Position numbers and translations under genes: made by a program. A model generated the notes under the pieces. The model was not told the origin of the DNA. It did not search any database and was given only the letters and a program-made list of their open reading frames with translations. This document shows, one piece after another, positions 1 to 64,000 of a stretch of DNA of 64,000 bases (positions are counted from its first letter, which is position 1; each line of letters opens with the position of its first letter). This stretch comes from Tetmemena sp. SeJ-2015 (Eukaryota > Ciliophora > Spirotrichea > Sporadotrichida > Oxytrichidae), in contig JAJKFJ010021871.1 of NCBI GenBank assembly GCA_027382625.1, positions 1 to 64,000 of the forward strand, written 5' to 3'.

Positions 1-500
1 TAATCAATCTTGGATCTTGAGGTTCCATGCTCTGCTTGATTGTAGAGCCACTCCCCAAATGAAGAAGCTGGATCACCTCAGGCTGTCCAGAGTAACATTT
101 CAGGATTGTGTTTCGCTAAATACAGGGCCACAGCACTGGAAGCCCTAGCGTTCTGTTTTCAGATTGCTGATTGATGTCTCCCATCTTGAGTGTTGTTAAT
201 CCCCAGAGACGGCAATCTTGGATTTCCCGCATGATCTTGAGCGCGCCTATAAATTTATTAGAGTTACAGAATGAGGAAGGGACATTGGCTTTCCGCAAGC
301 GGAAACCGTAGAACAATCAGCCTTGGTGAGCTGAGGAGTATGATATTATCGAGCCTCAACCAGGGCCCCTAACCACTTTCCACTGTGGTGCTTTATTAGA
401 TCTCAATCAATTTCCCCACTAAGGAGCGCTACTTTCCAAGGATCATTGATCCTCAGAGCTTGCTTTGCTAACTTTGAATCCCAACCTCTCTGAGTAGAGA
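1..500 (-). CDS. possible 3' part of an unrecognised gene running off the left edge
   Basis: Read on the minus strand with TAA/TAG as Gln, this stretch gives protein-like segments in alternating frames. One holds WDSKLAKQALRIND (about 470-420), another TPQLTKADCSTVSACGK (about 335-285), and a third runs with no TGA from about 316 to the window edge. GC is higher than in the DNA to its right, as in the other genes here. The frame changes would fit IESs, but I could not place clear pointers. I do not recognise a family, and its start and stop are outside or unclear. Confidence 0.33.
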
Positions 501-1346
501 TTGGAACTGAGTTTGGAAATTTATATTATTATTAACCTAATCGCTGCCTGCTTATTAAGGTAAATTCGCTTAATGCTCTGAATATTTAATTTGAGATCTG
601 TGTCTATTAAAGCAATAGTTAATTAATTGTTACTTTCACCAAAATATGTTTAAAAAAATTATAAACAGGATTAAAGTCCCCTTTAAAAAACAATAATGCT
701 GAAAGATGAATTTAAAATTTAATATTTTTGTAAATTTATTAGCTTGGAAAATTTCCCCTCTCAAAGTTTTATTTACATGGATGGCAGTCTCGAAATAATT
801 ATCGAAGCTGGTCAAGCACTCTTATTGAAACAGTTGAAATGTCAAAAGCATTTTATTTTTTAAGCTACAAATATCGAGTTTCATTCATCTTTTCTCCTAC
901 ATATTTAAATATGCAAAAAATATTTAAAATATACCTTTTCATGAATTATAATTCAAAAGAGAGAATTATTAAATTTAGAAAGCAGACTTTCATTTCTCTA
1001 ATCAATGAAAGAAGAAATGAAATTTTGTATAAAAACAAATTTCATATTTGTTCATACCACAATCAAAAGATGTATAAAATTTAATATAATAAATTTTGAT
1101 AAAACACAATTATCTATTCATTATAAGTTTAAATATTTATAGTGAGATGGGGTTATCCATTTAAAGCTAATCAAACAATCCATTATGTTTAAGCTTAAAC
1201 TGATATATATATTTGAAATTTTAAGACTCGTTCGAGGAAATTTTTCTCTTCCTGAAAATTGGCAAAGCCTTTAAATGCCTCTATATTAATTATGACTTAA
1301 GATGTAAATTTAGGAAGAATCAGGATGTTGAAATTATTGATTACCT
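501..1346. other. AT-rich non-genic stretch
   Basis: Very AT-rich sequence with short open frames of low-complexity Lys/Asn/Ile composition. I see no conserved motif, repeat or RNA gene in it. Confidence 0.5.
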
Positions 1347-1887
1347 ATATTTTAATAGTAGCGTTGAATTCGCAAGATTTTTTTTAAAGAAACGAGACTG
1401 TTGAGGAAAACGTTGGAGGAGAGCAGGCTGAGTTTCGTGATGTAGGGACACTTTGTTTAGTGGCAGTTTGATATATCTGTTTCCAACCTAGTTCAAATTT
1501 AATGGGTTGAGTGAATTAATTGAAATTACGCCTTATTTAGTTTAAATCACACTTTCAGATTTTCAGTTTAGACTATTGGAACATTTTTTACGCACTAATA
1601 AAATCAGGAATACGCTTTTAATTCACACATTGTAAAATTCCCACTAAAATGGTGCAATAGTCTAAACTGAAAATCTGAAAGTGTGATTTAAATTAAATAA
1701 GGCGTAATTTCAATTAATTCACTCAACCCATTAAATTTGAACTAGGTTGGAAACAGATATATCAAACTGCCACTAAACCAAGTGTCCCTACACCAGCAAA
1801 CTCAGCCTGCTCTCCTCCAACGTTTCTCAACAGTCTCGTTTCTTTAAAAAAAAAACTTGCGAATTCAACGCTACTATTGCAATATCT
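1347..1887. repeat. foldback (long inverted repeat) element
   Basis: Two arms of about 240 bp (about 1347-1589 and 1646-1887) are near-perfect reverse complements. Examples are AGTAGCGTTGAATTCGCAAG at the left against CTTGCGAATTCAACGCTACT at the right, and CAGATTTTCAGTTTAGACTA against TAGTCTAAACTGAAAATCTG near the centre. They are separated by a loop of about 56 bp that does not pair. A few mismatches and a length difference in an A/T run show that the arms have diverged slightly. No ORF lies inside. It looks like a non-autonomous foldback/MITE element; I did not find a convincing target-site duplication. Confidence 0.85.
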
Positions 1888-2004
1888 TCCATTGAGGAAT
1901 TTTAAGAGTTTCTTACCTGATTTCTCTATCCAAAATCAAATGTTTAATACAGTAAAAATCTTTATAAAATTATTTTAAAATAACTTTTTCTAAAAATTTT
2001 CCTC

Positions 2005-2933
2005 ACTTTTATAGTTTTTATTCACAGGCAAGTTTAGATTTAAGGAAAATCCAAATAAAAAGTCTTCTATTAAGAACGAAAAACTGAAGAATTTAATAAC
2101 CAAGATTAATCTTTTCCTTTAATCTAAAATAGAAAAAGAAGACATCGATATACTGTTATAGAGTAATAAAAACACAAATTTCAAAGACATTTCAAAAAAG
2201 AAATTATAAACTAATTTTTTGGAAAATCAACTATTCGTGAATTTGTGGAATAGCTACTCTAAAAATCCCGAGATTGAATGGGTTTAAGAGTCTGAAGCTA
2301 CATTTATTATAGTTCAGAATCAAATTTAAATTAGTGATTGGTTAAATAATAAAAGTTGCATCATTAAGGCAGTTTAAAGTGGCTTAAATATCACTGATCT
2401 CTAGCTTGCTCGATAGATTGTAAAAATAATATGAGTTCCTTCTTTAATCTTTTCAACAACACCCTTCAGTAGCGAGATTTGATATGTGTACTCAATAATA
2501 TTCCACATAATAAACAAATGAAAAATTTTGTGTCTATACGAATTAAAAAATCTTAAATTCTTTTGTATAGTTTCGAAAAGGTCAAATAATTATTTAAATT
2601 GGTCACACTTCAAATAATTTTTCCATTTTAATTTAATATATAATTTATTTCTCTTTTTTATTAAATTCTCAGCCATATTTAACTATAGCTCGTAAAATAT
2701 AATAACACATACAGCATCACTCTACTATTTGCTAGATCAAATTTATTGATTATAATTCTTTGATTTTAATTTTTGCATATTTTTAGAAGATCTCTTTTGA
2801 CATTGAAGATAAAGACAACTAAGTTTTCTAAGGCAGGCTGCAACTACCTTAAAGTATATAAGTTTACTTCCCACCTGTGAGAAGCAACAAACCCTTAGGA
2901 AGACCTCATAAAACTTTAATAAGCAAAGCTTGA
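2005..2933 (+). CDS. hypothetical protein, visible only with TAA/TAG = Gln
   Basis: With the ciliate code the plus strand is open over three segments. They are about 2005-2435 (including NPEIEWVQESEATFIIVQ), about 2453-2600 (QQRDLICVLNNIPHNKQM) and about 2787-2933, ending GRPHKTLISKA followed by TGA. The frame changes between segments would be IESs or introns. The amino-acid mix (Trp, Pro, acidic residues) is more protein-like than the flanking AT-rich DNA, and the last segment is especially convincing. I recognise no domain. The start is not defined; the first good codons follow a CAG at about 2028. Confidence 0.42.
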
Positions 2934-3791
2934 ATTTTCTCTTCTATTCTTAGAAGTAGAGTTCATACCAAAATATTTTTTTAAGATTTTTTTAGTTAGC
3001 ACTTTTACAAAAATAGAGCTTAGCTTTGGAATAAAAACAACTTCACTGAAGTTTTATTTTTTTCTGGTCAGTTTTTGCTCTAATATAAGTAGTAGTCGAA
3101 GTAGGAGTAGTTATTTCATAGAAAGTAGAAACTTATTTAGAATATTTTATAATTTTGAATTAAAATTAGTAGTTAATTTTGGAACATGGGTGGAAAAATA
3201 AATCAATCTTTCTTTCAATTCACTATAATTCACATTACAGAAAATATCTATTCAGATAATTTGTCAAAATATTTATAAGAGATGATATAAAATTATAACA
3301 AATATATTTAAAAATGAAGAAACATCAATCTTCTTCATTTATCCCTCATCTTATTGGAGAATAGTCGAATGAGAATTATTTCTATTTGAAAAATAAGTTC
3401 AGTTGAACAGATTAAACTTATTTATTATAAAAATTATAAATATTTATAACTGTTAATTTATGATATTTATGACAAGTGAATGTGTCAACTCAAATATTAA
3501 ATTCTGAATAGGAAAAGAGCAATAGTCAAATTATTTATTAAAATTAGATTACACCATGACTCTAGTTTCAATATAAAAAGATGATATTTTTATAATGCAA
3601 TTTCGATTATAGATTATTATAATATTTTTTAACTGAAGATAAATATATCATTTAGAAATATTATCTTGCAAAAATTTAAAATCGCATTTTATTCTATTGA
3701 TGGATAAAGAAAATAGTTTTAAGAAATATGTATAGAAGTAATTATGTTAATTCTTAAATCCCTACTAAGAATAGAAACTTCAGGTTGAGAA
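2934..3791. other. AT-rich intergenic stretch
   Basis: About 850 bp of very AT-rich DNA between the end of the plus-strand hypothetical gene and the stop of the minus-strand gene. I see no gene, repeat or RNA structure. Confidence 0.5.
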
Positions 3792-5580
3792 TCACGGACC
3801 GTTACCCAAAACAAGACCTGAACCACCTGTCTATCCAAAGAAGATAGGATTTTAATTGGAGCCTCCTCCAGTTTTAGAAAGAGAAGGCAAGCCAGTTCCG
3901 TTGTAGGACTGATCTCCAAACGCACCACCTGATACACCCGGAGCTCCGTTGACTCCTGTAGCCTAGACTGGAGCTTCTTGGAGAACTGGCTATGATGTGA
4001 GCATAATTAATAACAAACCAAGAGGCATATTTGAATGAGAGTGTTATTCAACTGCACTGAGATTCTTGAATGCATTTCTTGGGTGATTCTACTTCTGACC
4101 CACCTCACAATCGCTCTATAACCAGCAGGGATGCTTGCTAAAGATGGCTGAGTTTAAACTACTTGAGTCTTGAGTTGAGAGTACCATTGTGTGAAATTAG
4201 CTATGAAAGGCTAGTATAGCTCAACTAACTCACTCAGAGTCAAGCCATCTATAGAAGGATTGAAACTTTAAATCAGGCTTTGAGTTTAGGCCACAGCTAT
4301 CTACTATGCGGTTTAGTTTGTGCTGAGTTGAGGATTCACAGCTACTGCCTAGCCGCTGAGCTGCTCTAATAAAAGCAACAGATAGGAATAGTAACGCAGC
4401 AACCAGGATTTCAACTGCTGTAGATCTTGAATGTGCATGTCTTGCATCCAAGTTTGCCAAGTCATATTCGTAGTGAGCCACAGCTGCTCCTGCCCTCCAA
4501 AGCCGTACTCATCTACAACTTTGTAGATGTTGTTGCACTTCCCATTCATCAACATAATTATACATAATGGAAACTTAAGCTGATTAAATTTATGGTGATT
4601 AACCAATGTCTCAAGCTGAGTGTATCTAAACATTTAAGATATGCTTTAAAGTGTAATTCCAAATTGGGGAAGAAAAGGCTGTTGCCTTTTATAGAAACCT
4701 GTAATAAGAAGTAGCGTTGGAAGTAAGTTAACTATTAAGAACTATCATCTCTGAACCTCCACAGTCAGTGAACAGATAGCCATACCCAGCTTCAAATACA
4801 TCGCAGCAAATATACGCTCCAGAAGTTGGCTTCACAAAATATCTCGCTATCTATCCCAAAATTAATGATAAATATGTCTTTTGCTCTTAGTAGTTTTAGA
4901 AATTATTTATCACTGCTATATTAAACTATAAAATGTTATTTTAACAACTCTTCTGTAATACTTAATTTTGCTAACAATAAGAAATAAGTATTATATGATT
5001 AGATTAACACATAACTGAGATGTTGCTTTCCTATAAATACATAAATTTACCACTATTAAATTTCTCTCTGTTTTAAAATCAATGCGTAAATTGCTACAAA
5101 ATGAATATGCTTTATGAAATAGAGTAGAATTTACTTTTTATATTAGTTTTGAATGTCTTAAACTTCGAGAGCAAGAATGAACTCATTTATTTTCCTTTAT
5201 TTGAATTGTATTGAATAAAATTTTAAAATTGAATTGTTTCTGACGACACAATTTTGAATGGGAGACTGCACAACTCTAGTTTGGGTGCTAGTTGGAAGCC
5301 CATTAACATCAAAGCATCTGGCCTTGAGAGTTTGGAAATCAGGAAACCACTTGTACTTGCAATTAGGACTGGTAAGTAAAGGACTCTTGGCTGTAGCCAT
5401 GTTGACTGGGTTCATATCGCTTTCAGAGTAAATGCTTGAGAAATTCCCATTCACAAGCTGAGAAGATGAACTCTAGTTAAATTAATAGCGAAGTAGTAAT
5501 TATATTTTGGTAGTTGTTGGGTATATCTTAGGCGAGAATAAGTTGCAGAAGTATGGGTGCAACTAAGTTGAGCTTCAAAA
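3792..5580 (-). CDS. hypothetical protein with Cys-rich and Gly/Asn-rich parts
   Basis: Unrecognised minus-strand gene. Going downstream, the segments are: about 5580-5200 (CKYKWFPDFQTLKARCFDVNG); a gap of AT-rich DNA (about 5190-4880); about 4865-4640 (GAYICCDVFEAGYGYLFTDC); one frame open from 4633 to about 4020 that uses many TAA/TAG as Gln; and a Gly/Asn/Ser-rich tail that ends at TGA (3792-3794). Changes of frame between segments imply several IESs or introns. The paired Cys and the aromatic stretches suggest an extracellular or lumenal protein, but this is inference. The start codon is not fixed; coding-like sequence extends up to about 5580. Confidence 0.5.
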
Positions 5581-5912
5581 ACATTCTTAATATCTTAAAT
5601 TGGTTATATATTTTATCAAGGAATTTCTCTTAGCCTATTTAATAATCATGGGGTTTTATACTCTTAGAAAGCAGTTTATATTAAATAAATGTATTAAATC
5701 TCAACCTTTTTTATAAATAAATAATATGTGGAAATATAAAATATTTGCTTAAAATATTTTTATTTCTTCTATCTTTATCAGGAAGATATTTGTTTAAAAA
5801 TTAAATCTTAATCATCTCTTACTTTGTATAAAAAAGAGATTTCTTTGCTATAATAAAAATGATGGCTTTTACTTTAAATTTTGAGCTTGCGACTGAATGA
5901 AAGAAAATGAGT
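5581..5912. other. AT-rich intergenic stretch
   Basis: No gene or motif seen; low-complexity AT-rich DNA leading to the inverted-repeat element. Confidence 0.5.
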
Positions 5913-5920
5913 ATAAATTC

Positions 5921-6622
5921 GGGGGGGGGCCCTTCCTCGTCATCCACTTTTTTCTTGAAAATATGAAAAATTACGATCTAGCCTAAAATCAGCCAAAAAC
6001 ACCAAATTTTTAGTCCAAATTCAAATTCAAAATGTCTTCCTACTCATATTCTATATCTCTTAGCATGTTTTGAGAACTTGAAGAAAAGAGATTTAAAAAA
6101 TTAAATTGTGATATGAAATGTATCATCTAATTAATAAATTCAATACTTTATAGTATAAGATTCTTATTAAAAAAATTAACTCTATAATTTTATTTTAAAT
6201 CTTAAGAGCTATTGAATCTCTAAATTTTATAGCCAATAAATATTACTCAAAATTTTATATCTAATATATTTTATCATTAAAGAAAATAAGAAGTTTTATT
6301 TTATTATTCCCCAAAGATTTTATAATTAAAAACTAGATATTATTTTAATGATTAAAGCTTATTTGTTAAAAATTATAATAAAATTATTTGATTTTGAAAT
6401 ATTATTTGTTGGTTTCAATAAATAATTTTAAAATCTTTGCAAAAATTTTATTCTTTGAAAAGTTAAAGATAAAATTTTCAAAACAGAATCTAAATAAATA
6501 TTTTAAAAAATTAGTTGAATTTTGAATTTGAATTTTTTCAAAAATTGGTTTTGGCTGATTTTATTTGATCTGATTTTCATATTTTCATGAAAAAAGTGGA
6601 TGACGAGGAAAGGCCCCCCCCC
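5921..6622. mobile_element. 702 bp MITE-like element with ~100 bp TIRs and 8 bp TSD
   Basis: The left end starts with nine G, then a block reading CCTTCCTCGTCATCCACTTT. The right end ends with its inverse and eight C. The inverted arms continue into matching AT-rich sequence to about 6035 on the left and from about 6515 on the right. The 8-mer ATAAATTC occurs directly outside both ends (5913-5920 and 6623-6630), a good target-site duplication. The interior is AT-rich with no transposase-like frame, so this is a non-autonomous element. An 8 bp duplication fits hAT-like and some other DNA transposon classes, so the family is uncertain. Confidence 0.85.
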
Positions 6623-6847
6623 ATAAATTCTTTTTTAGGATGAGCTAAAATATATTTATTTCTTCAAGAATCATTTTATAATAAAAAAGGTGCATTATGA
6701 TGACGAAATAAAAAATCCTATATTCTTTAATATATAATAAAAGCTGAGTGATTAATAAAATAGGAGGATAGACTCCCAGAAAGAGAGAGATTTAGGATTG
6801 ATAAAAATATTTAATAACATAGCTTCGTAGATCTTATATTAAAATGT

Positions 6848-7079
<232 letters not shown>

Positions 7080-7276
7080 GTAAAGTATAAATCATATACT
7101 TCCGTCATCCTTTGAAATCTCAGACACTAATCACACTCCCAAAATATCTTAAAATTCTTGCCCCAAAAATTTTAATCCATATAAATCACTTTTAACAAAA
7201 AAATCAGTTAAAATTTGAGTATGCGAGTCCAGTCCTCACATCCAAACTCAAAGCAATAATTATTGTTTTTAAAAAG

Positions 7277-10200
7277 ATGATTATATTAATTTTGGAAACA
7301 TCTTTTTTAATTATAAAGCTACAGAGCATCATATCTGTGTGTGTAGTTCTCTTGAGTTTACTCTCACCAGTTGAATGCCTGTTTGGTGCGTCAGAGAGTA
7401 GGAACTGCCTATCGAATTATCCTATAACATTGGGTGGGGACTCCGCGATAATAAAAGTTGCTAAAATTTATTCCTTCGATATCGATGACATGTCCAATTT
7501 AGCAGCCGCTGGTTATGCTTAAGAAGCTGTCAACCTTGTCTAGTATGGACTTATTTCTTACTTTCAAGGGGGCGACACTCTTCGCTGGCAGTACAAAATT
7601 ACTTCGTCTGACTACTAGTATCTCAATTAAGAAATAATCAATGAAATATTGGTATCCAAATATTATACAAATGAGAAAAAATATTAATGGGGCCAGTCCA
7701 GATATAATAGTAGTCCTCGACAAGAGATATAATATTTAAGTTATCAAAAGTAAAGATAAAAAGTTAATAAATTTTCTTTATTCTTACATAAAATTAAGGG
7801 AATTGGTGTATTTTATAATTTGTTCTTTTAGCTTATAGTTGTGAATTAGCTCAAATTTTAAAGTAATTTTATAGGTTGTAATTTCGAGAATTTCGAAGGT
7901 TTAATTTATAATTACGCTATTACAAGATAGAATCGATATCTTGTCTTTAGCAGCAATGGAAATTTGCTGTACGCGTTCCTTGACTCAACAGTAGTCAGTA
8001 GTAATATTGGTGCTCTGGCTTACACTTCTCAACTATCTACATTTTATTCTTCAGGTGGAGATCTCTACATTTGTGGTCAGTCAGACTATGATAGGAAGGT
8101 TAACTTATACAAAGTAATCATGAACTCTAGCTCTTCCTTCTAATCTTCTAAGCACTTGAATTATGGTGTCGCGTCTTAAATTTTTAATCTAAATTAAGAT
8201 CGATTTTAAAAAGTCCCTTTGCACTTTTCTAACCCTAGATTCTACTGAAAGCTAGATGATAACAGCGGGATTTGCAGACAATAAGCTTACACTCGGATTC
8301 TACGATAATACTCAAGCATCGTTTTCGACTCAGAGAGAGCTTAGTTTCCCTATCGATAGTTTATTGGCAAACTCTCAGGCCTCTAACGACAAACTACTCA
8401 TGAGTCTAATAGAAGCTACAGGATCTAAGCAAGTTCCATATAAAATAAATTTAACACTGATTCAGAATAAATCAAGTTTTTGGTTGCACAAATACCAAAA
8501 TCTCAGGGCAAAATAGACTTCTAATCTTGAATTATGAATACACGTCATCCTCATAGAATCATTTTAGAGAATTTATCCAACTTTGTTTTAATTTACAATT
8601 TTTCATTTCTTTATCTCTGGGTCTGGTCTAAATTGCGTAAATATCCAGGCTTACTCACTCACATAATTGGCAGTGATAATTCAAACTACTTCAGCTCCCA
8701 CTTTTAGCACGAGCGTTTTAACCATAACAGTTTTTATTTAAAACAAAAACTTTTAAAAAATGATTAGTATCTGGATCAACATATTCAGCCAGTCAATAAT
8801 AAGTTTAGGCCTCAGATATTTGAATCTTTATAAATTAAATTTAAAGACATTTATAATATTGGCACCACAATCAATCCAAAGATATTTAGCAGCTTCAGTT
8901 CAACCCTCCTAAAGAGAGTGAACTAAAATAACGCCTACTACTCTTTTCTCTACACAGATGGGACGACCTCAGGCGCTATGATTTACTCATTTGACTATTT
9001 AAATACCAATTCATAGTTGATATTTATTTGGAGGAAATCTAACTATTGAATAAATATAACTATCTTTATAACGATATAAAGCCTTGGATAAAGTTTAATG
9101 ATTCTTATTTATGATTGTATATTTTGACACTTATTAGCAATGTAGTACGAGCTAGATAACAATAACTTCTTCAAGTATATCGGCCTTAAAAATAAATATT
9201 TTTGTGTCTTAGCATTCACTCCTACTGTTAGTCCTTATAATTTTGCAGCATACAATCCTAGCACCTAATACATATATCCCTATAACTTTGCTCAAGAATC
9301 TGTCGCTTTTCAGTTATAAATACTAATTATTTTATTGACTTTCTAAAAACTTTTGTAGCATAAATATTAACCACAACATTGAGTTATGGAAGTCTGAATA
9401 CTATATGGAAAAGTAAGTTATAAACTAGTTAAACACCCAAATTAAATGAAAGGTTAATTTTAAATTCACTCCAACGGATTAAACTTGATTAATTATAAGT
9501 TAAGTTTTGAACGCAAGTTTCTAAAAATACTTTATTTAAATATGTTTGTCGTGCTTATCTTTTAGAAAGCCATGTTCTTTTGTGTGTATGTAAAGAATGG
9601 AGTTTTTCTTTATATTAGTTAAAAGGTTAAATAATATGAGTAGCCATAATATTAATTCTGAGGAATAATTCCTCCTCAGATTGTTTCAAACATTTTGAAA
9701 ATGTTTCACAAAAATTCCTGTGACTTAAAATCTAGGAAAAAAATTTTATCAGTTTTCCATTAAGGCTACTTTAATTTTCGTTTTCTCGTGCTTAATACCG
9801 CAATTATATTTAATATGTAGCATAATAAATATTTAATTTAAACTTGCACGACAATTAGTAATGTTGTTACTATGACGCAATCTACTGTGTCTACTACTAA
9901 AACTTATTAAATAGATGCAATTACGAGAACGGAGCTTACATAGGATAATAGTACGGTTTCTTAACTAGTACAGAATAAGTGCTGAGATTTGTAATTGATT
10001 ATTATTTACATCCCTAAATTTTACTTTACTTTACTTTACGAGAACGGGGACTTCAATAGTTATAATAAAAATATGTTATTTGCTATTTGTTGTTAAACTT
10101 TAGACGCATCTTTATTTCTTCTTGGAAATGATTTGACATGTACTGACCAATAGCTGAAAAAGAAAATAAATACTTTATTTTTAGCGAACTTACTCCTACA

Positions 10201-13200
10201 CTGTATCCTCCTCAACAGCCGCCCCTGGTACTTACACTATTAGCCTGACTGGGTCGCAACTGGCTTTTGATTTCACTTTAATCTAAAATTTCAATATTAG
10301 TTTTAAGTAAATTGTCTAATTTCATAATTTAACTTAAGAAAATCAAAAGTAATAAAATGCAAAAATTCCTGGTAATTAATTGAATTTGGAAGTTTATTAG
10401 TGAATAAGCTAACTCTATACCACCATACTCTTGTAGATGGTAGTCACCTACATGGGAACTAAAACTTTTCCTTATACTTTAACAATTTCAGTCTTAGATT
10501 GCACTTAAACTCTAAGCTTTACACCGCCTACGACAGCAGATTCTTTCAACTACACTTTAGGCAGCGGTGCAAAGACCTTTCACAGCCTCTCCATTTACTA
10601 TTAGTCCTTTGGAATGTGCTTCCACAGTAAGCTATTCAATCAGTTATGTCAATGGAGTTTGGCCAGATTTAGCTACAATTGGATCTCCTAAACTCTAAAA
10701 TAATTCAAATAAGTTATCTTTACAAGTTGCAGGTTTACCTTTAGTACAAATAAATAAATTACTAACATAAGTGATATTCTCTGTTCGGATTATGAAATTA
10801 TATAAAAAATATTTGATAACACTATTATAATATTTTATAATACAAGTGGCTTGGATATGTAGATTATTTATATTTATACCATGAGATAAATAAATATAAT
10901 TAACACCAATTCTGCTTTAGCGGTTGGTGCCTACGAATTCAGTTTAACAGTGTTAAATTCTTTAAATGTAGCAAACTCAGAATCTACAACTTTTACTTTG
11001 ACTATAATAGAGGAGAATAAAGAAGTTCCATGCTTATTCTCCCTCAAGTAAAATGAATCTTCAAACCTATTATGAAGTTCCTCTTGCAACTTAGAAAAAG
11101 ATTAGCTTTGCTGAGCTGAAATTTGAAAACTCTGCAACTATGATGTTGTAATAACCCCACTCTACAATTTCTCTTACTTTATTCATTTTTTTATTATCCT
11201 CTCAAGAATTATATACAATGGCATATCCAAATTTTTGCCTAACTTTATGGAATACTCATCATAGAATTCTTTTTATCTCATTTAAATATTTTATATCAAG
11301 GACCTAGAGTTTTTCTATCTTTACTTTCTCAGCTTCCGATATTGGATCCTACTTTTTTGTGATGCAAGCTGCTCTCACCGAGGGACCTAAATCTTTAATA
11401 ATTCTCTGCTTTTTATTTCTAAATCAACAGATTATTCCTTTTCGTGGACCTTACAGATTATCTCTGATCAAAAGAGCTTGAACTTAAATGCACCAGTATT
11501 CACAGAAGCCTTAGAAGATGTTAAAATGCTTAATTTATTTTTACTGGTTGGAGAGCAAACTAGTTTGAATTTACCAGAAGTTTATGATAAGGAAGGGAGA
11601 TATTTATCAGGTGATAGTTTCCATCCCCAAAGAAATCAGTGTCTTCTGCGCATACAATTAGCAGCAGAGCAGTTTTTAATTCGTCCCTTTTCCAGGAGAT
11701 GAAGGAATATATCAGATCAAGATTTAGCTATAGGACTAAGGAAATCCCAACTTTCGTCCTTCTATGTGCTATAAGTAAATGTCACAAACCTTATCACAGT
11801 TAAAATAAATGCGTTAAGATTATTCTTTCTTCCTACTTTTATTAAATGGGCAAAATGTAACAAAGTCTGTATTACACAGGCAGAGGATATCTCTGAGCTA
11901 ACAAGGTTTTAGACATCCTTCAGTGCCAAAATCAAGCAAATTAGGAATGATGGAAAGATGAAAATTCTACTAAACTAAGACTGGCTCTTCTCTAATCTGA
12001 CAAAGACTTTGCAAACCTAAATATTTCACTTTCATACAAGCCTTATAAACTTCAATAGATGAACAAAATGTCGTGGCAGATTTTAAATTATCAAGCCAAG
12101 TAGGTTGAAATACAGCTAGCATTTGACTTATCCGAAGAGGTGTCTATGAGAGAAGTAATGGATTAGCTCAGCGTTACATTTAAGTTTAAGCTAAATCCCA
12201 ATGGAGGAATGTAAAGGAGGAATTTAGATAGGCAACTTACTTCATTTATGGCCAACAGGAAAACTGACTATGTTCTTTAAACTTATCTACCTCCTCAAAT
12301 TGACCCTAAAGATTATAAAATTTTTATAAAAAATGAATTCAATAGAATTAATATTGGATTAAGCTACGTTAGATGCAGCAGGATCTGCAATATCATCTTC
12401 ATTGACTTATGGTTTGGGATCGAATTTATTTCTCCAATTTTTCATGTCTTAAACTCTTTCAATCCTCTGGTCAGCGATCTTAAATATTAATTTTATTAAT
12501 TAAAAGCTTTTTTAATCAATAACTTGCAACTAATAGTGCATCTCACACTTTATGACCTTAAACTCCCAGCAAACGTGTAATACTTCTTGCTTATGCTCGT
12601 GGATATTTCGAATTTGAATGTGCTCCCATAAGATCCTGAATCTGGTGAGATATTCTCCCAATATACAGATAATCTAGATGACGATGAGCTTTATTTATAT
12701 TTTATGACCAGCAGAACTATAACTTTGATGATGCTTATCAGGCTCAAAAAATATTTTAGTTTAATATATGACACTGATTTTAAAAAAAAATTTGCTCTTG
12801 GATACTAGAACTTGTTATTCACTTCATTTTTCTCTTAATCCTTGCAGCTTCTTGGTTATGGCATTGTAATGATTACTTTTGATAAAATTTTACTGAGAAG
12901 GTTCTTCACCTCTAAAAAGCTCTTAAAAACGAGGATCAGCAAATTTTACACTAACTTTCTGAAGCAGTTCTATTACAGCTTCTTCATCAGAATAATTATA
13001 GAGAGCTATTTCGGGCTCTGTATGCAAACCATCTATGTGATTCTCTATAAAATTTCATTTGACGAGTGGAAACTATTTATCAACACTCTCCTTAGCTTTA
13101 CAATTTCGCCTTTCCTTCTTTTAATACCTCTTCTTGTGCACATCTTTCTTTACAGGAATCGGGAAAAACGAGAAGAGGAAGATTTTGATGAAAAATTCAG

Positions 13201-14891
13201 CTTTATAAACATGTATTGTTAATTAAGTATAGCATTCAATATTTAGCTCACTGTAAGAAAATGTGAATTTGAGTAAGGATTACACTTATTTGACTATCAC
13301 TCTCTTTTTGGTGCGACGTCTAATTTTTATAGCTTGCATGCTTTTGCTGTCCTCAGCGCTCTAGTGGATGAGCTTGATGGTTTAATCGCTCATTATAATA
13401 GGGTTCTATTTGAGTTGTTGGCCGATGACTGAGAACTATCACAACGTACTTGAAATATTTAATGAGCTTCTTTTCTTACTCACCTCTGGCTACTTGACTG
13501 TTTGTTTCTCAGATATGATTACGGATAGCCAACTTAAGTACACTCTGGGGTGGGTGTTTATTTACATAGTGCTTTTCAACATTCTTGGAAACTTTTCATA
13601 TTAGAAATTAAGAATTTCTTATCAATAGAATGAATTAAACTTTCTGGTAATGATAGCTATTGTTGCTTCTGAGACCTTTGCAAAGCTGAAGAAGGTAATT
13701 AAGAAAATAAGAGCCTACTTTTCCAAGTCGGTCAAGATATTTTATTTAATAGTTTTATAATCTTATCTATTTAGATCATATTTAGATGCTCCCTGAGGAT
13801 AATTAATTTTGAATCTTAAGATGATTTATATTTTATCTTATTAGGATAAGTGTGGACAAGCTTAAAATGGTTTCAAACGAATAGACAGTCTTTACAACAA
13901 CTCAGACACATTTGAATATGGATAAACTCAGAATACCCAGCAGCACACTTAAAATTTTGCAGATGAAAGCTTAAAATTAATATGAAAGAAATGCATTTGC
14001 GATTTACATATCAATTTAAAAGCACTTAAATTATCTAAACATCCTCAAATGCATCTATTGTCAAGAGGAGATTAATGTAGAAGAATAAAACGGTCAGAGC
14101 AGTCCCTAACTTTGACTTCTTATCATCATTTTATATATATAGCACTTCATGAAATCACCCAGTAACTTATTACTGAAATCAAAATTAAAATACTTTTATA
14201 TTCGAACTCAAAATTAATAAGTAAGTGCTTTACCTTTTACTATATGCAATATTGAGTAAAACTTAAAAGTTAGAGTCTCAAGCTAAAACTACAGTTGAAT
14301 AAGACTAAAAAGAGGATTTTATCTTAAACTTTGATCACGATTTGACTCGTTAGGATTTAATTGAAGAAGAGGGCTAATCATCTTCAGACTAGCAAAATTA
14401 AACTTAACCTCGAATCCAGATTTTATAGATTGCCACTGAGGGAAATTCCCCAGGTCAATTTTAGAAATTTTCCTTAGAAAAAAAGAAATGGAACAAAATT
14501 TGCTCAAAGAGAGAGGATCTTTAGTTAGTAGCATGACACTCTACAATTGCAGACTCCAAAAATAGTGCCTAGATTTAATAGATATCTTAACAGCGAGCAA
14601 GATAGCAGTTAAATCCTAGTAGATAGCTTTTAATTCTTATTTTATTGCTAATATATATATTGTGCATGTATTATTTTTAAGAGAGATAAAGTAGTAGTAA
14701 CTAAGGAGGCTTATCAATTAACCAGAGCAAATAATCTGGAGCCTTTATTTATCAAAAATAGCATATCAATTATTCCATAAAATTATATGAGTTCGTTTTT
14801 TATAACTTTTGTTCTTTTAGCCTATATTATAATTTTTTTTAAAGATTATTTCTTTTATGAAGAACTTATAATCATTCTTATTTAAATATGA
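7277..14891 (+). CDS. large secreted/multi-pass membrane protein with cadherin-like repeats
   Basis: The start ATG at 7277 opens a hydrophobic signal peptide (about residues 1-30). A beta-propeller-like extracellular part follows (about 7.4-9.3 kb; e.g. FDIDDMSNLAAAGYA). Repeats of the cadherin-like type follow at about 10.2-11.6 kb (APGTYTISLTG; YEFSLTVLNSLNVANSEST; LNLPEVYDKEGR). Next is a segment with LAFDLSEEVSMREVMDQL (about 12.1 kb), then several membrane helices (about 12.4-13.8 kb), and a charged, Gln-rich cytoplasmic tail ending at TGA (14889-14891). This order matches a large family of hypotrich surface proteins that I know only as cadherin-domain/transmembrane proteins; function is unknown, and adhesion or sensing is a guess. 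Many frame changes between segments indicate IESs or introns that I did not resolve individually. No segment appears out of order, so it looks unscrambled. Confidence 0.72.
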
Positions 14892-15602
14892 TATCTTTAA
14901 TAGAAAAATCTTGCTTAAAAACAGACAAAAATTGATTGAAATAGTTTAATTTATTGAAAATAAGTTTGAGCGATATTGATCTCAAAATAATAGTATTTTT
15001 AATGAATATACTTAAGTGTGTTAGATATTTATTTTATAAATCTTATAATTATCTAGAACAAATCTTCTATACATAAAGTAGTTTCAATCGTATGTATGAA
15101 ATTAAATTAGACTATCTTAAAGTTATTTTGCATAATTACTTATATTCAAATTTAAGACTGTGATTAGAACTAAATGAATTTATTTTCCTCTTGTTAAATT
15201 ATTTTTATTAATTTTTAAAAAATTTTGTAAATTTTTAAAAAAAAAAAAGATTTTAGATTGGAATTTTTAAATATTAAATTTAAAGTTAAAAATTTGATAA
15301 AACTTATTTAGAAAAGAAAGAATTAGATAGAGAAGTTTAACGCTCAATCTGTATTTTGTAACTTATTTAAATTTATTAAGCTCATTTAACAAATTTTAAT
15401 CTCTCAATTTCATTATTTGGTGGCATAAAAATAGGACAAAAGCTAAAATTATGGTCGAATAAAACATTAATAATATTAATCTTGGAAGTATTTATCATTG
15501 AAAATCTACCAGTTATTTTCCATTCTTTATAATAACTACTCAATCAAAATACATCTTAAAAAGAGTAGAAGTTTAATTAAATTTGAACATAAGATATAAA
15601 AA
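14892..15602. other. AT-rich intergenic stretch
   Basis: About 700 bp of low-complexity AT-rich DNA between two plus-strand genes. No gene or repeat recognised. Confidence 0.5.
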
Positions 15603-18196
15603 TATGGATTAGCAATACCAAGATACCTTGAAATTTATGGAAACAGGATTCTTTTTCAGCATCTTTATTTCCATTTAAAATATATGTTTATATCTCTTTC
15701 TACTTTTTGATGTTCTCGTACAGAAAATTAAAAAGATTTAATAACTAAACAAGTGATATTGTTTATTTTAAGTAAAAGACTTAAGAAGAAATGTGCTAGT
15801 TCTTATAGAAAAGAGCTGGAAAACAATTTAATGAATTTGTTATTTTAAGCAGGCCCTGTTGGAATATGAATAAAGGGATCAATATTATACAAATTAAAGT
15901 CCAGATGAGCTTTTATCAGGCTAGAAACCAAGATTTTATATATTCTAAACAAAAAATAACACATATTTGATTTTGAGGAAAATTTCAACATAATTTAAAG
16001 TAAAAATGTATCACATCATTCTTTAAGATCATATTTACATAAATATGATATACAGTAATTGATAAAATGATATGAAAATTAAATCTCTAATAATTCTTTA
16101 TCTAATTTATTTAAAATAAAATGACGTTCAAGCTTTTCTTTAAATCTAAGCTTTTAATATATTTAAAAAGTAATATTTTAATCTATAATTTGACTTATAA
16201 ATGATAATTTAAATTTTTAAAAAGCTTAAAACAATTTTTAAGATTCTAAGTAACATAGAGCCTTATAAAAAGAAGCGCTAATGGAGTAGTTGTTCTAGCA
16301 TAAGGAATAGTCATAGATGAAAGAAAAGAAGAGTAATAGGAAAAACCGAATTTGTCTATTTTAGAAGGCCTCTAAGAATTTGCAAATAAGATTCAATAAA
16401 AAACTAAAGAGCAAGAATAGAAAGTCATTAAATAATAATTGAAAAAATTTTAATTAATTGAGGTGCAATTTAAATTTTCATCTTTTCTCGCAAGTATTTT
16501 GGAACTGATCCGCAGAAAGGATTTGGAGATATGGAGCCATTCGGACTAAAAGTTCCTCTGTTTAATAAATCTCTTTATCCTATCAGATAGCATTTTAAAA
16601 AGTTTCTTCGATTTGATCTTTTATTAATATTGAGATGCCTACCTTCTATTAATACTTAATTCTTTCTTGCGTAATTTTAATTTAACCGAAAAATAAAATA
16701 AACAGCGTTATTTTTTAGCGAAAAAGAAAGAGAGCAATAGATTGAACAAATTTTTAAGATTTCTACTCCCAGTAGCGGCTCAGCCTATGGCTTGCGAGCT
16801 TTTGATTGAAGAGGAGGAGATTCATTTACTAGGCCTACTCAAATACAATAAGAGAACTTAGCATCTTGATTTTGAAAAGGTATATGCTATTTTAAAACAC
16901 GTATTATTTAATTTTGAAAAGTGAATAGTAATTCTTCCCAATTTTTCTCTAAATAAGCTTATTTTAACAAGAGGATTTTGAATTCAATATTGATATAACT
17001 AAGTCTACTTAAGAATGATGCTATTAACAATTCTTAACTTTAATTATTATTTCTTAAATATTTTTTGTTTAAATAGAAATATGCTATTGTAGATGCTACT
17101 CGTCTCCCCTAAACTAATTTTCGTATTCAATCTCTTAAATTTGAGTATTTCATTTAGATTTAAAATACCATAAATAAGTCGCAAATATTTTTATATGGTT
17201 ATAATTCTATTTTTAGTATAATTATAGCTCAAACTTAGTTTATTTGAAGTTTTGTTAAGAAAAGAATCAAATTACAATTTCTGGATGATGTCTAAAAGAA
17301 ATTAATTTATTCCAAATTGCAATAATTTACAAGTTTTATTTATCAATTCTCTGACTTTTATTGGTTTGGCATACTTGACTTACCGCCTATACCAGTCCTT
17401 CCTTCCGCATCTGAAAAAGCATGTGTAGCAATAAACTCGCTCTTGGTTACAATTTTTCAAAGCATTAAGAAGATAATATAGAAACTGGAGCAGATAAGTA
17501 ACATCAACCGCCTTAATAAAATCAAAATCTTGCCCCCTAACCTAAATTAATAAGGAGTATTTTAATTATTAATTTTATAACTATACTCTATATTTTCTAA
17601 GAATGCTCTAAAATTAAAGTAGAATATTAATGCTGTTTTATAAGAATACTATAGATATGGAAAGTTTTAAAAACTTAAACCTGAGAATTAAAAAGAGGAA
17701 ATAGAGAGAATTGTTGTTGATGGTCTTATGTGCAAGTCTTGCTAAATTAGAAAGTGTAAATTAAAACATGCATCGTTAAATAATTCAACAACACTTTGCA
17801 TATATTAGATTTGTAGATTAAAAATTAGATTAGTTATTGCAGAAAAATCTAAGAATTAGTCTTTTTTAAATTACTGAGTTACGATTTCTGATTTGTTATA
17901 ATTCTTTTCATCAATCACTTTTTATTTTCTGATTAATTTTCTACTTAAAAGATAGAGTACTGAATAATTCAGCCTGACGTCTTACTTTTAATTTATTTTT
18001 TTTTCTTAAAGAAAAATGATAATATATATAAAATAATTAAATTAAATTTTAGCAACACTACAATATTATTGTGCTACCTTGCAAACACATGACTCTATGT
18101 GAGACTTGCTTTCGAGATAGGAACTTTGCAAGAATGTTGTTTTGCCCACAGTGTAATCAGAAATGCGAAAATTTTATGAGAATATTTACTTAATGA
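15603..18196 (+). CDS. membrane protein with C-terminal RING-type zinc finger
   Basis: The ATG at 15603 begins a short N-terminus with a hydrophobic segment (FFFSIFISIQNICLYLFLLF). The middle region is Gln/Lys-rich and coiled-coil-like (about 16.3-16.45 kb) and includes GFGDMEPFGLKVPL. The C-terminus carries a zinc-binding pattern, CKSC near 17734 and then LPCKHMTLCETC and FCPQC at 18.08-18.15 kb, which resembles a C3HC4 RING finger of E3 ubiquitin ligases. The stop is TGA at 18194-18196. Several AT-rich inserts interrupt the frame. A membrane-anchored E3 ligase is the likely role; substrate and compartment are unknown. Confidence 0.55.
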
Positions 18197-18704
18197 ACAA
18201 AATATCACACTATTCAATCTACTTCAAAATTATCAATATATTTGATAGGATTAGGAATTATAAGCCAGTTTAAAATTCTTATTGATCATTAATTTTTACT
18301 TTCTTTACTTCTCTATAGAGATAATTATTATAGAGTATTTCTTTTATCTTTTGAGCTAATTTTGAGTTTGCTAACTCAAATATTTATGCTACTGAAGCCT
18401 AAATCCTTAATAAAAGTTGCTCAATATCAAATTTATTGATTAGCAGAATAAAATTAAAGTCTTCTTTAAAAAGAGAAGAGATTTAAAAAAGTGAAATAAA
18501 TATATGTGAGGTGTAAGTAATTAAGTTTTATATTTGATTATTAGCAAGAAAGTACTAAGGTGTTGCCAATAGATTTAAATATATTTAATTGCTAGCGTGT
18601 GTTGTTAGATTCTCATTAAGAAGGAAATATTGCACGAAAAAGAATATATAATCACTACTTATATAAGAAATAAGAGACAATTATGGGATAATAAATTGTT
18701 AAAA
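18197..18704. other. AT-rich intergenic stretch upstream of dynein gene 1
   Basis: About 500 bp with no gene seen. It would include the 5' leader and promoter of the dynein gene, but no specific element was recognised. Confidence 0.5.
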
Positions 18705-21700
18705 ATGTAGAATTCAAACTACAACCTGCCCTCCAACAAGAGAGGCATTTCGCAGGATCAAACTAACAACTAAAGAGTAAGCACAACAAACACAATCATT
18801 TACTCACTCGCAATTATTCTGTCTAATCCATTCAGCTGTTTCTAACTTCACAATCTATAGATGGACTTAAACAATATCGTGTTATACACAATTACTGTAA
18901 ATTTAGAATAATTATCGTAGCAGATAGAGCTAAAAAGAATACATGTATTAAAGTTATATTTAAGAATGAGTTGAAACGCAGATTGTATGACAGCGGCATT
19001 TCAAACGTGCCCATGCCCTCAGTCAAGCGTCCAATCGAAGAAAACATGTCAGCCCGCCCTTTCTCTGCTCGCATGAACTCAAACAAGTAAGACCTTGCAA
19101 CACCATCTTTTAAAGAACTCCTTGGACTATAAGAAGTTCTAACATTTTTCTCTGTCCTATCTTTCAGCCATATTATAAATTTTATGTGTAGAATACAGAG
19201 TCTGTCACCCTTGAAGAAGCGAATTCAAGATTTGAATACCAACCTCATCAAGAACATGAATGAAAGCTATCAAGAGGCAGCTCTTCTAGAGGCAAAGAAT
19301 CTGGGAGAGGGTACTGCAGAGTACTATAAGAACCAGCAGCAAATTCTACAGGGCTCTTTTAATGCAGGTCGTATGGACAACTTCGCTATGCAACCTAGAA
19401 TTGGAACTTTTAAACATGGAGTCTCAAATAAATTAAGATTCTTATTTTGCTACTTAGTTGAGTCATCGGTGGCAGCGGTTATGGAACTGGAGAAAACACA
19501 ATCTTAGAAATAATTTTCTCATAATCTACAATTAATTTCTTTGTGAATGATGTTCAGTAATAAATAGCTACTTCTCAGCAAGACCCAGAAGCAAGGAATG
19601 CCAAGAAATATCCCTCCTATTGACGAGGAGACTCGCTTTAGGATTAATCAAACTCTGAACCAGAGTGCAGCTGATGCAACTAAGTTCCTCTAAGGACCTC
19701 CAGCCATGGTTTATGCAGGATTTGAAGGAGGTGTTAGTCTCAGCCAAAAGAACCTTGAGCAGGCAAGGACTAAGTATAATTAATAATTTATAATAGGAAT
19801 GGTGATTCTAAGTTCTTATTAGATAAGCTAACGGAAAGTTACCTCCTGAGTTGAGAGGTGGAATGGGCTAAGTTCTTCCTCCCCTGAATTAGACTTTAAG
19901 AGAGGGCTCTCCTAAGACCAGGAAGGCAGGCCCAAAGTCAAAGGGAACTATGTCTGTTTCAAGTAAGAGCAGAGCTGATGAGAGGGAATTCAGAAATGGG
20001 AATAACTCAGGCTTGGATGATAAGCGAGTTTCTCAAGGAGGGGCAAGAAAGGAAAGTGACAGCAAACAGACTTAGTAGAAGTGGTCTGACTTGGACAAAT
20101 ATATTGAGCTGCTCCTAGATAGCAAGAGTGAGGAAGAAACTGTCTTTGTGTATCTTAATCCCAACCCTAGCGGGGATCCCTACGACCTGCTAGTATGTTC
20201 CTATCAGTAAAGGAATGAGCAAAAGTACTACACCCTCAGTGGAAAAGGTCTGACTTTATATGAGAATGACACTCCAATTGAGTTCCTATCATTGGGTCAA
20301 TGGCTTATTGAGAGGGACTCATACAACCACATTAAAGAGCTGCCCTTCTTCAAGAAATTCAAGAGATGGAAGTTTATGCGCATGTGGAAGAAAACTATCA
20401 AGCATCAGAACAGGATGAAGGCCTAAAACTCTCTCGAAGAAAAGCTCTTCATGCTTCAAGATCATTTCAGCGGTCATTTGATGAAGCACAGACAGTATAT
20501 GCTTGAGATGGAGAAACTGAGATTTGTTGACCCTATGAGAAACTCTGATACCAAAACCATCGAAGAGTTCGCCAAAGCGTAGGAAGACAGAAGAAAAGTA
20601 ATATCTGAAGAGATCTCAAAGTTCTCTGACAGGGCAAGAGACAACGTTCGTGAGTGTATCTCTAAGGTCTTAAGTGAGCTCAGAGATCGCATAGTAAGTG
20701 AAATCGCATTAGATGAAGAACGCAAGAAGAATAATCCAATCCAAAGCAGCAACACGATCACTATGAAGAGAAAGACTAGCAATAACGTCTTTGAAAAGCT
20801 AGGATTCCCAGAGGGCATGACTTACGGCCACAGAAGCAGTTTAAGAAAGGAGTGCTCTAGATTCCTTCGCTTCGCTTACATAATTGACTTCCTATCTTTA
20901 GAGGCTTTAGCAAATATCTACTTCATTTTCAAGTTCTTTCATATTTTATACTTGGGGTCTGTGAGAGATTTGATCAAAAGACTGGAAGCTCTCGATACAA
21001 ATTGTGACCTAGAGAAAGTGATGAGTATGGACTTTGATGAACAGTCAAGGCAAGCCGCTCCACCCGTTAGAGGCAGAGAGCCTCTCTTCTATGTTTCAAT
21101 CTAACTCAATGACAGACAGTCTATTCCTCAGACTGAGATAGTGATGGTGGAGTGTGATGATTTCAGACTTCCTCCAGGTGGTAATTCCAAAGAGCAAGAC
21201 TTTGACATGCTCTGCCACTTAGAGCTAGAGCCAGAGAAGGAAGAAAAGAAAGGAGCTGATGAAGATGAAGAAGAAGTAGATGAGAATAATATCATTGAGG
21301 TTCCCAAGTACAAGAGCACAGTTCCTAAGATTTTACTATTTCCTCTCACATATTATAATGATCTAGGAGTTTTGGTTGAGGACTGTACCAGACTAGGATG
21401 ATTACATAGACGTGCTGGTGAGATGCTTTGCCAGTGGCTTGGACTAAATTCAAGTGTTCGAGAGATGGAGCAAGCACAGTGACTTGACTCCCTATGCTGA
21501 CGCTCTTGAAGAGTGGGATGATATCGTTGGTGATGCCTGGGATGAGCCCGACTCCCTCGTGCTTAATCCCTACTCTTGGATCCAAGATAACAAGCTCTAT
21601 CAAGATCAAAAGGAAATGGTTAGAGAGATTCTAGAGGGAGCCTTCCACAAAGCAACTACTTTCCTAACCAGGTTCCAGCCATTGCTAGAAATCTACTGGA

Positions 21701-24700
21701 GGAACAAGCAAATTGACTTGAATATCCTTGTTCATGAGAGACTAAAGAACCCAGTAGAGTCACTCTCCCACACCATCAAGATCCTCAACTACTACAACAG
21801 CTTGTATACCAATCAGCTACCTTCAACCACTGAACTTGGTCTGTTGCAACTAGACTCCAAGGGTTGCCGCTCCAAGCTTCTCCCTACTGCCAAATAGTTG
21901 CTAGCCAGTTTAGAAGATCTCATACCCAAGATAATTAGACAGAGAACTGACGAGTCCAAGAAATTAGCACTCATCATTTATTGTTAAAATGGCTTCAGAA
22001 GAGCATCCGAGATCTTTAAAAGCCAGTTGCCACAGTAGAAGACTTCGTGGAGTAGAACAACAACATGAACTACACCAATGAGAATTTCCAGAACTTCAGA
22101 GACAAGGTGGATCTCTATGGTTAGTTCTACAACACACTAGCTGAATTCTAACTTAAAGTGAAGAAGGAGGATAAAGACAACTACACTGAGTGTGTACAAC
22201 TCATCAGTCAACTTTCTACTATTGTGGCAAACGTGGAGTCTGCCTAAGATGCAAACATGGAAACATTCAAGAAGACACTTAATGAGTTGATCCCTCAGCT
22301 CAACAACTAGATCAACGTGCTGCATGATGAAGCTAAGAACCCCATCTTCCTCTCAGGAGAGGCAAACATGTTCGAGATGCTCAGATAACTAGACGAGCTG
22401 GAGACTAGATTCAAGTCCCTTGAGACCCTCTCCATGAAGTATAATGAGTGGCAAGAAGTATTGCAGACCTAGCCCACAGTTTTTGATAACCTCGATCAGT
22501 GCAGAGAGGATTTATCCCTCAGATGCATTATGTGGAGGTCTCTTAAGGAATGGGAGGAGCTCACAGAGCAGTGGATTAAGACTTAGTTCAACAACATCCA
22601 AGCCAAGGATATTGCTCAAAAGGCCGACGGTTACGCAAAGATCTGCATGAGACTCGAAAAGAACTTGGAAGAAAATCCAATTCAGAGTAAACTCAAGGAG
22701 CTTGTGGACACTTTTAAAGGTGCCATGCCAATCGTCGTGGCACTCAGAAACGATAATCTGAAGGAGCATCACTGGAAGGAGATCAAGGACTTGATCTAAG
22801 CTGACTTCGACATCTCAGATCCTGAGTTTACCTTGCAGTCACTTATAGACCTGAATGCAGTCCAATATTAAGAGGACATCACAGCCATCTCTACTCAAGC
22901 ATCCCAAGAGGCTTCCCTTAGAGCCCAAATTTAAAGTCTTGATGAGACCTGGAAGAAGATCGATTTCGTTACTAAATAGTACAAGGACAAGGATGCTTAC
23001 ATTCTTGACGAGATTGATGATATTTTCACTGCACTTGACGAGGGTATGGCCATGGTCAACACAATTCTTGGTTCAAGATATGTGAAGCCTCTGAGAACAG
23101 AAGCCGAGACTTGGAAGAAGAATCTTTTCACTCTCAATCAGGTAGTTGAAGAATGGGTTATCTGCCAGAAGCAGTGGATCTATCTTGAGAACATTTTCTA
23201 TCTCAATTTATGCCATTCGTTTGATTATTTTCGCCGCTCCTGATATCAAGAAGCAGCTGCCAACAGAGTCCCAGCGTTTTGAGCAGGTAGATAAGTTCTT
23301 CAAGCAGTTGATGAACAAGACCCACAAGACTCCAAACGCACTCAGAACTGTTAAGAACTCACCAAACCTTCTAGACCAGCTAAAGACTAACAATGACGTT
23401 CTTGATGACATTCAAAAGAAGCTAGAAGACTACCTTGAAAACAAAAGAGCTTCATTCCCTCGCTTCTATTTCCTCTCCAATGACGAGCTACTCGAAATTC
23501 TCGCAACTCACAAAATCTGGAAGTCATTCAACAGCACTTGAAAACATGCTTCGACAACATAGTCAAGCTAGATATCTCTGAGGGTATATGCAATCAAATA
23601 TTTTTAAGTTTTAAGGGTATTGACATCCAAGCTATGTGCTCTCTAGAAGGAGAAAGAATTCCTTTCTCTAAGCCGTAGAAAGTCAGAGGTCTTGTTGAGC
23701 AGTGGCTTGATCTTGTGCAGACAGGCATGAGAGACACTCTTCTGAGACTCATGAAGACAGGTCTAACAGACTATGCTAATACAGAGAGGAAGCAGTGGGT
23801 ACTCACTCACTATGGGCAGGTAGTTGCGACCATCGCCTAGATTTCTTGGTGCTCCACCACTGAGTATTACATTAACGAGATGTCCAACAATCCTTTCTCA
23901 CTCCAAGAATGGTTTGATCTTAACGAATCTTAGCTAGCTCAACTTACCGAACTTGTGAGAGGAAGACTGACCTCCTTATAGAGAAAGATTATTGTTGCTT
24001 TGGTGACAACAGACGTTCACGCCAGAGATATAGTTGAAGGTCTTCAGAAAGATAATGTGAGCTCAATCTATGACTTCGGATGGTAGCAACAGCTTAGATA
24101 CTACTGGGAAGAGGAAGCAGATGACTGCAGAGTTAAGCAAATTAATGCATCACTTAAATACGGTTATGAATATATGGGAGCTACTAGCAGGCTGGTTATC
24201 ACTCCTCTCACAGACAGATGTTGGATTACTATTACAGGAGCTCTTCATATCAAGTTAGGAGCTAATCCAGCAGGCCCCGCTGGAACAGGTAAAACTGAGT
24301 CAACAAAGGATCTTGCCAAAGCTCTTGGCATGCTCTGTATTGTGTTCAACTGCTCGGATCAAGTAGACTACAAAATGATGGGAAGACTGTTTAGTGGACT
24401 CGCTCAGCAAGGAGCTTGGACATGTCTGGATGAGTTTAACAGAATTGATATTGAAGTGCTTTCAGTTATTGCTTAACAGCTCCTTACCATAAGAGAAGCC
24501 CTACTCAGAAACCAGACTAACTTTTTATTCGAAGGCAAGGATATCCCTCTCTAGCCATCACTTGGAGTACACATTACCATGAATCCTGGTTATGCTGGTC
24601 GTACTGAGTTGCCAGATAACCTCAAAGTGCTTTTCAGACCAGTGGCTATGATGATCCCAGATTACGGACTTATTGCAGAAATCATGCTTTTCGCTGAGGG

Positions 24701-27700
24701 ATTCGGTAACGCTAAAATCCTCTCCAAAAAGATGGTCTAGCTCTACAAACTTTCTTCAGAGCAGCTGTCTCAACAAGATCATTATGACTTCGGTATGAGA
24801 GCAGTAAAGTCAGTCTTGGTCATGGCTGGATCCCTAAAGAGAGCTAACCCCAATCCATTTAGTGAAACATTTTTAATCTTAATGAAGATGCAGTGCTCAT
24901 TAGAGCCATGAGAGATTCTAACGTTCCTAAGTTCTTGAAGGATGATCTTCCCTTGTTCTCAGCCATCGTCTAAGATCTGTTCCCTTCAATTGAGATTACT
25001 GAGTCTGACTATGGTGAACTGTAAACTTAAATCGAGGATTCAATCACTCATTTTGGCTACCAGCAGCATCCAGTCTTCCTACTTAAGTGCATTTAACTCT
25101 TCGAAACCTTTAACGTGAGATTCGGAGTCATGCTTGTGGGACCCACTGGAGGAGGAAAGACTACTTGCTATAACGTTCTTTAGCACACTATGACCACTCT
25201 CAGAGAAAGAGGATCTAAAGATGACAGATTTAAAAAACAGTATCCACTAAATATCATTAATTCCAATAGGTGAAGAAAACCATTCTAAATCCCAAAGCTA
25301 TATCTATGGGAGAGCTTTATGGAGAAGTGAATCCAATTTCCCAAGAATGGCATGATGGACTTGCCTCAAAGGTCATGAGAGCAGCTGCCTAAGAATTGAC
25401 AGAAGAGAAGACATGGGTAGTATTCGATGGTCCTGTTGATGCTCTCTGGATCGAGAATATGAATACAGTGCTCGATGATAACATGACCCTTTGCCTTGCT
25501 AACGGTTAAAGAATTAAACTGAGAGCACAAATGAGAATCTTGTTTGAAGTGTAAGATTTGGCAGTAGCCTCTCCAGCTACGGTCTCTAGATGTGGTATGG
25601 TCTATCTTACTTATGAAGAGCTAGGATGGAGACCTTTTGTCAAGACTTGGATTAACAGATTCTTCAACGATGATACTATCCTATCTAATGACTTAAAGGA
25701 CTAGCTTTATGCAATTTTTGACTCAACTATCGACACAGGTCTTGATAAGATCAGAGATATATTCACTGAGCCCATAGTAACTGCAAACATTCAACAAGTC
25801 ATTTCCATCTTTATAAATTGAATAAATAAAGTTGTGGTTGTTTTTCTCCATTTGCAACTTCCTAGAAGTGCTCGTGAATCCTGCCCAGGGTTTCAAAGGA
25901 ACTGACGAAGAAAAGAGAAAGCTACTCTCCTCTATATTCGCTTGGTGTTACATATGGGGCATGGGTGCATCTCTAGATGAGCGCAGCAAGGAAAGATTCG
26001 ACGACACAGTGAGAGATGTCTTTAAGGGAGTCTAAATTCCACCCAATAATACTGTCTATGACTATTTCTTCGATCTCAAGAAAGATAAGAGTTTCAAGCC
26101 CTGGGCTTCAAAGGGTTTTAATAAATTCTTTAGGTTTAACCCTTCGTTTATGACAAGGATGTTCCTTACTTCGAACTGCTTGTGCCCACTTAAGATACAT
26201 ACAAGCACAGTTACTGCCTTGAGCTCCTACTCAGCAAGGAAAAGCCAAGTTTCTTCACTGGCTACACAGGAGTTGGAAAGTCAGTAGTCATTTCAAATAG
26301 CTTAGCCAGATTCCAAGAGGAGAAAGATATACAATTTTAAAGACATCATGCCCATATTCATTAACTTCTCAGCTCAGACCTCCTCTCTTCTTAACATTTT
26401 TGGATGTTTTAATTGTAATTCGTACACAGTCATCTATCGTAGATAAGCTAGAGAAAAAGAAGAGAACTCTTTTTGGAGCCTAACCTGGAAAGAAGATAGC
26501 CATTTTCGTAGATGATATAAACATGCCTGCCACTGAACAGTATGGAGCTCAGCCTCCTATTGAATTCCTGAGGCTGTTCATTGACATGAAGGGTCTCTAT
26601 GACAGAGATGAATGGACTTGGAGAGATGTTGAAGATACTACCTTAGTGGCCTGCGCTGCTCCTCCAGGAGGTGGTAGATCTCCACTCACTATGAGATTCA
26701 CTCGCCATTTCAACATGTTCTGCTTGCCAAATGCTGATAGGAACACTTTGGCCAAGATTTTTGGATCCATACTTTAAGGCTTCCTCAAGATTGGATTCTA
26801 AGATCAGATCCAGAAGATGGATGAGGCCGTATTAAAATTAAGAGGAGGACTTAAAAGTACTTTAAGATAAAAATTGAACTAAGTTATAGTTTAATCGACA
26901 ATAGAAATATATCTGCGTATCTCAGATGAACTTAGAGCCACCCCTGCTAAATTCCACTACCTTTTCAACTTGAGAGACGTGTCTAAGGTATTTTAGGGAG
27001 TGCTCATGGTAAAGCCAGTGAGCATCCAATCACCAGAGGCTCTGACCAGGCTTTGGATAAATGAGAGTCTTAGAGTGTTCTACGACAGACTCATCAACAA
27101 CGAAGACAAAAAGTGGTTCACTTAGCTCATCATGGAACTGATGGTCAGAAACTTCAGAATGCAAATGGACCATGATGAAGTATTCGTAAGAGAGAAGATT
27201 ATGTATGGTTCACTGTTAAAACTCGACGCTCCAGTGAAACTCTATGAAGAAATCAAGGACAAGGCTAAACTCATGAAGGTCTTGAATGGCATGTTGGATG
27301 AGTACAATCTTGGAAACTCTAATAAGATGAATTTGGTGTTCTTTGATGATGCCATTGAGCATATCCTCAGAATAGCAAGAGTACTTCGCCAACCTCGTGG
27401 TAACATCATGCTTATTGGAGTGGGAGGTTCTGGAAAGTAATCACTCATAAGGCTCTCTTCCTACATGCTTGAGATTGGTTGCAGATAGATTGAAATCACT
27501 AAAAACTTTGGTCCCTCTCAATTCAAAGACTTCGTAAAGGATCTGATGTTCCAAGCAGGTATTGATGGGAAATAAGTTTGCTTCATTATGACAGACACTC
27601 AAATCATCAACGAGAGTTTCCTTGAGGATATTAACAACTTACTTAACACAGGTGAAATCCCCAATCTCATGCTCCCAGAAGACAGAGATAAGATTATCAA

Positions 27701-30700
27701 TGGAGTGAGACCTGTGGTCATAGAAATGAAGAAAGTAGACACCATAGAGATAATAAACCAGACTTTCATAAACAGAGTGAGAGACAACTTGCATATCACA
27801 CTTTGCATGTCCCCTGTCGGCGACACTCTCAGAGTCAGGTGCAGAATGTTCCCCTCCCTCGTTAATTGCTGTACTCTAGACTGGTTCTCTAGATGGCCAG
27901 AGGAGGCTCTATTATATGTGAGCTCCGAGTTCTTGAAGGAACTTGACCTACCCTCTGACGAAGTTAGATAATCTCTCGCAGAGATGTGCATGGTCATTCA
28001 CACTTCAGTAGAAGAGGAAGCCGATAATTTCTTCGGTCAACTAAGAAGAAAGATCTATACCACTCCAAAGAGTTACCTCGATCTGATTTCTCTCTACCTC
28101 AACACTCTCGATATCAACACTTAATTCTATATTGAATCAAGAGAGGAGAGTATAACCTCAACAAGAATAGACTTGCCACAGGACTCAAGAAACTTAACGA
28201 CACCAACAAGTCAATTGCAGAACTAAGAGTCAAGCTCACTGAACTGCAGCCTCTCCTCCAAAAGAAAAATGAGGATCTAAAGGTTGCTTTAGACAGAGTG
28301 AATGCAGACAAGAAGATTGCAAACGAAAAAGAAAAGGTGGTTAGTCAAGAGGCTGAAATCGTCAACAAAAAGGCAGTCGAAGCTAAAGCTATATCAGATG
28401 ATGCAGAAGCCGATTTGAATGCTGCCAAGCCAGAGCTAGAAGCTGCAGAGGCTGCACTTAAGACCCTTGATAAGGCTGCCATCGTTGAAATTAAAACTTT
28501 CCCTAATCCTCCTTAAGCTGTGGTTATGGTCATGGAGGCAGTCATGATACTTATTGGAGAAAAGACTGACTGGAATAACGTAAGAGCAGTGCTCGGAGAT
28601 ACTACTGGCTTTATCAATAAGCTTCTGTTCTATGATTTTCTAAAACTCCAGAGTCTGTGTTATCTAAAGTGAGGAACAAGTATCTGAAGTTACCTGAGTT
28701 CAACGCTGAGTCAGTGGGTTCAAAGTCACAAGCAGCTAAGTGCCTCTGTATGTGGTGTATGTCTGTGAGTAAGTTCTAAATGGTCATCAAGAAGGTCGAG
28801 CCTAAGAAAAAGAAGTTCGAAGAAGTGTAATCTGTGCTTTCTAAAGCTCAATCTGAACTCAACCAAAAGATATAATCAAATATTTTAAAGATGGCTGAGG
28901 TAAACAAAGTCAAGGAAGCCGTGCAAGACTTGAGGCTGAATGCTAACGCATGCAAGACGAAAAAGAGAGACTTGAGTCAGACATGGATAAATGTGAAAAG
29001 CGTATGGGAAGAGCAGAGAAGTTGGTCGTTCTTCTCGCAGACGAAGGAGTCAGATGGAAGGAAACTGTTGCTAACATTTCTCTTGAAATTGAGCAACTGG
29101 TAGGAAACGTATTCTTGTCTTGCGCTTGTATCTCTTACTATGGTGCCTTCACTGGCATCTACAGATAGTCGCTAGTCAATATTTAAATAGTTGTGCTTCA
29201 TAAGTCAGTAAATGGGTCACTGGCTGTCTTGGAAAGAGTATTCCAACATCTCAAGACTTCTCCCTTGTCAAAATTATGGGTGATCCTGTAGTTATTAGAG
29301 GATGGAACATTTCAGGACTTCCCACTGATTAGGTTTCTATCGAAAACGGTATCTTGGCAACCAAGGCTCAGCGTGGGCTCTTTGCATCGATCCTTAACAG
29401 AAAGGCAAACAAGTGGATAAAGAACATGGAGAAGGATAACAACATTTTGCAGCTGAAGTTTGGAACTCTCAATTTCCTTAGAGAGATGAGTGGAGCAGTT
29501 CGTAATGGAAGACCCACTTTGGTAGAAGACATGGAAGAGTATGTTGACCCTGCTATCGATCCTATTCTCCTTAAGTAACAATTCAAGACTGAAGGAGGCA
29601 TCAAGCAAATTAGACTTGGAGATTCCAATGTTGACTATGATGATAACTTCCGCTTCTTCATGACCTACTAAGATGCCCAACCCTCACTACTTGCCCGAAG
29701 TTTGCATTAAGGTCACACTCATCAATTTCACTGTGACTTTCAGGGGGTCTGGAAGAGCAGCTTCTTGGAGATGTGGTTGTCCAAGAGAAACCAGAAATTG
29801 AGAAGAAGAGAGATGAGATTGTTGTTACTATGGATGCTGATCAACGCACACTCAAGAACATAGAAATCACCATTTTGAAGTTGCTTTCAGAATCCACAGA
29901 GGAGTAAATCCTGGATGAGGATAATCTCATAAACGTACTTGAGAACTCTAAGAAAACCTCAAAAGAAATCAATGAGAGAATGGTTCAGTCTCTCATTGTT
30001 GAGGAGGAGATTAATAACACAAGAAACCAATATAGATCCGTAGCTATTAGAGGCAGTATTCTTTACTTCGTCATCGCTGACCTAGCTGGTATTGATCCTA
30101 TGTATCAATACTCACTTGCCTATATTAAGAGACTCTTCAATATTGCAATAGAAAAAAGCAGAAAGTCAAGAGACTTAGCAGAGCGTCTGGAAATTCTCAT
30201 TGATAACATCACTCGATCAATCTATACTAACGTGAGCAGAGGTCTTTTCGAAGCTCACAAAATCATCTACTCATTCCTTATCATAGTGATGATCAACAGG
30301 AATATACAGAAGCTCATAATTAGATTATTTGCTAATTTAGAAGGTGAAAGATAGCCACTGGAATACACTTCTAAGAGGTGCAGGCCCTCTTACTGTAGAA
30401 CAATAAAGAAGCAGACCTAAGAATCCAGATCCTATTTTGCATCCTATTTAAATATATCCTAAAACAATCACCACCATCGGATGGGATTTGCTTGTTCTTT
30501 GTTGACGTTAATGACACCGCCGTCTATGGAGGCATCACAGCATCAATATGCTAAAATTGGTCAATTTGGCAAGACTGGGCTTAGAAAGCCGATCCTTAAC
30601 TAGAACCTCTTCCTCTCGAGTGGAGTGAGAAGTTAGGCAATTTTGAAAAACTGATCGTCCTCAAGGCATTCAGACCTGAGAAGCTGCTCTTTGCTTTCCA

Positions 30701-32700
30701 AAACTATGTGATAGATGAAATTGGAAAATTCTTCGTAGAAAGCCCATCAGTGACTATGGAAGTCGTGTATAGTGACACTGACGTGAAGACTCCTTTGATT
30801 TTCGTACTAAGTCAAGGGAGCTGACCCTACTTCTCTACTAATTAAGTTTTCCAAAGATAAAGGCTTCGGTGAGAAACTAAATGTGATATCGCTTGGGTCA
30901 AGGTCAGGGTCCCAAAGCTGAAGCTCTTATCAAAGCCTCGAAGAAAAATGGAGAATGGGTTATGCTCCAAAATTGTCATCTAGCAAAGTCTTGGATGCCC
31001 TCTCTGGAAAATATTGTCATCAACTTTGCAGGAGAAGAAGCAGAGATTCACAACGGTAAGACAAGTTATTTGCCTTATATAAATTTATAGATTTCAGACT
31101 TTACCTCACCTCTATTTTACTATAAACAAATAATAATTCTGAAGCATACTCTATGCCTGCGGACTATTTCCCTGTTTCTGTCCTTCAAAATGGTGTGAAG
31201 TTGACAACTGAGCCGCCAAGAGGTTTAAAGGCAAACCTTAAGCGTACCTACTAAGATTTTAATGAAGGAACCTTCAACGAATCAAAGAAGCCAGAGACCT
31301 GGAAAAAGCTACTCTTTGGCCTGTCATTCTTCCATGCTATTATTCAAGAGAGAAGAAAGTTTGGTCCCTTGGGTTGGAACATTAGATACGAGTTTAACGA
31401 TTCCGATCTTGAAACGTCAATTACCATGCTGAAGATCTTCTTAGACGAGCAAGAGGAAATTCCCTGGGATGCTCTGCTCTATGTGACAGGACACATTAAT
31501 TATGGAGGCAGAGTCACAGATGATTGGGATAGAAGATGCTTGATAGCTATGCTAAAGAAATACTACAACATAGATATCCTCGAGGATGGATATAAATTCA
31601 GTGAATCGGGCATTTACTTCGCACCTTCATTCGGCCCATTAGACATCTACAGAGACTACATTGAGACTCTACCTTTGATTGATAATCCTGAGGTATTTGG
31701 CCTGCATGAAAACGCTAATATCACCTACCAAAATCAAGAGTCAGACAAGATCGTTGCTACTATTCTCTCAATCAACCCGATTAAGCATAGCTGCTGGAGG
31801 CTAAACTCCTGATGAGATTGTGAAAGAGAGAGCAAAAGAAATTAAGAAGATCCTACCTGCTTTGCTAGATAAGACTCAAGGCAAAAAGGATATGTTCATC
31901 ATCTCTTCTTTAAATTTAGCCATATGTTTAAGCCAGACAAGCAAGGCTTGATAAGCTCACTTAGTACTGTGCTCCTTCAGGAAATGCAAAGATTCAACAG
32001 ACTTCTAACTGTTATGAGAAGCTCAATCATTAATCTCAAGAAAGCCATCAAGGGATTCATTGTTATGAGTGAAGAGCTTGACTCTATGTATGTGAGCATT
32101 CAAAATAGTCAAGTACCCAAGAACTGGGAGAAGGTTGCTTACCCATCTTTAAAACCTCTACCAACGTGGTACAAAGATCTCCTAGAAAGAGTAGCTTTCA
32201 TGCAAGACTGGCTTGTTAATGGTGCACCTAACTCTTTCTGGCTGTCAGGTTTCTTCTTCCCTCAAGGCTTCATGACCGGCTGTCTCCAAACTCATGCTCG
32301 TAACTACAAGATTGCTATCGACAAGCTTTAGTTCTCTTTCCAAGTGATGTTAGAGGAGGAGCCTGGAGAAGTTGAAGAGCCACCTGAGGACGGAGTTTAC
32401 ATTTACGGTTTGTATATGGATGGCGCTAGATTTGATCGTGAGACACAAACCATCGCAGATCAGTTCCCTGGTGAGATGTATTCTAAGATGCCACTCATTT
32501 GGTTCAAGCCACAAGAGGATTACAAACCTGACCCTGAAGAATACAGCTGCCCTGTTTATAAGACCTCAGTGAGAGCAGGAGTTCTCTCTACTACCGGTCA
32601 GTCAACCAACTTCATTATTGCAGTAGAACTGTCAACTAAGGATCTGCCTCGCCAATGGACATTAAGAGCTGCTGCTATGCTGTGCTAGCTCAATGACTGA
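18705..32700 (+). CDS. axonemal dynein heavy chain 1 (unscrambled, many IESs)
   Basis: Motor subunit of a ciliary dynein arm: ATP-driven sliding on microtubules. The start ATG at 18705 opens a Gln/Ser-rich N-terminus. The tail runs to about 22 kb and the linker to about 23.9 kb. AAA1 has GPAGTGKT near 24280, AAA2 GPTGGGKT near 25145, AAA3 GYTGVGKS near 26265 and AAA4 GVGGSGK near 27420. The stalk coiled coil lies at about 28.15-29.1 kb, followed by AAA5, AAA6 and a full C-terminal domain ending at TGA 32698-32700. Every MDS is in genomic order. At least 17 pointer-bounded IESs and one clear GT-AG intron (31056-31090) interrupt it. Five to ten single-base frame breaks, mostly at homopolymers, lack pointers and look like assembly errors. 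The long C-terminus and tail fit an inner-arm type, but I cannot fix the isoform. Confidence 0.93.
20919..20948. other. IES, 30 bp, pointer TACTT
   Basis: TACTT at 20919 and 20949. Excision joins EALANIY to [11 protein letters not shown] in frame in the dynein 1 tail. Confidence 0.9.
21972..22003. other. IES, 32 bp, pointer CATC
   Basis: CATC at 21972 and 22004. Removal converts a frame break into [18 protein letters not shown]. Confidence 0.9.
23193..23226. other. IES, 34 bp, pointer ATTTTC
   Basis: ATTTTC at 23193 and 23227. Excision gives the conserved dynein linker reading [19 protein letters not shown]. Confidence 0.95.
23581..23613. other. IES, 33 bp, pointer AGGGTAT
   Basis: A 7 bp repeat at 23581 and 23614; excision restores [19 protein letters not shown]. 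Confidence 0.93.
24852..24874. other. IES, 23 bp, pointer AATC
   Basis: AATC at 24852 and 24875. Excision restores [20 protein letters not shown], a highly conserved part of the dynein motor. Confidence 0.95.
25239..25267. other. IES, 29 bp, pointer AG
   Basis: AG at 25239 and 25268. Excision gives [20 protein letters not shown]. Treating it as a GT-AG intron would leave a TGA stop, so the IES reading is preferred. Confidence 0.75.
25804..25846. other. IES, 43 bp, pointer TCCAT
   Basis: TCCAT at 25804 and 25847; excision joins QQVISI to [10 protein letters not shown] in frame. Confidence 0.92.
26112..26131. other. IES, 20 bp, pointer AGG
   Basis: AGG at 26112 and 26132. Excision gives [20 protein letters not shown]. 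The alternative GGTTT alignment would break the frame. Confidence 0.85.
26323..26338. other. IES, 16 bp, pointer AAAGA
   Basis: AAAGA at 26323 and 26339. Excision restores [19 protein letters not shown]. It is the shortest IES I can support in this window. Confidence 0.88.
26392..26422. other. IES, 31 bp, pointer TA
   Basis: TA at 26392 and 26423; excision gives [20 protein letters not shown], in frame. Confidence 0.8.
26833..26925. other. IES, about 80-90 bp, pointer not resolved
   Basis: The conserved reading breaks after DEAVL and resumes at [14 protein letters not shown]. The insert is A-rich, and several 2-base repeats (TA or AT) would restore frame, so the exact ends are uncertain. 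Confidence 0.6.
28113..28135. other. IES, 23 bp, pointer ATCAA
   Basis: ATCAA at 28113 and 28136; excision gives [20 protein letters not shown] at the base of the stalk. Confidence 0.92.
28866..28886. other. IES, 21 bp, pointer AAAGAT
   Basis: AAAGAT at 28866 and 28887. The insert is a multiple of three with no TGA, so it is invisible as a frame break. Excision gives [17 protein letters not shown] in the stalk coiled coil. Confidence 0.75.
29174..29202. other. IES, 29 bp, pointer AGTCA
   Basis: AGTCA at 29174 and 29203; excision joins GIYRQSLV to SKWVTGCLG. Confidence 0.9.
30308..30338. other. IES, 31 bp, pointer AGAAG
   Basis: AGAAG at 30308 and 30339; excision gives [20 protein letters not shown]. 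Confidence 0.92.
31056..31090 (+). other. spliceosomal intron, 35 nt, in dynein 1
   Basis: GTAAGA at the 5' end and TATAG at the 3' end. Removal joins EAEIHN to DFRLYLTS in frame, with no flanking direct repeat longer than chance. Confidence 0.85.
31110..31148. other. IES, 39 bp, pointer CTCTAT
   Basis: CTCTAT at 31110 and 31149, only 20 bp after the preceding intron; excision gives [18 protein letters not shown]. Confidence 0.93.
31890..31921. other. IES, 32 bp, pointer ATATGTT
   Basis: A 7 bp repeat at 31890 and 31922; excision gives [18 protein letters not shown]. Confidence 0.92.
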
Positions 32701-33452
32701 GAACAATTATTAACCTAATTCTATCTTCGTTCTTAAGAGAAGAAGCCAGTTTATATATTCTTTACACAAGATATATTTCACTTTTACATATTTAAAAAAA
32801 CTAATGATGAATAAGGATCAGAGGAGGATAATAAAAAGTGGAAGAAGCTGAAAATCTATTAAAATAAACAGCTATCTTATAGCGACTACGATTAAGAACT
32901 ATTTAATAGATAGATATAATCTAATAATAATTTTTAATTTTTAAAAGTCCAAAGATGTTTATAATTGCAAATAAAGAATAAATAAAGGTTAATGTTTAAT
33001 TCAGAGTTATCACGTCATATTACATGATCAAATCAAGCAGTTATGTCGTTAGTAGTTATAAAAGCTATTAAATTAATACCTAGTGCTTATTCTGCTTATT
33101 CATCTATTCTATATATCCATTCTTGTTATAAAAAACTTTCCTTGATAAAATTATTTAGAGGCGATTGAGTTATTTTAATGTTATTCATCATAATTTTAAC
33201 TTATTATAAGGCTAACTTATTTATATTCTAAATAAGGTCACTTTGTAAATGTATTGACGTCATAAATTTGTAATTATTTTTAAATAAAATAAAAGTATAA
33301 ACTTAAATAATTGATTGCAAATGAATTCTCTAATAAATAAAATTTATGAACATTACGAGGATAAAATTAATTCTACGCTTTATTGATAAATAGGGGACAA
33401 TTTATTCTCAAATTATAGTTAATTTATCACAAATATATTATCCTAGTTGATT
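32701..33452. other. AT-rich intergenic stretch
   Basis: About 750 bp between dynein 1 and the lipid kinase. It is AT-rich with no gene, repeat or RNA recognised. Confidence 0.5.
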
Positions 33453-35163
33453 ATGGAGGGAGTTAAACCGCAACCCGCTGCAGAAAAGCAACCTCACTAC
33501 TCAGTTGACCAACTAAATTGGGAGCACTTCCAAAGAAATATGGCTTTTAGGTCTGGTGAGCTTACAATAATTATCTCATACTAAATCTTTGATTTAGTTT
33601 TAAGGTAGGAGCAATTGAAATGAAGAACCCTGCCAAAGAAGCAAAGCCATATTCAAAGGAAAACCCTAAGAACATAAGAGGGTTCGATGATCTCCCCTGT
33701 TTATTGCCGGTCTAGATCAGAGATCTGAATGACTCAATTATTCCAAGTGAAGTTGATGATGAGGAAGTAGGAAGATTGCAGAAAGTAGTAGGCTTGAGAG
33801 ATGACAGCGCTGAGAGATTAGATGATGAGAGTGAAAAAGGAGGCAGTAATTAACTTAGACTAGCAGCCGCTCCAATGCAGGAAAATAAGATAGCTAAGAA
33901 TTAGGCCAAGTAGTAGTAGATGATAGAGAGGCAGAAGACATCCAATACCAAAACTTAAGAGTTGAGAGAACTTGTTATGGGACAGAGTAACTTTGCAGAT
34001 ACTAAATTCTAGGAATAATTCTTGAGAAAGGTCGATTTAATAGAGCCCAGACAGATAAAGTACGATAAGCCAATTGCAATAGTCTACAACCCTAATTCGG
34101 GAAAGAAGAGGAACATCAGAGGGATAATTGAGGAAACTTTAAAATCGCGTGGCATTCCATGTGAATTCTTATCCTCTCAGAAGGTTTTTGACACATTCCT
34201 AATCCCTCAAGCAATGGACATAGACAAATATAGTGCCTTGATCGGAGTGGGAGGAGATGGAACTTTCCACGAAGTAGTGAATGGGATGTTGCATAGAGCT
34301 GATAGAAAGCGTATTCCTGTCGGCTTTATTGGAAATGGTAGTGGAAATGATACCAATATAACTTTCAATTCAAACAGCATTAACAAGGCGTTAGACTTTA
34401 TCGTTAAAGGACAAACCATAAAGTATGATATTGCTAAGGTTCTTCTCGAAAATTCTTTCAAAATTTGTGTATAAATTTATCGACTATGAGAACGAGTAAG
34501 ATATTCCTGAGGACAAATTAGCTTACAATATGAGATACATGGTTATAAATTCTGTATTTGGAGTGTCTGCAAAGGTTACCCATAGAGCCCTTAGCTTCAA
34601 AGGATGCTGTTGTAATCCCTATGAAATGGCTGCTCTCGTTGAGTTCTGCAAATTGAAGTCTGACCTAGTCACAGTGAAAGTGGATGACTAAATAGTTCTA
34701 GAAGATTTCCCTATGATCTTGATGGGTGTATTCAATACCAAGTATGGTGGCTCCAATATGATCCTCTCTCCTCTTTCAGTCGTAAATGACGGCATGCTTG
34801 AACTCTTAGTCTACCAGGGAAAGATTAGCTTCATGGGACTAGTCAAGACTATGGACAATGCAGTCAAGAACAGAGGAGTTCATTTCAATCATAGTATAAA
34901 GGATTTTTATAGTTCAATGCTATGATGAGAACATGCACTACTACAGGGGTAAGACATTCAGAATTGAGAATAAGAATCCCGCTCCTAAGCCAAAGAAAGG
35001 CCAAACTGATTCGCAGGAGAAGAACATAGAGAGATATTCTTGCGATGGCGAAAATTTAACATTTAGAAACTTCATTAAGTACGAGACTCTTCCTGGTGAA
35101 CTAGAAGTGATAGTTGACTTTGACTTTTTGATGAAGGACAAAAAGCAGTTTCATAACATTTGA
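33453..35163 (+). CDS. DAGK-type lipid kinase, copy 1
   Basis: Lipid kinase of the diacylglycerol/sphingosine/ceramide kinase superfamily; it would phosphorylate a lipid hydroxyl with ATP. The ATG at 33453 starts an acidic N-terminal region with NWEHFQRN. The catalytic domain (about 34.0-34.45 kb) shows IVYNPNSGKKRN, VGGDGTFHEV (the GGDGT nucleotide-binding loop) and GNGSGND. The accessory beta domain follows, with KYGGSNMILSP at about 34.75 kb, and ends at a TGA at 35161. A GT-AG intron (33556-33608) and at least one IES (34884-34912) interrupt it. It is a tandem paralogue of the gene at 36182-38000. A one-base break near 34460 lacks a pointer. The exact substrate cannot be told from sequence. 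Confidence 0.85.
33556..33608 (+). other. spliceosomal intron in lipid kinase copy 1
   Basis: GTGAGC to GGTAG. Removal joins NMAFRSG to AIEMKNPAKEA in frame; the paralogue has AFQSG at the same place. Confidence 0.7.
34884..34912. other. IES, 29 bp, pointer TTCAAT
   Basis: TTCAAT at 34884 and 34913. Excision brings NRGVHFN next to YDENMHYYRGKTF, but one extra base is still needed for frame (probable homopolymer error). Confidence 0.7.
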
Positions 35164-35297
35164 ATTATGCCTAATAAATGTAACTAGACTATTTTTCTAA
35201 ATTACGAATTTATCGAAGGTGGTATGACAATGTTTAAAATGAATGTGTGGATCTTAAACACTTAGATTCAGGAACTAGTGATTTGTTAATTTAATAA

Positions 35298-35947
35298 ATG
35301 AGTATATTGGGCTCTATTTTTGGCAAAGCCAAACCTAACTCTCCCTCTGTTTTCAAAAGCTTATGGGACATACCTGTGACTACACTTCAAGATGTTTCGT
35401 ACCCTACATTGAGAGAATACTATCTCACCGCCAGTCCTGAAAAGAAAACTCCAAAGGTTGCTATTATAGTGAACGTGGCTTCAAAGTGCGGATTAACGAA
35501 GGGTAGTTATACCTCATTAGTGGATCTCCATCATAAATACCACGATCAAGGATTTTTAAATCTTAAATTGTAGTTAATTTAGATTCGACGTATTGGCTTT
35601 TCCTTGCAACTAATTCTTCTCACAGGAGCCTGGAGACGCTAATCAAATTCAACAAGTCGCTTGCGAGCTTTACAAAGTCACATTTCCCATTTTCAAAAAA
35701 TGCGATGTGAATGGAGAAAATACTCATGAAGTGTACTTAAATGATTATAATTTTGATATATGATATTTAAGAAGTATTCAAATTCCTAAAGGAGAAAGCA
35801 AATCTGTCAAAAATCTCTTGGAATTTTGGTAAATTTTTAGTCGATTCTGAGGGATAACTAATTGAGTACAAGGGTCCTAGGTCAAGTGCTTTTGATTTTG
35901 AGGATAAGATTAAGGAAATCTTAAAAGATGGCAAAGCTTAGCTCTGA
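35298..35947 (+). CDS. glutathione peroxidase (Cys type)
   Basis: Reduces hydrogen and lipid peroxides using glutathione or thioredoxin. The ATG at 35298 gives a short N-terminal extension, then the family signatures: NVASKCG (catalytic Cys, no selenocysteine) at about 35.48 kb, LAFPCNQF at about 35.6 kb and WNFGKFLVD (the Trp/Asn of the catalytic tetrad) at about 35.82 kb. The stop is TGA at 35945. Two IESs (pointers GATT and GAAGT) must be removed for a continuous frame of normal family length (about 190 residues). It lies between two lipid-kinase paralogues, all on the same strand. TGA serves as its stop, as in the other genes. Confidence 0.92.
35551..35581. other. IES, 31 bp, pointer GATT
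   Basis: GATT at 35551 and 35582; excision gives [20 protein letters not shown]. Confidence 0.92.
35728..35770. other. IES, 43 bp, pointer GAAGT
   Basis: GAAGT at 35728 and 35771; excision gives [18 protein letters not shown]. Confidence 0.92.
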
Positions 35948-36181
35948 AGAATGAGAAAGAAAAAGACACTTGATTTTAACCAAAATTGTTCTCAAATGTT
36001 CATGATATGGTAAAGAATAAATTGAGAAGTTGTTATTCCTTATTATTTTGCTCTATCTAAGTTTACTACTTTAAGGAGATCTATCTTATAAAATTAGAAA
36101 AGTAAATATAGAGAATAATATCCTTATAATTTAAGCAAGATATAAAAATTTCAGTACTCTCTCTAATCCGATATACTTAAA

Positions 36182-38000
36182 ATGGAAAAGAATTCTTAAA
36201 AGCCTTCATCATCTAAGCAAGAGGAAAAAAAGATCATGAGCTATGAGTACAACGAGCTTAATTGGGAACACATAAGACGAAATTGCGCGTTTTAATCTGG
36301 CCAAATTACAGCGAATGCAGAGGCTAGACCTGGCACCACCTCTTTCAAGAAAAATACTGCGCCACATAAGATTCCTTATAGTGACATGAAAACATTTAAC
36401 TTTGTGCCTTGCTTGATGCCCCTAGAGCTAAGACTTGATGAAGCTAAGTTTGCGGAATAAAGAGAGGAATTTCTAGGACCAAGAGAATAAACAAGTCCTG
36501 AGTCTCATGAAAAAGAGGGGATTTTAATGGAGGGAGATGACAATGATTAGGAGAATCGCTTCTTATAAGGCAGACCAAGCATCAAGAGTGAAATCAGATC
36601 AGACACTGATGATGAATTCTATGAAGAGTTACAGCGACAAAGGGATCTAATTAGGCAAAAACTTGCAAAGCTTGATTTTACAAAGTAAATAGACAGGGAG
36701 GAAATCAATAAGTACACTCATATTATGGGATATCGCAGGATCTAGTATAATAAACCTGTAGCTATAATCTATAATCCTAATTCAGGAAAGAAAAGAAATG
36801 TCAGACAAATAATTGCGGACAGATTAGACATGGCCAAGATTCCTTACGAATTCCTTGAATCTAAGAAAATTTTTGACACTTGGCTCATTCCATAGACCAT
36901 GGATATCGATCGGTATAGCGCTGTAGTAGCAGTGGGAGGTGATGGAACTTTTCATGAAGTTGCAAATGGTCTCCTCCACAGATAAGATAAGCGCAAGATA
37001 CCAATTGCATTTGTTGGAAACGGTAGTGGTAACGACACTCTGAGGCAATTTAATTGCTTTGACATCGAGAGAGCGCTAGATTTTATAGTGAAGGGAACAG
37101 TTATAAATTATGACGTGGTCAAAGTTCTGATCGATTATGAAACTGAGAAGGATGTCCCTTAAGACAAGTTAAATACTAATTTGAGATATATGCTTATCAA
37201 CAGTGGTCTCGGACTGATAGCCAGAACCAATTTTTCAGCTAGAAAATACAAAGGTGGTTGTTGCAGCCGTGTCTCCAACCCTTATACTGTTGCCTTGCTT
37301 TTTGAGCTTTTTAAGAGAGTGAGAGACAGATTTACGATTACAGTAGATGATAAAATTATGGAGTTAGACTCAAACCCTCTTAATTAAGTTTAATAAATCG
37401 TCATAATTATGTAATTATAATCCTCTGTTTCTATCAATGATGAATACTAAGTTCGGAGGAGCTGGCACAATAATTAACCCCTTCGCCATTTCAAATGATG
37501 GTCTGGTAGACGTAATAAGTGGACATGAAAAAGCTGGAATAAGTGGACTTCTCACTTTTGATAAGCAAGCTAAGAAATTAACTTTTAGTTGTTAATGTGC
37601 ACATTTTTAATACAGAGGAGTCCATGCTTATAACAAAAAGATGAATTTTTATAGAGGTAGGATAGTTAAGATAGAGGACCTATCTGATCTAACTGAATCT
37701 TAAAGAACTAAAAAGCAAACTTCCTCCAAAATAGAGGCTCAAAGAAAGGAAGACTAGAGAGCAAGGAAGGAGCATTCTGCTTCACAACCACTTATATAGA
37801 AAGAAGAGGAAACTTCTGCTAATCAAAGTAGCGCTTCTCTGAATATTACTAATGAAAGAACTGCGAAGAGATTGGCAGTGGACGGAGAGGATTTGATTTT
37901 CCATGATTTCGTGAAGTATGAATGCCTATATGGGGAACTTGAGGTAATAGTGGACTATGACTTCCTCATGAAGTCATATGAAATGTTTTATTGGAAATGA
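36182..38000 (+). CDS. DAGK-type lipid kinase, copy 2
   Basis: Paralogue of the gene at 33453. The ATG at 36182 leads into an N-terminus with ELNWEHIRRN, matching NWEHFQRN in copy 1. The catalytic domain (about 36.7-37.1 kb) shows IIYNPNSGKKRN, VGGDGTFHEV and GNGSGND, and its lipid-kinase beta domain carries TKFGGAGTIINP (about 37.45 kb). A long Lys/Gln/Ser linker near 37.7-37.85 kb is absent from copy 1. The stop is TGA at 37998. One IES (37376-37421) is clear. Divergence outside the catalytic core says the duplication is not recent. The substrate is undetermined. Confidence 0.85.
37376..37421. other. IES, 46 bp, pointer CCTCT
   Basis: CCTCT at 37376 and 37422; excision joins ELDSNPL to FLSMMNTKFGGAG in frame. 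Confidence 0.92.
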
Positions 38001-38499
38001 AGAGATAAGAATCGTAGCAACTATTTTAAATGTTCCTTATTTTTAAGACACAAGGGATCAATTAGTCAGCATGATCATTTGGCATTATCCAATTATTTAC
38101 TTATATTGGTGAAACCAGAAATATACAACCAAATAATAAATTGAAACATTTTCTTCTTTCATTTATTTTAATGAAATAATTATAGGGCAATAAATTCTTG
38201 TTTTTTTTTATAATTTTTTTTTATTTTTTGGGACTTAATATTATAATTACTATATTTTCATATGATGAACTCACAGTTTTCTTAATAGATGAGAAATATG
38301 TTACTTAATTATTTAAGGCACTATTTTGAAATTATCTAAATTAAGAATTAAAATTTTAAAAATATTCATAAAAAATTTAAATTGATATTTATTCCCAAAG
38401 AAAAAATAATTAAAATATGTAAAGTATATTGATCTAGAATTAGATTAAAATAATAACTTTTTTGACTAAAATAATTAACAAAAGAATCCTATTCCTGAA
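38001..38499. other. AT-rich intergenic stretch
   Basis: About 500 bp of AT-rich DNA with a T-run near 38201-38225; no gene recognised. Confidence 0.5.
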
Positions 38500-41400
38500 A
38501 TGGGTAAGACTTTTAAGACTTTGCAAATTTCATGCAATTAATTTTAACAAATTAAATATAATCAGAAACTAAAATAATTTAAAGATATTCATTTTTTTCA
38601 TTTGGTTAGTTTTAAATAAAAACAACAAGCCTTAAAGATTATAAGAAGACTGAATTAATTGGACTTGGCATTGATTTTTATGACAAATAAATATTAGATG
38701 TGATTAATTATCTTTAATAATTTATTTAGCGTTTTAATGCTTGTACTAACCTTCTGAATAATCTAACTCTTGCTTACTTAAACTTTTGTTTATGTTTAGA
38801 TAGCTCAGATAAAACTTCCACATCTTCATCCTCTCAGATGTCAGAATCTCAAAGAGAGGAGTTTATGCATTAGCAAGCCATAGACAAAAAGAAAATCAAA
38901 CTATTGAAAAAAGCCTTGAAAGAGGAGATAGCCACGAGATCCCGATATGAAGCAGATCTAGAGAAAGCAATGCAGAAATTAGCTCACATGTAACAAACCA
39001 TAGAAGATAAAGAAAACAAGTATCTTCAGCTTTACTAAGAAAATGTAACAATGCAAGAGAAGCTTTCAGAATTTCAACAAAGCATCAGAAGTGGAGGAGC
39101 ATTAAATATTTCACAGAGCGATAGAGTAAGTAATGCCATTTATTTTGAGCTCCTTTAAATTCACTCAATTAAAGAAATTCTTTTCGAGAGAAAAATGTAA
39201 ATTTCATTAGAAATGTGTAATCTTGTAATCAGTTATAATGAGAGGGAGAATTTTTGCCAAATTTATCAAGAGGAGGCTTGTTCTTCAATATAAAAGATAT
39301 AAATTATTAAAATATACATATAACATTATCAATCATATCATTTTTAATTTAGGGTATAAATTGTTTTGTGATATTAAATATAAAGGAAGATTAGCTATTT
39401 TCATTTTGGCTTTTCGCTTGCTGATATTGATACCCCTAAACTAGATTTCTCTTTTCTTTTTCAAAGTTATCTAATTGAGTTTAAAATTTTTGATTGAGAG
39501 TCATCGGTTCAATTATAATAGGAACACCTTCTTGCGCTTTTGGAAATGCATATCTTAAAGAGTTTTCCGCAATCGCACTAATTCTATCTAATGTTTATAA
39601 TGCATCTTCTTAAGGAGGACCTTATGCCTTATTTTTGTTATTAATAGTTTAAGTCCTCCTTGCTTCAGCTTTTGCTGCTAGATTAAGACTTGTGTTTTTA
39701 ATTTAAGAGATGTCTACTTGAGGATTCGTTTTAAGCGATATATTAGGATCTGAGACCAGCCTACTTTTCATCAAAAGCTCTTTTTGAAATTGGTATTCAT
39801 CATCTTAATCAAAGTTTGTTTGAAGTGTCCTTAATTAATTTTCCTGATAAATTTCACTTGTCGGTTCCCTCTCAAAATTAAAAAATGGACGTATATAAAC
39901 TCTCTCTTATTTGGCTTACACCCTTATCACTAAAATTTAAAGTGGAGGACTTTTAAGGTTGATCCTATTTATTATCCATTACTTAGTGCAAGCTTCTAAG
40001 TGGCTCTATATGAGAGATGTCCGATACAGATTAATTATGCTCTTGGTTTGGAAATTTATGATGAGTGAAAGGTGAATTGTTAAATTGCTGCTCATTTTAG
40101 TGAAATTTGTCTTCTCTATTATGAGCTATTGGAGTTAGAGGAGATAGAGAAATGTCCCTCTAATTTTTAAAAGACTAGCTTATATCATGATTGCCTTTGG
40201 TATCAATTTGATATCTCGAATGTTGCTAATTTGAGCTCCTTTCCTTAGACTAATTGAGCTAAGATTACAAGTTTACTTTCTTCTCATCCGAGCTCATCTC
40301 AATTTGCACCTCCTCATCTTTATAAAAGCTGCTTCCTTATTCACTCTTAAGTAATGATTTCCTCAGATCTTCAATACCCCCTTGCCTTTCTTTTTCTCTT
40401 AGCTTTGCATGTATCTTGGCTAGCTTGATATCCATGTCTAAATTCTTGAATTTGATGTTTTCGTTATCTTTAGAGAGTTAGACTATCTCACTTTCAAGAG
40501 TGCTTTTTTACTTCTTCTGCTCTTTGCTAATCTCGGTAAGACTGTTGATTTTGCGACTCATCTCCCTCTCATAGATCTTAATTTCTTCTTTGATTTAGCT
40601 GAAGGACTGCAGCAAATCCAGTTTCAAGGATTGCAATTGTGACTTTACTATTTCATCCTCATTAAAGCCTGGAGTTGGAGCGAAGGAACTTCTTACTCTC
40701 AAGTTTTCATATCGAGAGGGACTATGTTACTACAAGTCAGAGCTAAAAGCGAAATTTTATTTCAAAGTTCTTTAATTTTAAAGATAAAACTTTAATTTTT
40801 AATCAAATACCATTAAACTAAAAGGCCCTCTATCTTATTTTGAGGAATGAAAAGAAGAAACATGTGGTGAAGTTTTTGCAAGTTAGCAAGTTTTTACTCC
40901 TCTCGATGCTATTCTATCTTACTAATTTATGATCTTGCAGTCTGAATTCCATAATCTTCCCCACCCTCTTAGCTCTACTTTGGCCATTCAGCATCTTCAT
41001 TCCATCTTGAGATTGACTACTTTAAAATTCCTTTCTACGGGCTTTCCTATTTAATTATTGGTTAAGACTTTGGTTGATTTGAGAAGCCTAGTCTCTTTGG
41101 CCATATAAGGGAGGTTTAAGCGATTAGCTTTGTGAAATTAATTAAAAAATTCAACATATAGATAATAAAAGAAACAAAGGACTGCTAAAAAGGAGGAGGC
41201 ACATTTAGATATGGTTATAAGGGGTTTTAAAGTTCTTGAGAGAGAGTAGTCTGTAAAAGTGGTTGTTAATATACTGGGTAAGGAATAGGAATATAAATTG
41301 GCTAAAGCATTAGGGGACTCTAGCTCGCTTGGATTCTCGCATCTTATGCATCATAGATTTATCTCTCTACTCCTTGAGAACTTGACCTCTAATGCTTGCC

Positions 41401-43915
41401 ATATCTTTAGTTGCTCTAATAAGTATTTTCTAGTTATCTATTAGGACTGAAGTCATCTTATCGAAGCTAGTATTGAGTGCTTTAAGAACTCTAAACTAAC
41501 GGATCTAACTTCATTCTCGACCCCTCTTGTGAATTATACCTTCTTTACTGCTAATACTGCTATTTGTGAATATAGTGTCGTAAGTTTGATTCATCCAAAA
41601 TTTGGCCAAAAGATTTTAAGCCCTCATATTGTTAATAGGAATGATCTGGCCACTTCTTTTGAACGTGCTAGGGTGAAGGAGCTGAGCTATTTGCTTATTT
41701 ATAAAAGCTATCACCGAATTAGCGAGAAGTAAGCTTGATTCTGTCTTAATTTTTTGACGAAGGACTTTATTACAAGTTAAGTTTAGGGAGATAAGGTTAA
41801 TCATGCTCATTATCTTTTTAAATTATTGTTCCTTATTAGAAATATTTAGATTTTCGGTGTTGAATGTATGAGAGTGATCGTTTTAAAATCTTACTTGCTC
41901 CGAACTTAAGAATATTGATAAAATCAGAAAAGAATATATCTTTAAACAATACTTTGTCTTAACTGATCACCTATGTCATCTCTTAGATATTAAAATGAAG
42001 GCTCTCTCATTTCTATCTGCTTTAAAATGAGCTCTCTTTGGTTCCTTATTTATCTATCCTCTATTTATCCTAAAGACTATTCGGAGAATTGATCGAGATG
42101 AATTCCAGGTTGATAGTTGTAGCTTTCTGCTATTTTAGGTCAAAAAATAGAAAAATAGACAGGATAAAAAATAATGTCTTGACTATTGCTGCTTGAATGA
42201 ATAATTAATTATTTCTGTGCTTCTATTTTAGTTAATAAAGTGGGTGTTGACTGTTCAGAATCATCGCTCTCCCTTAAGGTTTCATTATTCCTCCTTCTGG
42301 TCTTCCCACGATCGGATTTTTGGCAAGACTCGATGGTGCAACTTTCCTCTCCTCATTTTGCTAATCTTAAACCTTCCTCTGATAAATGAAGTTAATTATA
42401 ATTAAAGAATTAAGGAGATTTGAATAGCTCATGTAAATGGTTACTGCTGTTTAAAATTTACTTGATACTTTGCGAGTAATTGAGAATTCACTCTGCTCTC
42501 ATGAGGTTTCTAGTTCTACACTTTTCTTTGCCTAAAATCATTGATATAAAACTCTATTAACTTTACCTTGTTGATATAACTGGGAATTGTAAATCTACAG
42601 CCATTTAATTGACAAGAACGGGTCTTTGCTCGTGCTGACTCTAAAATCTTGACATAATAATGATATTAATTTTTATTGCTTGAGATGTTAAAAACCGCTT
42701 TTACCAATCTCATTTTTTATTTATCGATCATTTATATTTTCCCCTTTCCTCAAAATTTAAAGCCATTCACTCAATTTCTTCCGATTGGTTTATCTCTATT
42801 TTAGTCCCAACTGAACTCAGGAGGCTATGAAGCTTGGGATTAGCATTACAAAGATGTTATTGAAAAACTACAAGACACAGTTTAAAAGAAGGACTTGCAG
42901 AATCTGCAGATCCAGGCTTCCCTACGCAAAACCAACATGGAGATGGAATTTGTGCAAGGGCAGTTTAAGGAAGCAAAGCATCTTCTCAAGTCAAAGCAGC
43001 TAGATTTGGAGGAGTTGGAAGCAGTGCACAGAGAGCTAATTAACTCTAAGGAAATGCAAATCAAGGAGTTGGAGTAAAGAGTTGAAGACGCACAGAGGAG
43101 GATCCTCTTTGTCAAATCTGATGCTGAAAAGGCAGGACAAAGAGAGGCTGAGAAGCATGATGAGGTTGCTGAATTAAAGGAAACTATCAAAGAGAAAGAG
43201 TAAATGATTGAGGAGTATAGAGAACAAATATGGCAGTTAAAGGAAGATCAAATGAATAAGGAGCAAGTTATAGAGGCATTGAGTAATAGCCTTAGTTAAA
43301 AGGGAGAGGAGGCAGCTGATCTAGCCTTAAAGCTGGCTGTCATTAAAAATTAATTGATAGATGCTGGAACTTTCGATTAAAGATATCTAGTCACTAAAAA
43401 GACTGCGCTTGGCATGGTGGATAGATACGTAAGCAACTTTGATCTAACTTATCATAATTATAGTTCTAATTTATCAGAGACACAGAAGAGGAAGGAGAGT
43501 TCTTTCTTCAAATCACGAAAAAGGATGGTTCAAAGAGGAAGATGATTCACGTTCTGTTGATAGAGAAGATTGAACACCAAGATGGATAGACCTTCAGATT
43601 ATGGGTGCATGAGATACAAGAGAAAGACGATAACAGATTCAAGACACAAAAATCAAGTGGAGGGGGATTCATGGGAATCCTTAAACCTCTTATTAAATAG
43701 AGAGGATTTAATTTAATTTACCTTCAAAGAAGTTCAATCCATTTTCAAAAAACAAGAAGGCCTCAAAGATCCTTACTTTTGATAGCGAGCACATATAGTC
43801 TATTATGGATTCATACAAGAAAGTGAAACTGCTTGCATTAGAAAAGGCACAACAGTAGGAGCAAATGATGACTTAATTAATGAATGAGACTGAAAAGCAA
43901 TACGAAATTGTGTGA
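38500..43915 (+). CDS. coiled-coil protein, host gene split by a gene-bearing IES
   Basis: Unrecognised protein. A likely first codon is ATG at 38500 followed by a GT-AG type gap to about 38800 (gives MDSSDKTS). The first coding part, 38801-39125, is a Ser-rich head then a Lys/Glu coiled coil (KKKIKLLKKALKEE). The second part, 42805-43915, is a long coiled coil (LDLEELEAVHREL) followed by a globular-looking segment with EEEGEFFLQITKKDGSKRKM and TFRLWVHEIQEK, and a TGA at 43913. Between the parts lie 3679 bp with perfect intron ends; excision of one 3606 bp IES reduces this to a 73 nt intron. A further short GT-AG intron lies at about 43431-43465. A cytoskeletal role is only a guess from the coiled coils. 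Confidence 0.7.
39159..42764. other. IES, 3606 bp, pointer ATTCACTCAATT, carrying a complete gene
   Basis: The 12-mer ATTCACTCAATT occurs in direct orientation at 39159-39170 and 42765-42776, inside the host intron. Excision leaves one copy and a 73 nt GT-AG intron. The excised interval contains a minus-strand gene with its own ATG (42655) and TGA (39229). Confidence 0.82.
39229..42655 (-). CDS. nested coiled-coil protein inside the 3.6 kb IES
   Basis: Unrecognised minus-strand gene lying wholly within the IES. The start ATG at 42655 gives MSRFQSQHEQRPVLVNQ. Segments follow at about 42.45 kb (QKPHESRVNSQLLAKYQ), 42.34-42.2 kb (ETLRESDDSEQSTPTLLTKI), 41.5-41.3 kb (SFDKMTSVLIDNQKILIRA) and 41.1-40.85 kb. 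A long open stretch runs from about 40.73 to 39.23 kb with coiled coil (IKEEIKIYEREMSRKINSL) and many TAA/TAG codons as Gln, ending TGA at 39231-39229. The frame changes imply introns and IESs of its own. A cytoskeletal role is plausible but unproven. It would need its own macronuclear chromosome, because the host gene's maturation removes this DNA. Confidence 0.68.
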
Positions 43916-44080
43916 CAGATATGAAATAACAAAGAGAAAGATCTTCCTTAATATCAAAATTATTGGAGTTGATTAAAGTGTGAAATTATATTTGAATATG
44001 AAGCATTATTTTAATATAAAAATCCAGTTTCCTTCGTAAAATTTCTATCTCCACTTTTATAGAATTCAAACCCTGCTAGC
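43916..44080. other. convergent intergenic gap
   Basis: 165 bp of AT-rich DNA between two convergent stop codons; no feature recognised. Confidence 0.5.
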
Positions 44081-45364
<1,284 letters not shown>

Positions 45365-45523
45365 TTTATTTAATTCAATAAGTTTATAAAAATCAGATCG
45401 GAGTTTCTATTTTTGCAATCAACTTTGGCAAGAAGTAATGAGCATATCAGAATTTTAATTTTGCTACTCACAGCATCAACTACAGAATAGCATTAAGATG
45501 ATATGGAATAACTACTTACTCTT
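45365..45523. other. spacer between MORN gene start and dynein 2 block 1
   Basis: 159 bp with no coding signal; it must hold the 5' leader of the MORN gene and the end of the germline-limited DNA next to the dynein pointer. Confidence 0.5.
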
Positions 45524-48500
45524 ATCTTTGAAAGATTGGGTGAGGTCCTTGAAGTTGTAATGAGTTTCTTCTAATCCAAGCAACTTGTGGAATATAGCCT
45601 CGCTCACAAACTAAAAATAGGAAAGGGTAATATTTATGATAGATATATAAACTCGATATCTTTGTCGTAGGCTGAGAAGTCTGTGGCTGAACCTCTTAGG
45701 AAGAAGTTCCACTCGTCGATTGAAATGGCGTTGCTTCTCCTCAAAATGGAAGAGGCATTCAAGAAAGCGTAGAGAAGCTTGTCCTTTTCAAAGAGACCTC
45801 TACAGATGTTGATGAAGAAGGACTCGGTCACATCATGGATGAGGATGCTAAGACGTCTCTCTAATTCATTGCTCTTCTCAGATTTGTCGAGACGACGGTT
45901 GAAAAGTCTAGAGAAGAACTCAAGCGAGTACTGATACATAGGGTCTATCAAGGCCAAGTCAGCAATAACGAAATAGAGCACTGATCCTCTACGTGCGACC
46001 ATACGATACTTCTCTCTGTTCTCATTAATTAGAATAGCTGTTTGCTCGGCTTCAACCATTCTCTCACTGATAGCAATAGAAGTCAGTTTACTTGAAGTAA
46101 ATGAATGTAATAGATATATCTCTGACTTTGATCGAGAGTGATAATGAGTTCTTCATCCTCAAGGATATCTCCTGAGGCTTCACTGACTAACTTGAGAATC
46201 TTATCTTCAAGTTCCTTAAGCTGGCGCTTGAAATCACTAAGTTACACCACTAGGATATCTTTTTGCTGCTCTAATTCTGGTTGCTCGTATTTAACCACAT
46301 CCACAAGTAATTGATCTTCTAGACCCTCTGGAGTCACAGTGAAGTTAATGATTGTAACCTTGATACAAATTTCTGGCAAGTAATGAGGGTTAGCAAGCTT
46401 TGTGGTGATGAAGAATTTAAAGTCGTTAGAGTAAAAAAGACTTGTTTTATGTGCATTTGAGTATGGAACCCAGTTATCTCCGAGTCTTATGACCATTTAG
46501 CCTGCTTGCTTAATGATGTTCTTTTGGAGTAGGGGTTCAAGAGAGGGATCTAGAGTCTCATCTATGTTTTCAAGTAGAACTGGTTGTCCCATTCTTATGC
46601 CATTCTCTACGATTTGGAGGAACTTAGGATTTGAAAGCTTGATTACTTGCAAAGAAAGATTAATATGATGACACTTAAGACTATTTACAGTTGCATGTTG
46701 TTCTCTTTCTCCATGCTCTTGATCCACTTGTTTCCTTGAGACTGGGGATCAATCATCAGAGGCCATCTCTTTGCCTGAGTCACGATGATTCCATTTTCAA
46801 CTGACAGGTTATCTGCAGGGAGACCACAGATGTTCCACTCTCTGATCTGCACTGGATCACCAAGTACATTCTCATAATGAAAAACAAATGCAACAATCAC
46901 TTATCTCAACTGTGAAGTCATGTGAGAAGGGGATCTTCTTGGCTTTGCAGAAGTCCATCCACTCCTTCAGCAGACCATCTCTGTACTTAGCTGTGAAGGT
47001 ACCTACATAAGAGATATATCCTGCTGCTAGTACAATGTTTCCAATCAGGTTCACCAAGTCAACTTCCAGAACCTTCACTGACTGGGCCCAACGCTTAGAT
47101 TCATCTGCTAGACCGACCACAAGCTTTTCAGCTCTTCCCAGTTGGATCTCAATCTTTTCCTTCTGTCTAGTCAGGTCTTCTAATTTTCTCTGGGAAGCAG
47201 AGTAGTTAGCTTGTAGAGCAGCGATCATGTCTCTGATCTTTTACAGAGAACCTTGCTTCACTCTTAGCTCATCCTGAGCCACCTTGAGCTCTCCTTCAGC
47301 CTTGCCTAAGGCTTCCTGCTTAGGCTTGATGATCTTCAGTACCTCAGATTAAATGTACGCTCATGCATTTATTGAGATATTTTAAAGAATAGTTATCAAT
47401 AGCTTTACACCAGAGACAGATGCTCTTACCAGCTTGTGATTTCTTCTCAATGAGAGCTGGGTTGAATTTGGGATCGGTGGTGTATTTCTTAAGCTTCTTG
47501 AGTTTAGACTCCTTGATGTTGTCCTTATTGAAACCCTTAAGCATGTTGATGAAGTTTTCTGGGTTATTCATCAACTTCTTACCCTCATCCCAATTCTCCT
47601 TGGTGTCCATCAAGAGACACACGGCAGAGATAACCAGCACCAAATCATCAGGTGGCTTGGGGTAAGACTTCATTTCAATGATATCTCCCTTATTCAGAGT
47701 ATCAAGAGCAGCAAGTGCTTCTCTGTAGATTGGCATGGCTTTTGCAAGCTCGCCCTCGCAATCAGTCTTAATTACCATGACCTCATTGAAGAGTTTCTGG
47801 GTTTCAGCCTCTTCCTTCTCTGAGATTTTCTCTTGCTCAGCTGCGATCTTCTGTTGCTTCTCAAGATCTACCACTAGCTTCTGAGTCTCTTCTTCTTTGC
47901 GATCAATCTCAGGACGTAGTTTAATGAGCATAGCCTTCAAGTCATCTACCATCTTGTTAGTCTCTGCAAGTCTGGTAAGACCTCCCTGATAACGGGAAAT
48001 CTTCTAAGGCACTATACCTCTCTAGGTCTTAAGCATATCGATGTAAGTCTTTATCAAATCCAGATAAGAAGTGGGAGTGGTGTAGTTTCTTCGACGCAGC
48101 TCAGAGAAGTATTTTAATAAGCTAATAAACTACATGGAAAATATTTCTCGGATGAGCTGCTGACACTGTTATGGATCTCCACGGACATTTGGCACAATAA
48201 AAATCTCAAAATGAGTTGAGAGTTTTGTAAAAGGTAGTAATTAAATGAGTCCATGTACTCCTGAATGCCAAGAACTGCTTCAAACTCACTGTACTGTCTG
48301 TGAGCGACAGAGTAAAGAGCTTCTGATGGCCATGGGTTGTACCAATCAATAGTACAGCAGTTAAAACATCTAAATTTGAATAATAAGAAAAAGTTTATGA
48401 TGCTAGGGAATTGTCTGCATCTGTTTCTGAATTGCTCTCCGACTGGGGAGAAGGCAAGCACGATATGCAAGTTCTCTCTGCAAAGTTGAACGAAGTAGGC

Positions 48501-51500
48501 ATATATTTGATCTCTATTCTCTCCAACTTTAGCATCTCTTGCTTTAGGAGCAAGTTCATCGCAAATTTGGGCTTTTTCTTCAGCTGGGAACAAATTTGGT
48601 ACTTCTAAATATTACATCTATCATCTTTTTATAAGTATCTCCAGAGTTCAGAAGATTGTTGATGTCTTCAAGGAAACTTTCCTTAACAATTTGGGTATCA
48701 CTGAAGAGGAAAACTTGTGGCTCGTTCTCAACACCACTCTTCATTAGCAGTTTCTTGATATCCTCGTGGAATTCCTTTTCTCTGTAGTTCTTTGCGATTT
48801 CGATTGAGAAACTCTTCATTGAATTCATGCTAGCAGCAAGCCTAGCCATGGATCTACGACCAGAACCACCGACTCCGACTAGAAGAGAGTTACCTCTCTG
48901 CTGTCTCAAGACTCTTGAAATACGAGCCAGATGCTGGATACAGTCTGAGAAGAACACTAAGTTCATAGGAGGGTTGTCTGAGTTGTACAGATCAAGGCAC
49001 TCGTCCAAACGAGGAATCAGGACGTTAGTCTCTCCTAGTTTGAGATACTGCTTTTCTCCGTTCTCAAAGTCTCCAAACAGCACATCTTAATAGTCTTTGA
49101 GTTGCCATTCCATATCTAGGTTCTGCTCAAGAATTTCATGCACAAGGATGTTAAACTTGGACCTGTCTTTCTCGTCAACTAATCTATCACGGAAGACTCT
49201 GTAGGTCTCGTGCACCCACAAGTACACCAAGTATTCCTTATTCTCAAGGTTCTCTAAGTTTATCATTAGCATGCCTTGTACAACCTTGGACAAGTCACGC
49301 AAGTTGAAGGTGTAATGACTCTTTGTTGGAGTAGGGAGGAAGTCCTTAATCCATATAATTAGCATCTATACTCTCTTATAAAATACTTAATGGTCTTGAG
49401 ATAAATATCGACAGAGGCCTTGATGATTGGCTCAGCGAAGATGTTGAGACCGCTTTACTCATTCTGGTCCAAGAATCCCTTAAGAATAGCTGTGAAGATA
49501 GTTCTCATAGAGTTGGCTGAGAGATCAGGCACCCAAATCATATTGAAGTGTCTAAACAGCCTAGGAGTAACAGCATTTCTACCACCACCTGGAGGTGCGC
49601 AAGCGCACACAAACTTCGTATCCTTAATTTACTTGAAAATAAGTTTCTTAGTGTCATAGAAACCAGTAGAGTCAATAGTCTGTCTCAGAAGCTTCAATAG
49701 AAATTAACCAATAGTTATGAAGAGCTCGCATGGTGGTTGAGAACCGTATGTATCAAGTTGAGGCATATTCACATCATCAATGAAGAAGATCATCTTCTTT
49801 CCTCCGGGCGGGCCCAGCAAAGTCTTTCTCTTAGCTTCAAGGTTGCCTTCGAAGGCGTCTTAAAGATTCTTTGTGGTTGTCTTTCCTGAGAAATTGACGA
49901 ATGCATACACTATATCGTCAGGAGTGGTGAACAAGAAGTCCTTAATGATAACTGATTTTCCGACTCCAGTTTCTCCAGTAATCAAAACATTGTGGCCGTT
50001 GAACATTAAGGTCTTCAAGACAAACTTGTACTTGACAGTATCCGAGGTGGGCACTAGAATTTCGAAGAAGGACTTGTTAGGATCGAATTCGAAAGATGGG
50101 ATTTGTTCCATCCATGGCTCGAACTTATGAGTTGATTAGTCGATACCATACTCGAAAATATCTCCATCAGGGAACTCTGGCATGATCTTCACAATCTCAT
50201 TTTTGAAGGCTTGTGAGAAAAGCTTACGAGAATTATCATGCAAGTTTGCTCCCAAAGACCAAATCATGGAGAATACGAGATAAGTGAGTACTACTTTTTC
50301 AGGATAGATAGTGATCTTCTTGATATCTAGCACTTCAGGATTCAAGAAAGAATGGATCATCTTAAGGCAAGATCCAACGAGATTTACGTTTGCTGACTCA
50401 ACCATTTCCTTGCACTCTTCTCTAATCATTTATTAAAAAGCAATATCAAAAGCATCGAATCATTGGCAAAAGCTTGCCGAAAATTGTCTTAACGTGCTTG
50501 ATAATAGTATCAAGATGGTTTGCTGGGATGATATCTACCATGTTTTCTTTCCAAGTGTCAATAAGAGGCTCCCATCCGAGATGTACTGGCTCCAAGTAGA
50601 CCATACCGCATCTAGACACAGTAGCTGGAGAGGCTACTCTTAAATCTTAGACTTCAAACATCATGGTGCAAGTCTCTGGCATCTTAATTCTCTGTCCGTT
50701 GGCCAAGCAGAGCATTTTGTTATCGTCCAACACTGTATTCATGTTCTCAATCCAAAGAGCATCGACTGGTCCATCGAAATTGATCCAACGCTTTTAGTCT
50801 GGCTTGTCTCCTTCAAGTGCTTCCACAGCGTCTTTCACAAGACGAGAAACCAATCCTTCAGTCCACTCATTAGTGAAAATGTTACAATTAAATCTTGCTT
50901 GTCGACTTTTGAATACAAATTTCATTATAGTTTCTCCAAAGAGTTCTCCCATAGTGACGGCCTTAGGATTTAGAGTATCGATGTGCACTGACTTGTACCA
51001 AGGATCTTTAAGACCCTCTCCGTGAAGTTGAGCTAAAGCCTTAGCGAGAATCTTGCAGCAAGTAGTTTTTCCTGTACCTGTTAGGCCGACAAGCATGACT
51101 CCATGTCTGACCATCATAGTCTCTAGGAGTTGAATGATCTTCTTAACATACTTAGGTGGCACTTGGTACTTCTTGACTCTCAATTGGTTTTCAATAGCAA
51201 CTTGAAGCTGACCATAGTCAATGAATGGCACATTAACACCTGGGAAGAGATCGTTAACGATTCCCTCGAATAAGGGCAAGTCGTGCTCCAAGAACTTTGG
51301 CACGTTAGAATCTCTCATGGCTCTGATAAGCACGATGTTCTCTTCATTCTCAGGGAACTTACGTCTCAGAGATCCAGCCATGACCAGCACTGACTTGACT
51401 GCTCTCATTCCGAAGTCATAATGATCTTGCTTGGATAGCTGCTCTGAAGAAAGCTTGTACAGCTGGACCATTTTACGTGCTAACTCGTCAGCAGTTTCGA

Positions 51501-54500
51501 ATCCTTCAGAGAAGAGAATGATCTAGGCGATAAGACGATAGTCGGGGATCATCATAGATATAGGTCTGAAGAGAGACTTCAAATTATCGGGCAGCTCAGT
51601 ACGACCTGCATAACCAGGGTTCATAGTGATGAATACTCCAAATCTCAAATTGAGAGGAATCATCTTTTCATTGAATTCGAATTCAGTCTTCTTGGCTCTG
51701 ACTGCAGATTGAATGGTGAGGATTTGCTGAGCAATGACAGACAACACTTCGATATCGATACGATTGAACTCGTCAAAGCAAGCCCAAGCTCCTCCTTGAG
51801 AGAGACCTGAGAAGAATCTTCCCATCATTTTGTAGTCAAGACCATCGGAGCAGTTGAACACCACGCATTGAATGGCTAAAGCCTTTGCAAGATCCTTAGT
51901 TGTTTCAGTCTTGCCTGTACCAGCTGGCCACCTTTGTGGGAAATTTTTACCTAAATATTAATAAGCACCAGTAAGAGTCATATAGCACTTATCAGTGAGG
52001 GGAGTGATCACAAGTCTTGGTCCGTTTCCAAGATACTCATAACCATAGGCGAATCTGGTGTTAGTCTGTCTGGCAAAGCAGTCGTCCTTCTCTTCTTCTT
52101 ACTCCCAGTAGTATCTGAGTTGTCTAGTCCACTCGAAGTCATTGACACTTTCTACTCTTGCCTTAATCATGGATCTCACTACGTCTCTTGCGTGGATGTC
52201 TATACAATGAGAGCCCCATGACTGATCTCTCAAGTCTGCTAAGTTGACCTCTAACCAACTCAACCATTTTGTTGATCTAGAGAATTGAGAAGTTGAGGAA
52301 CCCTTCAAGGGCCTTCTTATCTTTACCTCTTGTAATTTCAGCAAGAGCATCAGTTACTCCATTTGTCCACTTAACTTGATCGATTGTTATAACAGGTTGA
52401 GCAGGGTAAGCAAACAGCCATTCGTTTCTTTCAATTCCATTAACTGGATACTCCACAAGTGCTCTCTTTGTGGTATCATAGAGTGATTTTACCATCATGC
52501 GCTCGATATTCATCAGCCAAAACTCTACATTACCTTCTGCAAACACTGACTCAGAGAAAGTTACGTATTCTTACTCAGCAGACCACATTCCAATAATCTC
52601 TTTGGAACCCTTTTCAGATTCTATGAATTTACTCAATTCTTCATGATGTTATCAAAGCACTTTCTCAAGTGAGGCTGCACAGCATGGGCATTTCTAGTTT
52701 GAGAGAGGATTTCAAGCAGCTCATCATTTGACAAGAAGTAGAAACGAGGGAAGGCTCCTCTCTTTGTCTCAAGGTAATCCTCAAGAGACTTTTAGATATC
52801 TTCGAGAGTCTTGTTAGCATTCTAGAATTTAGAGAGAAGGGCATCTGATGAGCAGGCGTCCAGGATGAGTGGAGACTTCTTGGTTCTCATCATGACATCA
52901 CGCCAGAATTTATCAACTTGCTGGAAGAGCTTAGCTTCGTTGGGTAGCTGCTTTTGGATATCTTCAGCATTGAAAATGTTTTCCAAGTACATCCATAATA
53001 GAAAATTATATTGGATTATTATTTCCACTGTCTTTGGAAGGTAAGCCACTCATCGATGACATCTCCGATGTAGCCGAGCTTCTTTTCCCATTCCTCAACT
53101 TGAGCTCTGATCTCAGTGACGTGCTTGCTGCCCATCATAGTACCAATACTCATCTGGTGGTCTTCCAATTGAGTGATGGTGTCTTCAATCTCAGCAATGA
53201 TGAATCTATCCTTGGTGTCTCTGTAATTGAGAACTGTGAATTGAGTGTCTCTCCAGATGGCAATGATGTCGTTGAGGGTTTGCTCAATTGTGGCTTCTCC
53301 GGAGGCCATAGCTGAAATCTCTTCTATCTTCTCGAAGTGCTGGTCGATTCCCTCAGATAGTAGCAGTTACTAGAAAGAGAATTGTCTGAGGTTAGTAGGG
53401 GGAGCACCCTCCAGCAGACCAAATATCTTGTTCCAATGTCTTGGCAACATGTTCCTGTTTCCCAAGGCACTGATGAGGTTGCAGTGTTGTGAGACCATCT
53501 TGACTTCAGTGGTAAGCTATTCAAGCACTTCATCCTTAGTGTCTCTAGGGAGCTGCTGCTTCAGAAGTAGGTTGTCCTTCTCGTAGTCCTTCACAGTTTG
53601 GACGATGTCTTGTGCATCAAGATCCACGAAGAAGTCATAGTACCAGTGTCGACTCAAGTCGGCAAACTTCTCTCTGTTGCGCCAGAGCTTGTGTCTCACT
53701 TCGAACTTCTTGGTGAAGTCTTCAATCTCCTTGATACCAGATGGGTTGATCTCTAGGATCTCCTAGTAGCTCTTGTAAGTGTTGAGTCGCTTCACAGAGT
53801 CGTCAAACTTCTTCTTGATCTTGCTTAACTCTTCAAGTGCTGTATTGAAGGGAGTACTCTTGCTCATAAGAGACTCACTGGTCAGTTTCTCAACATGGCC
53901 TGTAATCTTCTCCTTCTCCTCGTTGATCTTCTTGTCCAAGTCCTCGATGTTTTGCTCCTTCTGCTCTGCAATTTAGCCTTCAGCTGAAGCGATGAGGGAT
54001 TCAACTTCGTTGATGTTCTGGACTATGATTTCCAACTTTTGGAGAAGCAGTTAGTGAGAAGCGTTGAAGTGCTGCTCGTCCTTGGATTTGTAGCGTCTCA
54101 GCACTACGTTCATCTCTTCTAGTTTCTTTTTCTCATCCACCAAGTTATCCTTCTGGTTCTTGCACATCTTGAGTCCGTGGACATAATCGACGTAAGTGGC
54201 TAGTGGGAACTAGGGCTTAGCAAGGGCTACCTTTATTCTCTCAAATCCCTTTATGATGTCCTTGGACTTCTGGTCAGCCAAGTCGAACAGGTATTGCTTG
54301 ATGTTGGTCTGCTCGTCCTTCACTCTCTTAGAGAGTCTATCTCTGAGTTTCTTTCCTTGAATGTTGATGAAACCTTGGACATAGGCTGTCTTGATGTTCT
54401 TAGTGATCCTTGGTCCCATTTCTGAAGTCTTTCGAGCCAGCTTCTGATGGTGTCTAGGTCGCTGTTTTGCTTTGAACTCTTCAAAGTCGAAGGTCTGGTC

Positions 54501-56594
54501 GAAGTCATTGACTTCTCTGCAGTTCTCTATCTTGCTACATCTCCTGAAAGGTCTTTGAAGTCTTGATCTATCTTTTGCTGGATGGCCTCTTTGGTGACCA
54601 TGTACTTGAATGAGGTCTCGACTATGTGGCGGAATTTAGGGCCTGAGTCGCTGATGAGTCCTTGGATGAACTGGTTGAAGTTAGGATGTGTGATTGTTCT
54701 CACAACCTCAGCTGTCACACTTAACATGTCTTGGAGGATCTTGTCGAACTGAGTGAAGAACTCGTTCTTTGTAGGGTTGAAAGAGAGTCCGTTCTCTTTG
54801 GTGTCATATATAAGATCGCTGGAAAGAAAAATGGATATAATCATAAGAGACAGTAGTTTGGATGTTATACTTTTGGGCCTTGCTCATTTCATAGAGGATC
54901 AAATCAGCACTCTCTTGGTTTATCTTCACTTGAGTCTCGACCACCATGTAGTCTACGAGACGAATGAAGGTTCCCAAACTGTGGTAGTTACGCTTGGCTA
55001 GTCTCAGTACTCTGCTCTTCAGCTCATCTTCTTGCTTCTGGAGTACCATAGACTTGTTCTTGTCTGTTGACCCATTTTAGCGTGCTCAAGTCCTCCTCTT
55101 CCCTGAGGGTTCTGGACTCACTCACTAGGGAGACAAGGGTGTCGAGCTTCTTGATGATCTCCTCCACCTTGTCGTTGTAGTGCTGCTTCACCATCTCTCT
55201 CTCATTCTTCTGCTCTCTGAAGAAGTCCTCTAGTTCAAACTGCTTGGCAGTAACCTTGGGAACGATGAAGGTTTGGAGGGACTTCATCTCAAAGAGAGTC
55301 TTGTTGATCTCCATGTAAGAGGATAAGAAGGCAGGGCGAGAGAAGATCAAGTTGCGAGCGAGGTTCTATCTGGTGCGGTTGTACATCTTGAATCTAACGT
55401 TGCCTTTCCAAGAGTTGAAGACCTTGCCGATAAGGTAGTGCTTGAAGAACTTCATAGAAGTGAGGACGTTAAACATGGTAGACTGTTGCATCCAGTCACT
55501 GAGGGAGAAGAATTCAGTGGGGACTACATCTTGCTTGATTTGGTTGCCCATACCTCCATGGTGAGGACCTCTCTTGTTCTTATCAGGGCAAATGTGCACT
55601 ACTCCTTGAGCTGAAATGGTGAAGTATTCATCTCTAAGGGCTTTCTCATCAATCTGGACCACTAGATCGTAGGGTCTGAACATCTGAGGAGGTACAGGAG
55701 ATCTGTTGCAGTTCAAAAACTTGATTGGAGTGCTGTTGCCGTGTTGAGCAAAGAAGGAGATAGCCTGCTCTCCAGACTTGATCTTGATTAGCATTTCGTA
55801 GATAGGTGTGCCTCTCCTAATGAAGTTTGCAGTTCTTGCTTGCATGGCTTTATTCTTAGACTCGTCTTCGTTGTTCTCAATAATTTGTCTGAACTCATCG
55901 AAAGAGATGACTGGTTAGCTTAGTCGTCTTCTTCCTATAAAAATGGGTTAGAATTCTTAGTAAAGATATGGTTTTAAATTTATTTGAATAATTATGGAAA
56001 GCATATTGGAGCGAAACCCCATAACTGTCGACATAGAAGAATCCATTAAGAGCTTTATAATGCTCTGGCTTTGTAATATTTTATTAGTTGTGCAACTTAC
56101 CCCATAGCCGTCCATGTCTGGGTTCATCTCTTCGTCCATTTCGTCGACTTGTCTCATGCCACCCATGTCTTCCTCCATTTCGTCAATGGGGTGTTCTTCA
56201 TCATAAGAACCTCCAGCGCCTGTTCTTCTTCTCTCAGACTGGCTCTTCTGCTGAAGTGGAGGCAGCTGAGTGGCGTTAATGATGCCCGAAGAGGCTTTGT
56301 GCTGGCCATGCTTTGGCACGGAAGCTTGTTGGTTAGCCAAGATAGGTAGAGAGTACTCGGCCAGTTCAACATCAGCGTTGAAGTGATACAGACTCTTGTA
56401 GTACGATCTGTCTTGCTTTGAAGATGAGGCACCCATCGCAAACACGTTTGATGAATGGCCTCCGGTTCCTGGGGCAGCAGCTCTGCCGCCGCCTTTTAGT
56501 GAGTAGCTAGCTTTCTAAAGAGAGGTTAAATACAAGTTAAGAGGGGAATAGAGAGGGAGGTTACATTAGCTTGCGTAGAATCTTTGTTATTCAT
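45524..56594 (-). CDS. axonemal dynein heavy chain 2, scrambled block 1 of 3 (N-terminus to AAA6)
   Basis: Start codon at 56594 (MNNKDSTQ). The N-terminal region is Gly/Ala-rich then acidic, with tail and linker to about 52.1 kb. AAA1 lies at about 52.0-51.5 kb (Walker A reads WPAGTGKT, see findings), AAA2 has GLTGTGKT near 51080, AAA3 GETGVGKS near 49970 and AAA4 GVGGSGRRS near 48870. The stalk coiled coil lies at about 48.1-47.05 kb, then AAA5, then the start of AAA6. The block ends within [11 protein letters not shown] at the pointer GAT (45526-45524), so about 700 C-terminal residues are missing here; they lie on the opposite strand at 61093-62628 and 56754-57405. At least 15 IESs interrupt it. 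It is a divergent paralogue of dynein 1. Confidence 0.93.
45608..45648. other. IES, 41 bp, pointer AGTTT (minus strand)
   Basis: Excision joins SAYDKDIE to [15 protein letters not shown], the last junction before the scrambled jump. Confidence 0.92.
46090..46124. other. IES, 35 bp, pointer AAGT (minus strand)
   Basis: Excision gives [20 protein letters not shown]. Confidence 0.9.
46429..46458. other. IES, 30 bp, pointer TACTC (minus strand)
   Basis: In-frame insert without TGA; excision gives [18 protein letters not shown], matching dynein 1 and other dyneins. Confidence 0.85.
46647..46690. other. IES, 44 bp, pointer TGCAA (minus strand)
   Basis: Excision gives [17 protein letters not shown]. 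Confidence 0.92.
46870..46903. other. IES, 34 bp, pointer TGAGA (minus strand)
   Basis: Excision gives [20 protein letters not shown]. Confidence 0.93.
47346..47385. other. IES, 40 bp, pointer TCT (minus strand)
   Basis: Excision gives [20 protein letters not shown] at the stalk. Confidence 0.85.
48110..48141. other. IES, 32 bp, pointer AAATA (minus strand)
   Basis: Excision gives [20 protein letters not shown]. Confidence 0.92.
48198..48227. other. IES, 30 bp, pointer TTTTA (minus strand)
   Basis: In-frame insert without TGA; excision gives [20 protein letters not shown]. Confidence 0.72.
48360..48392. other. IES, 33 bp, pointer AAC (minus strand)
   Basis: In-frame insert; excision gives [20 protein letters not shown], the canonical dynein AAA4 reading also seen in dynein 1. 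Confidence 0.88.
48604..48637. other. IES, 34 bp, pointer AGA (minus strand)
   Basis: Excision gives [19 protein letters not shown]. Confidence 0.9.
49345..49385. other. IES, 41 bp, pointer ATTAAG (minus strand)
   Basis: Excision gives [18 protein letters not shown]. Confidence 0.93.
49690..49722. other. IES, 33 bp, pointer AGCT (minus strand)
   Basis: Excision gives [19 protein letters not shown]. Confidence 0.88.
50424..50457. other. IES, 34 bp, pointer AATGATT (minus strand)
   Basis: Excision gives [20 protein letters not shown]. Confidence 0.93.
52992..53023. other. IES, 32 bp, pointer TGGA (minus strand)
   Basis: Excision gives [20 protein letters not shown]; dynein 1 has an IES four codons away in the same motif. 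Confidence 0.93.
54816..54840. other. IES, 25 bp, pointer GAT (minus strand)
   Basis: Excision gives [19 protein letters not shown]. Confidence 0.85.
55936..56100 (-). other. intron with a possible internal IES in dynein 2 N-terminus
   Basis: On the minus strand this starts GTAAGT and ends TATAG between MDGYG and EEDDQAN. The 8-mer TATGGGGT also occurs twice, at 56099-56106 and 56016-56023 (minus-strand reading), and would define an 83 bp IES across the 5' splice site. One single-base break downstream is unexplained. Confidence 0.55.
56508..56566. other. IES (pointer AAGCTA) or GT-AG intron near the dynein 2 start
   Basis: Both readings stay in frame: a 59 bp IES with 6 bp pointer gives [15 protein letters not shown]; a 50 nt GTAACC to TTTAG intron gives [18 protein letters not shown]. 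Confidence 0.75.
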
Positions 56595-56753
56595 TTGAAT
56601 GACTTTCAAAATTAATTGGATTATAATAAGAGCCTCAGATCCCACTAAATACTCCTACTAGCCTCCCCTTTTTTTCTTTTAATTAAAAAGGGTCCTTTAA
56701 TTATTTCAAATAAATTTTAAACCTTTCCCCTTTTTTTCATTTAATATTTTTGC
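56595..56753. other. head-to-head spacer between dynein 2 block 1 and block 3
   Basis: 159 bp of A/T-rich DNA between the start codon (minus) and the pointer that opens the last block (plus). It should hold the 5' leader of the macronuclear gene. Confidence 0.6.
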
Positions 56754-57405
56754 ATCGAGGGTACTGTGGTTATGTCTATGGAACTTGAGATGATGTTCAA
56801 CAACTTCTTGAACAACAAAGTGCCAGAGGGATGGGTGAAAGTAGGTTATCCCTCTTTAAAACCTCTATCTTCCTGGGTGGTAGATATGATCCACAGAGTG
56901 GACTTCATTGGAAAATGGCTCTACCAGGGTCCACCCAACACTTATTGGCTACCCGCTTTCTTCTTCCCTCAAGGTTTCATGACAGCCACTCTCCAGCAGT
57001 ACGCCAGAAAGACACAGACGCCTATTGATACTTTGGCTTTCAAGACTCACGTAAAGGAGTTCTTGAGCAAGAAGTGAAGGATCCCCCTGAAGATGGAGTA
57101 AACATCCACGGCCTGTTCTTGCAAGGAGCCAAGTGGGACTTTAAAAAGAAGATGGTTGAAGATTCAGACCCTAAGCAACCAATTATTAAGATGCCAGTCA
57201 TTTGGCTCGAACCAGTCATCGACAAAGACGTCCCAGAGGAGAAGGTTTACTTCTGTCCTCTCTACAAGACATCAGTCAGAGCTGGAGAACTCAGTACCAC
57301 CGGCCACTCTACCAACTTCGTGCTCTTCCTCTTCCTGTCTCAGAGGTTCCTCAAGACTATTGGATCAGAAGAGGAGCTGCCTTGCTCTGTATGACTGATG
57401 ATTGA
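56754..57405 (+). CDS. dynein heavy chain 2, scrambled block 3 of 3 (C-terminus)
   Basis: Opens with the pointer CATCGAGGGTA (56754-56764), shared with the end of block 2 at 62618. It encodes TVVMSMELEMMFNNFLNN, then the conserved dynein C-terminal domain ([67 protein letters not shown]). It ends LLCMTDD with TGA at 57403-57405. Two single-base breaks (about 57053 and 57325) have no pointers and look like assembly errors. It lies in opposite orientation to, and 160 bp from, the start of its own gene. Confidence 0.93.
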
Positions 57406-57756
57406 GCAACGACCAAAAATGTGAGCTCACATATGCATTTAATCTTATTCTTATATTAAATTGAGCTTTGGATTCGCATTCCTCAGGTACTCACAAACTT
57501 AAACCGATTATTTAGTCCTCGAGATTAAAATCATAATCCTCCCTAAAATATCTCTTACTCTATAAGTGATCTCCAAGATTCACAGTGAGCAGATGCCTTA
57601 TTACTCAAGTTCAATTCAATTTAAAAACTTTCACCCCCACTCTTATAGTTTATATTTTAATAGCAAATAGTAAGCTGCTTCTAAGTTATAAAATATGAAT
57701 TCAAAACTTTTAAAATTTGAGTATGAGAGAGAGAGATAAAATTAAAAATGCCCTCT
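57406..57756. other. gap between two stop codons (dynein 2 block 3 and K+ channel block 2)
   Basis: About 350 bp of AT-rich DNA holding the 3' ends of both genes; no further feature recognised. Confidence 0.5.
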
Positions 57757-59480
57757 TCAAATGTTGTTGATATTGTTCTGCTGCCTATGATTTTGAAGAC
57801 TAAATTCTTAGATATCTTCAATGACTCCATTGCCCTTAATTATTTAGAGATCTAGCTTTGAGGACTCCCTCTTTTTTTTAATGGTCTTGGACTGTTATAA
57901 TTTATTTTTAAGGGTTTTTCTAATTTTAAACTTTAAGGGAGGGTTAACTATCCTCGCCCAGTTGCTTTTTTAATTTCTCCAACCTTAAATGGATATGGTC
58001 CCCATCGTAAGGAGAAAACATATTTTCAAAAGTTTATATTGCAATGAAAGAAATCATGAAAATTATAAGGAGAAGGAGGGTCTTTAATGTAATTTTACTG
58101 CAAAAGCCTGAAGTTTTGTTGAGATTAATTGTAGGGGTTATTAGTTGCAGGCTCTTGTTTCCTCTCTGGGCTGGGAGACTTATTTTTCTCTAGCAGATTT
58201 GAAAATTGCTTTATACTCTATCCTCCTCTTTTATGCAAAGACAATTAATTCTAATAACCTTTCAAAGATTAAATTATACTGCACTTGTTCGTCGGTCTGC
58301 ATTCTTTGAATGGGCGCAATGAAGGATGGATGATGGGTTTAAGTTGCAGTCTAAGGGTGAATCTAACTCTTGCCTTGGTAGAGATAGAAAGTGCTTGGCG
58401 ATTACTAGAATAAGGTTTTTTATTAAGAGTTGAAGTCATGCTAGAATTTCTTAGGGTACTAAGAGTTCGAGCTGATAGTGTTCTGATTAGAAATAACCTA
58501 GTTCAGAGTAAACTGGATACTATATAATTTAAAAATGAGATTATCAGAACATATTTAGGCGGCAGTGCTTTGAAAGGAGAGCCATAGATATTGTCCAAGT
58601 AAATCTTCTCAGCTTCTTAATTCTCTAGTTTAAGTTGAAACTAGGCCTGCTTTTTCTTTTGCAATTATTGAATACTTTGTGCATGACTAGTGACGTCAGA
58701 GGATAATTTAGTCCGCACTAAATTCATGAATAAGATTTAGCATTTAGTTCTTACATTTGAGAAACTTTTGTCCAGGGCTGTTGGGGTCCATCCTATTTAC
58801 TATCACCGAAAAGATCTTCATGTTATTCTACACCTCTCTCAACCTCTCTAAGTCTTTTCTTTGCTCGGCTAGTAGCGCTTTCGTACTTTGGTCAATTATC
58901 TTTAGCTTATCCAAAAAGAAGGAAACTTTAAAAGAAAATATGGTCATGATCATAATACACATTCTAAAACTTTGGCCAAATCATTTTCTACCTTTTCCGT
59001 CATTTGCTTTATCTTCTCATTCTCAGCTAGCTGTTCTATTTTAAGGTTGTATCTAGCAGCCTAGAATTGCAAAATCTTCTCCCTTAGTTTGAGCTCATAG
59101 TTGATTTTAAGCGTTCTTAACTTTGCCTGTTCAGGACTCTCACTTAACTGAATCTCCTGAAGTGGGTCATGTAATAAATACATTCACTCACTTTAATTAG
59201 CTCATGTTGGTTTATACTCTAGAGATGCTGCACATGCAAATAGTGAATGGCATTTGCTAGATCTCTGAGTCTCTTTTGCGTATGCCAGTTGCAGAATGCA
59301 TACTCAAGCACTTCTTTGGCCCTCCTCCTCACGTTTTGTTTTATTTTCATTCGATATATTATATTGAAAGCCTAAACCAAAGTGAGATTTACTTAATCTT
59401 AGCCTTACATATTGCTCGTTGCTCTTGAACTTCTTCACATTGTTTAGGGAAACTATTGACATCGAAATCAAGAACACTCC
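57757..59480 (-). CDS. SK-type K+ channel, scrambled block 2 of 2 (end of S6 to C-terminus)
   Basis: On the minus strand the block opens with pointer GGAGTGTTCT (59480-59471) and encodes the end of S6 (GVFLISMSIVSLNN). Next comes the calmodulin-binding-type region (YAFNIIYRMKIKQNVRRRAKEV, split here by an intron after Y), a coiled coil (IEQLAENEKIKQMTEKVEND) and a Gln/Ser/Pro-rich tail. The tail is coding through SPYDGDHIHLRLEKLKKQ (about 57.95 kb). The stop is TGA at about 57757-57759, or 57818-57820 if an unresolved frame change is not real. Three GT-AG introns and two IESs interrupt it. The reading matches block 1 exactly across the pointer. Confidence 0.85.
58008..58065. other. IES, 58 bp, pointer TTCTCCTTA (minus strand)
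   Basis: 9 bp direct repeat; excision gives KDPPSPYDGDHIHLRLEK in the channel tail. Confidence 0.9.
58718..58754 (-). other. intron, 37 nt, K+ channel block 2
   Basis: GTAAGA to TTTAG; removal gives GQKFLKLRTKLSSDVTSH. Confidence 0.75.
58923..58966. other. IES, 44 bp, pointer AAAGTTT (minus strand)
   Basis: Excision joins EKVENDLAKV to SFFLDKLKIIDQ in frame. Confidence 0.9.
59157..59191 (-). other. intron, 35 nt, K+ channel block 2
   Basis: GTGAGT to TTCAG; removal gives SINQHELIKEIQLSESPEQ. Confidence 0.8.
59372..59408 (-). other. intron, 37 nt, K+ channel block 2
   Basis: GTAAGG to TTTAG; removal gives VKKFKSNEQYAFNIIYRMKI. Confidence 0.85.
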
Positions 59481-59641
59481 TCAAATTCAACCCTAAATCT
59501 ATGAATAACTGAAGGTAATAAGAAATATGAGAGAGAAGTGTTTTATTATTCAGCCTTTCAGTTTATTAAAGTTGATGCTATGGTTCTATGATTAAAGGAA
59601 ATATGCGTTTAAGTACTTATTGATTAAATTTGAAGCTAAAA
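59481..59641. other. head-to-head spacer between the two K+ channel blocks
   Basis: 161 bp without coding signal between the pointer that opens block 2 (minus) and the start codon of block 1 (plus). It should carry the 5' leader of the channel gene. Confidence 0.6.
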
Positions 59642-61052
59642 ATGAATCCAACTGCAGGCGTAGTTCTTTAGAGGTTCGACAATTTCCTAGAAAGAGATAA
59701 AAAGATATCTCTCTCCACCCTCTATGAGAAGGATGGCAGTCTGATGCGCTAGAAGTCTCTGGGTGGAAAATTCAGTGGGGCTTTTGAGATGCGTAGCTAA
59801 TCTCTAAGAAGAGTTTCTCTTTATGAGTAAGAGCAAGATTTAGATCGACTCGTCAAGGAAGTCCACAAGCAAAGTCAAGATAGCTTTAAAATGACAGAAA
59901 GTCTCTCCGATTTAATCAAGAAAGATGATAAGAAAGTCAATCTTAAAGGAATGCGGATAGAAATGTTTGAGGTAAGATAATTAGCTTCTTCTATAACTTT
60001 AGAACCAAAGAAAAATGTGGATGAGTCTTTAAATACAAGAGAAATTTAGAGAAAAACTCAAAGTCAACATAGTATTCTCTGCCATCATAGCTATGATAAA
60101 TTATATAACATTATATTTGCTTCTCACATTTTGAAAATGATAGGATTAGTATGTGCCTATATTGACCTTGAGTTTTTGACACGATCCACTGCTTATAAGG
60201 AAATTTATGAAATGGATTAGACGAATTTCTACCTCTGATTGTGTCAGTCTATATCAACTGGCCTCCTCTGTAATTTTAAAAAGAATTCCTAATTCATAGA
60301 TTATAGTGATTTTGATCTTCAGACAATCTAAAATGCAATTCTATTTCATGAGAGAGAAGAGGAAAGTTCTGGCTGAAGGTAATAACTCCTAATCTTAGGT
60401 GATAACATTCTTTCGAATAGTTGGCTATTACTGATCAAAGTACTTCAAGTATCTAGTCCTTGAGGTGATGGTTTGCTTTCCTCATAACCCGCCTCACTTT
60501 GACCCTCTCTTCAGAGCAGATCAGCTCGGAAAATAGCTAAGATATTCTCTTAGTGCATGCATAGCCGCCTATATGATGTTCAGATGCTACTTGCTTTTCA
60601 AAGTGTATGCGAGATTCACTAAGTTCAAAAGCTCACTGGCAGATAGGTAAGAAATATTTTTGCTTGAAATTTATAGGTGTTGCGCGAAAATTGGAACCGA
60701 AGCAACCACTATCTTTGCCCTTAAGAGCTCTTTTAAAGAGAGACCTTTTATAGTTTTAGGTTATGCTTTGACTATAAGTGTGGTAGGAATTGGAGTTGTA
60801 CTCAGATAATTTGAGAGGTAATGTTTAATTCCTTCTAAATAATTAGACCTTATTATGATGATCTGCACCCTTTAAGTTGAAGATATAAGATAAGTTTCCT
60901 AAAAAATTTTTTCTAAAAAATCAATTCTTTCTTATAATGAATAAATTGATTTAGCATAATCACAATGACGACTGTGGGTTTTGGAGATTTTTACCCGAAG
61001 ACACACATGGGTCGCTTCATTATGATTCTAGCTTGCTTCTGGGGAGTGTTCT
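59642..61052 (+). CDS. SK-type K+ channel, scrambled block 1 of 2 (N-terminus to S6)
   Basis: Small-conductance, calmodulin-linked potassium channel by architecture. The ATG at 59642 opens a polar N-terminus. S1 is KVNIVFSAIIAMIGLVCAYI after removal of an IES. S3-S4 includes LVLEVMVCFPHNPPHFDPLF (the HPPP-like SK signature) and YMMFRCYLLFKVYARF. Then come CCAKIGTEATTIFALKSSFK and S5 (IVLGYALTISVVGIGVVLR), the selectivity filter TMTTVGFGDFYP (about 60963-60998) and S6 (MILACFWGVF). The block ends at pointer GGAGTGTTCT (61043-61052). Three GT-AG introns and at least one IES interrupt it. The segment between S5 and the filter is short and lacks the usual Trp of the pore helix. It lies between two blocks of the dynein 2 gene. 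Confidence 0.87.
59972..60002 (+). other. intron, 31 nt, K+ channel block 1
   Basis: GTAAGA to TTTAG; removal gives GMRIEMFENQRKMWMSLQ. Confidence 0.8.
60093..60136. other. IES, 44 bp, pointer ATGATA
   Basis: ATGATA at 60093 and 60137; excision completes transmembrane helix S1 (SAIIAMIGLVCAYIDLE). Confidence 0.93.
60647..60676 (+). other. intron (30 nt) or IES with pointer ATAGGT
   Basis: GTAAGA to TATAG, but ATAGGT also flanks it directly at 60644 and 60674. Both models give the same product, SSLADRCCAKIGTEA. Confidence 0.75.
60818..60846 (+). other. intron, 29 nt, K+ channel block 1
   Basis: GTAATG to ATTAG; removal gives VVLRQFERPYYDDLHPL. Confidence 0.65.
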
Positions 61053-61092
61053 AAATATTTCTTATTGCATCTCTTTTTCCCCAATATTTTTT
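61053..61092. other. 40 bp spacer between K+ channel block 1 and dynein 2 block 2
   Basis: Germline DNA between the outgoing pointer of one scrambled gene and the incoming pointer of another; no coding signal of its own. Confidence 0.7.
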
Positions 61093-62628
61093 GATGCTGT
61101 GACCTGGAAGGACATTTTAAATCTGAGGATCCTCATTTGATTCCCCTTCCTTAGGCTTTCGAAGATAGATTGACAGCTTTCCAACGCCTTATGCTCGTCA
61201 AAGTCTTGAGAGATGAGAAACTAATCTTCGGAATTAAGGAATTCGTGAAGAGTGAGCTAGGTGACAAATTCATTGAAAGTCCTCCCTTTGATCTTATGGG
61301 AGCTTACTTAGATTCTATGAGTACCACCCCTATCATCTTAAAGCCAAAAAAGTAATTAAATCTTCGTTTTGTCTCCAGGAGCAGATCCTATCACATACTT
61401 GGTAAACTTGGCTAAGAGCAAGAATATGGAGAGCAGACTTAAGATTCTCTCACTTGGTCAGGGTCAAGGAAGAATTGCTGAGAAATTGATTGACGGAGGG
61501 CAAAGAGCAGGCGACTGGGTTTGCTTACAAAACTGTCACTTATCGGCTAGTTGGATGCCAGAACTTGAAAAGATACAGGAAAGGCAAGTCGAAGCTGAGA
61601 TGCATCCAGAGTACAGACTTTGGCTTACTTCCATGCCCAGCAGAACTTTCCCCGTCCCAGTGTTGCAATCAGGTAAACTTCTTCAATAGATCTTTAGTTT
61701 CTTAATGAATCCGATTATTTTGTCGATTTTGTTATATCAAGATCACTAATGAGCCTCCTAAAGGTTTGAAGGCCAACCTTAAGGGTACCTTTAACGAAGT
61801 TACCGAGGAAGACTATGAGTCTTGCACCAAGCCTCGCGAGTACAAGAAACTTCTTTTCGCCCTCGCCTATTTCCATGCTGTGATCTTAGAGCGAAGAAAG
61901 TAGGAGCCATCGGTTGGAACATCCCTTACGAGTGGATGAACTCTGACTTTGTTACTCAAAAAACCCCAGTTGAAGATGTATTTAAACGAACAGCCAGACA
62001 TTCCCTATGCTGCACTCAACTATCTTTGTGCCGAAGTAAACTATGGAGGTAGAGTCACTGACGATAAGGATATTAGACTCATCAAAGCCCTACTCAAGAG
62101 ATACTTCTGTGCTGAGATCATGAATGACAACTACAGACTCTCAAAGCTCGAGCACTACTACGCTCCTCATGAAAGCTCTCTTGCAGATGTTAAGAGCTAC
62201 ATCAACTTACTCCCTCTTAATTCAAACGAGTAAGAGTTTATTGACTTAGAAAGTGAGTATGCTTAATTTTAATACTCTTGAAGATGATCCTGAAGTATTT
62301 GGACTGCATCCAAATGCCAACATCACCTTCGAACAGAAGTTGGTAAGAGAGTTCATGGAGACAATTCTCATAATCTAACCTAGAATTTCCGGAGGTAAAG
62401 CAGTTAAATCCTCAGAAGAAATAGCCCAAGATATGGCTAGAGATATTGTGCATAGACTTCCTAAAAGACTAGACAAGAAGAAAGCTCATCCTATGACATT
62501 TGCGACTACCGATGCAGGTTAAATGCTCTCTCTTGGAGTTTTCGTTGGTCAAGAGATTGACAGATTTAACAAACTACTTTCAGTCATGAGGAACACCCTA
62601 ATCAATTTAGACAAAGCCATCGAGGGTA
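61093..62628 (+). CDS. dynein heavy chain 2, scrambled block 2 of 3 (AAA6 to C-terminal domain)
   Basis: Opens at pointer GAT (61093-61095) and continues block 1 as [12 protein letters not shown], then [20 protein letters not shown]. Conserved dynein readings follow: [62 protein letters not shown] and [19 protein letters not shown]. It ends in [10 protein letters not shown] at pointer CATCGAGGGTA (62618-62628). Three IESs interrupt it (61335, 61674, 62214). Single-base breaks near 61110, 61890 and 61965 lack pointers. Its orientation is opposite to block 1, so joining needs an inversion over about 15.6 kb of intervening sequence. Confidence 0.92.
61335..61359. other. IES, 25 bp, pointer ATCTT
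   Basis: ATCTT at 61335 and 61360; excision gives [19 protein letters not shown]. Confidence 0.93.
61674..61734. other. IES, 61 bp, pointer TA
   Basis: TA at 61674 and 61735 gives [18 protein letters not shown], matching dynein 1. A GT pointer would also stay in frame but adds a residue. Confidence 0.75.
62214..62274. other. IES, 61 bp, pointer CTCTT
   Basis: CTCTT at 62214 and 62275; excision gives [19 protein letters not shown]. Confidence 0.93.
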
Positions 62629-62788
62629 TTAAGAGTTTTAAATTTCCATAATTTAATTTAATTTTAGTAGCTTTAGTTAGTTGATTTTGTAGTTCTATGA
62701 AATTCAATTTAACTCTAAGCTTAGAATAATTAAGATTTTCTTTATATAGAGTGGAATAATTGAAGCACATTTAATATTCTTTGCTGGT

Positions 62789-64000
62789 TCAACTTTCATC
62801 AAGTTGCATTGACATAATTTGTCTCTCGACGAGGCCCTTGTAAACACCTCCTTACTTTAGAAGCATGTCGTGACTTCCTCTTTCTACGACTTCTCCCTTT
62901 CTGATGACTATGATCTCATCAGCATCTCTAATTGTGCTCAGTCTATGTGCTATCACGATTATAGTCTGTTCTCCGCTCTTAATTAGCTCATCTAAAGCCT
63001 TTTAAACTTGATGCTCACTTTCAGAATCGAGTGCTACAAAAAAAAGTTAAATTTAAGATGAACTTACCACTCGTGGCCTCATCTAAAAGTAGAATCTTGG
63101 GCTTTCTGATAAGAGCTCTAGCTATGGCAATTCTCTATTTCTGTCCTCCAGATAGTTTTATACCTCTCTCTCCTACAATTGTGTCATAGCCTTCTGGGAA
63201 GAGGTCTCTGTCGTGAATGAAATCGTAAGCATTGGCCTGTCTGCAAGCGTGGTCCAAGTCTTCTACCCTTACCATTTCTGGGGGCAGTCCATATCCAATA
63301 TTCTCCTTTATAGATCCAGAGAAGAGCACTGGCTCTTGCGAAACGATGGCAACTTGTTAATGGTACCACTTAGGGTCAAGAGTCTTTACATCGTGACCAT
63401 CGAATTCAACTCTACCTTCATTAGGATCGTAGAATCTTTCAATCATTTGAATGATGCTTGATTTTCCGCAGCCACTTGGACCTACCAAGGCTATGACTTT
63501 GTTTTTTTGAATATCTATTGTGACTCCTTTAAGAACTTGAACGTCCTTCTTTGTGGGGTAGTTAAACTTTATATCTTTGAGTGAGATTTCTCCTTTAATT
63601 TCACCCTTTATTTTCTCTCCTCCGACAGTATTTATCTTTGGTTAGTAATCTAAAAGCTCGACAATTTTATGAGCAGCTCCCACAATCTAAATAGTCAAAT
63701 ATATTAACATCTATAAGTACTTACACTCATCACAGAGCCCAACACCGAGGCAAGGATCAGTATGCATATAAATATATTTCATCAGTTAAATTATTAATTA
63801 ATCATGAAATTAAGAAGGATTTGCATCATGTAAAAGAGGAAAGCAGTGATTTCTCCTATTGAAATATCCCCTTCTTTGTGAAGGAATGCTCCAAAGCCCA
63901 AAATCACAGTCATGGAACCATAGACGAAGAAATTTGCCACGAAGTTGAAGAGTCCGTACCAAAAGGCCTTACGGTAGCCGAGTTTGTAAACTTTATCATT
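62789..64000 (-). CDS. ABC transporter, ABCB/MDR type (3' part, cut by window edge)
   Basis: ATP-driven membrane exporter. Read from the right edge, the last transmembrane helices of a membrane domain come first ([39 protein letters not shown] after IES removal). The nucleotide-binding domain follows: Walker [10 protein letters not shown] (about 63480-63455), Q-loop [16 protein letters not shown], signature [15 protein letters not shown], Walker [13 protein letters not shown] (across an intron) and the switch His [12 protein letters not shown]. The gene ends in SMQLDES with TGA at 62791-62789. The first domains lie beyond 64000. A half or full transporter cannot be decided from this part, and the substrate is unknown. 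Confidence 0.9.
63035..63068 (-). other. intron, 34 nt, ABC transporter
   Basis: GTAAGT to TGTAG, removal gives [19 protein letters not shown]. Confidence 0.88.
63752..63814. other. IES, 63 bp, pointer ATCCTT (minus strand)
   Basis: 6 bp repeat; excision gives [16 protein letters not shown] within a membrane helix. Confidence 0.88.

Follow-up and report, generated by a model that had tools for sequence, protein, structure and literature searches.

The window, a stretch of 64,000 nucleotides, contains two dynein heavy chain genes, A and B (Table 1). When TAA and TAG are read as glutamine, according to the ciliate code, gene B contains both dynein heavy chain motor sequence and the C-terminal domain, and its coding sequence is found in three blocks, arranged along the DNA as block 1 on the minus strand followed by block 3 and then block 2 on the plus strand. 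Block 1 consists of segments separated by short insertions resembling internal eliminated sequences (IESs); the first ATG of this reading is at 56594-56592, and the N-terminal residues precede the region covered by homology, with matches beginning near 55.9 kb. The best match to a solved structure for the frame at 50449-52494, within block 1, is DNAH6, and judged by such similarity gene B probably encodes an axonemal dynein heavy chain. A channel-like gene precedes block 2. The rest of this gene was not found, two ORFs having no Pfam match, protein match or other DNA copy, and no post-S6 motif was identified by eye in the six frames of positions 1-79999 of the contig.

Table 1. Coordinates of the dynein genes, junction repeats, introns and short insertions in the window
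Feature	Position	Strand	Remarks
Dynein gene A	20103..32697	plus	colinear internal control with similar short insertions; outside scrambled gene
Gene B, block 1	45468..56594	minus	first ATG to scrambled junction 1; tblastn and spliced alignment
Gene B, block 2	61091..62628	plus	reaches through first third of Dynein_C domain; tblastn, spliced alignment
Gene B, block 3	56753..57405	plus	remainder of Dynein_C, ending at stop TGA
Stop codon TGA, gene B	57403-57405	plus	
Pointer 1, block 1 end	45468..45479	minus	TTGATGCTGTGA, 12 bp
Pointer 1, block 2 start	61091..61102	plus	TTGATGCTGTGA, 12 bp
Pointer 2, block 2 end	62618..62628	plus	CATCGAGGGTA, 11 bp
Pointer 2, block 3 start	56753..56763	plus	CATCGAGGGTA, 11 bp
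Intron, 40 nt, GT...AG	45480..45519	minus	directly before pointer 1; spliced alignment with P0005, P0121 alignment
Intron, 50 nt, GT...AG	45603..45652	minus	block 1; spliced alignment with P0005 and P0003
IES-like, 32 bp	52996..53027	minus	repeat TGGA
IES-like, 34 bp	50431..50464	minus	repeat AATGATT
IES-like, 33 bp	49694..49726	minus	repeat AGCT
IES-like, 41 bp	49351..49391	minus	repeat ATTAAG; intron with 1/3 references
IES-like, 34 bp	48607..48640	minus	repeat AGA
IES-like, 33 bp	48363..48395	minus	repeat AACT
IES-like, 32 bp	48115..48146	minus	repeat AAATA; overlapping intron preferred with 2/3 references
IES-like, 40 bp	47349..47388	minus	repeat TCT; overlapping intron preferred with 1/3 references
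IES-like, 34 bp	46875..46908	minus	repeat TGAGA; intron with 2/3 references
IES-like, 44 bp	46652..46695	minus	repeat TGCAA
IES-like, 30 bp	46434..46463	minus	repeat TACTC
IES-like, 35 bp	46094..46128	minus	repeat AAGT
IES-like, 25 bp, block 2	61335..61359	plus	5-bp repeat
IES-like, 61 bp, block 2	61674..61734	plus	2-bp repeat; with P0003 58 bp from 61673
IES-like, 61 bp, block 2	62214..62274	plus	5-bp repeat

The order of the blocks was determined by aligning eight of 120 listed dynein proteins to the window with tblastn under the ciliate code. All seven references covering the region (the eighth, P0001, stops short of block 2) give the protein order 1-2-3, in agreement with the preliminary description, which had followed a minus-strand block with plus-strand blocks at 61 kb and then 56 kb; the three-block, out-of-order arrangement is thereby confirmed, as is the proposed end of the gene at 57405, where the stop codon lies. 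With these seven proteins, matches to block 1 end at 45658-45697, those to block 2 start at 61101-61158 and end at 62627-62648, and those to block 3 start at 56748-56754. At junction 2, between blocks 2 and 3, the reference residues overlap by just 3-10 positions, as expected from a repeated word of about four codons.

A shared word was identified at each junction: the 12 bp TTGATGCTGTGA at junction 1 and the 11 bp CATCGAGGGTA at junction 2. The latter had already been recognised as an 11 bp pointer with one copy at 62618, although its second copy starts at 56753, one base before the position originally given. By contrast, the trinucleotide GAT, initially suggested as the repeat at junction 1, is rejected, as the true word lies approximately 45 bp further on, past a 40 nt GT...AG intron that the earlier reading ignored; through TTGATGCTGTGA, block 1 runs to 45468 and block 2 from 61091, rather than the limits of 45524 and 61093 first proposed. 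Removal of this intron (45519-45480), which was chosen in the spliced alignment with P0005 but not with P0003, leaves SFKDK-IDAVTWKD in frame. When the search was restricted to 13 diagonals around the homology edge, a word as long as that observed arose in 3/60000 base-composition shuffles for junction 1 and 7/60000 for junction 2, in keeping with the original argument that reuse of the 11-mer by chance is unlikely. When any shared word within 121 bp edge windows was allowed, 2 of 2000 shuffles were equal or better at junction 1 and 49 of 2000 at junction 2, and the longest words shared by the three wrong pairings of edges were just 7-8 bp. A third copy of TTGATGCTGTGA is present in the window at 30546-30535 on the minus strand, adjacent to the corresponding region of gene A although in the opposite orientation, and is probably a chance occurrence.

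The 12 short insertions in block 1 are 30-44 bp long, 73-85% AT and associated with direct repeats of 3-7 bp, and spliced alignment revealed three further IES-like insertions in block 2. For four of the 12 in block 1, the choice between IES and intron depends on the reference protein, with alignment scores set by hand. Short AT-rich insertions with small terminal repeats, resembling spirotrich IESs, are present inside both genes A and B.

When the blocks are joined with a single copy of each pointer, the reading frame is continuous across both joins with P0005 and P0121, and across junction 2 with P0003 also, the latter protein being badly aligned around junction 1. P0121, identical at 657 of 1067 positions, aligns without a gap at either of the two joins, so that each jump does land, as had been claimed, where the dynein sequence continues; blocks 2 and 3 are each 61-62% identical to this protein. 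A similar pattern might be produced by two different dynein genes lying side by side, each with a missing part and together mimicking one, as dynein genes are numerous (70 Dynein_C match rows in the assembly), gene A is only around 13 kb from gene B, and the top match of the block 1 part, P0122, differs from that of blocks 2 and 3, P0121, which covers block 1 only partly. However, the missing parts are exactly complementary, overlapping by the repeat alone, and gene A is just 40-52% identical to gene B over the longer matches. Furthermore, among the 238 listed proteins (from two listings of 120 each) that match at least one segment, 228 match all three, and across these the segment match scores are correlated (Spearman 0.66-0.77), with the segments ordered 1-2-3 in 227; a pair of complementary fragments is therefore hardly credible.

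A single gene might nevertheless have been permanently broken by two inversions at short chance repeats, leaving a rearranged pseudogene that nothing restores. Inversions between short inverted repeats would be expected to give the same signature, with one copy of the repeat at each broken end, and one-base frame breaks are found in all three blocks (seven with P0005 over 10.1 kb and ten with P0003), those near 52638, 57060, 61120, 61895 and 61957 being examples. Moreover, neither joined junction was found in the assembly at up to three mismatches, and no same-species somatic protein was seen among the two listings of 120, where the best local identities were 68% and 62%; for these reasons the unscrambling itself is something we infer. 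Yet frame breaks are a non-specific sign of a pseudogene, given that colinear gene A carries as many (nine over 11.4 kb with P0007 and ten over 8.9 kb with P0003), and those in gene B consequently look like assembly noise, though they are unexplained. Long conserved reading frames have been kept in all three blocks, including the two with substantial identity to P0121, and a search of the assembly gave no further copy of block 2. In this genome an inversion likewise disrupts the gene for DNA polymerase alpha, which is presumably essential. A permanently disrupted gene is consequently improbable.

An inversion divides the polymerase alpha gene on both contig C1943 and contig C4161, and is accompanied by a repeated 16-mer that was identified by eye. 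The stretch on C4161 is 97.8% identical to that on C1943, such that the two contigs appear allele-like, and the occurrence of the inversion on two contigs differing by approximately 2% argues that structures of this kind are real in this genome. This bears on whether pieces of a normally colinear gene B could have been flipped and moved by a chimera of assembly or amplification. Amplification chimeras arise at short repeats, and a suspicious stretch of contig C3316, where two Dynein_C matches mirror each other and score the same, indicates that artefacts or palindromes exist in the assembly, but two separate breaks would both have had to hit the exact continuation points with the repeat kept on each side, making a chimera even less probable than a pseudogene.

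The assembly as a whole looks like a spirotrich germline genome, based on the short AT-rich insertions, the inverted polymerase alpha gene and the presence of DDE_3 transposase domains, of which there are at least 150 matches at E <= 0.001 (150 of 921 first-look candidates scored). We take DDE_3 to stand for Tc1/mariner, and by this measure transposases of that type, possibly TBE-like, appear to be abundant. The C4A4 telomere repeat has 21 exact three-unit matches, on three of 5213 contigs; the reversed pattern, with a count of 28, is simply this tandem repeat read out of phase and so cannot serve as a control.

The original proposal, in which gene B is scrambled in the germline into three blocks, one of them inverted, is therefore supported by the homology order, the 12 bp and 11 bp repeats and the continuity with P0121, and further by the failure to find another copy of block 2 in the assembly and by the spirotrich micronuclear hallmarks of the latter. 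With a probability of roughly 0.92, the locus is a micronuclear, spirotrich-type scrambled axonemal dynein heavy chain gene, with blocks in the germline order 1(inverted)-3-2 and the somatic order 1-2-3. By analogy with published work on Oxytricha and Stylonychia, formation of a new macronucleus would involve excision of the short AT-rich insertions at their small direct repeats, joining of block 1 to block 2 at TTGATGCTGTGA, which would require inversion, and fusion of blocks 2 and 3 at CATCGAGGGTA, resulting in one continuous gene with a single copy of each pointer. RNA templates from the old macronucleus may guide these events, as the same work suggests. Geometrically, two successive inversions, at pointer 1 and then pointer 2, would be enough to undo the scrambling, and the same two run backwards could account for how it arose. 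It is tentatively suggested that gene B may be a young scrambled gene that is still close to its starting point: a long gene of the usual kind, carrying short IESs and disrupted by no more than two inversions, at repeats of 11-12 bp, in a genome where polymerase alpha is also inverted. If so, gene B would directly illustrate how scrambling can begin with an inversion between short repeats, one of its pointers starting exactly at the end of an intron. At over 11 kb with two scrambled junctions found, gene B represents a simple case in an apparent germline assembly, and, with a colinear dynein gene as its neighbour, it could be useful in testing ideas on the onset of scrambling.

These features resemble those of scrambled genes in Oxytricha, Tetmemena and Stylonychia, in which TAA and TAG likewise encode glutamine and blocks are similarly out of order and inverted. 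The DNA polymerase alpha gene is scrambled in spirotrichs; the inversion-broken polymerase alpha with its 16 bp repeat, although a different gene from dynein, serves as a positive control for this genome. As in those species, the repeats at scrambled sites are the longer ones, here 11-12 bp against 3-7 bp at nonscrambled sites, the published averages being 9 bp and 4 bp respectively. Tc1/mariner-type transposons are also abundant in Oxytricha according to PMC9797194, identity of the transposases found here with TBE elements being a candidate assignment. Scrambled germline genes such as actin I are known (PMC2394655), and both scrambling and scrambled dynein genes have been published (PMC9797194), making gene B a fresh example. 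According to PMC9797194, the most scrambled Oxytricha gene is itself a dynein heavy chain, Contig17454.0, with 195 scrambled junctions compared with the two in gene B.

On these sequence comparisons gene B, the dynein heavy chain gene proposed to be scrambled, is very probably (we would put it at about nine chances in ten) a real, programmed scrambled gene. Its contig (C2911; 212,420 bp, the window being bases 1-64000) belongs to an assembly of 146,216,379 bases in 5213 contigs, and in the genes of the window TAA and TAG encode glutamine. A 682-residue open frame matched axonemal dynein heavy chain 6 (E = 1.6e-218), and block 1 as a protein query gave 171 matches, of which 120 were listed and eight of these aligned to the window. 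From the eight alignments two genes for dynein heavy chains emerge, of which gene A is colinear and gene B is not. The alignments extend to the C-terminus of gene B for every reference but P0001, and all seven that do so pass from block 1 (-) to block 2 (+, 61.1-62.63 kb) and then to block 3 (+, from 56.75 kb), the order and strands proposed in the preliminary description. When the whole assembly was searched with the Dynein_C family model, the match in gene B was likewise divided between blocks 2 and 3.

Coordinates of the dynein genes, their neighbours and other broken genes
Feature	Contig	Position (strand)	Remark
Open frame, 682 residues	C2911	50449-52494 (-)	
Intron of block 1, GT...AG	C2911	45519-45480 (-)	40 nt
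Pointer 1, end of block 1	C2911	45479-45468	12 bases
Pointer 1, start of block 2	C2911	61091-61102	12 bases
Pointer 1 word, third copy	C2911	30535-30546 (-)	12 bp
Pointer 2, two copies	C2911	62618-62628; 56753-56763	11 bp
Dynein_C model positions 4-97	C2911	62343-62630	
Dynein_C model positions 94-199	C2911	56754-57068	
Dynein_C model positions 200-291	C2911	57065-57337	
Stop of gene B	C2911	57403-57405	TGA
Gene A	C2911	about 20.1-32.7 kb (+)	colinear
Neighbouring genes	C2911	33593-37495 (+), 43957-45174 (-), 63024-63995 (-)	two diacylglycerol-kinase-type catalytic domains, MORN repeats, ABC transporter
Potassium-channel-like reading	C2911	59640-61050 (+)	ends just ahead of block 2
DNA polymerase alpha parts	C1943	142525-142951 (+); 138675-138869 (-)	broken gene noted at 138850-142935
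DNA polymerase alpha parts	C4161	12884-12239 (-); 16380-16589 (+)	
Another dynein, with a shifted piece	C2873	246439-258343	candidate
Dynein_C match pair	C3316	55137-57536	opposite strands

At junction 2, where block 2 meets block 3, the 11 bp pointer described from the sequence alone, CATCGAGGGTA, is present at both edges, and P0005 and P0003 give the same reading. GAT, earlier named as the pointer at junction 1, between blocks 1 and 2, is replaced by TTGATGCTGTGA, which lies beyond the intron of block 1. With this intron removed, junction 1 is in frame with P0005 and P0121; P0003 aligns poorly there, and the intron is not picked with it. Pointer 1 begins exactly where the intron ends, and a third copy of its word adjoins the matching part of gene A, on the opposite strand. 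Equally long words shared anywhere in 121-bp edge windows arose in 2 of 2000 dinucleotide shuffles for junction 1 and 49 of 2000 for junction 2, and three wrong edge pairings had common words of 8, 8 and 7 bp. In a second test, using 61-bp windows, base-composition shuffles and words limited to 13 diagonals around the join demanded by homology, the observed lengths were reached in 3 and 7 of 60000 shuffles, respectively.

By homology, blocks 1, 2 and 3 belong to a single gene. A search with the 1234 residues predicted for the C-terminal part had 1267 matches at E <= 0.001 among 7975 candidates scored (120 listed), with P0121 aligned over 1067 positions at 62% identity, gap-free at both joins. 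Across two protein listings of 120 each, 238 proteins match at least one segment and 228 all three, 227 of the latter in the order 1-2-3; segment scores are correlated (Spearman 0.72, 0.66, 0.77). The top match differs, being P0122 for the block 1 part and P0121, which spans only part of block 1, for blocks 2 and 3. No second copy of block 2 was found by DNA search among the best candidates scored; its other matches, on C3940, C3233 and C810, are confined to short stretches of 68-78% identity, and dynein genes from the last two contigs are colinear with it at 35-57% protein identity.

The sequence also looks germline in character. A spliced alignment in which GT-AG introns, deletions flanked by repeats, and frame shifts were all allowed, under hand-set scores, placed twelve insertions in block 1 (30-44 bp, 73-85% AT, flanking repeats of 3-7 bp), four of them called intron or IES depending on the reference. 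Block 2 has three, of 25-61 bp. Two more, near 50929 and 48250, with repeats of only 2-3 bp or a reference-dependent reading, were excluded from the twelve. The part of gene B surveyed for insertions starts at about 53.5 kb; farther upstream P0003 was the one reference that reached, with about 1.1 kb (54591-53452) skipped. Gene A has similar insertions by the same method, with about 1 kb skipped. The assembly has at least 150 matches to DDE_3, a domain found in transposases of the Tc1/mariner type (of 921 first-look candidates, 150 were scored), and 21 C4A4 triplets on three contigs, a count that alone is non-discriminating. One-base breaks number seven over 10.1 kb with P0005 and ten with P0003 in gene B, and in gene A nine with P0007 (11.4 kb) and ten with P0003 (8.9 kb), or roughly 0.7-1.1 per kb in both genes (20-33 kb, 45-63 kb); their likeliest cause is residual assembly error.

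Polymerase alpha provided a positive control. A DNA polymerase B family search of the assembly gave 24 match rows, among them one gene with its parts on opposite strands on C1943 and likewise on C4161, and DNA polymerase alpha is the top match for both parts; on C5004 the first part alone is seen. In the stretches compared, C1943 and C4161 agree at 97.8% of 9768 positions, and on both contigs the two parts have in common, at the join TANSMYG/CLGF, the 16 bp CTAACAGTATGTATGG, read by eye. Judged from these alignments, the polymerase alpha gene is broken by inversion; this genome thus has a second gene broken like gene B, and two contigs that resemble alleles agree on the break. The main DNA polymerase B matches on C1785, C2982, C3228, C4405 and C3127/C3894 have no strand switch. 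On C2873 a piece of another dynein's C-terminal domain is shifted by about 11.6-11.8 kb, an arrangement repeated on C807 by match positions. The 11-mers TTGACTCACTC and ACAGGACATTC each occur at both places, at likely protein continuation points; a third shared 11-mer is without clear role, so chance matches of 11 bp do occur. This gene is a lead, a candidate second scrambled dynein heavy chain. The mirror-image pair on C3316, with identical scores, is either a palindrome or a fold-back artefact.

The potassium-channel-like reading contains a TVGFGDFYP motif, spotted by eye; its tested parts had no match, and the remainder of the gene was looked for and not found. This gene, too, may be scrambled.

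In the portions of published work drawn on here, pointers are the joining sites of germline segments during macronuclear development, RNA templates are proposed as guides, and removal of conventional IESs comes first (PMC9797194, PMC2394655). In gene B, removal of the short insertions would be followed by an inversion at pointer 1, joining block 2 to block 1, and by a second, at pointer 2, aligning block 3, an order of steps deduced from geometry. That an intron ends right at pointer 1 deserves notice in view of the polymerase alpha introns, with flanking repeats as in IESs, described in part of PMC1805493. Repeats of 11-12 bp at the scrambled joins and 3-7 bp at the insertions agree with mean pointer lengths of 9 bp at scrambled and 4 bp at nonscrambled sites, as excerpted from PMC2394655. 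In Oxytricha, according to a section of PMC9797194, the gene with the most scrambling encodes a dynein heavy chain and has 195 scrambled junctions, against two in gene B, and 4.2-29.2% of somatic chromosomes are scrambled in four spirotrichs (PMC10901763, in part); by these accounts, a dynein gene with two scrambled junctions is an expected kind of object.
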